Assembly: GCA_016192705.1 (NCBI GenBank)
Contig: JACPTQ010000052.1
Span: 1 to 39,754, forward strand
Direction of reading: 5' to 3'
Length of the DNA stretch: 39,754 bases
Source of the DNA: Deltaproteobacteria bacterium
Lineage (GTDB): Bacteria; Myxococcota; JACPTQ01
Shown one piece after another: positions 1-39,754 of the stretch (position 1 is its first letter; every line of letters begins with the position of its first letter). The translations under genes were made by a program, and so were the position numbers. A model generated the notes under the pieces. The model made no database searches. It was not told the DNA's origin and worked only from the letters and a program-made list of their open reading frames with translations.

Positions 1-21
1 CACGCCCCATCGGCACCTCAT

Positions 22-119
22 CCCCTGCGCAAAGGTGCGCTGCGGGCTCCGTTCCGTCGCCCTCGCGATTCTGTTCGCGCCGGCAAGCCACAGGCTTGCC
101 AACGATTGCTCACAGAATA
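22..119 (+). repeat. Module A palindromic repeat, copy 1
   Basis: This is the first copy of a roughly 80-100 bp dispersed element also found at 16565-16663 (inverted) and inside proS at 5892-5972. The core is an 8-bp inverted repeat GGCAAGCC/GGCTTGCC (82-89 and 93-100) around a 3-nt loop. Outer arms ATTCTGT (68-74) and ACAGAAT (112-118) extend the palindrome to about 50 bp. The left flank, from CCCCTGCGCAAAGG at 22, is shared with the 16565 copy. The stretch 120-245 between this repeat and module B shows no gene I can support. Confidence 0.85.
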
Positions 120-245
120 TGCGAGCCTTCGCTTGCCCAATCACCGTCCGCCCATTCAGATCTCGGCCGTTTCCCTGGAACGGCGCGTGAGAGACTTGGG
201 GGTCGATCGAACGGTGGCCGACACCCAAAAGGTGAATCCTTCGTG

Positions 246-358
246 CCGCCCTCAAGCACAGAGAACACGTCCCCGGAAAGCGGTCCGCCCGCATTTGCGT
301 AGGGTCGGCAGGGGCGCCGCGCAGGCGCGCATCCGCAGGGTCTGCAGCGCGATATCGG
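246..358 (+). repeat. Module B repeat, copy 1
   Basis: This approximately 113-bp intergenic repeat contains GTAGGGTCGGCAGGGGCGCC and GCAGGGTCTGCAGCGCGATA. Nearly identical sequence occurs at 16478-16563 (same strand) and at 39681-39754 (opposite strand, cut by the window end). The short ORFs running through it are not conserved as proteins between copies, so I treat it as non-coding. Confidence 0.85.
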
Positions 359-417
359 CTGGGACCTTCGAGCTTTCGCGTGCCTCTGAACCTTGGAATT
401 GATCGCACGTCTTAAAT

Positions 418-499
418 CAGACCCGAGGACGTCGGCGCGCCGAAGCGGGCTCCTGTCGACCCTCACGCTCGAGAGCGAACCAACCGCTTAACCGGGGAT
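418..499 (+). repeat. Module C repeat, copy 1 (82 bp)
   Basis: This 82-bp repeat runs from CAGACCCGAGGACGTCGG to CCGCTTAACCGGGGAT. Copies of exactly the same length are at 16740-16821 (plus) and 39540-39621 (minus). Differences cluster in the GAGCGAAC region. Like the other two clear copies it ends shortly upstream of a gene start in the gene's own orientation, here 66 nt before the ATG at 566. Confidence 0.9.
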
Positions 500-565
500 G
501 AAGGGCGAGTCGGCAGTGAATAAATCCCCTCATCCTACGTCTAATAACTGCACGGAGGATTGGAC

Positions 566-1900
566 ATGATAAGTCAACGAAAAAGCCTTCTCTTGGCGGT
601 TGTGGTCCTCGCACCAGCGATGGCGCAGGGATACTCAACGAAACTCCACATGATTACCGGGTTTCACATCTCCGAGATGCTGAAAAAGAACGGTTGCAAG
701 CTCACGCTCGGCGGCTGGAACAAGGCGGGCGGTTCGCTCAATCTTGCCGTCGACATGAACGGCAACAGGGACGTCGGCAAAGAGACCCACACCATCGACT
801 TGAGCGGTGAGGTTTGTCGGCTCATCACCAACCCGAAGACGTACCCCTACTTCGCGTCCGCAACGACCGGTCCCGACACGTTTCCGGGGATGTTCGGGAA
901 CACCGACCCAACCCACGCGCTCCTCTGGAACACGGCGTGGCAGATCCCAGTCCTTTGGCAGAACGCGCGAACAGACGAAGAGAAGGCGTTCGTTCTCGGC
1001 TGGGTCGTCCACTTCGCCGGCGATCTCAACGCGCACGGCCTCGCAAACCTTCACGCGAACGGAGTCTGGATGGCGGGCGGCGACGTTGGAACCGTGTGGA
1101 AGCACATCGTTTCTGAGACGTACTACGCGTCGAATCTTCTCCCGTACCCGAAGGGGTTCGACAACAGGCTCGTTTGGCCCAAGGACTATGTGAAAAGGAT
1201 GTTCTTCAGCCCCTTGAGCCCGCTTTACAAGCACTGGGACTACAACTGGAATCGTTACATTCGGCAAGAAGATATTGGTGTCGTCTCGAAAGTTTTCGGT
1301 GGCGTTCTCCGTGCTCACTTTCTTCTCTGGGACATGCACGCGCGCGAGACGAACCGATGGGAGGGGCGCAAGGAGTACTTCAAGCCGATAAAAAACAAAT
1401 CGGTTAACGATTGGTTCCACTGGCTCTTTGCCGACCAAGCGTGGAATTTTCACAAGAAGAAGGAAGGGCAGGCGCGTACGGCGATCGACGTGTGGTACGA
1501 GGCGACGCACCGGGCGCAGCAGGCGATCGTCGCCGACAAGGACGGAATCTTCAAGGGCGACAAAAAGTACGACCAGCCGCGCCCCGGAAAACCTCCCAAG
1601 CGCGGGGTTTATAAGTCGGGCGGCATTGGCGGTGTTGTTGACTCGTACAAATACTGGTCGACGGAGGGGATCTGGCCGCTCATCAACCCCGATCTCATCA
1701 CGATTACGAAGGAGAACTTTCCGGTTCTATACTCCGCCATCGAGACCATCAAAAAGATCGGGAACGTCCTCGCCTTCATTGCCGATGCCTTGATGCAGGC
1801 TTTTAAGGCGTTCATCGAAGTGCTTACGCTTCCGCTCAAGCTGATCAAAGAAGCGATCATGGCGGCGCTTCAACCGATGATCGACGATTTCAAAGAGTAG
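566..1900 (+). CDS. Secreted zinc-dependent phospholipase C-like protein
   Basis: The 444-residue product starts at ATG 566, with GGAGG at 554-558 placed 7 nt upstream; a TTG at 560 is a weaker alternative. The first ~22 residues form a signal peptide ending in an AMA-type cleavage site. The mature part resembles the zinc-dependent phospholipase C / S1-P1 nuclease fold: a His in LHMITG near the mature N-terminus, GPDTFPGM near residue 105, then HFAGDLNAH at about 149-157, giving the HxxxDxxxH zinc-ligand pattern. The likely role is hydrolysis of phospholipid or another phosphodiester outside the cytoplasm; the substrate is unknown. The ORF ends at TAG 1898-1900, but the same frame stays open and continues into the next ORF. 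The two are probably one gene carrying an internal stop. Confidence 0.7.
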   Translation: MISQRKSLLLAVVVLAPAMAQGYSTKLHMITGFHISEMLKKNGCKLTLGGWNKAGGSLNLAVDMNGNRDVGKETHTIDLSGEVCRLITNPKTYPYFASATTGPDTFPGMFGNTDPTHALLWNTAWQIPVLWQNARTDEEKAFVLGWVVHFAGDLNAHGLANLHANGVWMAGGDVGTVWKHIVSETYYASNLLPYPKGFDNRLVWPKDYVKRMFFSPLSPLYKHWDYNWNRYIRQEDIGVVSKVFGGVLRAHFLLWDMHARETNRWEGRKEYFKPIKNKSVNDWFHWLFADQAWNFHKKKEGQARTAIDVWYEATHRAQQAIVADKDGIFKGDKKYDQPRPGKPPKRGVYKSGGIGGVVDSYKYWSTEGIWPLINPDLITITKENFPVLYSAIETIKKIGNVLAFIADALMQAFKAFIEVLTLPLKLIKEAIMAALQPMIDDFKE

Positions 1901-1942
1901 CTTGAGGAAACGGCATACTGTAACCCGAAGTCGCCGATCGGG

Positions 1943-3616
1943 ATGAAGCCGATGTGCGACACGATTAAGGCGCAGCGCGCCGCGTTTAAGGTGTCGCCCG
2001 GGAATATCGAGACGTATCTCAACTGGCCGATCTATCGGAACACGATCACAGCGGGCGGACTCATGCTCGAAAAGATGAAGACGCTGCCCAAGAGCAACGG
2101 CGACGAGACGATGAGCCCGATGTTCGGCCTCCCAAGCGGCGACTTTGGCTGCACGCTTGAGTGCACGGGAGCTTACAAGGAGTACGCAAGCCTGTTCATG
2201 CCGGTTGCGGGGAAGTATTACGATGACGCGAACATTAAGGCGTCGTTGCCCGATTACTGCGTTGCGGGGAAGGATAAGCGGCGAAGTGGATCGATAAACG
2301 AGGGGTTTGCGGGGAAGACGAACCATCAGGCAAATATTCTCGATACGAAGCCGAGTCCTGGGAAAGATCAGGCGCCTGGGTTTACGTGCTTCGCGACGGG
2401 AACGGGGAAGATGCCGTCAACGTGCCCCGCCGATGCGTACGATGAAGCGGCACAGGGGCTCGTCGCCGGGATAACGGGGGGCCCGAAGTGGATGGAGCCG
2501 TTCGTGAAGTTTATGGGCGACTTTTTTGCGAGGATTGGTGGGCGTTGGGACTACCACGTTCACGACATCCCGAGCACGGCCGGGCGCTTCGTCATTCCAC
2601 CCGACGGTGCGAACATGAAAGAGGAGTTCACTTGGTACACGCCGGGGAAGGAGAAACAGCCTCTTCCGGCCGAGGAGACGCGGCCTCCGCGGGTCGAGCA
2701 GACGTATAAGATCGAGGTCCTTACGGCGTCATACGGAGCAAATTGCCCCGCGCGGGGGAGCCGGTCGGCGTCGGGGCGACGAACGATGGTGCCACAGGGA
2801 AATCAAACGAGAAACCTCGCGGCCGAATGTAACGGCAAAACGTCGTGCGCCTATGTTGTGGATATTGCGCGAATTGGCGACCCGAGTGTGGGTTGCGCGA
2901 AGGATTACCTCGCGAAATATCGGTGTGCGTCATACGGTGACGTTAAGTCGGTTTTGATTCCGGCCGAGGCCGGGTATCGGAAAACACTAGCGTTGTCGTG
3001 CGCCGCGCTGCGAGAGGATACGTCGTTTCGCCGTCTTGTGCCGACGACTATGAATATCGTGCGGCTCCAGCCGATGGTGCTCAGTACGGCGATGATTGTT
3101 CCTCTTCCGTTGCCGCGAGCGGGCAATAAGGCGCCGTATTGTTACCAGGCTTTGGGGTACGATGGGCGCACAATCGCCCCAGACTTTGCCACGCTCAAAC
3201 CGATTGCCGACCATAGCGCGCTGAACAAGAAGCAGCCTTACTCGATTCAGTATTACGTCTCGAACGCGTTCAACAGCATCGGGCAGTTCCTGTCGGGCAC
3301 GCTCAACGCGGCGTTTACGGCGTTGAAGCAGAAAGTCTGCAAGTGGGTCGATGAGAAGGTCCAGATGGCTTACAACGCGCTGATCGGGACGCCGGTTGGG
3401 AAAGCGTGCGCCGATTTGTACTGCAAGGCGTCGTCGACGGAAATTCCGATGAACAGGAAATGCACAAAACACCCGTGCGTTCCAGAGGTTTGGAAGACGT
3501 GCGAGAGCTGTGTGGATCTACCGGGAACACCGCGCCTGAACGAGAGCAAGTATCGGACGTGTGTCGAAAGCAAATGCAAGCAGTGGACGACGCGTAAGGT
3601 CAAGGTTTGTAACTGA
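1943..3616 (+). CDS. Downstream part of same protein: SUEL-type lectin and Cys-rich tail
   Basis: This ORF is in the same frame as 566-1900. The 14 codons between the TAG and ATG 1943 are open and include a Cys, as expected of an exported protein. ATG 1943 has no convincing ribosome-binding site and no signal peptide follows, so independent translation would leave a Cys-rich protein in the cytoplasm. Residues ~252-330 match the galactose-binding (SUEL) lectin pattern: TASYGANC, then GNQTRNLAAECNGKTSC, then IGDPSVGCAKDY and YRCAS. The C-terminal ~60 residues are rich in Cys and Lys (KCTKHPC, CESC, VESKCKQW). The region before the lectin domain is unrecognised. I infer that it is the carbohydrate-binding half of a ~1016-residue secreted enzyme, separated by a nonsense mutation, readthrough or sequence error. 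Confidence 0.65.
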   Translation: MKPMCDTIKAQRAAFKVSPGNIETYLNWPIYRNTITAGGLMLEKMKTLPKSNGDETMSPMFGLPSGDFGCTLECTGAYKEYASLFMPVAGKYYDDANIKASLPDYCVAGKDKRRSGSINEGFAGKTNHQANILDTKPSPGKDQAPGFTCFATGTGKMPSTCPADAYDEAAQGLVAGITGGPKWMEPFVKFMGDFFARIGGRWDYHVHDIPSTAGRFVIPPDGANMKEEFTWYTPGKEKQPLPAEETRPPRVEQTYKIEVLTASYGANCPARGSRSASGRRTMVPQGNQTRNLAAECNGKTSCAYVVDIARIGDPSVGCAKDYLAKYRCASYGDVKSVLIPAEAGYRKTLALSCAALREDTSFRRLVPTTMNIVRLQPMVLSTAMIVPLPLPRAGNKAPYCYQALGYDGRTIAPDFATLKPIADHSALNKKQPYSIQYYVSNAFNSIGQFLSGTLNAAFTALKQKVCKWVDEKVQMAYNALIGTPVGKACADLYCKASSTEIPMNRKCTKHPCVPEVWKTCESCVDLPGTPRLNESKYRTCVESKCKQWTTRKVKVCN

Positions 3617-3629
3617 CCTTTGTGTTGGT

Positions 3630-4373
3630 TCAGCGGTGCGCGGCGGCTTCGTAAAGGAGGACGGCGGCGGCGTTTGAAACGTTGAGCGGGATGCGGTCGG
3701 TCGCTTGCGGGATGCGGACGATGGCGGTGCATGCGTCGCGCACGATGGCGCGAAGGCCGCGGCGTTCGGCACCGAGAATAAGCGCGGTTTTTGTGCCCCA
3801 GGCGATATCGCGGGACGAAACGCCACCGTTCGCGTCGGCGCCTATAACGGCGAATCCACGTGTGGCGAGGGCGCGCGCCGTATCGGCGATGTTCGTGACT
3901 TCGACAACCGGCAATCGGAACACGGCACCGGCCGACGCCTTGATGGTGCCCGCGGTGACGCCAGCCGCGCGGTCTTTCGCGATGACGAGCGCTCGCGCGC
4001 CGAACACGACGGAGCTGCGCGCAATGGCTCCAACGTTTTGGGGGTCTTCGACGTGGTCGAGCACCACGACGACGCCATCGGCGATTTCGTCGAGGAGCGA
4101 AGCCGCGGCGAATTTGAATGGCCGCACCCGCGCGGCGATCCCTTGGTGCGAATCGGTTTGGAGCAAGCGCGTCAATTCATCGCGATCGACGATTGCGGGC
4201 GTTCGTCCCTTCAAGTCGACGCGACGAGCGACTTCGGCGGTTACGAGAAGTTTCTGAATGGCGTCGGGCGCCGCGTCGATGAGCTCGGTGACGGCGCGAA
4301 CGCCATACGTCCAGCCGGCTCCTGCGTCAGTTGGGGGCGGCGATTTGGGTCGCGATCGTTTGAAGCGTCTCAA
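3630..4373 (-). CDS. rlmB: TrmH/RlmB-family SPOUT rRNA 2'-O-methyltransferase
   Basis: The family methylates ribose 2'-OH of 23S rRNA (Gm2251 in E. coli) or of tRNA. The SPOUT motifs are clear: VEDPQNVGAIARSSVVFGA (motif 1), ILGAERRGL followed by VRIP (motif 2) and LNVSNAAAVLLYEA (motif 3), which form the knotted SAM site. An N-terminal substrate-binding region starts at WTYGVRAV. The frame is open further upstream, but that part lies antisense-free inside pyrF and looks like shadow. I chose TTG 4373, which gives a basic lead-in before WTYGVRAV and overlaps the end of pyrF by 47 nt. No good ribosome-binding site is visible, so the start is uncertain. It is the last gene of proS-pyrF-rlmB. A TrmH or TrmL assignment is possible. 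Confidence 0.85.
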   Translation of the reverse strand: MRRFKRSRPKSPPPTDAGAGWTYGVRAVTELIDAAPDAIQKLLVTAEVARRVDLKGRTPAIVDRDELTRLLQTDSHQGIAARVRPFKFAAASLLDEIADGVVVVLDHVEDPQNVGAIARSSVVFGARALVIAKDRAAGVTAGTIKASAGAVFRLPVVEVTNIADTARALATRGFAVIGADANGGVSSRDIAWGTKTALILGAERRGLRAIVRDACTAIVRIPQATDRIPLNVSNAAAVLLYEAAAHR

Positions 4374-5022
4374 CCGGGTTCTCCGATTCGATGACCGGTC
4401 GCCCAACGACGACGTAGTCGGCGCCCGCTGCGATGGCGTCTCGCGGCGACGCGACGCGCGCTTGGTCGTGCGCGAGCGCTCCGGCTGGGCGTACGCCCGG
4501 TGTAATAATGATCGACCCCGGGAAAGTGCGCCGCAAAGGGCCCGCCTCCCACGCTGACGCGACGAATGCGCGCACGCCCGACTCGTACGCGACGCGCGCA
4601 AAAACGAGGACGTCCGCCTCGGTCGCGTTCAAGCTCGTGAGCACGGTCACCGCCACGACGCGCATTTCGCCCGCCTCGCGAAGCGCTGCGCGAATCATTT
4701 CGCCGCCGCCCGCGGCGTGCACCGTCAAGAACTTTGGACCCAGGACCGACACGGCACGCACGGCTTGAGCGACCGTGTTCGGAATGTCGTGGAGCTTGAG
4801 GTCGAGCATCACCTCGACGCCCTTCATCCGAATTTCGGCCACGGCGCGGGGCCCGACGCGCGAAAAGAGCTGAAGCCCGACCTTGTATGCGCCCACAAGC
4901 CCGCGTGTCCGCTCGACCCACTCGAGCGCGGAGTTGAGCGTGTCGACATCGAGCGCGAGGATGATTCGGTCTTGAGGGCGTGGGGCGGATTCAGGGTTCA
5001 TGAGTGTCGTCATCGTGTTCAT
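4327..5022 (-). CDS. pyrF: Orotidine 5'-phosphate decarboxylase
   Basis: The enzyme makes UMP from OMP in the last step of pyrimidine synthesis. The 231-residue TIM barrel carries LALDVD near the N-terminus, the substrate lysine in AYKVGLQLF, the catalytic DLKLHDIPNTV (DxKxxD), TVHAAGG, and phosphate-binding ITPGVRP and VVGRPV. The length is normal for the short bacterial type. The ATG at 5022 overlaps the proS stop as ATGA, so translation is probably coupled to proS. In-frame ATGs a few codons later are alternatives. The unusual partner proS, rather than other pyr genes, suggests no dedicated pyrimidine operon here. Confidence 0.95.
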   Translation of the reverse strand: MNTMTTLMNPESAPRPQDRIILALDVDTLNSALEWVERTRGLVGAYKVGLQLFSRVGPRAVAEIRMKGVEVMLDLKLHDIPNTVAQAVRAVSVLGPKFLTVHAAGGGEMIRAALREAGEMRVVAVTVLTSLNATEADVLVFARVAYESGVRAFVASAWEAGPLRRTFPGSIIITPGVRPAGALAHDQARVASPRDAIAAGADYVVVGRPVIESENPVETLQTIATQIAAPN

Positions 5023-6848
5023 ATTTCGACCGCCTTCGCAACCTCGGCCGCGATCCACGCGACCGCCTCCTCGGGGGCCATCAGCACGGCCTCCTTTTGC
5101 GAGCGCCATTTCACTTCAACTTTGCCGGTTTCGAGCGTCTTTTTCCCAATCGACACGCGCAGCGGCAATCCGATGAGGTCCGCGTCCTTGAACTTGACGC
5201 CGGGGCGCTCATCACGATCGTCAACAAGCACTTCGACTCCGCGCGCCTCGAGCGCTCGCTCCATCTCGTCCGCGATCGCGGCTGTTTTCGCGCCGTCTCC
5301 GGTTGGCGAAAGGAGCGGCAAAATCGCGACATGAAACGGCGCAATCGACATCGGCCACACGATTCCGTCTTTGTCGTGCGACTGCTCGATCGCCGACGCC
5401 ATCGTCCGTGTGACGCCGATGCCGTAACACCCCATCACAAACGGCGCGTCGTTTCCGCCCGCGTCCTGATACACCGCGTTCATCGCGCGCGAGTACTTGT
5501 CGCCGAGATAAAAAACATGTCCGACTTCGATCCCGCGATGTGTTTTCAAATGCCCGTCGGCGCACCGCGGGCACGGATCGCCGACCGCGGCAACGCGCAA
5601 ATCCGCGACCTGCGTCGGTTTTGCGTCGCGTCCCCAAACGCAGTTCTTCACGTGCGCATCGGTTTGATTCGCGCCCGAGATAAACGTCTCGAGTGCGGCC
5701 GCGTCGTGGTCGACGTAGACCGGCAGATCGAGCCCGACCGGCCCCGCAAATCCAACCGCCGCGTGGGTTGCGCGCGTGACCTCCTCGTCGCTTGCGAGCT
5801 CGACCGTTCCCGCGCCCAGTAAGAGCTTCAGCTTCACCGGGTTTGCTTCGTGGTCGCCACGCACGCACAGCGCCGCCAACATCGTGTGGGTTGCGCCCTC
5901 CGTTCCGTCGGGCTCACCATTTCGCTCGCGCGGGCCAGCCACCGGCTTGCCCGCAGACCGCTCGCGAAATTCGTCCACCCGCACAATCAGCGTCTTCACA
6001 AACTCGCGCGCGCTCGCCCCCATGAACGCCGCCACCTCCTCCACCTTCCCCTTTCCCGGCGTCGCAACAACTTCTTTTTCCTTTCTCCTCTGGTCTCCAA
6101 AACTCTGTGACTCTGTGGTTTCTCCCCTCTTCCCCACCGCTGCTTTCTCCGCATTCGCCGCGTAGGTGCACGCATCGCACGCGAAGATCAAATCCTCGCC
6201 ACTCTCCGCGAGCACCTGAAATTCATGCGACGACGATCCGCCGATGTTCCCCGTGTCGGCCTCGACCGCGCGAAACTCAAGCCCGCACCGCCGAAAGATT
6301 GCGCCATACGCGTCGAACATTTTTTGATACGCGACCATTGCCGCCGCCTGGTCGACATCGAAGCTGTACGCATCCTTCATGATGAATTCGCGCCCGCGCA
6401 TAAGGCCAAACCGCGGCCGAATCTCGTCGCGAAACTTCGTCTGGATTTGGTACAGATTGAGCGGCAGCTCGCGGTACGACCGCACATCCGCGCGCACCAT
6501 GGCAACGACGACTTCCTCGTGCGTCGGTCCAAGGCAAAAGTCGGTGTCCTTCCGATCTTTAAGTCGCAACAGCTCAGGCCCGTATTTCGTCCACCGCCCC
6601 GACTCTTGCCAGAGCTCGGCCGGGCAAACGACCGGCATATGAACTTCTTGCGCCCCCGCGCGATTCATCTCCTCGCGAATGATCTGCTCGACCTTTCGCA
6701 CCGCGCGCCACCCAAGCGGCAAAAAGTTGTAAATCCCCGCGGCGACTTTTCGAATCATGCCCGCGCGCAAAAGCAGAATGTGACTCACGACCTGCGCTTC
6801 GGCGGGCGCCTCTTTGAGGGTTGGGACGAGCAATTGGGATCTTTTCAT
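5019..6848 (-). CDS. proS: Prolyl-tRNA synthetase with in-frame repeat insertions
   Basis: This is a bacterial-type class II synthetase that charges tRNA-Pro. It starts MKRSQLLVPTLKEAPAEAQ, has motif 2 around FRDEIRPRFGLMR, a YbaK-like editing insert in the middle, motif 3 at MGCYGIGVTR and an anticodon-binding domain ending in the VDDRDERPGVKFKDADLIG region. At 609 residues it is longer than E. coli ProS (572). The excess lies largely in the editing domain: after KTLIVRV about 27 residues are encoded by dispersed module A (5892-5972), before the conserved CVRGDHE. A second odd stretch (GETTESQSFGDQRRKEKE) is encoded by another repeat type. I chose ATG 6848 over GTG 6857 because it fits the family start and lies 7 nt after a -10 box. 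It heads the operon with pyrF and rlmB. Confidence 0.95.
   Translation of the reverse strand: MKRSQLLVPTLKEAPAEAQVVSHILLLRAGMIRKVAAGIYNFLPLGWRAVRKVEQIIREEMNRAGAQEVHMPVVCPAELWQESGRWTKYGPELLRLKDRKDTDFCLGPTHEEVVVAMVRADVRSYRELPLNLYQIQTKFRDEIRPRFGLMRGREFIMKDAYSFDVDQAAAMVAYQKMFDAYGAIFRRCGLEFRAVEADTGNIGGSSSHEFQVLAESGEDLIFACDACTYAANAEKAAVGKRGETTESQSFGDQRRKEKEVVATPGKGKVEEVAAFMGASAREFVKTLIVRVDEFRERSAGKPVAGPRERNGEPDGTEGATHTMLAALCVRGDHEANPVKLKLLLGAGTVELASDEEVTRATHAAVGFAGPVGLDLPVYVDHDAAALETFISGANQTDAHVKNCVWGRDAKPTQVADLRVAAVGDPCPRCADGHLKTHRGIEVGHVFYLGDKYSRAMNAVYQDAGGNDAPFVMGCYGIGVTRTMASAIEQSHDKDGIVWPMSIAPFHVAILPLLSPTGDGAKTAAIADEMERALEARGVEVLVDDRDERPGVKFKDADLIGLPLRVSIGKKTLETGKVEVKWRSQKEAVLMAPEEAVAWIAAEVAKAVEI
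5892..5972 (+). repeat. Module A palindromic repeat, copy 3, in frame inside proS
   Basis: This copy closely follows the intergenic copies at 22-119 and 16565-16663, including the stretches CTCCGTTCCGTCG and AGCCACCGGCTTGCCCGCAG. The inner stem GGCCAGCC/GGCTTGCC and outer arms ATTTCGC (5919-5925) / GCGAAAT (5964-5970) are kept; the outer arms differ from the other copies at both pairing sides. The 81 bp equal 27 codons, read on the minus strand as residues around SAGKPVAGPRERNGEPDG. The repeat occupies the place where other ProS proteins have only a few residues between the KTL(L/I)V strand and VRGDHE. Confidence 0.85.
6060..6125 (-). repeat. Purine-rich dispersed-type repeat in frame inside proS
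   Basis: On the minus strand this reads GAAACCACAGAGTCACAGAG followed by an AGAGGAGAAAGG tract. It resembles a purine-rich CACAGAG repeat that I recall from many unrelated bacterial genomes. It is translated here as GETTESQSFGDQRRKEKE between AANAEKAAVGK and VVATPGKGK, at a variable point of the editing domain. No second copy is present in the window, so assignment to that family rests on recognition only. Confidence 0.5.
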
Positions 6849-6855
6849 GGCGGGC

Positions 6856-6884
6856 ACTATAAGGGGGCCGCCAAATCAAGTCGA
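6856..6884 (-). promoter_or_regulatory. Promoter of proS operon
   Basis: Minus-strand -35 TCGACT (6879-6884) and -10 TATAGT (6856-6861) are separated by 17 bp. Exactly 7 nt separate the -10 from ATG 6848, so the transcript should start at or next to the start codon and be leaderless. The -35 overlaps that of the divergent lipoprotein promoter. Confidence 0.6.
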
Positions 6885-6909
6885 TAGCCCGATCGGCGGC
6901 TGCTACAAT
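6881..6909 (+). promoter_or_regulatory. Divergent promoter of lipoprotein gene
   Basis: -35 TCGATA (6881-6886) and -10 TACAAT (6904-6909) are separated by 17 bp. The GTG start at 6917 follows the -10 by 7 nt, again implying a leaderless transcript. The -35 shares four bases with the proS -35, so one RNA polymerase should exclude the other. Confidence 0.6.
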
Positions 6910-6916
6910 CTTTAAC

Positions 6917-7690
6917 GTGGGAGCGACTCGCGCGCCATGTTCGAGCGTGACGAAAGGGACAGTTCTTTTGGGCGTGGCCGTTGTGGGGTTGGTGGCATGC
7001 GCGCGAACGAATCCCTTTAAGGAGATCGTTTACGTTGTCGCGGACGCGGGAGCGGGGACGGAAGCGGGTTCGGGAGCGCCAACGGGTCCGGGAGCGGACG
7101 CGGGTGCGGATGCGGGAGCGGACGCGGGTGCGGACGCGGGTGCGGATGCGGGAGCGGACGCGGGTGCGGATGCGGATGCGGATGCGGGAGCGGACACGGG
7201 TGCGGATGCGGGCGCGGATGCTGGAGCGGGAGCGGACGCGGGTGCGGATGCGGGCGCCGACGGCGGCATCGACGCGGGTGAGCTTTGGCCGATTGCGACG
7301 CCGTGCGACACGGGAGCCCAATGCCTGAGCGGCTTTTGCGCATCGGGTGTTTGTTGCAATCAAGCCTGCAACGCGTGGTGTGAGCGCTGTATCGGCTCTG
7401 TCGGTGACGCCGGGGTTTGTCGAACGGCGGTGCGAATTCAAAACGACGGCGGTCTCAACCTGACTAATTCAGCCGACGCTGGCCACCACTTCTTTCACCC
7501 GGCGATCATCGCCGACGCAACGCACGACGTCGTCGCGTGGGTGAGGCGTAATCCGATGGTATGGCAAACACGGAGCCGCGTTGGCGGAGTACATTTACGC
7601 AAGGACAGACCGCACCTCGGGTTCCGGGTCGCAGTGCATTGGCAGTGGGGTAGGCCGGACTGTCGTCCAGAGCGCAGCGCGAGCCGATGA
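6917..7690 (+). CDS. N-terminal part of frameshifted lipoprotein with Ala/Gly/Asp spacer
   Basis: GTG 6917 lies 7 nt after a -10 box; a GTG at 6947 is an alternative. A lipoprotein signal peptide ends in the lipobox LVAC (mature CARTN). Then comes a ~75-residue spacer of repeated Ala-Asp-Ala-Gly built from a 6/12-bp simple repeat, and a Cys cluster (CDTGAQCLSGFCASGVCCNQ, then CNAWCERC) of the type common in Myxococcota surface lipoproteins. Up to about 7540 (FHPAIIADATHDVVAWV) the reading looks authentic. The last ~45 codons do not, and the +1 frame takes over in the next ORF. Full-length product would be ~520 residues. The function is unknown; it is likely an outer-surface protein. Confidence 0.7.
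   Translation: MGATRAPCSSVTKGTVLLGVAVVGLVACARTNPFKEIVYVVADAGAGTEAGSGAPTGPGADAGADAGADAGADAGADAGADAGADADADAGADTGADAGADAGAGADAGADAGADGGIDAGELWPIATPCDTGAQCLSGFCASGVCCNQACNAWCERCIGSVGDAGVCRTAVRIQNDGGLNLTNSADAGHHFFHPAIIADATHDVVAWVRRNPMVWQTRSRVGGVHLRKDRPHLGFRVAVHWQWGRPDCRPERSASR
7037..7270 (+). repeat. GCGGATGCGGGT-type simple repeat
   Basis: These are imperfect tandem 6/12-bp units (GCGGGTGCGGATGCGGGAGC and variants) coding Ala/Asp/Gly. Because units are multiples of 3, copy-number change alters spacer length but not frame. The same unit type occurs in the kinase gene (34928-35185) and weakly in the radical SAM gene (29800-29865), where the opposite strand is coding and the product is Pro/Ala. Confidence 0.85.
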
Positions 7691-8486
7691 TGCTGGTGCG
7701 ACTGTTCGCCCAACGTCGCTTTTTTACGCTCGCTCGGCCGACGTGTTTTTGAGTTTCCTGTCGTTCGACACTTCAACGTCGGGTCCGTGCCTTTCGAACA
7801 CGCTGTGCCTATCAACTTGGCCAGCGGTTGGCTTTCCGGCGCCAGAGGCGGCGGTTTCGGTCAAAGGGTACGGCGGTTCCGGGCCTTTGCCGCCTTTTGA
7901 CACGGCGACCGAGGTGCGGTCGTTCGCTGCATGGAACGGCAGCATGGTCGGGCTTTTCAACCGTAACGACGCGGGAGCGGCAATCTTCAATCTGGTCGAC
8001 CCATTTGGCGCTCCTCCACAATCGGTGCTGGACGCAGGGCCAGTGACGGTCTACGCGAATTCGGAGCCGCGCGGCGTCGTGTGGAACCCGGCGGTCGGAT
8101 TATGGCAGATGCTGTTTACGACAGTTGGGTCGCTTGTCTTTGCGGACTCGGATGGCGGTGTCACCTCTATCGTAACGGGCGCACCAGTTATGGATGCGAC
8201 ACTCGCGGTTGTCGATGCCGACGCGGGAATTGGAAGCGTTGTCATCGCAAGCATCGTGCAGTGGGCGATGGAACAATCCCTGTCGCTCCGGTTCATCCGG
8301 CGGGAAATGAGCGAGTATCATTCAAATGTGACGGTCGTTTCGTTGGTTAATGGTTATGCCCTTAAGAATCCATCGATCGTGTTTTCGCCCGCGCAATCGC
8401 GGTTTGGCGTGGTTTGGTCCGATAACCGGACAACCGGTGTGCAGCGCGAGGACATTTTCTTTTCAGGCTTGGCGTGCGAACCCTAA
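7581..8486 (+). CDS. C-terminal part of frameshifted lipoprotein
   Basis: The frame is +1 relative to 6917-7690 and overlaps its spurious tail. Starting at a TTG with no ribosome-binding site or signal peptide, it is unlikely to be an independent gene. The sequence is typical of secreted beta-rich proteins: Gly/Asp/Ser-rich blocks such as VVWSDNRTTGVQREDIFF near the end, and repeated strands reminiscent of a beta-propeller (PSIVFSPAQSRFGVVWSDNR, and RGVVWNPAVGLWQMLF earlier). I infer that it is the propeller-like body of the lipoprotein begun at 6917. It converges on the malic enzyme gene 14 nt downstream, and no terminator is evident. Confidence 0.65.
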   Translation: MAEYIYARTDRTSGSGSQCIGSGVGRTVVQSAARADDAGATVRPTSLFYARSADVFLSFLSFDTSTSGPCLSNTLCLSTWPAVGFPAPEAAVSVKGYGGSGPLPPFDTATEVRSFAAWNGSMVGLFNRNDAGAAIFNLVDPFGAPPQSVLDAGPVTVYANSEPRGVVWNPAVGLWQMLFTTVGSLVFADSDGGVTSIVTGAPVMDATLAVVDADAGIGSVVIASIVQWAMEQSLSLRFIRREMSEYHSNVTVVSLVNGYALKNPSIVFSPAQSRFGVVWSDNRTTGVQREDIFFSGLACEP

Positions 8487-8500
8487 GGGCCGTGCGGCTC

Positions 8501-10168
8501 CTAACGTGCATGGACCTCGTAGATCGGCTCCCACATCTGTGACTTTACGAACGCGAGCAGGTCGTCTGGCTTGCCGACGCCCGCGAGTCCATCGGCAAAT
8601 GCAACGCCCGCAACCGCCGCGCCGATTTGCGCCGAGATCTCGCGGATGCGCTTGAGCGACGGGTAGATGCGGCCGATGGCGAGGTCGCTCTCCTGAACTT
8701 GCCCCGCAAGCGCACGCGCCGCCGCCGCGAACATGCGGCTCGTCACGCGCCGCGCCTCGCACGCGATCACGCCGAGACCCACGCCCGGAAAGATGTAGGC
8801 GTTATTCCCTTGGCCAGGGACGAGCGGTTTCCCATGGTACGTGAACGGCGGAAACGGACTCCCGCTCGCGTAGATGGCGCGCCCCTTCGACCAGGTGTAC
8901 GCCTGCTCGGCCGTGCATTCGGCCTTTGACGTCGGATTTGAGAGCGCCATGACGATCGGACGCTCGTTGAACTCGGCCATCGTTTCGATCGTGTCGCGAT
9001 CGAACGACCCGGCGACGGTCGAGACGCCGATGATCGCCGTTGGTCGAAGCGCCTTGACGGCCGCGAGGAAGCTCGGCGCCCCCGCATGTTCGTGCGCGAA
9101 GCGAAGCTTGTGGTGCGCGAGGTCGGTGCGGCGCTTGACGACGAGCCCCTTCGTGTCGACGAACCAGCACTTCTGGCGCGCCTCGGCGTCGGTTGCGCCC
9201 GCGTCGACCATCGCAGCAACGATGAGCTCGCCGATGCCGATGCCCGCCTCACCGGCGCCGAGAAAGAGGATGCGCTGGTCGAGAAGCGCGCGCTTCGTGA
9301 TGCGGAGCGCGGAGAGCAAACCCGCGAGCGTCACGGCGGCTGTTCCCTGAATGTCGTCGTTGAACGTGCAAGCGCGCTCGCGCCACGTTTCGAGCAAACG
9401 AAACGCGTTGATGTTCGCGAAGTCTTCGAATTGAACGAGCGCGCGTGGCATCACCTCGGCGACGGCGTTCATGAACTCCGCGACGAAATCGTCATACGCT
9501 GGCCCACGCACGCGATGTTGCCGAAGCCCGAGGTAGAGCGGGTCTTGGAGGTACTCTTCGTTCTCGGTGCCGACGTCAAGCATCACGGGCAGCGTTTGGG
9601 CGGGGTGAATGCCGGCGCACGCCGTGTAGAGCGACAGCTTGCCGATGGGAATTCCCATGCCGCCCTCGCCTTGATCGCCGAGGCCGAGGATTCGCTCGCC
9701 GTCGGTCACAACGATGACGCGCACGTTGGGTTCGGGCCAGTTGCGAAGGACGTCGGCGATTCGGCCGCGATGTTCGTACGAGATGTGGAGGCCGCGCGGC
9801 TTTCGGAAGAGGTGGCCGAAGCGCTGACACGCGAGGCCGACGGTCGGCGTGTAAATGATCGGCATCATCTCCTCGAGGTTGTCGAGGAGGACACGATAGA
9901 AAAGCGTTTCGTTGCGATCTTGGAGGCTCACGAGCGCGATGTACTTTTCAATGTCGGTCTGTTCGTGCCGGTAGTTTTCGAGCACACGCGCCGTCTGCTC
10001 GGCCATCGTTTGAACGTGTGATGGAAGGAGCCCTTCGAGGCCGAGGGCGGCGCGCTCAGCGAGCGTGAACGCGGTGCCTTTGTTGCGGAGCGGATCGTGG
10101 AGAAGCGCGGTGCCGCGCGGTGATGTCGTCGTTGATCGAGCCAGGTCCGTCGACGTCTTCTTCAACAT
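8501..10168 (-). CDS. maeA: NAD(P)-dependent malic enzyme
   Basis: The enzyme oxidatively decarboxylates malate to pyruvate with NAD(P) reduction. The 555 residues match the long SfcA/MaeA type: YTPTVGLACQRFG and RGLHISYEHRG in the N-terminal domain, VTDGERILGLGDQGEGGMGI, the metal-binding EDF in QFEDFANINAFRLLE, then FNDDIQGTAAV, and the dinucleotide-binding FLGAGEAGIGI. C-terminal VMALSNPTSKAECTAEQA and PGQGNNAYIFPGVGLG are also typical. ATG 10168 has GGGAGG 6 nt upstream. It appears monocistronic: the next upstream gene on this strand ends 84 nt away. Confidence 0.95.
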   Translation of the reverse strand: MLKKTSTDLARSTTTSPRGTALLHDPLRNKGTAFTLAERAALGLEGLLPSHVQTMAEQTARVLENYRHEQTDIEKYIALVSLQDRNETLFYRVLLDNLEEMMPIIYTPTVGLACQRFGHLFRKPRGLHISYEHRGRIADVLRNWPEPNVRVIVVTDGERILGLGDQGEGGMGIPIGKLSLYTACAGIHPAQTLPVMLDVGTENEEYLQDPLYLGLRQHRVRGPAYDDFVAEFMNAVAEVMPRALVQFEDFANINAFRLLETWRERACTFNDDIQGTAAVTLAGLLSALRITKRALLDQRILFLGAGEAGIGIGELIVAAMVDAGATDAEARQKCWFVDTKGLVVKRRTDLAHHKLRFAHEHAGAPSFLAAVKALRPTAIIGVSTVAGSFDRDTIETMAEFNERPIVMALSNPTSKAECTAEQAYTWSKGRAIYASGSPFPPFTYHGKPLVPGQGNNAYIFPGVGLGVIACEARRVTSRMFAAAARALAGQVQESDLAIGRIYPSLKRIREISAQIGAAVAGVAFADGLAGVGKPDDLLAFVKSQMWEPIYEVHAR

Positions 10169-10252
10169 GGGAAACCTCCCAGCCTTTGCGGTGAGCGATT
10201 CTGAGCCGAAACGCGTGTTAAGACAATGGATGTTCCGGAGACATCGTCGGTT

Positions 10253-11065
10253 CTACCGGGACGACGCGCGCTTCCATCGGAGTTCGACCGGGACACGGCC
10301 CAGACGATCAATCTCGAGCCTTATCTCACGTGCGCCCTGTAGGCCTGCACTCATGTCGAAAACTTTCTGAATTGTGTCGAGCGCGGCGCCGTTGATAGAG
10401 CGCACGGTGTCGCCGTTTTGAAGGCCCAGTGCTGAGAGCGCGGTGCCGGGCCGAATCGCAAAGAGTTTTATTCCCGAATTGTTGGCGGCCGGAACCATGC
10501 GCGCTTCCGTCGTAAACAATTTCAGCAGCGAGTTGCGAAGATGATCCCAACCTGGCGATGAGATCTCGAATTCGTGGGTCCCAATCCGGCGGATGCTGGC
10601 GCGAATTCCATTGAGCACTTTGACGCTGACGACAGAGGTTGCGGATTTCGATGGATGCGGCGGTTGAACCGAATCGGAGGGACTGCCACCGGCCTGCTCT
10701 GCGGTCTCGGCCTCGAGGAGCCAGCCGTTATGTGTCTCCACAAGTCGGACGCCGGACCCCGCGATCGCGCGCTCGACCAGGCGAATCGCGGTTTCTCGTG
10801 AGACGGGGCGCGGCGTGTCGACGGAAATCCGGAATTTTTGCGCAAGGACGTACGCGCTGTCGCCCATCGAAATCGTCTCGTTAAGCGCCTTTGCGAGCGC
10901 CGGTAGCGAATCTGACAGCGAGCCCGTGAGATTCAGTGTGATTCCTGGGCGATCTTGAACGCGGGGTGGTTGGTTACTCGAGCACGAAAGAGGGACGGCG
11001 AGGACGAGAAACCATCGCGCCGCACGGTGTGGCTCTCGGTTCAAGAGGCTTCGTCGGATGTCCAC
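10253..11065 (-). CDS. GspC-like PDZ-domain lipoprotein
   Basis: The start is GTG 11065. A lipoprotein signal ends in LAVPLSC, giving mature CSSNQP. Residues ~45-120 resemble a secretin N-domain-like module (a VDTPRPVSRETAIRLVERA segment and a GVRLVETHNGWLLE strand). The C-terminal ~90 residues match the PDZ domain of type II secretion GspC: GIKLFAIRPGTALSALGLQN, then GDTVRSINGAALDTIQKVF, ending in IDRLGRVPVELRWKR. Typical GspC is a bitopic inner-membrane protein encoded beside gspD. Here the anchor is a lipobox and no other gsp gene is nearby, so a stand-alone periplasmic or outer-membrane role is likely. It sits 87 nt downstream of hflX on the same strand. Confidence 0.7.
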   Translation of the reverse strand: MDIRRSLLNREPHRAARWFLVLAVPLSCSSNQPPRVQDRPGITLNLTGSLSDSLPALAKALNETISMGDSAYVLAQKFRISVDTPRPVSRETAIRLVERAIAGSGVRLVETHNGWLLEAETAEQAGGSPSDSVQPPHPSKSATSVVSVKVLNGIRASIRRIGTHEFEISSPGWDHLRNSLLKLFTTEARMVPAANNSGIKLFAIRPGTALSALGLQNGDTVRSINGAALDTIQKVFDMSAGLQGAREIRLEIDRLGRVPVELRWKRASSR

Positions 11066-11152
11066 TTTGCAGTCCCCAGGGTGTGAAGATCAGCGCTTTC
11101 ATACTGAAAAGCCAGGTTCATCGCAAGGCGTGTCACGTTCACACGACGGGGA

Positions 11153-12727
11153 TTACCCGCGCGCGAGGAGTTCGGTGTGCGTGGTGTCGTACTGGCCCCA
11201 GAGGCGTCGTTCGAGCTCAGTGAGGAGTGGGAGCGTGGTCGCGGCGTCGATGGCGGAGAGTGGGATTGCGTCGAGCTCGGCGGCAAGGCGCGCGAGGGTT
11301 TCGGAGTCGGCGCGGTCGGCCTTGTTGAGAACGCGCGCGGTCGGTGTCGCGGTGAGGTCGAGCGACGCGAGGATGGCGTCGACAGCGGCGATTTGCGCAA
11401 CGACTTGCGGCGACGAGGCGTCGGCGACGTGGATGAGAATGTCGGCGTGTTCGAGCTCTTCGAGGGTCGCGCGAAAGGCGTTGACGAGATCCTTGGGTAA
11501 GTCGCGAATGAAGCCGACGGTGTCGGTCAAGACGACTTCGCGTTCACGGGGGAAACGGAGGCGACGACTCGTGGGGTCGAGCGTCGCGAAGAGCTTGTCC
11601 TCGGCGACGACGTTCGCGCGCGTGAGCGTGTTAAGGAGCGTCGATTTGCCGGCGTTTGTGTAGCCGACGATCGACAACACGGGGACTTTGTTTTTCGCGC
11701 GTTCGGCGCGGCGCACGGCGCGCTGCTTCGCGAGGTGGTCGATTTCGCGCTCGAGGCGGGCGATTCGGTCGCGCGCGCGGCGACGCTCGATTTCGAGCTT
11801 TGTCTCGCCGGGTCCGCGGCCGCCAATGCCGCCCGTAAGTCGCGAGAGGCCAGTGTGTTTTTCGGCGAGGCGTGGCAGCGCGTACTTGAGCTGCGCGAGC
11901 TCGACCTGAACTTTGCCGTCGCGCGAGTGCGCCCGCTGCGCGAAGATGTCGAGGATGAGCTGCGTGCGGTCGACGACGCGGATTTCGAGCGCCCCTGCGA
12001 TGGAGCGGACTTGGCTCGGCGACAGGTCGCGCCCAAAGATCAGCAGATCGGCGCCGAGCTGTTCTGCGCGCAAACTGATCTCTTCGAGCTTGCCGCGCCC
12101 GATCACGTACTTCGTGTCGATGTCGCGTCGCCGCTGGACGACGCGGTCAAGCACCGCGACACCCGCTGACCGCGCGAGTTCGGCGAGCTCCGCCATTTCG
12201 GCCTCGATGTCGTCGAACGATTTCGATGACGCGTGGATGAGCACGGCGCGATCGCGGCGATCGAGCGTCGCGCGTGCGCCCGAGAGGCGTTGCGCTTCGG
12301 CCTCGAGTGCAAGAACGAGCGACGTGGGATCGACGTCGAGTCGGCGAAACGGCGTTCGCGGCAACCGTCGCCAGAGCGTCTGCTCGGTGTTTTCGGGGAC
12401 GAGGTGTGCGATGTCGATCGACTCGGGGAGCCCGCTTGTGCCGCGGTGAACCGCCGCGACAAGATCGAGTCGCAGCGCCGCGAGGTCGTGGAGGTCGTCG
12501 CCGGTCAGCGGCTCGCCCCGCAGGTGCGTGTGGACCCAGCGCACGCCGCGCAGCCGACCGCGGCTCGCCCGCTCGCGACCGACGTCCGGCACGTGAATCT
12601 TGTGCGCGTTGCCAACCGCGACCGCTTCGATGCGCCCCTGTCGGTCGATGATGACGCCGACCTGCCGCGCAATTTCGGTCGCGAGGTCGAGCATCTCGCG
12701 CGCGAGGTCCGCCGAAACGACGACCAT
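11153..12727 (-). CDS. hflX: GTPase HflX (ribosome-associated, long N-terminal form)
   Basis: HflX is a GTPase that binds 50S/70S ribosomes and splits stalled ones. The N-terminal extension common in deltaproteobacteria (RQVGVIIDRQGRIEAVAVGN and WVHTHL) precedes the HflX domain (KYVIGRGKLEEI, IVDRTQLILDIFAQRA family region, GGIGGRGPGETKLE). The G domain has GYTNAGKST (G1), DTVGFIRDLP (G3) and NKAD (G4). ATG 12727 is the only standard start in frame. However, about 29 further residues read upstream (VHGN, GLKASE, LYRRRVDP) are conserved in such HflX proteins, back to CTG 12814, one base after the rfbB stop. The real start may thus be a non-AUG codon coupled to rfbB. The C-terminal domain of E. 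coli HflX is absent, as in many homologues. Confidence 0.93.
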   Translation of the reverse strand: MVVVSADLAREMLDLATEIARQVGVIIDRQGRIEAVAVGNAHKIHVPDVGRERASRGRLRGVRWVHTHLRGEPLTGDDLHDLAALRLDLVAAVHRGTSGLPESIDIAHLVPENTEQTLWRRLPRTPFRRLDVDPTSLVLALEAEAQRLSGARATLDRRDRAVLIHASSKSFDDIEAEMAELAELARSAGVAVLDRVVQRRRDIDTKYVIGRGKLEEISLRAEQLGADLLIFGRDLSPSQVRSIAGALEIRVVDRTQLILDIFAQRAHSRDGKVQVELAQLKYALPRLAEKHTGLSRLTGGIGGRGPGETKLEIERRRARDRIARLEREIDHLAKQRAVRRAERAKNKVPVLSIVGYTNAGKSTLLNTLTRANVVAEDKLFATLDPTSRRLRFPREREVVLTDTVGFIRDLPKDLVNAFRATLEELEHADILIHVADASSPQVVAQIAAVDAILASLDLTATPTARVLNKADRADSETLARLAAELDAIPLSAIDAATTLPLLTELERRLWGQYDTTHTELLARG

Positions 12728-12815
12728 CGGATCGACGCGACGCCGATAGAGATACGACAGCGCCCGCGTTTCGCTCGCCTTAAGTCCCTGCGTGTTGCCG
12801 TGAACCGTTTTCAGG

Positions 12816-13823
12816 TCACGCCTTCTTGCGCCAACCGTAATTCTGCTCGTGGTACGCGCGGTATTCGCCCGACATCACACGCTTCCACCACGCTTCATTT
12901 TCGCGGTACCACGCGACGACGATCGGCATCTCCGTCTCGACCGTGCGCGCTGGACGCCAGTTGAGATCGCGCGCGATCTTCGCGCCGTCTAGTGCGTAGC
13001 GGCGGTCGTGTCCTGGCCGGTCGCTCACGTGCTCGAGCAGCGCCGCATCGCCGCCCGTCGCTTTGAGAACCGCCGACAGCACCTCGACGTTCGTGCGCAT
13101 GTTGCCGCCGGGAATGTTGTACGCCTCGCCGTCGCGTCCGCGCTCGAGAATCGCGACGAGTGCGCGGCAGCAGTCCTCGACGTGGAGCCAGTCGCGAACC
13201 TGCTTCCCATCGCCGTAAACGGGGATCTTCTTGCCGCCGAAAACGCGCGTGATGGAGAGCGGCAGAAGTTTCTCGGGAAATTGAAACGGACCGTAGTTGT
13301 TCGCCGGACGTGCGACGACGACCGGCAATTTGTGCGTGCGGAAAAAGGCGAGCGCGAGGTGATCACCGGCCGCCTTCGACGCGCTGTAGGGGCTTGATGG
13401 CTCGAAGGGATCCGATTCGGACGTGAAGCGCGGTGCCGGAACTGACCCATAAACTTCGTCGGTCGACATATGAAGGACGCGGAGGTTTCGCGCCTTGGCG
13501 GCTTCGAGGATTTCGTACGTGCCCTGGACGTTCGTCGTGATGAAATCGCGGGCGCCGAGAATCGATCGGTCGACGTGCGTTTCGGCGGCAAAATGCGCGA
13601 TGGCATCGACGCCCTCGAGCGCTGCCGCGACGGCGCGCGCATCGCAGATGTCGCCCCGAACAAATTCGTAGCGCGGGTTGTTTTCGATGTCGCGCAAATT
13701 CTCTAGGTTGCCGGCGTAGGTCAGCGCATCAAAGTTTCGGATCGACCAATCGCGCTCGCGCAACGCGGTGCGCACGAAATGAGAACCGATAAAACCGGCG
13801 CCGCCGGTCACGAGAAGTTTCAT
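12816..13823 (-). CDS. rfbB: dTDP-glucose 4,6-dehydratase (RmlB family)
   Basis: The enzyme converts dTDP-glucose to dTDP-4-keto-6-deoxyglucose for deoxysugar synthesis of surface polysaccharide. It is an extended SDR fold with TGGAGFIGSHFVR at the NAD site, NFDALTYAGNLENL, HFAAETHVDRS, STDEVYGS with the catalytic Asp-Glu, YSASKAAGDHL (YxxxK), and PANNYGPFQFPEKLLP. The ~335-residue length is normal. ATG 13823 is used, matching the family start MKLLVTGG. A promoter lies just upstream and the transcript leader is only a few nt. No other rml genes are adjacent; the rhamnose or amino-sugar partner genes must be elsewhere. The related SDR subgroup of UDP-sugar dehydratases is a less likely assignment. 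Confidence 0.88.
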   Translation of the reverse strand: MKLLVTGGAGFIGSHFVRTALRERDWSIRNFDALTYAGNLENLRDIENNPRYEFVRGDICDARAVAAALEGVDAIAHFAAETHVDRSILGARDFITTNVQGTYEILEAAKARNLRVLHMSTDEVYGSVPAPRFTSESDPFEPSSPYSASKAAGDHLALAFFRTHKLPVVVARPANNYGPFQFPEKLLPLSITRVFGGKKIPVYGDGKQVRDWLHVEDCCRALVAILERGRDGEAYNIPGGNMRTNVEVLSAVLKATGGDAALLEHVSDRPGHDRRYALDGAKIARDLNWRPARTVETEMPIVVAWYRENEAWWKRVMSGEYRAYHEQNYGWRKKA

Positions 13824-13833
13824 GGTGGGAGCG

Positions 13834-13862
13834 TCTCTAGTCCGCGCGCCGACTGGGGTCAA
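13834..13862 (-). promoter_or_regulatory. Promoter of rfbB
   Basis: Minus-strand -35 TTGACC (13857-13862) and -10 TAGAGA (13834-13839) are separated by 17 bp. The -10 is 10 nt from ATG 13823, so the leader would be only about 3 nt. It lies directly behind the FHA gene. Confidence 0.5.
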
Positions 13863-13867
13863 GGAGG

Positions 13868-14470
13868 CTAAGGTTTCTTGAGGGCGAGTGCGACGACGAT
13901 CACGATAAGAACGAGGATGGCGATGCTCATGGCGATGATGAGGCGGCGCTCCTTCGAGACGGGCGTTTGCATGATGGCGGTTTGGGACGCGGGGGCGCGA
14001 GCGGCCGTCGATGCTGGACGCTTAAGGGGCGCGGCGATTCCGCCGATTTCGGGGTCGTACGAGCGCATGAGCTTCTGGATTTCACCGGACGACATGTGGA
14101 CGGTGCCGTCGGGGTTAATCGTGTCCGGGCTGGCGGCCGGTTCCGCGGGCTTCATGCGCGCAAGCTCGGCGATGCTCGGCGCGCCACTTGCCGCGTAAGT
14201 GATGTGAAACTTTGCGATCTGAATAACGTCGCCGTCCTTTAAGACTTGCCACTTCGTCGCGACACCGTTGACGAGAATCCCATTCGCGCTGTCACAGTCG
14301 ACGATCACCGCGTCGTTCCCCTCGATGCGCAGCGCCGCGTGGACGCGCGACACCGCGGCGTTGTCGATCGCCACATCGCACAGCGGATCGCGACCGATGC
14401 GGGTCTCGGCTTTTACGATTTGTGCGTGCGCGACTTGGCGGTCGCGGAGACGAACGGTGAGTGAGGGCAT
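13868..14470 (-). CDS. FHA-domain protein with C-terminal membrane anchor
   Basis: The 200-residue protein begins with a forkhead-associated domain (residues ~1-90): RIGRDPLCDVAIDN, then the phosphothreonine-binding SRVHAALRI and SANGILVNGV. A ~75-residue linker contains DPEIGGIAAPLKR. The last ~22 residues are a hydrophobic helix followed by LKKP, indicating tail anchoring with the FHA domain in the cytoplasm. ATG 14470 has GGAGG 7 nt upstream; TTG 14488 is rejected. It probably binds a phosphothreonine protein made by a Ser/Thr kinase such as the one at 34564-36462; that pairing is inference. Confidence 0.85.
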   Translation of the reverse strand: MPSLTVRLRDRQVAHAQIVKAETRIGRDPLCDVAIDNAAVSRVHAALRIEGNDAVIVDCDSANGILVNGVATKWQVLKDGDVIQIAKFHITYAASGAPSIAELARMKPAEPAASPDTINPDGTVHMSSGEIQKLMRSYDPEIGGIAAPLKRPASTAARAPASQTAIMQTPVSKERRLIIAMSIAILVLIVIVVALALKKP

Positions 14471-14524
14471 ACGACATCCTCCAGCCAACTCGGCGGAATC
14501 GTAACACGGCGACTGGGGGGACGA

Positions 14525-15016
14525 TCAAAACGTGAAGAGTTTGGTCGTGAGCGCGGGCACGAGCTTACCGCGAGAGTCTGCGATGACGGTCGGGATGATC
14601 GGCGAATCGATCGGTTTTTTCGGAAGGACGGCGCTCCAGACGGAGAGGCCGAAGTTCAGGGCTGAAAGGCCGATGCTGATGAAACCGAGCGTGCGAAACT
14701 TGGCGCCGCGATCGCCTTCCCATGTAAGGAGTGGCGCCGCCAATGCGACGTCGAGAGAGGCGATTATGAGTCCGAAGCCGATGGTCCCCGCAGGTCCTCG
14801 CCGCCCCTTTTCGATCGAAAACGCGTTCATGATGACTGGCACAGTGGACAAGCCAAGCCCGACCCCAACGCCCATAATGATGAGCGCGTCACCCATTTTT
14901 TCACCGAGGCTGTCAAATGTTGGCGGCGTCGAGGCGCGCACCTCGTTGAGGTTCAGGGCTACGGCGGTGAGTGCGCCAAGACCGATGATTGTGAAAAGAC
15001 GACGAATCTTGTTCAT
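14525..15016 (-). CDS. Hypothetical membrane protein with signal sequence
   Basis: The 163-residue product starts at ATG 15016, 7 nt after a -10 box. The N-terminus (MNKIRRLFTIIGLGALTAVA) is a signal peptide or first membrane helix. Further hydrophobic segments are at about residues 40-60 (DALIIMGVGVGLGLSTVPV), 75-95 and 110-130 (LGFISIGLSALNFGLSVWSA), so it probably spans the inner membrane three or four times. The C-terminal ~35 residues are soluble. I do not recognise a family. It has its own promoter and lies 54 nt upstream of the FHA gene on the same strand. Confidence 0.7.
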   Translation of the reverse strand: MNKIRRLFTIIGLGALTAVALNLNEVRASTPPTFDSLGEKMGDALIIMGVGVGLGLSTVPVIMNAFSIEKGRRGPAGTIGFGLIIASLDVALAAPLLTWEGDRGAKFRTLGFISIGLSALNFGLSVWSAVLPKKPIDSPIIPTVIADSRGKLVPALTTKLFTF

Positions 15017-15023
15017 GATGCCT

Positions 15024-15051
15024 ATTCTCGGATTCGGTCGTTGCAACTCAA
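15024..15051 (-). promoter_or_regulatory. Promoter of hypothetical membrane protein
   Basis: Minus-strand -35 TTGAGT (15046-15051) and -10 GAGAAT (15024-15029) have a 16-bp spacer. ATG 15016 follows the -10 by 7 nt, the same geometry as proS, suggesting a leaderless transcript. Confidence 0.45.
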
Positions 15052-15222
15052 GCGCCAAAGAGTTGGCTTGCGATTGGATGTGCGGTCGCCGGTCTCAGAT
15101 CAGATTTACGTGGATTTGAGGGGTTCTCGGGTGGGGACTAACCACCCAGTCCAGCGCTTTTTTCACGGGTGTGGTTCTATGACAACTCGGGACAAACGAC
15201 CCCGGTTAAAAAGGGGGAACCG

Positions 15223-16230
15223 TTACGCTGCAGTTTCAGGAACCGCGAAGGCGTTTGCGAGAAGTGTTTCCATTTGCTTTTCGAAAGCCTCTCGGATGGC
15301 GAGAAGGCGCGCACGGGCTTCCGCGTCAAAACGCGCGATGACCTTCTCGGCCTTGCACTTGAATTCCGCGCAAAGGAGATCGAAACGCGCACGTTTTTCG
15401 GCGAGTGAGCGCGCGGATGTGACGCGAAGCTGCTCGGCGGCGTCGCGCCATTTCGCGAACAGCGTCTCAAGTTTTTCGGTGGCGCGTTCGACTTTATGGT
15501 GTGCAAGCTTGCGATCGTAGATGTAGAGGTCCGAGGCGAGTCGGAACGCGGCGAACGCGCGCACAACCCACCACCCCAAATCGAATTCGAAGGCGCGCGT
15601 GGAGAACTTCGCGGAGCGCGGGTAGCGATGGTGGTTGTTGTGAAGCTCTTCGCCCGACACGACGAGGCCGAACGGGATGATGTTGGTGCTGCCGTCGTTT
15701 GTGTCGAAATCGCGGTAGCCGATGGCGTGGCCAAAACCGTTGATGATGCCGGCCGCGACGATCGGCGTCCAGACGAGCTGGATCGCGAAGGCGACGAGGC
15801 CGGGCCCGATGTCGAACAGCGCGAGATCGATCGCGCCGAGGAGAACCAGGCAGAGGTTTGGAAATCGCGCGTAGACGTGGCGCTCGATCCAATCATCGGG
15901 GCACCCCTTGCCGTACTTTTCGAGCGTTTCGGGGTCACGCGCGGCGCGCCGGTAATACCAAAGTCCGAAGAAGAAGATGCGCGCGAGGCCATGCACGACG
16001 GGCGAATGCGGGTCTTCGGGCGTGTCGACCGTTGCGTGGTGCTTGCGGTGCACGGCAACCCATTCGCGAATGTTGACGCCGGTTGTGAGCCAAAGACAAA
16101 ACCGCATCGCGTGCGTCACGGCCGGGTGAAACGCGACCGACCGATGCGCCATGGCGCGGTGCGCGTAGAGGCTGAGGCAGAGAATCGAGAGCCAGCCGGT
16201 TAGGCAAGCGACTAAAATGGCGAGAAGCAT
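15223..16230 (-). CDS. Membrane acyl-CoA/acyl-lipid fatty acid desaturase
   Basis: This is a di-iron desaturase of the stearoyl-CoA desaturase-like family, which introduces a cis double bond (usually delta-9) into saturated acyl chains in the membrane. The three His boxes are HRAMAH near residue 24, HRKHH near 61 and HNNHH near 198, separated by hydrophobic helices. From about residue 240 a ~95-residue charged, Ala/Glu-rich helical tail (EKLETLFAKWRDAAEQLR onward) extends beyond the catalytic core and looks like a coiled coil; it is longer than I expect in bacterial homologues. ATG 16230 has AAAGG 6 nt upstream. The gene is single; the region upstream holds a degraded module C and then a repeat cluster. 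Confidence 0.92.
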   Translation of the reverse strand: MLLAILVACLTGWLSILCLSLYAHRAMAHRSVAFHPAVTHAMRFCLWLTTGVNIREWVAVHRKHHATVDTPEDPHSPVVHGLARIFFFGLWYYRRAARDPETLEKYGKGCPDDWIERHVYARFPNLCLVLLGAIDLALFDIGPGLVAFAIQLVWTPIVAAGIINGFGHAIGYRDFDTNDGSTNIIPFGLVVSGEELHNNHHRYPRSAKFSTRAFEFDLGWWVVRAFAAFRLASDLYIYDRKLAHHKVERATEKLETLFAKWRDAAEQLRVTSARSLAEKRARFDLLCAEFKCKAEKVIARFDAEARARLLAIREAFEKQMETLLANAFAVPETAA

Positions 16231-16318
16231 TACGAACCTTTTCCTTTTCGGGGCGGCGGATCATTCGCCGCACCTTTCACCAGTTTACGCTTGTCGACCG
16301 GTTGGCACCAGTATCCCC

Positions 16319-16402
16319 TGATTCCCGGATAACGGGCGACGTTCGCGTGGGGCGGGCGGGGGCTGTGCTCGCTCCGGCTCGCGAAAGTCCTCGGGTCTGA
16401 CA
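16319..16402 (-). repeat. Degenerate module C
   Basis: On the minus strand this region begins TCAGACCCGAGGA like module C and, after ~80 bp, ends in CCGGGAAT where module C has CCGGGGAT. The middle is strongly diverged. It lies upstream of the desaturase gene in the gene's orientation, as the three clear copies do with their genes. The remaining sequence between 16231 and 16477 contains nothing else I can support. Confidence 0.4.
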
Positions 16403-16477
16403 GAAAATGTGAGTCTGCACGAAATGAATCAAACATCATGAGAACGGCAATTCCACGCCCCAGGTGAACTCTTCTAA

Positions 16478-16563
16478 CCGCCCTCAAGCCCAGAAAACAC
16501 GTCTCCGAAAAACGGTCCGCCCGGATTTGCGTAGGGTCGGCAGGGGCGCCGCGTAGGCGCGCC
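16478..16563 (+). repeat. Module B repeat, copy 2 (interrupted)
   Basis: This matches module B copy 1 from CCGCCCTCAAGC through GGCGCCGCGTAGGCGCGC. There the match stops where module A copy 2 begins, and a further B-like stretch (CGCAGGGTCTG) resumes after it near 16656. Module A may therefore be nested inside module B here. Confidence 0.8.
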
Positions 16564-16564
16564 T

Positions 16565-16663
16565 ATTCTGCGAGCGGTCTGCGGGCAAGCCGGTGGCTTG
16601 CCTGTGCGAGCAGAATGGCGAGGGCGACGGAACGGAGCCCGCAGCCCCACCTTTGCGCAGGGT
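16565..16663 (-). repeat. Module A palindromic repeat, copy 2
   Basis: This is an inverted copy of the element at 22-119. The inner stem is GGCAAGCC/GGCTTGCC with a GGT loop; the outer arms are ATTCTGC and GCAGAAT. Read in the frame used in proS, it would give CERSAGKPVACLCEQNGEGD, recognisably the same peptide as in ProS, but here it is intergenic. Confidence 0.85.
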
Positions 16664-16739
16664 CTGAGGTGTCATGTATGCACGGATTTCCATTCATTCC
16701 CATGTTTTCATTTGAGCGACTTGCGAACGGATTGAGGGC

Positions 16740-16821
16740 CAGACCCGAGGACGTCGGCGCGCCGAAGCGGGCTCCTGTCGACCCTCACGCTCACGAGCGA
16801 ACAAACCGCTTAACCGGGGAT
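16740..16821 (+). repeat. Module C repeat, copy 2 (82 bp)
   Basis: The copy runs from CAGACCCGAGG to AACCGGGGAT, with only a few differences from 418-499. It ends 52 nt before the -10 box of the REC-GGDEF gene and points toward that gene. Between it and module A copy 2 (16664-16739) is unique sequence with no recognisable feature. Confidence 0.9.
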
Positions 16822-16870
16822 TGGGCTCCAAGATCGTCTGCGGCGCCGCTGAATCTGGACCGCGCGCATC

Positions 16871-16879
16871 TGATATACT
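16871..16879 (+). promoter_or_regulatory. Extended -10 promoter of REC-GGDEF gene
   Basis: An extended -10 motif TG-A-TATACT is present without a clear -35. The GTG at 16887 follows by exactly 7 nt, consistent with a leaderless transcript. Confidence 0.55.
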
Positions 16880-16886
16880 GGCCAGG

Positions 16887-17813
16887 GTGTTTGTGATGGG
16901 GGATAACCGCGCCACGATTCGTGTCTTACAAGTTGAGGACGACGCCCTTCAACACGACCTCGTACAGGCACTCCTTCGCCACGCGCAGCATGCGCGATTT
17001 GATTTCGAGCACGTCGATCGGTTGGAGGACGCCCTGCGCCGACTAACCGACCGCGCCTTCGATGTCGTTTTGCTCGACTTTTCATTGCCGGATGGCGTCG
17101 GGCTTGAGATTCTCGACGCCGTGCTTCCGGCGGCAAAAGACGCGGCGATCGTGATTCACACCGGAAGCGACGACCAGGCGCTTGGTCTAGCGGCGCTCAA
17201 TCGCGGTGCCCAGGATTATCTCGTCAAGTCGATAACAGATGGGCGAGCGATGGAGCGCGCGATTCTTTACGCCATCGAGCGCAAGCGGGCGCAGGCGATG
17301 CTTCGACGCACGGAAACGGACCTCGCGTCTTTGGCGCTCATCGATGAACTGACCGGCCTCAATAATCGGCGCGGTCTGTTTCTGCTCGGCGAGCAAACGC
17401 TGAAACTCGCCGCGCGAAATCGCTCGGCCGCCGCTGTCGTTTTCGCCGACGTTGACGGTCTCAAAGAGATTAACGATCGCGCTGGCCATGCCGAGGGAGA
17501 TCGCGCGCTCGTCGATTTTGCGGGGATTTTGCGCGCGACGTTTCGAGACTCCGATGTACTTGGGCGGTTGGGCGGCGACGAGTTTGTTGCGATTGTTGGT
17601 GGTGGCGATGGCGCGGTTTTGCCGGAGCGACTTTTCGCGAACCTCGTAAAGAGTCGTGAACCAAGCGAGTCGTCCTATCGCCTGTCGGTCAGCGTCGGAT
17701 TGGCCGTATTTGACCCCGAGCACCCGCTCACTCTCGCCGAGCTGATTACACACGCCGACGAGGAGATGTATCTGCGGAAGCGGCAGGCGGGTCGCGCGCA
17801 GTGGCAACGATGA
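16887..17813 (+). CDS. Response regulator with GGDEF diguanylate cyclase output
   Basis: The protein is predicted to make cyclic di-GMP under control of a receiver domain. REC (residues ~8-130) has acidic LQVEDD, phospho-acceptor Asp in VVLLDFSLPDG and the conserved Lys in QDYLVKS. The GGDEF domain (~155-305) has ELTGLNNRRG, FADVDGLKEINDRAGHAEGD and the intact active site RLGGDEF. An RxxD inhibitory I-site (RDSD) precedes it by five residues, so product feedback is expected. The start is GTG 16887 at the -10 spacing; ATG 16896 is an alternative. The stop overlaps the ATG of the histidine kinase gene (ATGA), making that kinase the likely partner. Confidence 0.9.
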   Translation: MFVMGDNRATIRVLQVEDDALQHDLVQALLRHAQHARFDFEHVDRLEDALRRLTDRAFDVVLLDFSLPDGVGLEILDAVLPAAKDAAIVIHTGSDDQALGLAALNRGAQDYLVKSITDGRAMERAILYAIERKRAQAMLRRTETDLASLALIDELTGLNNRRGLFLLGEQTLKLAARNRSAAAVVFADVDGLKEINDRAGHAEGDRALVDFAGILRATFRDSDVLGRLGGDEFVAIVGGGDGAVLPERLFANLVKSREPSESSYRLSVSVGLAVFDPEHPLTLAELITHADEEMYLRKRQAGRAQWQR

Positions 17814-19120
17814 CGCGACCTACGACACCGGGAGAGTCACCGAACGGAGAACCGGTCGGTAGCAGCGCCCGCCTTCGAGTTCTTGCAGAGGTTTCACGCG
17901 CGTTTGCGACGGATGTCAGCAACCACGAGCGGCTCGTCGAGACGATCGTCCGGGCGGCGGCTGATCTCGTGGGAGACGGATGCCAGATCTTCCTCGTGAG
18001 CGACGATGGCCTTTCCCTCATCAACGCGGGGAATGCGCATCGCGACGCCGCCATCGAGTCCGACATCCGGAACTTCCTTGCGCTCGCGCCCCAGTCGCTC
18101 GCGACGAGTCAGATGGTCAGCGCCGGTGTGGTCCGCAGCGGCGAGCCGAAGCTTATCCCCGAGATTGAACCCGACGCTGCGGTTGCCGAGACCGATGCCG
18201 CAGTTATGCCGCTCTTGGCGCGGGTTCGAATCTACAGCGCCGCGATCGTGCCCATCCGCGCGCGCGGCGCCGTGATCGGTGCCATGTCGATGATCCGGAC
18301 GAGACCAGGCTGCGGCTACGCGTCCAACGATCTCACGTTGCTCGAGGACATCGCCGATCGCGCGGGATTGGCGATCGAGAACGCGCGCCTGTACGGTGAT
18401 CTCGAGCGGCGAGTTCGCGAACGGACGGTCGAGCTCGAAGCCGCGAACCGGGAGCTTGATGCGTTTAGCAGGATGGTGTCGCACGACCTGCGCGCGCCGC
18501 TTCGCCACATCGACGGATTCAGTCGGCTGCTGGTCGAGCGGTGTGCCGACAGGCTGGGCGACGAGGGGCGTGGTTATGTTGAGCGTTTGCGGGCGCGCGC
18601 GGAGCGAATGGCTGCGATCATCGATGACCTTCTCAAGTTGTCGCGCGTTGAGCGTGCCCAGTTTCAACGCGCGCGGGTCGATGTGACGAAGCTCGCCCGA
18701 GAGGTCGTGAAGGGGCTTCGCGCGGCGGGGCGCAATCGCGTCGCTGAAGTCCACGTGGCCGATGGGCTCGCGGCCGACGCAGATGGGCGGCTGCTCGCGA
18801 TTCTGCTTGAAAACGTGATCGGAAACGCGTGGAAATTTACAGAGAAAACCGCGGAACCGCGCATCGAGGTCGGCGAAACGTTGCGCGACGGACGCATGTT
18901 TTTCTTCGTGCGGGACAACGGAGCGGGATTCGATGGTGCGCAGGCGCATCGGATGTTCAAGGAGTTTCAGCGGCTGCACACGGAGACAGAGTTCGCGGGG
19001 ACGGGCATCGGGCTCGCCATCGTCGAGCGCATCGTGTCGCGGCACGGCGGGGGCGTTTGGGCGGAGGGGGCGGTCGGAACGGGGGCGACGATCTACTTTT
19101 CGTTGTCGCCGCCCTGCTGA
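17810..19120 (+). CDS. Soluble GAF-domain histidine kinase
   Basis: ATG 17810 overlaps the stop of the REC-GGDEF gene (GTG 17801 is possible). A GAF sensor domain spans residues ~20-190, followed by a short coiled coil (ERRVRERTVELEAANRELDA). HisKA then has the phospho-acceptor His in MVSHDLRAPLRHIDGFSRLL. HATPase_c carries NVIGNAWKF (N box), DNGAGFD (G1) and GTGIGLAIVERIVSRHGGG (G2). There are no membrane segments, so it senses a cytoplasmic or diffusible signal. The DLRAPLRHIDGFS type of H box is also found in phytochrome-like kinases, but no chromophore Cys is evident. It probably phosphorylates the adjacent REC-GGDEF protein to control c-di-GMP. The 268 nt after it hold nothing recognisable. 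Confidence 0.9.
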   Translation: MTRPTTPGESPNGEPVGSSARLRVLAEVSRAFATDVSNHERLVETIVRAAADLVGDGCQIFLVSDDGLSLINAGNAHRDAAIESDIRNFLALAPQSLATSQMVSAGVVRSGEPKLIPEIEPDAAVAETDAAVMPLLARVRIYSAAIVPIRARGAVIGAMSMIRTRPGCGYASNDLTLLEDIADRAGLAIENARLYGDLERRVRERTVELEAANRELDAFSRMVSHDLRAPLRHIDGFSRLLVERCADRLGDEGRGYVERLRARAERMAAIIDDLLKLSRVERAQFQRARVDVTKLAREVVKGLRAAGRNRVAEVHVADGLAADADGRLLAILLENVIGNAWKFTEKTAEPRIEVGETLRDGRMFFFVRDNGAGFDGAQAHRMFKEFQRLHTETEFAGTGIGLAIVERIVSRHGGGVWAEGAVGTGATIYFSLSPPC

Positions 19121-19388
19121 ATCGGTCTGAAAATGCGGGTCCCCCCGACACCTCCCAGAACGCACATCTCGCGCGCCGTCAGTCGGTGTACACCCGCGTT
19201 TTGAATGCAGCGCAACGAGCGTTCCAAGGCAAGTGAGCAAAATCAGATGGAATGATGAGGAGCACCGCGTCGCGATCGAAGGTGCAACGTGTTGCAGTCG
19301 TGCGGCGCGCTGATGCAGCTGTTGCGGGAGCTTGCGAGGTCGCGGCTCTTTATTTGCGGTTCAAGCTAAAAACTCGCAACGACGCGCC

Positions 19389-21215
19389 CTAGTTGCAAGC
19401 TCCGTAAACGGTCCAGCTTGCGACGCCGTTACAGACCGACCCCGATGGGCAGCCTTGACCGGTTGCCTTCTCACAGATCTTCCGACACCGGTTCGCAAAG
19501 CAGCCGTGGCCACCCGCGCACGGTGACGATGCCGAGCAACTGCTTCCAGCGATTCCTGAGCCGGTCAACGCGCAAGTCGTCGCTTCGCTCGACAAAACAA
19601 CGCACTCATTCGGCGACGAACAGCCGGTGTTGGCGACAGGATCGCAGCTCGTCGAGCTTTCACAGACGCCGCTGACGCAGATCGAGGAGCAGCACTCCGA
19701 CGACCCGGCGCATGACAAACCGTTAGCCTTGCAGGTTGGTGGCGTCACGCAGACGCCGGAGCTGCACGTTTGAGGCGATGAGCAACTGCCGCAACTGACA
19801 GTCCGACTCGAGCCGCAGTTGTCCGTTGCGGTGAAACTACCGCAAGTCTTTCCGAGGCGGCTACAAAATGCATTGTCGGTCTCGGATTGGCACACGAGCG
19901 TTCCACTAGGAAAGCTCGGCGTGAGCAGTGGCGCATAAAAATCGAAATCGAGCCGTTCGACGCCGGTGCCGTCAACGATGCTCTCGACGCGGCCGACGAG
20001 CCGCCCCGCGCACCAGTGGCCGTCGGACCATGCCGTTGCGTTTGCCGTGAAATCCAGGATTTGGATAACGACCGCCGTCTGCGAGCCAACGCTCCCCGAC
20101 CAGCGATTGTTGGTAGGGTCCCATTGGGAAAGCGCGATCATACCGGCATACTGCTGGCCAACGACGAGCGCTGGCTGTGGCGCATCGATCGCCAGTTTCA
20201 ATTGGTACTCGCCCACCGTTCCCACGAGCGGAAATGTTCTGTTCTGAATCTGCGGCCTGGTGTAGCCGAATACCTTGTTTCCGCGGCCAGAGACGGAATC
20301 GGTCCCGAATATCCACGCCGTGGTGACGTCGATGATCTGCGTCGCAATTGTTGGACCATAGTGCTCCACACGTCCGCGACCGTTGCACTCAACGAAGGAT
20401 GATCCAATGCCGGTGAAGTTCGAAGGGCCGGCGCCCATGGTTGAACCGCAAACGTTTCGCGTGCCCGCACCGCCGCAACCATCAGGCGCTCGGCACGACC
20501 CGCACGAGGCGACGGTGCGCGCACGACCACAGTTGTCGGTCGACGAGAAGAGGCCGCAGTTTTTCCCCATGCGTGCGCAAAGACGCGCGTCGGTTTCTGG
20601 GACGCATGTCCCGGCGCCGCAGACGTTTGCGGTTCCACCGCCGCCGCAGGTCGCGGGCGACGAGCAGGAGCCGCAGATCGCCATCCGCTCCGCGCCACAG
20701 AGATCTCGCGTGGCGAAGAGACCGCAGTTCTTCCCGCTCGAGGAGCAGAGATCGGGATCCGACTCCGCGACGCATCCCGGTGACCGACCGGCGTCGGGCG
20801 GCGGAGCTTCAGAACCGTAGACAAACGGGTTCGCGCACGCGGTCGGAAGTGCGGCTGGGTTTAATCCGCCGGTTGTCGCGCGCGAGCAGTCAATGTTGCG
20901 AAAGGCGGGGAGGCAGGTCGATTGGAAGGCGTTCGGATCGCGGAGCCCGGTCACGGCGGCACACCCGCCCGGGATCGATCGCTCCATCTGCGCCCGCAGC
21001 GCGTCCCGGCTCGGCGCTGGAGCGCCAAGGCTCGCGGCGCACTCGACCCCTTTCGCCGCGAGCGCATCAAAGTACGCGCGACACGCCTCGGGTCCCGACA
21101 TGCCACCTCCGCCCGCGCGAGCGCCTCCACCATCCGGCGACTCTGCCGCGCCGCCACATGCGGAAGCGATGACCCCAAGTAAACCGAGTCTTCCCATTGC
21201 ACACATTGTCATCAT
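19389..21215 (-). CDS. Cys-rich exported lipoprotein with three internal repeats
   Basis: ATG 21215 has GGAG 8 nt upstream; longer in-frame starts lack a signal peptide. The lipoprotein signal ends in LGVIASAC. The ~608-residue protein contains three ~50-residue Cys-rich repeats sharing a Cys, then ETD or ESD, a GK(N/T)CG core, TDNCG-like and CGSC elements. Two are at about residues 150-260 and one is at about 465-515. Between them is a ~150-residue domain without many Cys (around FTGIGSSFVECNGRGRVEHY and LDFDFYAP). The C-terminus has further Cys motifs (CKANGLSCAGSSECCS, CSSPNECVVL). Such patterns are typical of disulfide-stabilised Myxococcota surface proteins; no enzymatic motif is seen. 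It is the last of three consecutive lipoprotein genes. Confidence 0.8.
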   Translation of the reverse strand: MMTMCAMGRLGLLGVIASACGGAAESPDGGGARAGGGGMSGPEACRAYFDALAAKGVECAASLGAPAPSRDALRAQMERSIPGGCAAVTGLRDPNAFQSTCLPAFRNIDCSRATTGGLNPAALPTACANPFVYGSEAPPPDAGRSPGCVAESDPDLCSSSGKNCGLFATRDLCGAERMAICGSCSSPATCGGGGTANVCGAGTCVPETDARLCARMGKNCGLFSSTDNCGRARTVASCGSCRAPDGCGGAGTRNVCGSTMGAGPSNFTGIGSSFVECNGRGRVEHYGPTIATQIIDVTTAWIFGTDSVSGRGNKVFGYTRPQIQNRTFPLVGTVGEYQLKLAIDAPQPALVVGQQYAGMIALSQWDPTNNRWSGSVGSQTAVVIQILDFTANATAWSDGHWCAGRLVGRVESIVDGTGVERLDFDFYAPLLTPSFPSGTLVCQSETDNAFCSRLGKTCGSFTATDNCGSSRTVSCGSCSSPQTCSSGVCVTPPTCKANGLSCAGSSECCSSICVSGVCESSTSCDPVANTGCSSPNECVVLSSEATTCALTGSGIAGSSCSASSPCAGGHGCFANRCRKICEKATGQGCPSGSVCNGVASWTVYGACN

Positions 21216-21278
21216 TTTCTTATCTCCATTTTCCTCATGACCCATTGCCCCAAATCCCCGGACGGACATCGCCACTCC

Positions 21279-23264
21279 TTACGGTTGAAATTTAGCGAGG
21301 GAAAGCTTGTATGGCGCGCCCTGGCTGAGGCTCCCCGCGCCCAAATCGGTCGGAAAGGCGTAAACGCCAAGCAAAAAAATGTTCTGCCAGCCATCGGTGG
21401 AAAGCGCGATTGGGCCGTGGAGGTCCCCCGACCTTACGGGTCCAAACTGTTGCGACCATATGTGCGTGCCGGCATTCCCAAGTTTGACCAAGAAGATGTC
21501 ATGTTCGTTTGCCGAAGAGGCGCTCGTCAAAACGCCTCCGCCAAAATCCATTGCGCCGGTGAATGTTCCAGAAGCGACGACGGCACCCGTCGAATCAATC
21601 GTCACAGCCAGCGGCCGGATCAAGTCGGCCTCTGTGGCGACAGGTGAGCCAAGTGCTCTTGCCCAAGCCACACCGCTGTCCGCGTCGTACTTTGTGATAA
21701 ACCCCGCGGAATAGGACGCTCCCAACGATGCTCCGCCGAAATCCACCCATTGATAAAATCGCCCCGTTACGGCGATTTCACCCAATGGCCCAACGGCGAT
21801 GGCTCTCGGCCCCTCGGCTCCGCGGCCCGCGATCGCTTTTGACCAAACGTGCGCGCCTTGCGCGTTGTACTTTACGACGAAGCCGTTGTACTCGGACGGA
21901 AACGCATTAAGCGCGCCGCCACCGAGATCGAGCGAACCCCTGAAAGTCCCCGCAACGATAATGTTCGCCGACGGGTCGATCCTGATGTCGCTCGTCCAAC
22001 TGGTGCTCGTGGGAAGCGTCTTGGACCAAACATGCGCGCCCGCGGCGTCGTAACGGACAAGATACGTAAGCCGCGCTAAGCTCGCCCCGACAGCACCCCC
22101 GCCAAAATCGAACGGACCCGTGATGTCGCCTGCAACAACAACGTTTCCCAATGGGTCGATCGCGACGGAATGGGCATTGTCTGCGTAAGCGCTTCCAACG
22201 CGCTTGCTCCAAAGATAAACGCCCGCCGCGGAGTACTTGATGATCAAGCCATCGGTTAGCCCCAGCGATGTGACCGTGCCACCAGGAACGCCGACTGGAT
22301 TGACGGTACCGAAGAACGATGTCGCCACGACGACGTCGCCATTCCGCGGGTCGGTGGCAACCGACCATCCCGTTTCGCACTCGCGATATCGCGAGTAATT
22401 ATAGAAATGATTGTAGTAAGAAAAATAATCGCAGTATGGACTCGAAATGCCGTCCGGGCTTCCGAGTGTTTTCGCCCAAACGTACGAGCCGTTAGACGCG
22501 TATTTTGCGATGAAGATATCTTCGAAGCCGGCCGAAGCGACCTCCCCTACGCCGAAATTGGCCCTACCCCAAAAGCTCCCGGTGACCACAGCGTTTTGCT
22601 GAGGGTCGATCGAGACGCTCGCGCCGCTGCTGCGCCTTGTGACCGCGCTGCTTACCTCCCACACGACGCCGGTGCGACGAAAGACCGCTGTCGCGCGTTT
22701 CCCTCGATCCATCGTGACTTGACACGTCGAAACGCGACCCGAACAGGCACCAAGCCACTCGTCGAAGACTGAGCCGGCCGCGGCTTCGGCGCGAAGCGTG
22801 ACGCGATCGTCGAGGTCGTACGCTGCAACGCACGTTAGGCCGCAATCGATCTTCTCGGAAACGACGCGGCCGCTCCCGACGATATCGCCCGCATAACGGC
22901 CCGCCTTCTTGAGAGTCACGGTGAGCGCGATCCCGAACGACGCCTGGACGAATCTCGGCTCGGTCATCCGAAGCGTGCACGGCCCCGTCCCGGTGCAGGC
23001 TCCCGACCAACCGGTGAATGCCAAGCCCTCAAGCGGCGTTGGGATCAAAGTGACCTCGGCGCCGTCATCGAATTCGTGAACGCACTGCGCGCCGCAGTAT
23101 ATGCCTGCCGGATCGGAAACGACGATGCCGCCGGTACCCGAAACGAGCGTCATCGTGCGCCGATCCGCGGGCGTCGGCCGACCGAAAGGAGTTTCGGCGG
23201 GGAGCGGGGTCGATGAGCAGGCGAACATCACGAGGCCACCTACGGTAACAGCGGCTCGAATCAC
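21279..23264 (-). CDS. Lipoprotein with InlB-B-like repeats and SBBP beta-propeller
   Basis: GTG 23264 is chosen because it gives a lipoprotein signal peptide (IRAAVTVGGLVMFAC) and lies 13 nt after the upstream gene's stop; the open frame further upstream overlaps that gene. Residues ~35-180 contain two copies of a ~70-residue module with GWSGACTGTGPC- and EWLGACSGRVSTC-type cores (divergent InlB B-repeat/bacterial Ig-like). The remaining ~430 residues are repeated units of about 50-60 residues, with VVVAG and DFGGG strands and repeated HVWSK, matching SBBP-type beta-propeller repeats. The protein is probably exposed on the cell surface and binds a ligand or polymer; no catalytic residues are seen. 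A Tyr/Phe-rich insert (YCDYFSYYNHFYNYSRYREC) is unusual. Confidence 0.8.
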   Translation of the reverse strand: MIRAAVTVGGLVMFACSSTPLPAETPFGRPTPADRRTMTLVSGTGGIVVSDPAGIYCGAQCVHEFDDGAEVTLIPTPLEGLAFTGWSGACTGTGPCTLRMTEPRFVQASFGIALTVTLKKAGRYAGDIVGSGRVVSEKIDCGLTCVAAYDLDDRVTLRAEAAAGSVFDEWLGACSGRVSTCQVTMDRGKRATAVFRRTGVVWEVSSAVTRRSSGASVSIDPQQNAVVTGSFWGRANFGVGEVASAGFEDIFIAKYASNGSYVWAKTLGSPDGISSPYCDYFSYYNHFYNYSRYRECETGWSVATDPRNGDVVVATSFFGTVNPVGVPGGTVTSLGLTDGLIIKYSAAGVYLWSKRVGSAYADNAHSVAIDPLGNVVVAGDITGPFDFGGGAVGASLARLTYLVRYDAAGAHVWSKTLPTSTSWTSDIRIDPSANIIVAGTFRGSLDLGGGALNAFPSEYNGFVVKYNAQGAHVWSKAIAGRGAEGPRAIAVGPLGEIAVTGRFYQWVDFGGASLGASYSAGFITKYDADSGVAWARALGSPVATEADLIRPLAVTIDSTGAVVASGTFTGAMDFGGGVLTSASSANEHDIFLVKLGNAGTHIWSQQFGPVRSGDLHGPIALSTDGWQNIFLLGVYAFPTDLGAGSLSQGAPYKLSLAKFQP

Positions 23265-23277
23265 GGTTTTTCTCGCA

Positions 23278-24315
23278 TCACCAGCGATACTCGGCGGCGC
23301 AATCGGTCTTGAAGCTGTAGTCGCACTCAACCTGTGTGGGTGAAATGTGGCGCTCGATCTTGAGAAACCCGTGGTCCCCAAATCTCGCCTCAACGGAAAT
23401 AAAGTCATGCGTCCCGAATCCAGCAGCGTCAAAGAACCAACTCTTGGTGACATCGCCGCTGGCTGGTGCCAGCCCGTCTCTAGCGGTGATCTCACGATAA
23501 GAGCCGTCGCTACAGGTCCAAGGCCCGTCACAGCACCCCCAAGGACCGTCACATATGCCAGGGGCACGAGGCACTGGAGGACCGGCAGCAATGTGAAGGT
23601 CGACGCTGCATGCCCACGGTCCGTTGCACCGTGGCCCATTATCCAGCGCGTTCTGGTTAATCTTCACCGTTGCAACAAACGTGGACGAACTCGTCGAAGT
23701 TGCTGTCACCGTTGGACATGAGTAAGTCGCCCAATCGCCCCAGCCCGACTTTATCAGCGGCCGGCGTTCAACTCTGGTCGTACAACCGCCGGTGAGTGTC
23801 ATTGTTTGATTAAAGGGCGCGCCCGCGGCGACTTCCGCGCCTGCATCGACTCCCGTGCTCGTCAGTCGCACGAGATCGTACCAGCGCGTCGTGTTGACTT
23901 TCCGAATCGAAAGCGTGTCGCCCGTCAACCGGTAAGCGTAATTGCCGATTGCTCGATTCTGACCGTCGCGAAACTGGATATATTTAATCGTTCTGCTTTT
24001 CGTGAAACGATAGCGACCACTGTCTTGGACGGGCGCGCATGGCGCGGTTGTGCACGCGAGCGCGATCTCTCGCGCGAAGGTTTTATCAGCGCGGAGGGTG
24101 AGCGACGCAAGTTCACCCGGAGTTGCGCCCGCGCGAATGAATGTCCCAAATCGCGGATCGCTCTGGTCCGCCTTGTCATCGGCGAGAGTACTGTCGTCGA
24201 TGTCCGGGCTCTCGTCGCCCAAATCGATTTCGGACCCACAGCCGATAGCCAGCCCCACGACAGCAAGCACCGCCAGTTTTTCGTTGCACCTGTTTCCTTG
24301 TGACTTCGCCTTCAT
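23278..24315 (-). CDS. Hypothetical lipoprotein with CDGPW motifs
   Basis: ATG 24315 has GGAG 6 nt upstream. The signal peptide ends in VVGLAIGC, followed by an Asp/Glu-rich stretch (DLGDESPDIDDSTLADDKAD), common in myxobacterial outer lipoproteins. Residues ~55-150 (FGTFIRAGATPGELASLTL, RYRFTKSRTIKYIQF, LTGDTLSIRK) look like a lipocalin-like or beta-barrel repeat. A peculiar segment around residues 230-275 repeats C(N/D)GPW four times (CNGPWAC, CDGPWGC, CDGPWTC). The C-terminal part is beta-rich with paired Cys. I do not recognise the family. It is the first gene after an intergenic region with phased TACA motifs and is probably co-transcribed with the two lipoproteins downstream. Confidence 0.75.
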   Translation of the reverse strand: MKAKSQGNRCNEKLAVLAVVGLAIGCGSEIDLGDESPDIDDSTLADDKADQSDPRFGTFIRAGATPGELASLTLRADKTFAREIALACTTAPCAPVQDSGRYRFTKSRTIKYIQFRDGQNRAIGNYAYRLTGDTLSIRKVNTTRWYDLVRLTSTGVDAGAEVAAGAPFNQTMTLTGGCTTRVERRPLIKSGWGDWATYSCPTVTATSTSSSTFVATVKINQNALDNGPRCNGPWACSVDLHIAAGPPVPRAPGICDGPWGCCDGPWTCSDGSYREITARDGLAPASGDVTKSWFFDAAGFGTHDFISVEARFGDHGFLKIERHISPTQVECDYSFKTDCAAEYRW

Positions 24316-24420
24316 TCTTTTCTCCTCATTCCTTTCTATTTTCTTTTCCCGTCGCTTTACCGAGCGACGACCCTATTCAGTCCGAAGCGAGACTAACGTC
24401 CCTACGAAAAAGCGCCGACC

Positions 24421-24450
24421 TACATCGGGATACATTCGGTTACACAGTGA
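24421..24450 (-). promoter_or_regulatory. Candidate operator: three TACA/TGTA repeats at 10-bp phasing
   Basis: Plus-strand TACA occurs at 24421, 24431 and 24441, each beginning a 10-bp unit (TACATCGGGA, TACATTCGGT, TACACAGTGA); the first two units are alike. One-helical-turn direct repeats suit winged-helix (OmpR/SARP-type) activators. They lie between the regulator gene, whose C-terminus is such a domain, and the lipoprotein operon it probably controls. The promoter elements themselves are not clear. Confidence 0.4.
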
Positions 24451-24472
24451 ATCGCTCGAAAAAACTGGCCGT

Positions 24473-27421
24473 TTAGCGATTGCGATCGCGCAGAACGCGC
24501 CGAAAGACGGCTGCCTCTTGGCCGAACGCGTACCCTGTTTCAGTTGTGATGAGTCGCTTTGGTCGCGCTGGGTCGTCTTCGATAAGGAGCCTCAGATCGT
24601 GAATGACCTTGTGAAGCCGTTTCCCGTGACGAATCGGATGAAAATCCCCGATGTTCCAAGTCGACGAAAAAAGCGCCGCTGTTTCCATCATGCCGCCGTT
24701 TCCGGCGAGCGCGGCGAGAACCTTCCACAGTGTCTCTCGCGTCCCAAGATCGACAACGCGATTGCCCGGCAACACGACGCACCGCTCGACATCGTCGATC
24801 CCCCAACTCTCGGGGTCCCATTCGCCAGCGACCGGTCCACGCGTCGTTTCGATTCGAAACGCTTGCGCACGCCGCGCAATCGCCGCAAGCACGAGGTTGT
24901 CAACGCGATCTCGATTCGCCGCCGCACCGAGAAGACAGCGCGCTCGCCGCATGGCGACTGGCGCCACGTCTTCAAGCCGTGCGAGCATCATGAGCGTCGC
25001 AAGTTTCGCGGAATCCTTCGACGCCGCGAAAACGAAGAATTCCGCCTCGTGTTCGAATCGCGGTGATCCGGCCTCGCGCGCGCGTTTTGCGAGAGCCCCC
25101 GCCTCGGCTCGCAACTCCCGAAACGCACCCGATGCACACAGCACGTCGCACAACGCGGCCCGCGCCTCGAGCTCAACGATTCCGATCCCGTTGACCTCGG
25201 CGTTTCGAACCGCTGTGTGGGCAAATCGCCCTGCGAGGCCCATGCGGTTCATGCGCAGCACGTGGACGGACCTCGCGATCAAGAGCCAGCACTGTTCGTC
25301 CTCAATCCCATCAAACTCGGGATCGCTCGGAATTTCGGTCGGCACATCGTCGAACTGGTGCATCGCCTGGAGCAGCAACGTCGCCTTTAAGTGAAGCGCG
25401 CCACTGCCCATATACTCATTCGATTCGACACCCGGCTCACTCACCGAATACGGTTCGGCGTATAAGATCGCCATTTGCACGCGACACGCGAGAAACCATT
25501 TTCGATTGTGATTCGATCCCGGGGTCCCATCGCACAGCTCAATATTGCGCGTAATCCTCTCATGGAAGTTCGCGAAATTCCCAACGGCGAGATCGAGCGG
25601 AATATCTAACGTCGCTTGCGCGAGTCTGAGGATGTCCGACAACGCCATGAGCACCTTAGTCTCGTCGCGTAGCGCGGCGGCGCGGCGAAAATCTCCCCCA
25701 AATACATTGACACAGTAAAAAGTAACGAGGGAGAAGCGGTCCCCGACGGTTAACACGGGACGTCGTTCAATATCGGGAAGCCACCGATCGAAAAACTCGC
25801 GAGCGCGGCGGATCAGGCCGAAATAGAGATAATGGCTACAAATCCTGTTTGCGACTTCGATGAGGGATTCGGCGTCGAGCTTTGCCAAGAGGGGCATTAC
25901 TTTAGCCACGAGCAAGTCCCCCTGCTGACGATCCCCCCGCATCCCAACGATGGCCGCAAGCAGAGCCATTTGGCGGGCCGCCTGCGCCGCAGTTCCGGAT
26001 GGCACACGGCGAACGATGCGCTCGGCTTTAGCATTGGCGGAAAGGCGGAGGGCGAGGCCTGCGATCATTCCCGCCTCGAACGCGATGTCTGTTTTTTTCG
26101 CCTTCACCGCATCATCGGCGAGACACCGTGCAACCGAACCAAGGCTCGCTCCACGCTGCCTGAGAGATACGGCCCGCACCCAGGCGAGACGTGCATCGAA
26201 TTCCGATGCGTCGGGCTCTCGGACGATATCCAGCACCAGAGGGTCGGCCGCGGCAACCGCCGCACGAAGTTGAGTGCGAGAAAACCGTTCGTCGCGGACC
26301 GATTGGAGCAGGTGCCAAAGCTGCGTCCCGTACCCTTCGGTGATGAGTCGTTCATCTCGGGTTCGAAGGAGCGTCAAGGCTGCGTCACGCTCCCGGTGCG
26401 CGAGAAAAATGCGAATCGCCTCCATTGCGACGGCGCTTTCATCGACTTGGGCGAGCGCGCGCGCAACGTCGGGCGCATGCGCGTCGATGACGGGCTGCCC
26501 AATCTCCGCTTCAACGAGCGGCCGCGCAACATCGTGAAGGCGATACCCAGCGGGCGTTTCTTCGATGAGACCCAGTCGCTCCAGGCGTTCCATCTCGCCA
26601 TCAGATGGAGCAGGTCCTAGCCCCGAAACGAACTGCGGAGACAACGCCCCATCAAGTACGGCCAACGTTTTGACAAACGCGCACGACGCCTCTGAAAGTC
26701 CTGCGAGAATTCCATCAGCACCCGTCGCCGCAGCCCTCTTGGCGGCGATAATCTGGATGAGGCGCCACGGCGAACCCGATGCGGCCTTGACGGAATGCGC
26801 GACCGCGCGCTCGGAAGCCGACGGAAGCCGCGCACGCACAAGTCGCGACAGGTCGTCGTCCGACATGGCCGGAAGGCAAAACAGATGTGCGTCAAGATCG
26901 GTGTGAAGCGGTCGTTCACGCGTGGTGGCGATCCATTTGCTCTTCTTTCGTGCATACTTCGCGACCGCATGGAGCAAATCGTCACGCTCGCGAAGCGGCA
27001 TCGCGTGAAGATTGTCGAGAAAAATCCACGCGCCGGTCTCGTCGACAATCTCGATCGTCATCGCCAGGGCCGACTCCCAGTCGCCGCGCACCGCGCTCCA
27101 CGGATTCGAGTCGATTCCAGCAACCTGACACGCCCCGCGCACGATGTCCGCGAGCGCCTGCATGGGGGATTCGCTCGCCCTAAGCGACACGACCGCGGTT
27201 CGCCGCGCGTGCGTCTTGAAAAACCGGTGAACGGTCTGCAGCACGAGCGACGTCTTCCCGAAACCACCGTACGCCCAAACAACCGAGAGCGACGAACGTT
27301 CGATCGCCGCGCGAAGGTCGACTGCTTCCTTGTCGCGCCCGACAAAGTAAGCGTTTGGATTCGGCAGAACGAAGCGCAGCGACTTCGGCCGCGTTGTGGG
27401 TTTGCGCAATCGGCGCCTCAT
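24473..27421 (-). CDS. STAND-type ATPase regulator with C-terminal winged helix
   Basis: The ~982-residue protein starts at ATG 27421, overlapping the stop of a short leader ORF; ATG 27451 is an alternative. Residues ~25-330 form a signal-transduction NTPase: FVGRDKEAVDL, Walker A AYGGFGKTSLV, Walker B-like GAWIFLDNLHA, sensor-type IATTRERP, and a winged-helix linker (LGLIEETPAGYRLHDVARPL). The middle ~500 residues are Ala/Leu/Arg-rich helical repeats, likely TPR-like. The last ~110 residues (VVDLGTRETLWKVLAALAGN, IRHGKRLHKVIHDLRLLIED, TETGYAFG) resemble an OmpR/SARP-type winged helix, here at the C-terminus. It is probably a ligand- and ATP-controlled activator; the three lipoprotein genes downstream, after the phased TACA repeats, are likely targets (inference). 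Confidence 0.8.
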   Translation of the reverse strand: MRRRLRKPTTRPKSLRFVLPNPNAYFVGRDKEAVDLRAAIERSSLSVVWAYGGFGKTSLVLQTVHRFFKTHARRTAVVSLRASESPMQALADIVRGACQVAGIDSNPWSAVRGDWESALAMTIEIVDETGAWIFLDNLHAMPLRERDDLLHAVAKYARKKSKWIATTRERPLHTDLDAHLFCLPAMSDDDLSRLVRARLPSASERAVAHSVKAASGSPWRLIQIIAAKRAAATGADGILAGLSEASCAFVKTLAVLDGALSPQFVSGLGPAPSDGEMERLERLGLIEETPAGYRLHDVARPLVEAEIGQPVIDAHAPDVARALAQVDESAVAMEAIRIFLAHRERDAALTLLRTRDERLITEGYGTQLWHLLQSVRDERFSRTQLRAAVAAADPLVLDIVREPDASEFDARLAWVRAVSLRQRGASLGSVARCLADDAVKAKKTDIAFEAGMIAGLALRLSANAKAERIVRRVPSGTAAQAARQMALLAAIVGMRGDRQQGDLLVAKVMPLLAKLDAESLIEVANRICSHYLYFGLIRRAREFFDRWLPDIERRPVLTVGDRFSLVTFYCVNVFGGDFRRAAALRDETKVLMALSDILRLAQATLDIPLDLAVGNFANFHERITRNIELCDGTPGSNHNRKWFLACRVQMAILYAEPYSVSEPGVESNEYMGSGALHLKATLLLQAMHQFDDVPTEIPSDPEFDGIEDEQCWLLIARSVHVLRMNRMGLAGRFAHTAVRNAEVNGIGIVELEARAALCDVLCASGAFRELRAEAGALAKRAREAGSPRFEHEAEFFVFAASKDSAKLATLMMLARLEDVAPVAMRRARCLLGAAANRDRVDNLVLAAIARRAQAFRIETTRGPVAGEWDPESWGIDDVERCVVLPGNRVVDLGTRETLWKVLAALAGNGGMMETAALFSSTWNIGDFHPIRHGKRLHKVIHDLRLLIEDDPARPKRLITTETGYAFGQEAAVFRRVLRDRNR

Positions 27422-27441
27422 CGCGTCCGTCGAACCTTCAT
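27418..27441 (-). CDS. Possible 7-residue leader peptide upstream of STAND regulator
   Basis: ATG 27441 encodes MKVRRTR and stops at TGA 27420-27418, overlapping the regulator's ATG as ATGA. It begins 8 nt after the -10 TACAAT, so it could be translated from a leaderless transcript and couple initiation to the regulator. It is too short to support by sequence alone. Confidence 0.3.
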   Translation of the reverse strand: MKVRRTR

Positions 27442-27449
27442 GGTGGCGC

Positions 27450-27458
27450 ATTGTACCA
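27450..27458 (-). promoter_or_regulatory. Extended -10 promoter of STAND regulator
   Basis: The minus strand reads TG-G-TACAAT (hexamer at 27450-27455) with no clear -35. It is 8 nt before ATG 27441. The divergent operon starts at 27624. Confidence 0.45.
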
Positions 27459-27623
27459 AACGCGGAGCGCCGTTCATCGTGGTGAGCCACGACCCGTACC
27501 TGACACGGACGTCGGGCTTGCCGTCGTTCGGCTCGGCCCGTTCGGATGTCGCTTCGAGGGGATTGATCGGGTTGCCGAATGGGACGGCCACATGGTACGG
27601 CTCGACGCCGGCAGGAGGACCAC

Positions 27624-28112
27624 ATGACGGAAACACCAGATACGCGTGCAGCGGCGCCGCGCGGGCGGTTTTATGAGGATTTTGCGGTCGGGCAAATAAT
27701 CGCGCATCCTCGCGGGCGAACGGTGGAGGCGGGCGACGCGATTCTTTTTACGACGTCGATGATGAACACGAACCCGCTTTATTTCAACGCGCATCGGGCG
27801 CGCGAGGCGGGGCACCCGGCGATGGTAATTGACCCGCTTTATGTGTGGAACATCGTGTTTGGGATGACGGTCGAGGATCTGTCGTTCAACGTGTTTGGCG
27901 CGGGGAATTTGGGTTATCCGACGATCGAATTCGTGAAAGCGGTTTACCCGGGCGACACGCTTTACGCGGAGAGCGAAGTGCTCGACGTCACGCCGTGGAA
28001 AAAGCGCGACGATTGCGGCGTCGTGCATGTGCGCACGATCGGGACGCGGCCGGGCGGCGATGTCGTGCTGCGGTATGAGCGAAAAATTCTCGTGAAGAAG
28101 CGGGGCGCGTGA
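27624..28112 (+). CDS. MaoC-family hot-dog enoyl-CoA hydratase (first)
   Basis: ATG 27624 has GGAGG 5-6 nt upstream; the longer frame is rejected. The 162-residue single hot-dog protein begins FYEDFAVGQIIAHPRGRTV, typical of MaoC dehydratases. The family hydrates 2-enoyl-CoA to 3-hydroxyacyl-CoA. The hydratase region is DAILFTTSMMNTNPLYFNAHR, and VVLRYERKILVKKRG forms the last strands. The usual Asp/His hydratase motif is not exact, so the substrate may be unusual (for example a dicarboxylic or branched acyl-CoA). The stop overlaps the acyl-CoA dehydrogenase start (TGATG), so these genes are translationally coupled. Confidence 0.85.
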   Translation: MTETPDTRAAAPRGRFYEDFAVGQIIAHPRGRTVEAGDAILFTTSMMNTNPLYFNAHRAREAGHPAMVIDPLYVWNIVFGMTVEDLSFNVFGAGNLGYPTIEFVKAVYPGDTLYAESEVLDVTPWKKRDDCGVVHVRTIGTRPGGDVVLRYERKILVKKRGA

Positions 28113-29287
28113 TGGACATTTTGCTTGAGTTAACGGACGAGCAGCGCGAAATTCAAAAGTCGGTGCGCGATTTTGTGGTGCGCGCGGTCGATCCGATCGC
28201 GAACGAACTCGACGCCGATTACAAAGAAATCCCCGAGTCGGTGCTGAAGGGGATGGCCGAGCTTGGGTATTTTGGCGCGACGATCCCGGACACGTACGGC
28301 GGGCTTGGGCTCGACTACACGTCGATGTGTTTGCTGACCGAGGAGCTTGCGCGCGGGTGGTTTGCGGTCGGGAGCGTCGGGACGCGCGGGTACATCGCGG
28401 GCGCGGCGCTTTTGCGATACGGAACCGAGGAGCAGAAGCGGCGGTGGCTGCCGGCGATTGCGTCGGGTGAGATGCTTGTTGGGATCTGTTTGACCGAGCC
28501 GAACTTTGGATCGGATCTCGCGGGGATCACGTGCCGCGCGGAACGGACGGCGACGGGGTATCGCATCTCGGGCGAGAAGAGCTGGGTGACGCTCGGGAAT
28601 CGCGCGTCGCTTTTGATGGTGCTCGTGCGGACCAGTCCCGACGCGGGTTTACGGCACAAGGGGCTTTCAGTGCTGTTCGTCGAGAAGCGACCCGGTAACG
28701 ATCTCGCACCGCCGCATCTCACCGGGAAACCGATTCCGTGCGTCGGGTATCACGGGCTCAAGACGTACACCTACTTTTTTGAGGGGCTCGAGGTGCCGCG
28801 CGAAAACCTTTTGGGCGGCGAAGAGGGGATCGGGTTCAAGCAGACGATGACGGCGCTCGAGACGGGGCGTTGTCAAACGGCGGCGCGTGGGCTTGGCGTT
28901 GCGCAGGCGGCGCTCGACGATGCGATCGCGTATGCGAAAGAGCGCGTCTGTTTTGGGAAGCCGCTTTCGGCGCTTCCGGTCATTCAGCACAAGATTGCGC
29001 ACATGTCGACCGATGTCGCGTCGGCGCGGCAACTTGTTTACGCGGTTGCGCGACAGATGGACAAGGGCGGGCGATGCGATGTCGAGGCGGCGCACGCGAA
29101 GTCGCACGCGTCGGAAGTTGCGTTTCGCGTGGCGGACGAAAACGTGCAAATCCACGGGGCGTATGGGTATTCGATGGAGTACAACGCGCAGCGGTATTGG
29201 CGCGACGCGCGGCTCTTGAAGATTTTTGAGGGGACGCACGAGATTTTACAAAACGTGATCGCGCGCGGGGTTCTCGATTTGGCGTGA
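28112..29287 (+). CDS. Acyl-CoA dehydrogenase
   Basis: This 391-residue FAD enzyme oxidises an acyl-CoA to the 2-enoyl-CoA with electrons passing to ETF. It has the N-terminal helical domain (LTDEQREIQKSVRDFV), the beta domain with ICLTEPNFGSDLAGI and GEKSWVTLGNRA, then a C-terminal helical domain with RVCFGKPLSALPVIQHKIA and GAYGYSMEYNAQRYWRDAR. The putative catalytic Glu is in the conserved KIFEGTHEI, as in short- and medium-chain enzymes. ATG 28112 shares a base with the upstream TGA. It lies between two MaoC genes, so its enoyl-CoA product is likely passed to them. The specific substrate cannot be told from sequence. Confidence 0.93.
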   Translation: MDILLELTDEQREIQKSVRDFVVRAVDPIANELDADYKEIPESVLKGMAELGYFGATIPDTYGGLGLDYTSMCLLTEELARGWFAVGSVGTRGYIAGAALLRYGTEEQKRRWLPAIASGEMLVGICLTEPNFGSDLAGITCRAERTATGYRISGEKSWVTLGNRASLLMVLVRTSPDAGLRHKGLSVLFVEKRPGNDLAPPHLTGKPIPCVGYHGLKTYTYFFEGLEVPRENLLGGEEGIGFKQTMTALETGRCQTAARGLGVAQAALDDAIAYAKERVCFGKPLSALPVIQHKIAHMSTDVASARQLVYAVARQMDKGGRCDVEAAHAKSHASEVAFRVADENVQIHGAYGYSMEYNAQRYWRDARLLKIFEGTHEILQNVIARGVLDLA

Positions 29288-29295
29288 GGAGAGAA

Positions 29296-29748
29296 ATGAA
29301 AACTTTTGAGGATTTTCCAGTGGGGACGCGGATTCGGCATCTACAGGGGCGAACGCTGGGGCATGAGCATCGGTTTTTTACGTCGCTTTGTATGAACGGT
29401 GTGCAGCTCCACTTCAACCAGGATTTTTGCGAGAAGGACGCCGTCGTGCGGGAGTCGTTTCAGGGGCGCATCGTCGTTTACGGTGGCTATGTTTTCACGC
29501 TCGTGCGCGGACTCGCGAGCCCGGACTTGGGAGAATTCGCGGTGCGCGAAGCCGGGTTTGCGAATGGGCGCCACCTAAAGCCGTGCTTTGAGGGCGACAC
29601 GATCTACGCGGAGTCGGAAGTGGTTGAGGCGGCGCCGTCGCCGGACAACCCGAAGTTGGGTCGTCTCGAGATAAAGCTCACGGGTCGCAACCAAGCGAAC
29701 GACGCCGTCCTTGAGGTCGAGCAGGTCGTTGATTTGCTTCGGCGATAG
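29296..29748 (+). CDS. MaoC-family hot-dog hydratase (second)
   Basis: ATG 29296 is preceded by AGGAGA 3-5 nt upstream; the GTG at 29284 overlaps the previous gene. It is ~150 residues, again MaoC-like: FEDFPVGTRIRHLQGRTLGH, HFNQDFCEKDAVVRESFQGR with VVYGGYVFTLVRGL, and a late strand YAESEVVEAA. It shares the hot-dog layout with the first MaoC but differs enough to suggest a distinct substrate or a heteromeric hydratase formed by the pair. It is the last gene of the operon; the next gene is convergent 2 nt away. Confidence 0.85.
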   Translation: MKTFEDFPVGTRIRHLQGRTLGHEHRFFTSLCMNGVQLHFNQDFCEKDAVVRESFQGRIVVYGGYVFTLVRGLASPDLGEFAVREAGFANGRHLKPCFEGDTIYAESEVVEAAPSPDNPKLGRLEIKLTGRNQANDAVLEVEQVVDLLRR

Positions 29749-29750
29749 GT

Positions 29751-31367
29751 TCAGCTTGGTCGGATTGCGGCGACTTCGCGTGGCGTCGAGAGGCGAACGA
29801 AGGCGGGCGCGGGTGCGGACACGGGCGCGGGTACGGGCGCGGAAACGGATGCGGGTGCGAGAATCTCAGCGGGCGCGCGAAGCGCCGGGAGAACGTCTTC
29901 CATCGTGTAGCGAATGAGGTGCTCGCTCGTGACCGCCATTGCGAAGCCGCGGACGAAAAGACGCGGGGCGTGCCACGCAATCTTGAAAATGTATTTCCAG
30001 AATTCGGCGCGGAACTTTCCGAGAATACCGAGGTAGAGGATGCCGCGAAGAAACGTTTTCGCTGCGAACCAGACCGGATAGCCGGTCACCGCGAGGCGAT
30101 TCTTCGGGAGAAGCTTGAGCGTTCGCAGGCACCGCGCGAAGAAGTTTTTTGGCTCGTAAAGTTGCGCGAGCACGCCGCCGTACCCCTTGAGGAGAACGTT
30201 CTCGTCGAGGCGCGTCTCGAAGTTGGTGCGGCCAAACTGGTTTCCGGTAGCAAGCGACCGCATGCGGCCTTCTTTTGTCATGCGGCGCTCGAGCTGCGTT
30301 CCCGGGAGAACCGAGAGGATCCCGACCATCGCGAGGACGATAGGTGAGCCTTGGATAAACTCGCGCTGCAACTCGAAGCAGCTTTCGTCGTCGTGGTCGA
30401 AGCCGACGATAAATCCCGCCATCACTTCGAGCCCGGCGCGTGTGATCTTCTCGACGGCGGCACGCGGGTCGAGATGAAGATTTTGCCGTTTCTGCGTCTC
30501 AATGAGCGATTCGCGCGACGGCGTTTCGATGCCGATAAAGACCGCGCTGAAACCGCACGCGGCCATCGGCGCAAGGATATCGTCGTGTGACGCGAGGTCG
30601 AGCGACGCCTCGGTGTAAAGATCGAACGGCCGCTTGTGCGCGATCATCCAGCTCTCGATGTGTGGGAGCATCTTTTTGACGGCGTTTTTGTTGCCGATGA
30701 AGTTGTCGTCAACGATGAAGACGGCGCCGCGAAAACCGGTCGCGTAAATCGCGTCGAGCTCGGCGTTGAGACGCTCCGGTGATTTCGTGCGCGGCACACG
30801 CCCAAAGACTTCGATGATGTCGCAGAACTCGCAGTTGAACGGACAGCCGCGGCTCCACTGAAGGCCAATGGAAATGTAGGCGTCGACGTCGAGCAGGTCG
30901 TAGCGCGGGATTGGCGAGCGCGCGACATCGGGTCGTTCGGGTGCTTCGTAGCGAGGCGCCAGCGTTCCCGCCTCAAGGTCGTTCGCAAGTTGCGTGACGA
31001 GATCTTCGGACTCACCAATAACGATTGCGTCGGCGTCGGCGCTTCGCTCGGGGTCCGTTGTTGGGTACGGACCACCAACGACAACGCGCTTCCCGGCCGC
31101 GTGTGCGCGCGCGATGACGGCGTGATACGACGCGCCTTGAACTTGCATCGCACTCACGAATACAACGTCGGCCCAAGCAAGGGCGTCGTCGTCAAGCGGC
31201 GCGATGTTCATGTCGACGAGTCGCACCGACCAGTCCTTCGGGAGGAGCGCCGCGACGGTGAGAAGGCCAAGAGGCGGCAGCAGCGCGCGCTTGCCCGTCA
31301 AGCGGTTCGAGTACTCCATTCCCCAGTATGTTTTCGGGAAGATCGGATAAACAAGAAGGGTTTTCAT
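29751..31367 (-). CDS. B12-binding radical SAM protein (HpnP-like family)
   Basis: ATG 31367 gives MKTLLVYPIFPKTYWGMEY, the usual start of this class. Residues ~1-150 are a cobalamin-binding fold (LPPLGLLTVAALLP, VVFVSAMQVQ, VVVGGPYPTTDPE). The radical SAM core has SRGCPFNCEFCDII (CxxxCxxC) near residue 185 and VDDNFIGNK. The layout with a DUF4070-like C-terminal region is that of hopanoid C2 methylase HpnP and close relatives, which methylate unactivated carbons; I cannot tell whether hopanoid is the substrate. The last ~40 residues are a Pro/Ala/Val low-complexity tail encoded by simple repeat DNA. It is divergent from the two-component pair, with a Pho-box-like repeat between them. Confidence 0.85.
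   Translation of the reverse strand: MKTLLVYPIFPKTYWGMEYSNRLTGKRALLPPLGLLTVAALLPKDWSVRLVDMNIAPLDDDALAWADVVFVSAMQVQGASYHAVIARAHAAGKRVVVGGPYPTTDPERSADADAIVIGESEDLVTQLANDLEAGTLAPRYEAPERPDVARSPIPRYDLLDVDAYISIGLQWSRGCPFNCEFCDIIEVFGRVPRTKSPERLNAELDAIYATGFRGAVFIVDDNFIGNKNAVKKMLPHIESWMIAHKRPFDLYTEASLDLASHDDILAPMAACGFSAVFIGIETPSRESLIETQKRQNLHLDPRAAVEKITRAGLEVMAGFIVGFDHDDESCFELQREFIQGSPIVLAMVGILSVLPGTQLERRMTKEGRMRSLATGNQFGRTNFETRLDENVLLKGYGGVLAQLYEPKNFFARCLRTLKLLPKNRLAVTGYPVWFAAKTFLRGILYLGILGKFRAEFWKYIFKIAWHAPRLFVRGFAMAVTSEHLIRYTMEDVLPALRAPAEILAPASVSAPVPAPVSAPAPAFVRLSTPREVAAIRPS
29800..29865 (+). repeat. GCGGGTGCGG-type simple repeat in radical SAM gene
   Basis: Imperfect 6-bp units (GCGGGCGCGGGTGCGGACAC and variants) code for the Pro/Ala/Val tail on the minus strand. 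It is the same unit family as at 7037-7270 and 34928-35185. Confidence 0.7.
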
Positions 31368-31399
31368 ACGAAAAGGATACGCGCGCGCGAGACGGGCGA

Positions 31400-31438
31400 T
31401 TGTCACAGTTTGGTCACGACGCGTAACATCTCTGTCAC
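31400..31438 (+). promoter_or_regulatory. Pho-box-like direct repeats
   Basis: TTGTCAC-AGTT-TGGTCAC (31400-31417) has the 7-4-7 layout and GTCA(C/T) core of a PhoB box, with TGTCAC repeated at 31401 and GGTCAC 11 bp on. A third TGTCAC follows at 31433, 21 bp further. It lies in the gap between the radical SAM gene and the two-component pair and could be bound by the OmpR-family regulator encoded there. Confidence 0.45.
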
Positions 31439-31500
31439 GGCGCCAAATTGTTGGATCCACAGTCGTTTTGCGGGGATGGGCGTAGTATCGTCAGGCTGCC

Positions 31501-32430
31501 ATGGCTCGCCCGCCGCGCTCAACCTCGACCCCCATCATCCTCGCCAGCGTCGCCGTGCCGCTCGCCATCGCAATTCTCGTCGGCTGGATTCTGCTCATCG
31601 CGCTCAACATCGAACTCTCTCAGCACGTCGCGGGGCGCACGTGGCTTCTCGTCACGGGGGTCGTTTCGCTTGTTTTCATCATGGTGGTGCTTGTGCTCTT
31701 CAGCGTGTTCCTGGTGCGCGAAATCATGGAGGTGCGCCGGCAAAACAGTTTCATCGACTCGGTCACGCACGAACTCAAAAGCCCGCTCGCGTCGCTCAAG
31801 CTGTGCGCCGAAACGCTCGCCCGGGATGAGCTGTCGATCGCGCAACGCGAGGAGCTGCGACAGATGATGCTGGGCGATGTTGAGCGGTTGTCGGTTTTCA
31901 TTGACGATGTGCTTGAAGCAAGTCGAATCGCGCATGGTCTTGCGGGGGCTGGACAAACGGCGGACGAGGTCGACGTGGGCGAATTGGTGTCGCGGTGTGC
32001 TGCGAGCGTTGCAAAGCGACACAACGTCGATCCCGCGTCGGTCGTGGTTGATGTCGCCGCGCCGGTGCGCCTTGTGACGGATGTCCTCTCGCTCGAAATC
32101 GTTTTTAAAAACCTTCTCGACAACGCGGTGAAATACTCTGGTGACGTGGTGCGGGTCGTCGCGAAAGTCGATCGCGATACGGATGGGCGCGGAATCGTGA
32201 CCGTGCGCGACGAAGGGATTGGAATCGCGCGGCGACACTTACGGCGCGTGTTTGAGCGGTTTTATCGGGTGCAAAACGAGCCGGTGCGGGCGCGGCATGG
32301 GTCGGGGCTCGGGCTCTTTGTTGTCGCTTCGCTCGTCGAGCACTTGGGTGGGAAGATTGTCGCGCAGTCAGACGGCGAAGGTTTCGGGACGATGATGCGC
32401 GTGACGTTGCCGAGGAGTGAAACGCGATGA
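31501..32430 (+). CDS. Membrane histidine kinase, PhoR-like
   Basis: The 309-residue kinase starts at ATG 31501. Two transmembrane helices (residues ~12-35 and ~47-72) enclose a very short extracytoplasmic loop, so ligand sensing is probably intramembrane or by a partner. HisKA carries the phospho-acceptor in FIDSVTHELKSPLASLKL near residue 90. HATPase_c has NLLDNAVKYS, DEGIGI and GSGLGLFVVASLVEHLGG. No PAS or HAMP domain is evident. The stop overlaps the response regulator start (ATGA), so the two are translationally coupled and form a pair. Confidence 0.92.
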   Translation: MARPPRSTSTPIILASVAVPLAIAILVGWILLIALNIELSQHVAGRTWLLVTGVVSLVFIMVVLVLFSVFLVREIMEVRRQNSFIDSVTHELKSPLASLKLCAETLARDELSIAQREELRQMMLGDVERLSVFIDDVLEASRIAHGLAGAGQTADEVDVGELVSRCAASVAKRHNVDPASVVVDVAAPVRLVTDVLSLEIVFKNLLDNAVKYSGDVVRVVAKVDRDTDGRGIVTVRDEGIGIARRHLRRVFERFYRVQNEPVRARHGSGLGLFVVASLVEHLGGKIVAQSDGEGFGTMMRVTLPRSETR

Positions 32431-33134
32431 CCGAAGCCGAGCCGCGAATTTTGGTTGTCGAGGATGAACGGCATTTGTCGAGTGGGCTGAAGCTCAACTT
32501 CGAGCTTGAAGGGTATGCGGTCGACGTTGCCGAGACCGCGCGCGAGGCGGGAAACCTGCTCGTGCGATCGGGCCGGTACGACGCAATCCTTCTCGATATT
32601 ATGCTGCCCGACCTCGACGGTTTCGCGCTCTGCGAAAAGCTGCGCGCCGCGGGGAATTTCACGCCGGTCATCATGCTCACGGCACGCGGGTCGGCGATCG
32701 ATCGCGTGCGAGGTCTCGAAGTCGGTGCGGACGACTACGTGGCAAAGCCGTTCGATCTCAAAGAGCTGCTCGCGCGGGTTCGATCCGTGCTTCGGCGCCG
32801 CGGGTGGGATCGTGATGGCGCGGCGGCACCGGCCCGTGAGCTTTCGTTTGGTCGCGCTCGCGTCAACTTCGATTCACACGCCGTGACGGTCGATGGTCGC
32901 GCGATTGCGTTGACGCAGCTCGAGATCGACTTGCTTCGTTTTTTCGCCGACAATGCGGGACGCGTCGTGTCACGGGCTGAGCTGCTCGAAAAGGTGTGGA
33001 AGCTTCGAAACGCGCCGAATACGCGCTCGGTCGACAATTTTATTGGGCGTTTGCGCAAGCACTTCGAGTCCGACGCCGACCGGCCGGTACACTTCATCGC
33101 GGTGCGCGGCGCGGGTTATAGGTTTCAGCCTTGA
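32427..33134 (+). CDS. OmpR/PhoB-family response regulator
   Basis: The 235-residue DNA-binding regulator has a receiver with VVEDERHL, phospho-acceptor Asp in ILLDIMLPDLDGF, TAR in VIMLTARGS and Lys in DDYVAKPF. The winged helix has LTQLEIDLLRFFADNAGRVV, RSVDNFIGRLRKHFE and VRGAGYRFQP. The ATG overlaps the kinase stop. It is the likely reader of the direct repeats at 31400-31438. The targets may include its own operon and the divergent radical SAM gene (inference from position). Confidence 0.95.
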   Translation: MTEAEPRILVVEDERHLSSGLKLNFELEGYAVDVAETAREAGNLLVRSGRYDAILLDIMLPDLDGFALCEKLRAAGNFTPVIMLTARGSAIDRVRGLEVGADDYVAKPFDLKELLARVRSVLRRRGWDRDGAAAPARELSFGRARVNFDSHAVTVDGRAIALTQLEIDLLRFFADNAGRVVSRAELLEKVWKLRNAPNTRSVDNFIGRLRKHFESDADRPVHFIAVRGAGYRFQP

Positions 33135-33158
33135 CCCGTCAACCGCGGCGCGTATAGT
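33131..33158 (+). promoter_or_regulatory. Promoter of small membrane protein gene
   Basis: TTGACC (33131-33136) and TATAGT (33153-33158) have a 16-bp spacer; this is one of the best sigma70-like matches in the window. The -35 overlaps the response regulator stop codon. Confidence 0.65.
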
Positions 33159-33190
33159 CGGACGTCAAGAGCGCGGAGCGGAGACGACAC

Positions 33191-33358
33191 ATGGAGTATT
33201 TTCTCGAAATCCTTACGAAGGCCGACAACATCCCGATCGTGTTCATGGTCATCCTCATTCTTTTTTACACGGGATGGGCGCTTCAGCAGGCGTGGACGAA
33301 CGACAAGCTCATCGACGAGGGGCGTGAGAGCGACATCGTCAAGAAGATGCGCGAGTAG
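33191..33358 (+). CDS. 55-residue single-helix membrane protein
   Basis: ATG 33191 has GGAG 7 nt upstream and a strong promoter. The product has a short amphipathic N-terminus (MEYFLEILTKADN), one transmembrane helix (IPIVFMVILILFYTGWAL) and a charged C-terminal tail (NDKLIDEGRESDIVKKMRE). The pattern DNIPIVxM followed by a Trp/Ala-rich helix end and a charged NDKLI tail reminds me of small subunits encoded near cytochrome b-type complexes in deltaproteobacteria, but no such complex is here and I do not assign it. Its own promoter and ribosome-binding site make it a convincing gene. Confidence 0.75.
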   Translation: MEYFLEILTKADNIPIVFMVILILFYTGWALQQAWTNDKLIDEGRESDIVKKMRE

Positions 33359-33390
33359 CGCGTTCGATCGCGCTGGGTTAGATCGAGCGG

Positions 33391-34437
33391 GTGCACGTTT
33401 TCATCTGTTCTGCAGGGTTTGAGCCGGCGCTTGTCGCTCTGCTGGGCGGCGGTAAAGCCTGGGGACCGGGCGTTGTCGCGGTTGGCGATGCGCATGTTGT
33501 GGCGGCGACCGACCCCATGTTTGCGCGCCAGATCTTGCCCGACGCGACGGCGGTTTTTGGAGCGTCGATTCGCGAGCTCGCGGAGCGGGCGCTTGAGATT
33601 GTTTTGTCGCGGCTCGAACAATGTCCTGGTCCGTGGCGTCTCGACGTGTTTGCGCCCGATTCGCCCGTCGATGCGAATCTCCACGGAGAGACCGATCGTC
33701 GCGCGTCGCTAGTTCGCGATCGGTTCGTCGTCGAGTTGAAGGCCCGGCGTCGCGCTGTTGGTCGCCGGCGTACGGAGGACGCGGGGGCAATGCGCGTTCA
33801 ACTCCTTCTCATGGATCGCGATCGGCTGATCGTCAGTTTGGCGACGCCCGTCGCTCTCGCATGTGGAGCGCTTTGGCCGTCACCCTTCGTTGGGGGTCGC
33901 CCCGCGATCGGCGACGACTGGGACGCTCCGTCGAGTGCATTTCGTAAACTCGAAGAAGCGCTTCGGTGGATGGGAACAGACATCGCTTTGGGCGCGCGCG
34001 TCGTTGACCTTGGTGCCGCACCCGGGGGTTGGTCGCATGTGGCGTTGAAGCGCGGTGCGAGCGTCGTTGCGGTCGATCGCGCCGACCTCGATCCCCGCGT
34101 TGGGACTCACCCGCGTCTTACCCACGTGCGCCGCACCGCTTTTTCGTTTGAGCCGGACGACCCACCCGTTGATTGGCTGCTGTGCGATGTTATTGCGGCG
34201 CCAGAAAAAAGCAGGGGGCTCCTTGATCGATGGCTGTCCAAAGACTGGTGTCGCCATTTCGCTTTTCATTTGAAGTTCAAGGGGCGCGGCGATTATCGAC
34301 TTGCGGAAGGCGCTGTGAAATCCGCGAGAGATAGCGGATTTGTCGTCCGCGCGAAGCATCTTTTTCACGACAAGAACGAAGTCACGTTGTGGGGGCGACG
34401 CGCACCTCGCGAAATGGCGCCGCCAACGTTACGCTGA
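33391..34437 (+). CDS. RlmM-like 23S rRNA ribose methyltransferase
   Basis: The 348-residue protein (GTG 33391) fits the RlmM class, which 2'-O-methylates C2498 of 23S rRNA. The N-terminal ~170 residues include a THUMP-like region (RIELA-type strands, LDVFAPDS, MRVQLLLMDRDRLIVS). A SAM-binding Rossmann domain follows: ALRWMGTDIALGARVVDLGA then APGGWSHVALKRG (motif I), VVAVDRADLD, DWLLCDVIAAPEK (catalytic Asp) and FHLKFKGRGDY (Lys). The KDKE-type catalytic set of RrmJ-fold methyltransferases appears complete. It is less similar to E. coli RlmM than a strict orthologue would be, so I leave the symbol empty. Confidence 0.85.
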   Translation: MHVFICSAGFEPALVALLGGGKAWGPGVVAVGDAHVVAATDPMFARQILPDATAVFGASIRELAERALEIVLSRLEQCPGPWRLDVFAPDSPVDANLHGETDRRASLVRDRFVVELKARRRAVGRRRTEDAGAMRVQLLLMDRDRLIVSLATPVALACGALWPSPFVGGRPAIGDDWDAPSSAFRKLEEALRWMGTDIALGARVVDLGAAPGGWSHVALKRGASVVAVDRADLDPRVGTHPRLTHVRRTAFSFEPDDPPVDWLLCDVIAAPEKSRGLLDRWLSKDWCRHFAFHLKFKGRGDYRLAEGAVKSARDSGFVVRAKHLFHDKNEVTLWGRRAPREMAPPTLR

Positions 34438-34563
34438 GGGTCATGCGGGCGTGGGTGTTGTGTCCGGCGAAACGTCGTTTCTCAAATCGACGACGGTCGA
34501 TGCGAGTGTGAACGGCGATGTGAGCGTGCAAGTTGATGGCACGCTGCTCTCCCAATAGGGGCG

Positions 34564-36462
34564 TCAGCGTTCGCGGGGCTTGATGATGAGCTTGTTGTCG
34601 CTGTCCGGGAGGACAGTGATTTCGCGCGTCTCGACGGGCGTGCCGGCTGCGTGGCGAATCGTAACGATTCGTTTCCCGGAACGAACGCCGTGAATTTTTG
34701 TGACGGGGAGCGGCAGGTCGAGCGCTTTTCCGTCAAGGAGGACCGTCACGCCGTCGGGTGCTCGGACGACGAGCGTCCCGGTGCGCGGTGGCTCTGGCGC
34801 GGGGCGAGGAGCGGGCGCGGGGGCGGATGGCAGGTCGAGACGCGCGGCGGCGGCACTGGGCGCAGATGGTCGTGCGCGTTGCTTCGGAGCGCGGCGCGGC
34901 AAATCGTCGCGGGTGCGCCGGGCGTCCATGCGGGATGCGGGAGCGGGTGCGGGAGCGGGTGCGGGAGCGGGAGCGGCGGCGGGTGCGGGAGCGGGAGCGG
35001 GTGCGGGAGCGGCGGCGGGTGCGGGTGCGGGAGCGGGAGCGGGAGCGGTTGCGGGGATTTGACGCAAAGGCGCCGGGACGCCAAGAAGAGAAGGAGCTGT
35101 TTTAGCGTCTTTGCGGCTTTGCGCCTCTGCGTTGAAATCCCCTGCGGGCGCGGGTGCGGGAGCGGGTGCGGGAGCGGGTGCGGTTGTTCGATCGGACAAC
35201 GCAAACACGAGCGCCACGACCGCAGTGGCCGTCGTTGCTGCAGCGCCCACCCAAGCACGCGTCTTTCGACTTCGTGGCTGGGCGGGCAGCGCCTCACCCG
35301 AGACGGTGTTTGTCGCGGTGTGGGCAATGCGGTCGGCCGTCGCGCGCGCGCGGCTCGCTTCTCCGATTCCCTTTTGCTTCAACGCCTTCCCAGGTTCTGG
35401 CGTGGCGGTGCGCGTGTCGGCTTGCCACGTGCCTGGCACGACCGTCGGATCTGGAAGCGATTTCGCCTCGGTTGCCGTCAGCACCTGCGTTGGCTCGCGC
35501 GTCCGATTTTCGTCGGCCTCGCCGCCAAACAAAAAACTCATCCACTCGCCGAGCGTCGACTCGTCGGCGCCGCCAAGCGTCGCGATCGCCCGCCCCACTT
35601 CGCGCACCACTTCGTCAGCCCCCTGAAACCGGTCGTCCTTTTTTCGCGCCAGCAGCTTCGACACGATTTCCCACGTCCCATCGCTTTCGCTGCTCGACTG
35701 CAATCCATCCGGGACTTTCGGTGTCCCCATGAGTATCCGCGCGAGGACTTCGCTGTCCGAATCGCCTTGAAACGGCTTTTCGCCGTACAGCATTTCAAAG
35801 AGCACGATCCCAAGCGCGAAAAGATCGCTCCGCGCGTCGATCGACTCACCGGCCGCCTGCTCAGGCGACATGTAGGTGATCTTCCCTTTGAGCACGCCGG
35901 TGCGCGTCATTCCCGCGCGGGACGTGGCTTTTGCGATGCCAAAGTCGGAAATCTTCACCTCGCCCGAGTACGACACGAGGATGTTGTGGGGCGATATGTC
36001 GCGGTGGACGATCCCGAGGGGCACGCCATCGACGCGTCGTCCGTGCGCGTAAGCGAGGCCCCGCGCCACTTCGCGTGCAATGTGAAGTGCGAGCGCAGGC
36101 GCCAAGCGTTTTCCGACACGCCGCGCCTTCTCAAGGATGCGCCGCAAATCGTGACCGTCAACAAACTCCATCGCGAGATAAAAAACACCGTCGACCTGGT
36201 CAAACTCGTGAACCTGAACGATGTTCGCGTGTTGCAGCCGGGCGACAAGCTTCGCTTCGTCTTGGAACATCCGCACAAATTCATCGTCCTCGCCAAACTG
36301 CGGCAGGATGCGCTTGATGACGACCTCTTTCTCGAAACCCGCGGCACCAAACGACTTCGCGAGAAAAACCTCGGCCATGCCGCCAACCGCAAGTCGACGA
36401 ACGAGCGTGTACTTGCCGAAGGGCTGCGGCGCGATCTCATGCATTCTTGACGTAAGTGACAT
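34564..36462 (-). CDS. Ser/Thr protein kinase with Pro/Ala linker and PEGA-like tail
   Basis: The start is ATG 36462 (MSLTSRMHEIAP); 36492 and 36444 are alternatives and ribosome-binding sites are weak. The Hanks kinase domain (residues ~15-275) is complete: LAVGGMAEVFLA glycine loop, VIKRIL Lys, catalytic HRDISPHNILV, DFGIAKA, and SPEQAAGE. After a ~130-residue linker comes a transmembrane helix (WVGAAATTATAVVALVFAL). Outside it lies a Pro/Ala spacer split by a 90-bp palindromic repeat coding FNAEAQSRKDAK, then a PEGA-like module (TLVVRAPDGVTVLLDGKAL, IVTIRHAAG). The cytoplasmic kinase is thus coupled to an extracytoplasmic PEGA domain. The likely substrate-recognising partner class includes FHA proteins. 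It has no obvious operon. Confidence 0.9.
   Translation of the reverse strand: MSLTSRMHEIAPQPFGKYTLVRRLAVGGMAEVFLAKSFGAAGFEKEVVIKRILPQFGEDDEFVRMFQDEAKLVARLQHANIVQVHEFDQVDGVFYLAMEFVDGHDLRRILEKARRVGKRLAPALALHIAREVARGLAYAHGRRVDGVPLGIVHRDISPHNILVSYSGEVKISDFGIAKATSRAGMTRTGVLKGKITYMSPEQAAGESIDARSDLFALGIVLFEMLYGEKPFQGDSDSEVLARILMGTPKVPDGLQSSSESDGTWEIVSKLLARKKDDRFQGADEVVREVGRAIATLGGADESTLGEWMSFLFGGEADENRTREPTQVLTATEAKSLPDPTVVPGTWQADTRTATPEPGKALKQKGIGEASRARATADRIAHTATNTVSGEALPAQPRSRKTRAWVGAAATTATAVVALVFALSDRTTAPAPAPAPAPAPAGDFNAEAQSRKDAKTAPSLLGVPAPLRQIPATAPAPAPAPAPAAAPAPAPAPAPAAAPAPAPAPAPAPASRMDARRTRDDLPRRAPKQRARPSAPSAAAARLDLPSAPAPAPRPAPEPPRTGTLVVRAPDGVTVLLDGKALDLPLPVTKIHGVRSGKRIVTIRHAAGTPVETREITVLPDSDNKLIIKPRER
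34928..35185 (+). repeat. GCGGGTGCGGGAGC simple repeat in kinase gene, split by a palindrome
   Basis: Tandem 6/12-bp units (GCGGGTGCGGGAGCGGGAGC and variants) cover 34928-35052 and 35143-35185, coding Pro/Ala on the minus strand. The 90-bp palindromic element at 35053-35142 interrupts the array. The unit resembles the Ala/Asp/Gly repeat at 7037-7270. Confidence 0.8.
35053..35142 (-). repeat. 90-bp palindromic dispersed-type repeat in frame in kinase gene
   Basis: The ends are long inverted arms: GGGGATTTGACGCAAAGGCG at 35053 pairs with GCCTCTGCGTTGAAATCCCC ending at 35142 apart from a few mismatches. The central part repeats GCAAAG/GTCTTTGCGGC units. It is 30 codons long and translates as DFNAEAQSRKDAKTAPSLLG; NAKAQRRKDAK-type peptides from CGCAAAGGCGCAAAG repeats are known to me from many bacterial genomes, so this is probably a mobile or amplified element, not kinase sequence. 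It lies within the Pro/Ala spacer, which tolerates insertions. Confidence 0.7.
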
Positions 36463-36596
36463 CGGCTCCGTCACCCAATTTGACCGATCCATTGGATGTG
36501 CGCAACCGATATTGAAAAAGAGCGGAGTGAACTGTGATCGCTTGTTGCGTTGGCGACGGTTTCGCGCAACGTGTCACGGCGCGGTGGTGACGTGGT

Positions 36597-37940
36597 TCAT
36601 TGTGCGATCTCCGCCTTCAGCGCGCGCGCCTTCTCAGTTTCGCCGGCGCGTTCGGCGGCGAGTCGCATCGCCTTCAAAAACGCTCGCCTGTTGCCAAGGC
36701 GTGCGGCGCAGCCTTCGAGATGCGTGAGGGCCAGGGCGGGCCGGTCGGCCAGCGCATACGCGCCCGCGTGGAGTCGACAGATTTCGGGTGAAAGGGGGTA
36801 AGCGCGCGCGGTGTGCTGCCAAAGCGCGACGCCGTTTCGCCAAATCTCGGTTTGCGTGAGGCAAAACGGTGCGAAGGTGAGCGGAAGGACCGCAGCGGCG
36901 ATGAAACGGACGGATCGCGCGAGGCTTGTGGTTGCGCGCGCAAGCGCAAGCGCGATCAGCGCAGCGACGAAGACGAGCGGGAGATAGAGGTGTGCGTCGC
37001 CGACGTCGTGCGTCATCGGGATGATGTTGGCCCCAGGCGCGAGGGCGGCGCCGAAAAGGAGCAGCAGTGGCCAGGCACGCGATGCACGACTGCGGCGAAG
37101 AAGGACAAACGCGACGAGCGCAACGACGCCGGCGATACCGATGATCGCGGTCGCGTCTGTCCAGGAGGGCGTGTCGTGGATGTAGACGGGGCGCAGGTCA
37201 AACGGTGGGAAGAAGAGCGTAAACTTGAGGCCCAGCGTCAGAAAGACGCGTAAGGGAAAGGGGGCGACGGCATCTTTAGCGATGGCGAGATGAGCCGCAG
37301 GCGATGCGGCCATGAAAACAGACAGTCCGACGACGATCATGAGCGACGGGAGGATGGCAAGAATCGACCGCCGCGAGAATCCGCGAATCAAGACGACGGC
37401 CACGGGAATCGCGAAGACGCTCGCCTTAGAAAACGCCGCGCAAACAAAGAGCATGTTCGCAAGCACATCGGTGCGCAGGGTCGGGCCGCGGGCGAGCCAA
37501 TGATAAAGCGCGCCAAGTGCGAATGTCGTTGCGAGGAGGTCTTTGCGACCGACAATCCAGCTCACAGGCTCCGCGACAAGCGGATGCGTCGCGAAAATGA
37601 GTGCGCCCACAACAGCGAAGAGGCGCGCGATGCCCAAGCGCGGAAGCAGCATGAAGACGAGGACGACGTTCAGTGCGTGCAGGAAGACGTTGACGGCATG
37701 ATACCCAGCCGGGGTGAAGCCGTGGAGCGCGTGGTTGAGCGAGTAAGTGAGGTTCGTGACGATTGTGGTGTAGCCGAGGGAGTTCCAAAACGACGAGGCG
37801 GAAGGGTCGGGGGCGGCGATGTTGGGGTTTCGCCAGAGGTGGTCGAAGTCGTCCCAGTTGACAAAGTCAAAGCCGACGGTGTGCGCGAAGAGCGCGGCGG
37901 CGAGGGCGAAAAGAACGAGTGGTAGTGGGCGCGCCTTCAT
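36597..37940 (-). CDS. GT-C type multi-spanning glycosyltransferase-like protein (TMTC-like)
   Basis: The start is ATG 37940, overlapping the stop of the upstream gene (ATGA); GTG/ATG further upstream are rejected. It is ~447 residues with about ten transmembrane helices. After the first helix, DFVNWDDFDHLWRNPNI carries the acidic pair that is the catalytic site of GT-C enzymes. The later HPLVAEPVSWIVGRKDLLA is the signature of TMTC/PMT-like proteins. The soluble C-terminal ~70 residues (PEICRLHAGAYALADRPALAL onward) look like a short TPR. It probably transfers a sugar from a polyprenyl carrier outside the inner membrane. No acceptor is indicated. Confidence 0.8.
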   Translation of the reverse strand: MKARPLPLVLFALAAALFAHTVGFDFVNWDDFDHLWRNPNIAAPDPSASSFWNSLGYTTIVTNLTYSLNHALHGFTPAGYHAVNVFLHALNVVLVFMLLPRLGIARLFAVVGALIFATHPLVAEPVSWIVGRKDLLATTFALGALYHWLARGPTLRTDVLANMLFVCAAFSKASVFAIPVAVVLIRGFSRRSILAILPSLMIVVGLSVFMAASPAAHLAIAKDAVAPFPLRVFLTLGLKFTLFFPPFDLRPVYIHDTPSWTDATAIIGIAGVVALVAFVLLRRSRASRAWPLLLLFGAALAPGANIIPMTHDVGDAHLYLPLVFVAALIALALARATTSLARSVRFIAAAVLPLTFAPFCLTQTEIWRNGVALWQHTARAYPLSPEICRLHAGAYALADRPALALTHLEGCAARLGNRRAFLKAMRLAAERAGETEKARALKAEIAQ

Positions 37941-39484
37941 GGTGGAAGCGTACCTTGGAACGGTATCCAAGTTTCGACACAGATGTGCGTTGCGCGCGGA
38001 TCGCACGTTCCGTTCGTTGCCGGGTCACGCGGAAACCACCTGAGAGCGTAGATCGGGAGAATCTCGTTGGGCGCCTCTTTCCCGGGGTACAGCCACGTCT
38101 TCACGAGCACCATTGTGACGCCAGGCGCCGCGATCGATTCGACGTCGTCTGGAATCGGAAGGCCGTACCGTCGGAAGGTCATGCGCCCCCAATGGATGGA
38201 AATTTTCTGTCGTGTGTAAAAAATCTGTGCGGGCGCGCCAAAGTCGTAGATGTAAAACGTTGTGTCTTGTTCATGGAAATTTCGCTCGCGCGGATAAAAC
38301 GCGTGCATGGTGCCGAGCAATGTGACGGGCGCCGCCGGGTTTTTCGTCGCGATCGCGCGAGCGGTTTTTCCGTGGTGGTCGCTTCGGTAAAAGGGGTCGG
38401 TGAGGCGCGCCATCTCTGGGACGACGCCCGCGAAGAGAACCAACGCAGCGAGCACGGCTGCTACAGGGCGAACACGGTGGAGCGAGGCGAGACCAAAGCC
38501 TTGCGCGAGGGCGAAAATCGGCAGGAGCGGAATGAGATAGCGGGCTTCGACGTACCCAGGGACGAAGAGGAAGCCGAGGAAAACGAGACCGCCGACGAAT
38601 GGGCCTGCGACCGGGAGCGTGGGGCGGCGTCGCAAGAACTCCACGGCGCCGATCGCAATGAGGACGACCCCCGCAGGAGTTAGCGATTCCCAGATGAACG
38701 AAAAAACGATGAGCGGCGGTTGCGAAGAGGCGTGGACGGCGTCCCAGTATCCGATGAGAATCCGCACGACTTCGACGAGACCGGAAAAAAAGTCGACGCC
38801 CTTTTCCAGCGCGAGAAGAGTCCCCGTGGCCAATGCGTAAAGGGCGAGTCCGCCGAAGCTTGCGGCCGCGGCGTTCCGCGCGGCGCGAAGGCGAGTTCCC
38901 TGGGGCGGTCGCACGACGCCAACAATGAGGCTGACAATGGGGATGAGCGCGACTTGTGGGCGGCCGAGGGCGCAAAACGCGAGGATAAGCGCGCGGAGTA
39001 TGAGTTGCCGCCAACGGATTTCCTTCTCTCGCTCGGTGTCCCAGAACCATAATGCGACCGCGAGGGCGGAGGCGAGGTCCGGCATTGCGAACGGCGCGAA
39101 GTGGATGAAGAGCCGATTCCACGCGATGACACCGATGAGGATGGTGAGCGGCAGCGTCGGAAGGCGGCGCCGAATCCACAGCGCGGTGACGACAAGGAGC
39201 GCCAGGTGCAAGAGGAACGTCGCGCCGTGGTAAACGATGAGGTCGGGGTAGGCCCCCGCAAAGCGAAACGGTGCGAAGAGGAGTGCGAAGAACGCGACGG
39301 CGAAAAAGTTCTTTGGGTACGAAATCGTGTTGGGTTCGCCCCAAAGGTGCCAGCTCGAAACGATGAGGTCGTACGTGTCGTAATAATCGAGGTCGATGGC
39401 GATCGCCGCCCAGCCAAGAAACGCCGCCGTGGCGATGGTGAGTGCACCGGCGATTCTCGTGACGACCGGGGTCGCGCGGTCCAT
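37937..39484 (-). CDS. GT-C type membrane glycosyltransferase-like protein (GT39/ArnT-like)
   Basis: The start is ATG 39484, 7 nt after a -10 box; the longer frame is rejected. The 515 residues have a first transmembrane helix followed by DLDYYDTYDLIVSSWHLWG with the acidic residues expected of GT-C enzymes, then about nine hydrophobic helices and an extracytoplasmic C-terminal domain of ~160 residues (FYRSDHHGKTARAIATKN, RNFHEQDTTFYIYDFG). The family and substrate are unassigned. Translation of the next gene is coupled through ATGA. Both genes lie directly downstream of module C copy 3. Confidence 0.75.
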   Translation of the reverse strand: MDRATPVVTRIAGALTIATAAFLGWAAIAIDLDYYDTYDLIVSSWHLWGEPNTISYPKNFFAVAFFALLFAPFRFAGAYPDLIVYHGATFLLHLALLVVTALWIRRRLPTLPLTILIGVIAWNRLFIHFAPFAMPDLASALAVALWFWDTEREKEIRWRQLILRALILAFCALGRPQVALIPIVSLIVGVVRPPQGTRLRAARNAAAASFGGLALYALATGTLLALEKGVDFFSGLVEVVRILIGYWDAVHASSQPPLIVFSFIWESLTPAGVVLIAIGAVEFLRRRPTLPVAGPFVGGLVFLGFLFVPGYVEARYLIPLLPIFALAQGFGLASLHRVRPVAAVLAALVLFAGVVPEMARLTDPFYRSDHHGKTARAIATKNPAAPVTLLGTMHAFYPRERNFHEQDTTFYIYDFGAPAQIFYTRQKISIHWGRMTFRRYGLPIPDDVESIAAPGVTMVLVKTWLYPGKEAPNEILPIYALRWFPRDPATNGTCDPRATHICVETWIPFQGTLPP

Positions 39485-39491
39485 GCGCGAG

Positions 39492-39497
39492 AGCATA
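39492..39497 (-). promoter_or_regulatory. -10 box of GT-C operon
   Basis: Minus-strand TATGCT lies exactly 7 nt before ATG 39484. No good -35 is visible. Module C copy 3 ends ~43 nt upstream. Confidence 0.45.
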
Positions 39498-39539
39498 CAG
39501 GTTTTTTCGCGCGGCGAACGCTCGTTGCAACGCACCCCA

Positions 39540-39621
39540 ATCCCCGGTTAAGCGGTTCGTTCGCTCGTCAGCGTGAGGGTCGACAGGAGCCCGCTTCGGC
39601 GCGCCGACGTCCTCGGGTCTG
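39540..39621 (-). repeat. Module C repeat, copy 3 (82 bp)
   Basis: Minus-strand copy of the element at 418-499, again 82 bp, from CAGACCCGAGGACG to TTAACCGGGGAT. It reads toward the GT-C operon start at 39484. 39622-39680 between it and module B is unique sequence. Confidence 0.9.
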
Positions 39622-39680
39622 AACGCGAACGAGCGCTCGAGCCACTGTTTTCTGGCGTGCGAAATCTCGGAGATTCGCAT

Positions 39681-39754
39681 CCGATATCGCGCTGCAGACC
39701 CTGCGGATGCGCGCCTGCGCGGCGCCCCTGCCGACCCTACGCAAATCCTGCCGG
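39681..39754 (-). repeat. Module B repeat, copy 3 (cut by window end)
   Basis: The minus strand reads ATTTGCGTAGGGTCGGCAGG through GCAGCGCGATATCGG, as in 292-358. The order B then C on this strand is the same as in the other two clusters. The window ends inside the copy. Confidence 0.85.

Follow-up and report, generated by a model that had tools for sequence, protein, structure and literature searches.

A MITE-like family of ~550-bp elements with unusually strong promoter-upstream placement in a Myxococcota genome

Described repeat families and their relation to the element

The Correia elements (CREE) of Neisseria duplicate TA and have subtypes with promoters of their own. REP elements are not known to generate target duplications; their associated transposases are of the RAYT type. 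Correia elements have been described as MITEs of ~204 bp that occur in >120 copies per genome, bear terminal inverted repeats and are mostly located immediately upstream of genes (PMC10969869). Chunjie (Geobacter uraniireducens), QMITE (Coxiella) and ERIC are further families that are non-coding, intergenic and variable in size, with dozens to hundreds of copies per genome (PMC10969869).

Our analysis of a stretch of 39,754 nucleotides (hereafter the window), which is the complete contig C8 of a 5.21 Mb genome in 88 contigs, points to a new MITE-like family with an unusually strong promoter-upstream placement. The element shows terminal inverted repeats and a target-site duplication of fixed length (8 bp), and it is short, non-coding and present in many copies, as is typical of MITEs. 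Its closest resemblance is to Correia elements, with which it shares copy number, terminal inverted repeats and location upstream of genes. However, its ends are unrelated and the promoter-like boxes lie in the flanking DNA, and we rejected an assignment to Correia elements on length (~550 vs ~204 bp) and duplication (8 bp vs TA). Chunjie, QMITE and ERIC differ from the element in size and are likened to it by description, terminal sequences and promoter distance aside. Intergenic palindromic modules in a mosaic arrangement are also reminiscent of BIME/REP mosaics, but identity with REP/BIME was rejected on account of the 8-bp duplications, and the element also bears terminal inverted repeats. 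Two successive searches of the phylum, in 39 and in 195 genomes, gave no credible element match. An exact pattern match was found neither in the named genomes searched, a set from which near relatives are perhaps left out, nor in viral contigs, and plasmids gave no credible match.

Architecture, copies and insertion scars

The preliminary description of the window had reported an 82-bp module upstream of genes (module C), and its three copies, at 418-499 (plus strand), 16740-16821 (plus) and 39540-39621 (minus), were confirmed and are 95-98% identical to each other. The full extent of the repeated unit was determined from the sequence upstream of 26 copies and from a profile search in which a 553-nt sequence served as reference. 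Module C forms the right-hand end of a non-coding MITE-like element of ~550 bp, and a stand-alone 82-bp regulatory module was therefore rejected; the 82 bp look like a fixed unit because they are bounded by the element end on one side and by a hypervariable hairpin loop on the other. The following features were identified in the window:

1..504, plus strand: element 1, internal part and right end (nhmmer, 113-500 to consensus 163-549)
29..125, plus strand: nested ~95-bp repeat in element 1, at consensus ~170 (nhmmer, 84.9 bits; the element match starts after the repeat)
418..499, plus strand: first copy of module C, forming the right arm of element 1 (aligns to the consensus right end; next predicted start at 566)
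16316..16826, plus strand: complete element 2 (distances of 86 and 70 nt to the flanking starts)
16316..16402, minus strand: left arm of element 2 (matches the right arm in inverted orientation at a distance of ~340 nt)
16571..16645, minus strand: nested repeat in element 2, in opposite orientation, at consensus ~387 (inverted repeats; split element match)
16740..16821, plus strand: second copy of module C, forming the right arm of element 2
39535..39754, minus strand: right-hand part of element 3 (nhmmer, 39751-39536 to consensus 338-552)
39540..39621, minus strand: third copy of module C, forming the right arm of element 3 (predicted gene 37937-39496, minus strand, starts 39 nt away)

Elements 1 and 3 are incomplete, since the contig starts inside the former, whose left end is missing, and its end cuts the latter, whose left half is missing. 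Element 2 occupies a divergent gap between genes assigned by domain search to a desaturase (15223-16230, minus strand) and a REC-GGDEF protein (16896-17813, plus strand), and its flank duplication, compared by eye, is degraded (GGCACCAGTATC / GGCTCCAAGATC). The stretch 16319-16402, previously taken for a degraded fourth copy of module C, proved instead to be the inverted left end of element 2, and other copies show the same inverted-arm arrangement at ~380 nt.

The terminal inverted repeats are imperfect (5'-CCCYGATYCCCGG...), with CCCTGATTCCCGGATAACGG at the left terminus and CCCCAATCCCCGGTTAAGCGG (reverse complement) at the right. The left end begins CCCTGATTCCCGG and bears the arm as a diverged copy in inverted orientation, GTCCTCGGGTCTGAC. 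The two terminal hairpins consist of related arms in inverted orientation, and folding gave a long hairpin from each half of the reference. In the right hairpin, alignment columns 335-402 pair with 477-549 around a hypervariable loop of ~74 nt (columns 403-475; pairwise identity median 0.65, minimum 0.28). The inner arm adjoining this loop is near-invariant with a mean column identity of 0.99, compared to 0.84-0.86 for the outer ends, which lie nearest the genes. Pairing holds in 97.8% of the cells of the right hairpin, and 6 of 42 pairs are changed on both sides, compared to 1.6 in shuffles that ignore relatedness (0/500). Variants of the G-U and A-C type occur at 26:15 in the right and 12:19 in the left hairpin, with no consistent strand bias. 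We read the pairing as that of maintained inverted repeats, without clear sign of a functional transcript. As a side observation, the right loop between the near-invariant arms occurs in three or more strongly divergent sequence types, as if loops had been exchanged.

The whole genome contains 251 matches to the end pattern (three or fewer mismatches; 0 for the reversed control). In a 2.35 Mb sample, right and left ends are equally frequent among such matches (76 and 74), which corresponds to ~125 elements in the genome. About 30 of the 88 contigs start within ~600 bases of an element end. The element is therefore a frequent cause of assembly breaks in this genome, and ~125 is probably an underestimate because contigs so often break at it. 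Pairwise identity between 33 uninterrupted copies ranges from 64 to 93% (median 82%), so that the family is old and includes subfamilies.

Exact 8-bp target-site duplications (e.g. AAGTTTTG, ATTATAAT, TCTGGACG and AGGGCACA) flank 34 of 62 complete copies, compared to 0.02 for randomly paired flanks. Because the copies, judged by their median identity, are not recent, our argument for transposition is built on these scars. No reading frame is conserved, since the longest ORF varies between 85 and 177 aa among copies and the copies differ by 1-nt gaps. A search by paired ends for a longer, autonomous partner with the same ends found none in 2.35 Mb (45% of the genome), and six DDE transposase families (PF01609, PF12762, PF00872, PF03050, PF01610 and PF13610) had 0 matches in the whole genome.

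Placement relative to genes and its possible causes

Gene starts were taken from a codon-usage gene finder (1554 genes, 85% coverage of the sample) and are predictions made without RNA data. The sample was partly chosen for element-bearing regions; the placement tests are conditional on the elements and take their background from gaps within this sample, so that the resulting bias should be small. In the window, the right ends lie ~62, 70 and 39 nt from predicted starts (566, 16896 and 39496, respectively), and each of them faces a gene start. The broader claim that module C always follows the orientation of the gene does not hold genome-wide: of 62 right ends, 48 (77%) face a gene start, as do 42 of 57 left ends (74%), and in tandem gaps the end facing the gene is the right or the left one at 12:10 (p=0.83). 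The apparent orientation arises because the elements favour divergent gaps, with 35, 25 and 3 elements in divergent, tandem and convergent gaps compared to 18, 33 and 11 expected by length (p=9e-6). The real placement bias is symmetric.

The suggested distance bias was strongly borne out. The median distance to the nearest start codon is 53.5 nt compared to 179 nt for simulated random intergenic insertion (p=1e-13), an element end often falls ~40-65 nt from a start codon, and only 10% of copies have their nearest start 150 nt or more away (45% in the simulation). Complete copies almost never disrupt predicted genes, although genes make up 85% of the sample. Outside the element ends, TTG[AC] occurs at 0.026 per position within 0-14 nt compared to 0.009 at 15-35 nt (p=4e-4), and hexamers resembling a -10 box are most frequent 20-50 nt out. 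Such a pattern would be expected of elements that lie directly upstream of -35 boxes. However, part of the -35 signal may reflect a general target preference, because the enrichment of CAA at the ends (p = 0.004) nearly equals that of TTG. When presence or absence of an exact duplication is used as a rough measure of copy age, copies with and without it are placed alike (median 49.5 vs 57.5 nt to the start; divergent gaps in 19/32 vs 13/25).

We consider it very probable that module C is the right end of a non-autonomous, MITE-like DNA transposon (~550 bp), whose location upstream of promoters more likely than not reflects a target preference of its machinery. Of the three readings first proposed for module C, the terminal inverted repeats, the 8-bp duplications and the promoter-proximal placement support that of a mobile element with a target-site preference. 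A DDE-type transposase acting in trans, perhaps since lost, presumably moved the element. Such machinery would prefer DNA just upstream of promoters, be it AT-rich, bent or associated with RNA polymerase; insertions there would leave the core promoter intact, and selection would remove those within genes.

The same MITE might alternatively have inserted at random and owe its placement to selection alone, with survivors where they do least harm. We regard this as rather unlikely. The near absence of complete copies from predicted genes agrees with it, but harmlessness alone predicts a spread into long and convergent gaps, and both the scarcity of copies at 150 nt or more from a start and the 3 convergent gaps compared to 11 expected speak against it. 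The equal bias of copies with and without exact duplications likewise speaks for target preference rather than gradual purging, though it is no proof. Taken together, this equal placement and the avoidance of long and convergent gaps, which are presumably harmless, lead us to favour target preference over selection alone, if only by a modest degree. A stronger version, in which the integration machinery recognises promoters as such by way of RNA polymerase, a sigma factor or the DNA shape upstream of the -35 box, is offered as a tentative possibility. If this were true, the element would land safely between divergent genes and break neither promoter, similar to eukaryotic elements that target tRNA-gene promoters. 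Being measured against a null of random insertion, the placement offers a case in which promoter-directed integration in bacteria can be tested.

That the host has domesticated the element, keeping copies as regulatory or insulating sequences that separate divergent promoters or supply binding sites upstream of -35 boxes, appears improbable to us. The divergent-gap and distance biases and the near-invariant inner arm of module C would suit such a role. However, the upstream regulatory element that the preliminary description envisaged as pointing at its gene loses its main argument with the missing orientation bias, the copies bear 8-bp insertion scars, conservation is lower at the outer ends, which lie nearest the genes, than in the inner arm, and the like placement of copies with and without exact duplications gives no sign of sorting by selection over time. 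Finally, a structured non-coding RNA, with the plus strand transcribed and the right hairpin acting as RNA, is very unlikely, as its paired arms and two-sided changes (few in number, and judged against shuffles blind to relatedness) are set against the inconsistent G-U to A-C ratios of the two hairpins, a near-palindromic element of which both strands fold, and Rfam covariance models without a match at gathering score (0 in the window).

Nested and other repeats

The nested ~95-bp repeat adjoins CCCTGCGGA and has 34 matches in the 2.35 Mb sample; in the window it occurs at 29-125 and 16571-16645. It sits in ~20 elements, at one of two mirror-image sites (consensus ~170 and ~387) and in opposite orientations. 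Another 14 matches have no element assigned to them; these include matches in element fragments at contig ends and others within predicted genes, and in the window a weak copy (5886-5969) is located inside predicted gene 5019-6848 (minus strand).

A second family of ~385 bp is represented by C10:113048-113432 and C45:56549-56932, and has the terminal sequence CCCTCATCCCCGGTTAA in common with the ~550-bp element. One 8-bp duplication in its flanks is exact (ATAGGTCG), which adds to the case for a transposon, and the other has one mismatch (TCTAGAAT/TTTAGAAT). The window furthermore contains arrays of 12-bp repeats of the GCGGGTGCGGAT type at 7006-7314 and 34879-35097, both overlapping predicted genes.

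Follow-up and report, generated by a model that had tools for sequence, protein, structure and literature searches.

Transcription factors of the MalT/LAL group, typified by MalT of E. coli, consist of an N-terminal STAND core, a repeat sensor and a C-terminal DNA-binding domain, which in MalT is of the LuxR type. IniR of mycobacteria shares this layout, its C-terminal domain being likened to LuxR-like SdiA (PMC5760070). Both MalT (PMC6468293, PMC10427625) and IniR (PMC5760070) are thus precedents for STAND proteins that bind DNA through their C-terminal end, and STAND effectors are stated to sit at either end of the protein, the core itself containing an internal winged helix (WHD) (PMC6468293). 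In AfsR, the SARP of Streptomyces, a single protein combines an OmpR-type domain with TPR repeats and a STAND core, the DNA-binding domain and BTAD being located N-terminally (PMC10936776). PH0952 of Pyrococcus horikoshii likewise carries its putative DNA-binding domain, which is ArsR-like, at the N-terminus (PMC6468293). The OmpR-type fold is otherwise found in OmpR/PhoB response regulators such as KdpE and YycF/WalR, in which it accompanies a receiver domain.

The gene studied here lies within a window of 39,754 nucleotides, the whole stretch of DNA that was analysed (contig JACPTQ010000052.1, assembly GCA_016192705.1, from a Deltaproteobacteria bacterium). It occupies 24473..27421 on the minus strand, with its ATG at 27421 and its stop codon, included in these coordinates, at 24473, and encodes a protein of 982 aa. 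At the level of sequence and predicted structure, this protein was shown to comprise a STAND ATPase core, a middle of helical repeats and a C-terminal OmpR-type winged helix, an architecture shared with three paralogs of the same genome (C73, 42% identity; C62; and C48). The C-terminal winged helix is a second domain, separate from the internal WHD of the STAND core.

The sole Pfam match of the protein was nSTAND1 (E = 3.5e-6; score 27.4 bits, cut-off 27.1). A search with a profile (A2) of the window protein, the three paralogs and four relatives matched PH0952 (6mfv) at E = 1.8e-25. The full-length AlphaFold2 (AF2) model (pLDDT 82.9, pTM 0.66) also placed PH0952 first for core and repeats (Z 27.7, rmsd 10.7 over 547 residues, up to model residue 844), followed by the MalT NOD (8bob; Z 23.5, rmsd 4.0 over 364) as the second-best structural match, and further by Apaf-1 (3sfz; Z 20.7, rmsd 4.1 over 379). 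Based on these matches, the nucleotide-binding oligomerisation module (NBD-HD-WHD) was assigned to residues ~1-307 (26501..27421, minus strand, as are all features of this gene). It includes a Walker A region with a GxGK core (residues 49-58; 27248..27277), whose G, G and K were present in all 35 covering members of the family (3 of the 38 are gapped there); a Walker B region (residues 131-139; 27005..27031), acidic in 35/35 (28 D, 7 E); and a GxP motif (residues 216-218; 26768..26776), whose G and P occurred in 34/34. An LHD at residues 295-297 (26531..26539) stands at what we take to be the position of the MHD of the STAND WHD, with His in 21 of 33 covering members. With an NBD-HD-WHD core bearing Walker A, Walker B and GxP, the protein is a STAND ATPase, in agreement with the preliminary description, which had put the NTPase first and some 500 residues of helical repeats behind it. 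Indeed, the ~540 residues between the ATPase and the C-terminal domain (about 309-851) were mostly helices in the AF2 model, and from this secondary structure and the 6mfv alignment, residues ~308-851 (24869..26500) were annotated as a predicted helical-repeat (TPR-like) arm and sensor.

The C-terminal DNA-binding-like domain of the same description was borne out by structure prediction. When the C-terminus was modelled alone together with 30 relatives (alignment A3, 31 of the 38 family members after near-duplicates were dropped), residues 873-966 (24524..24805) adopted the OmpR/PhoB topology (pLDDT 93.7, pTM 0.86). The best solved match was YycF (6cqg; Z 11.0, rmsd 2.1 over 92), and KdpE (4kfc; Z 10.1, rmsd 2.6 over 100) and AfsR (8hvr; Z 9.8, rmsd 2.8 over 103; and 8k60, Z 9.7) were also retrieved, the structure matches listed for this model being OmpR/PhoB-type domains; OmpR itself was matched as well in these structure and profile searches. 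In sequence, the last hundred residues matched YycF/VicR/WalR at E = 5e-7 to 8e-7 with the A2 profile, and a later profile search matched YycF at E = 2.9e-11. PF00486 was found at E <= 0.01 in 30 of the 31 family members, the sole miss being the window copy; E-values for Trans_reg_C were 0.05 for the window C-terminus, 0.0017 for C73, 6.7e-7 for C62 and 7.8e-7 for C48. Neither GerE (LuxR-type HTH) nor BTAD was matched in Pfam scans of the window protein and family members, the paralogs included, and no Response_reg receiver domain was matched by Pfam in the window protein or its three paralogs. The domain order was thus confirmed as the reverse of that of AfsR/SARP, with the winged helix last instead of N-terminal. 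In contrast, the notion that DNA binding by the C-terminal end makes a STAND protein unusual in itself was not upheld, given MalT and IniR (PMC6468293, PMC5760070).

Within the winged helix, the family carries a motif YHPxR[DH]D spanning a loop and the start of the recognition helix, as placed on the AF2 helix positions (residues 927-933; 24623..24643). Among the 38 closer members, Y/F was found in 38, H in 37, P in 35, R in 37 and the final D in 36. The loop before the recognition helix is, in OmpR-type proteins, a variable contact for RNA polymerase, and the constancy of the motif is notable for this reason. The window copy and its paralog C73 depart from the consensus here (FHPIRHG) and do so again at the preceding KE motif, where the window copy has T-A in place of the K-E of the family. 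This divergence of the DNA-binding end suggests that the window copy may have a different target or bind more weakly.

To our assessment, the family is rare among the nearby kin of this genome: an initial search for relatives gave no match in the 57 further genomes of the phylum that it covered, and a search of 195 genomes of the phylum gave at least one partial match outside the own genome, with up to 4 candidates scored per genome. A scan of genome contigs retrieved five relatives, the MAGs that contain them bearing the titles Nannocystis, Myxococcales, Deltaproteobacteria and Polyangia. In the order of the genome that carries locus L008, a member at E <= 1e-25 was found in at least 33 of 183 genomes (up to 4 candidates scored per genome), and in its class a profile of the C-terminal domain (A4, 29 members, E <= 1e-12) matched at least 77 of 317 genomes (up to 14 candidates scored per genome), both counts including the genomes of L008-L012 that led to these taxa. 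The frames of 100 of the 121 listed C-terminal-domain matches were at least 500 aa long, and the other 21 were shorter, down to 86 aa. In all 20 distant members, hand-picked from long-framed matches only, the domain ended a frame of 864-1232 aa, one of them (L182) being cut by a contig end. A P-loop pattern was present in 18 of these 20 and the other two matched the NOD profile at E = 9e-34 and 6e-33; over the whole set this profile gave E-values from 9e-34 to 0.0032, three of them weak (0.0006 to 0.0032). As judged from sequence and structure comparison, the order of STAND core, helical repeats and OmpR-type end is conserved across the myxobacterial family. No NCBIfam or Pfam model of the whole protein was matched, the NCBIfam MalT model hitting 1 of 8 scanned members at E = 0.0023. 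In the tree, the window copy paired with C73 (support 100), and the four copies of its genome fell in an open fork with L071 and L008/L009/L012 (support 92), so that a single origin of these copies inside this genome is left unsupported. Six OmpR-type DNA-binding domains were found in the genome, four on the STAND proteins (two of these below the Pfam threshold) and two on short frames, one of which is a response regulator within the window.

Taken together, the product of the window gene is probably a one-component transcription factor, switched by ATP in the manner of MalT. By analogy with MalT, AfsR and PH0952, and following the switch model of MalT (PMC10427625), the nucleotide-binding module would be ADP-bound at rest, in a closed form maintained by the arm together with the helical-repeat sensor; ligand binding to the sensor would allow ATP to take the place of ADP; the ATP-bound protein would then oligomerise; and the oligomer would bring the C-terminal OmpR-type winged helices together on DNA. 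Weaknesses of this reading include the divergent DNA-binding end, the failure to find an operator and an MHD-like His confined to just 21 of the 33 covering members. For the operator, direct repeats were sought in two spacers of the window and in the spacers of three relatives; they were few, not shared and unconvincing, one tight pair (24312-24337) overlapping the start region of the adjacent lipoprotein gene. Promoter-like sites (2, against 2.1 expected) and terminator-like sites (10, against 10.9 expected) were at chance level.

Downstream of the STAND gene, on the same strand, the preliminary description had noticed a set of surface proteins, and this set was confirmed. The first gene (23278..24315; lipobox IGC, 14 Cys in 345 aa, no Pfam match) starts 157 bases past the STAND gene and encodes a predicted lipoprotein with CDGPW repeats, segments of which have matches at five other sites of the genome. 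It is followed by a predicted lipoprotein with InlB-B and SBBP repeats (21279..23264; PF18998, PF06739 and a lipobox), whose likely GTG start at 23264, chosen by eye, lies 13 bases beyond the CDGPW gene, and by a predicted lipoprotein with three Cys repeats of ~43 residues each, at residues 168, 224 and 462 (19389..21215; likely ATG start chosen by eye, no Pfam match). Their close spacing on one strand makes it likely that the three genes form a single transcription unit. The co-occurrence of these genes with the STAND gene as a conserved four-gene neighbourhood was, however, ruled out: tblastn against 36 other STAND loci (L005-L010, L012, L071-L099; the short L011 and L014 were left out) gave 0 CDGPW, 0 triple-Cys and 1 SBBP match, an absence that holds for the stretches compared, since several of the loci run into the end of their contig after a few kb. 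The preliminary description had itself named such an outcome as refuting that neighbourhood. The lone SBBP match (L095) lay ~4.6 kb away, and SBBP was found in 2 of 70 control loci. Among the listed same-genome relatives of the three downstream proteins, all were on other contigs and none on C73, C62 or C48; apart from the STAND proteins, only kinase, response-regulator and GGDEF proteins were matched between the neighbourhoods of the four paralogs.

While these specific genes were not kept, the proposed link to surface lipoproteins was partly supported, because lipoproteins, of many kinds and unrelated in sequence, flank the STAND genes more often than control or TetR genes. Of the 38 STAND genes, 21 had at least one lipoprotein gene at their side; the corresponding figures were 94 of 360 for control genes and 11 of 40 for TetR genes (P = 0.012 for the comparison with TetR). 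Counted by adjacent gene, 25 of 70 were lipoproteins beside STAND genes, compared with 60 of 418 in controls (Fisher, 4.8e-5) and 12 of 79 beside TetR (0.0033). Cys-rich genes alone numbered 17/70 adjacent to STAND, 41/418 in controls and 8/79 beside TetR. Against the other genes of the same loci (48/250), the difference was weaker than against separate controls (Fisher, 0.004); lipoproteins made up 9 of 69 genes two places away and 39 of 181 three or more places away, this last, somewhat lipoprotein-rich class implying that the excess is in part a property of the region. Since the loci are related (L075 and L097 are identical), members were grouped at 60% identity, whereupon 17 of 29 groups had a flanking lipoprotein, a group being counted if any member had one; averaged over group representatives, 18.6 of 52.5 adjacent genes were lipoproteins (about 0.0003 versus controls). 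The excess beside these regulators is modest, and the test has weaknesses: the pattern was noticed in the same loci before testing, although the lipoprotein idea had come from the preliminary description; the control stretches were hand-chosen at round coordinates (29 of 30 loci, with L125 dropped as it holds a STAND gene), and the 40 TetR loci were hand-chosen from listed matches, mostly high-scoring. Genes and starts came from a custom caller, which gave short starts for some STAND genes and missed the CDGPW lipoprotein, so that the window was scored by the next gene instead; alternative starts within 70 codons were accepted in the lipobox test, equally for all sets. One further group of lipoproteins was found next door to the STAND gene, divergently transcribed, in three related genomes.

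From gene position and the flank statistics, we tentatively suggest that the downstream lipoprotein genes may be among the targets of the regulator. If the link is regulatory, it would offer a handle on how myxobacteria choose among surface proteins. A broader proposal, in which myxobacteria possess lineage-wide NLR-like transcription factors (STAND core, repeat sensor and a C-terminal winged helix with YHPxR[DH]D), each dedicated to a neighbouring and ever-changing set of surface lipoproteins, with the regulator conserved and the cargo swapped, appears doubtful at present; if true, such an arrangement would resemble one by which cells vary or monitor their surface.

By position, the divergent genes on the other side are as good a target as the lipoprotein genes. 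A MaoC-type hydratase gene (27624..28112, plus strand; Pfam and sequence, start inferred), the first of a MaoC / acyl-CoA dehydrogenase / MaoC set, is arranged head-to-head with the STAND gene, with ~200 bases between the starts. Accordingly, the STAND protein could be imagined to control this operon and itself, and not the surface genes, in response to a CoA-linked metabolite. We regard this as unlikely, as tblastn of the three proteins gave 0 matches in the 36 other STAND loci, control loci yielding only acyl-CoA dehydrogenases, in 3 of 70.

The resemblance of the C-terminal winged helix to the AfsR DNA-binding domain raises the question of whether the protein could be a regulator of the AfsR/SARP type whose domains were reordered and whose activity is adjusted by a Ser/Thr kinase, in the way that AfsK acts on AfsR. 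Seven loci indeed have such a kinase within two genes of the STAND gene and a Cys-rich lipoprotein within three, and both of two kinases scanned contained a PEGA domain. The lipoproteins of these loci belong to one group, adjacent to the STAND gene in three loci and at a distance of three genes in four, accompanied by the kinase in 7/7 and by a TPR protein in 6/7. Phosphorylation might thus be the trigger in these loci. Over the family as a whole, however, the kinase link was not significant (9 of 141 STAND neighbours within two genes, at most eight of them independent, versus 15 of 418 control genes; Fisher, 0.12), and it was retained as a feature of some loci. Six of the seven loci formed a supported clade with L093, which is cut at the contig start, and the seventh (L094) fell elsewhere, in a wider fork of 17 rows, so the seven are not one clean clade. 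The kinase of the window itself (34564-36444) lies 7 kb from the STAND gene with other genes between. Together with the failure of Pfam to find BTAD and the end of the protein just 16 residues past the winged helix, these data leave only a slim chance for a reordered AfsR.

A STAND of Avs-like or NLR-like kind, serving immunity or cell death and using its C-terminal domain for assembly only, is highly improbable: STANDs of multicellular bacteria can act as conflict systems (PMC7159879) and Avs3 and Avs4 were among the listed fold matches of the full-length model, but the protein ends in a canonical DNA-binding fold, PADLOC gave a weak mad8 match (E = 0.001) in 1 of 8 members and none for the window copy, and no plasmid record was matched.

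The MalT-like transcription factor favored here follows the MalT/LAL and IniR order of STAND core, repeat sensor and C-terminal DNA-binding domain; those regulators end in a LuxR-type domain, whereas the window protein ends in an OmpR/PhoB-type winged helix. It combines the same elements as AfsR, but the N-terminal winged helix followed by BTAD, by which SARP/AfsR regulators are recognized, is not its arrangement. Its closest counterpart for core and repeats, PH0952, differs in both the location and the type of the DNA-binding domain. With OmpR/PhoB response regulators it shares the fold and sequence family of the C-terminal domain; in place of their receiver domain it has a STAND ATPase, and the YHPxR[DH]D motif is near-invariant in its family. 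The open-licence literature yielded no description of a STAND protein that ends in an OmpR-type domain, as judged by titles and the beginnings of abstracts of part of the matching papers. Each of these features is separately already known; what appears to be new is the OmpR-type domain placed last on a STAND protein, without BTAD. The family thus represents a third way in which a STAND transcription factor can be wired, in which the OmpR-type domain is attached to the C-terminal end of the ATPase.

Linkage of the STAND gene to both a Ser/Thr kinase gene and a Cys-rich lipoprotein gene was found in the family loci L074, L075/L097, L081, L085, L087, and L094, and in all of these except L094 a TPR protein was linked as well. 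Among the kinases and lipoproteins of these loci that were scanned, both of the two kinases carried a PEGA domain, and one of the two Cys-rich lipoproteins gave a weak Fn3 match.

In the window, roughly 7 kb separated the STAND gene from a Ser/Thr protein kinase gene upstream of it (34564-36444, minus strand). A gene pair at 31501-33134 (plus strand) encoded a histidine kinase together with a response regulator of the OmpR type; the genome yielded two strong matches to Trans_reg_C, one of them this regulator. Past the surface gene set, on the opposite strand, lay genes for a response regulator with GGDEF and then a GAF histidine kinase (16821-19120, plus strand).

As for the paralogs on other contigs of the same genome, the one on C62 directly followed a region (locus L006, 873-8837) that encodes a 1688-aa protein kinase/AAA/GAF/histidine kinase hybrid, along with two response regulators containing both GAF and GGDEF domains. 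The C48 paralog was adjoined, in divergent orientation, by a predicted lipoprotein gene with a transglutaminase elicitor domain (locus L007, 9487-11424, minus strand; PF16683, E 5.2e-74). Elsewhere in the family, a single genome (G214) was observed to harbor two divergent family members arranged tail to tail (locus L077, 5783-8440, plus strand, and 9153-12221, minus strand).
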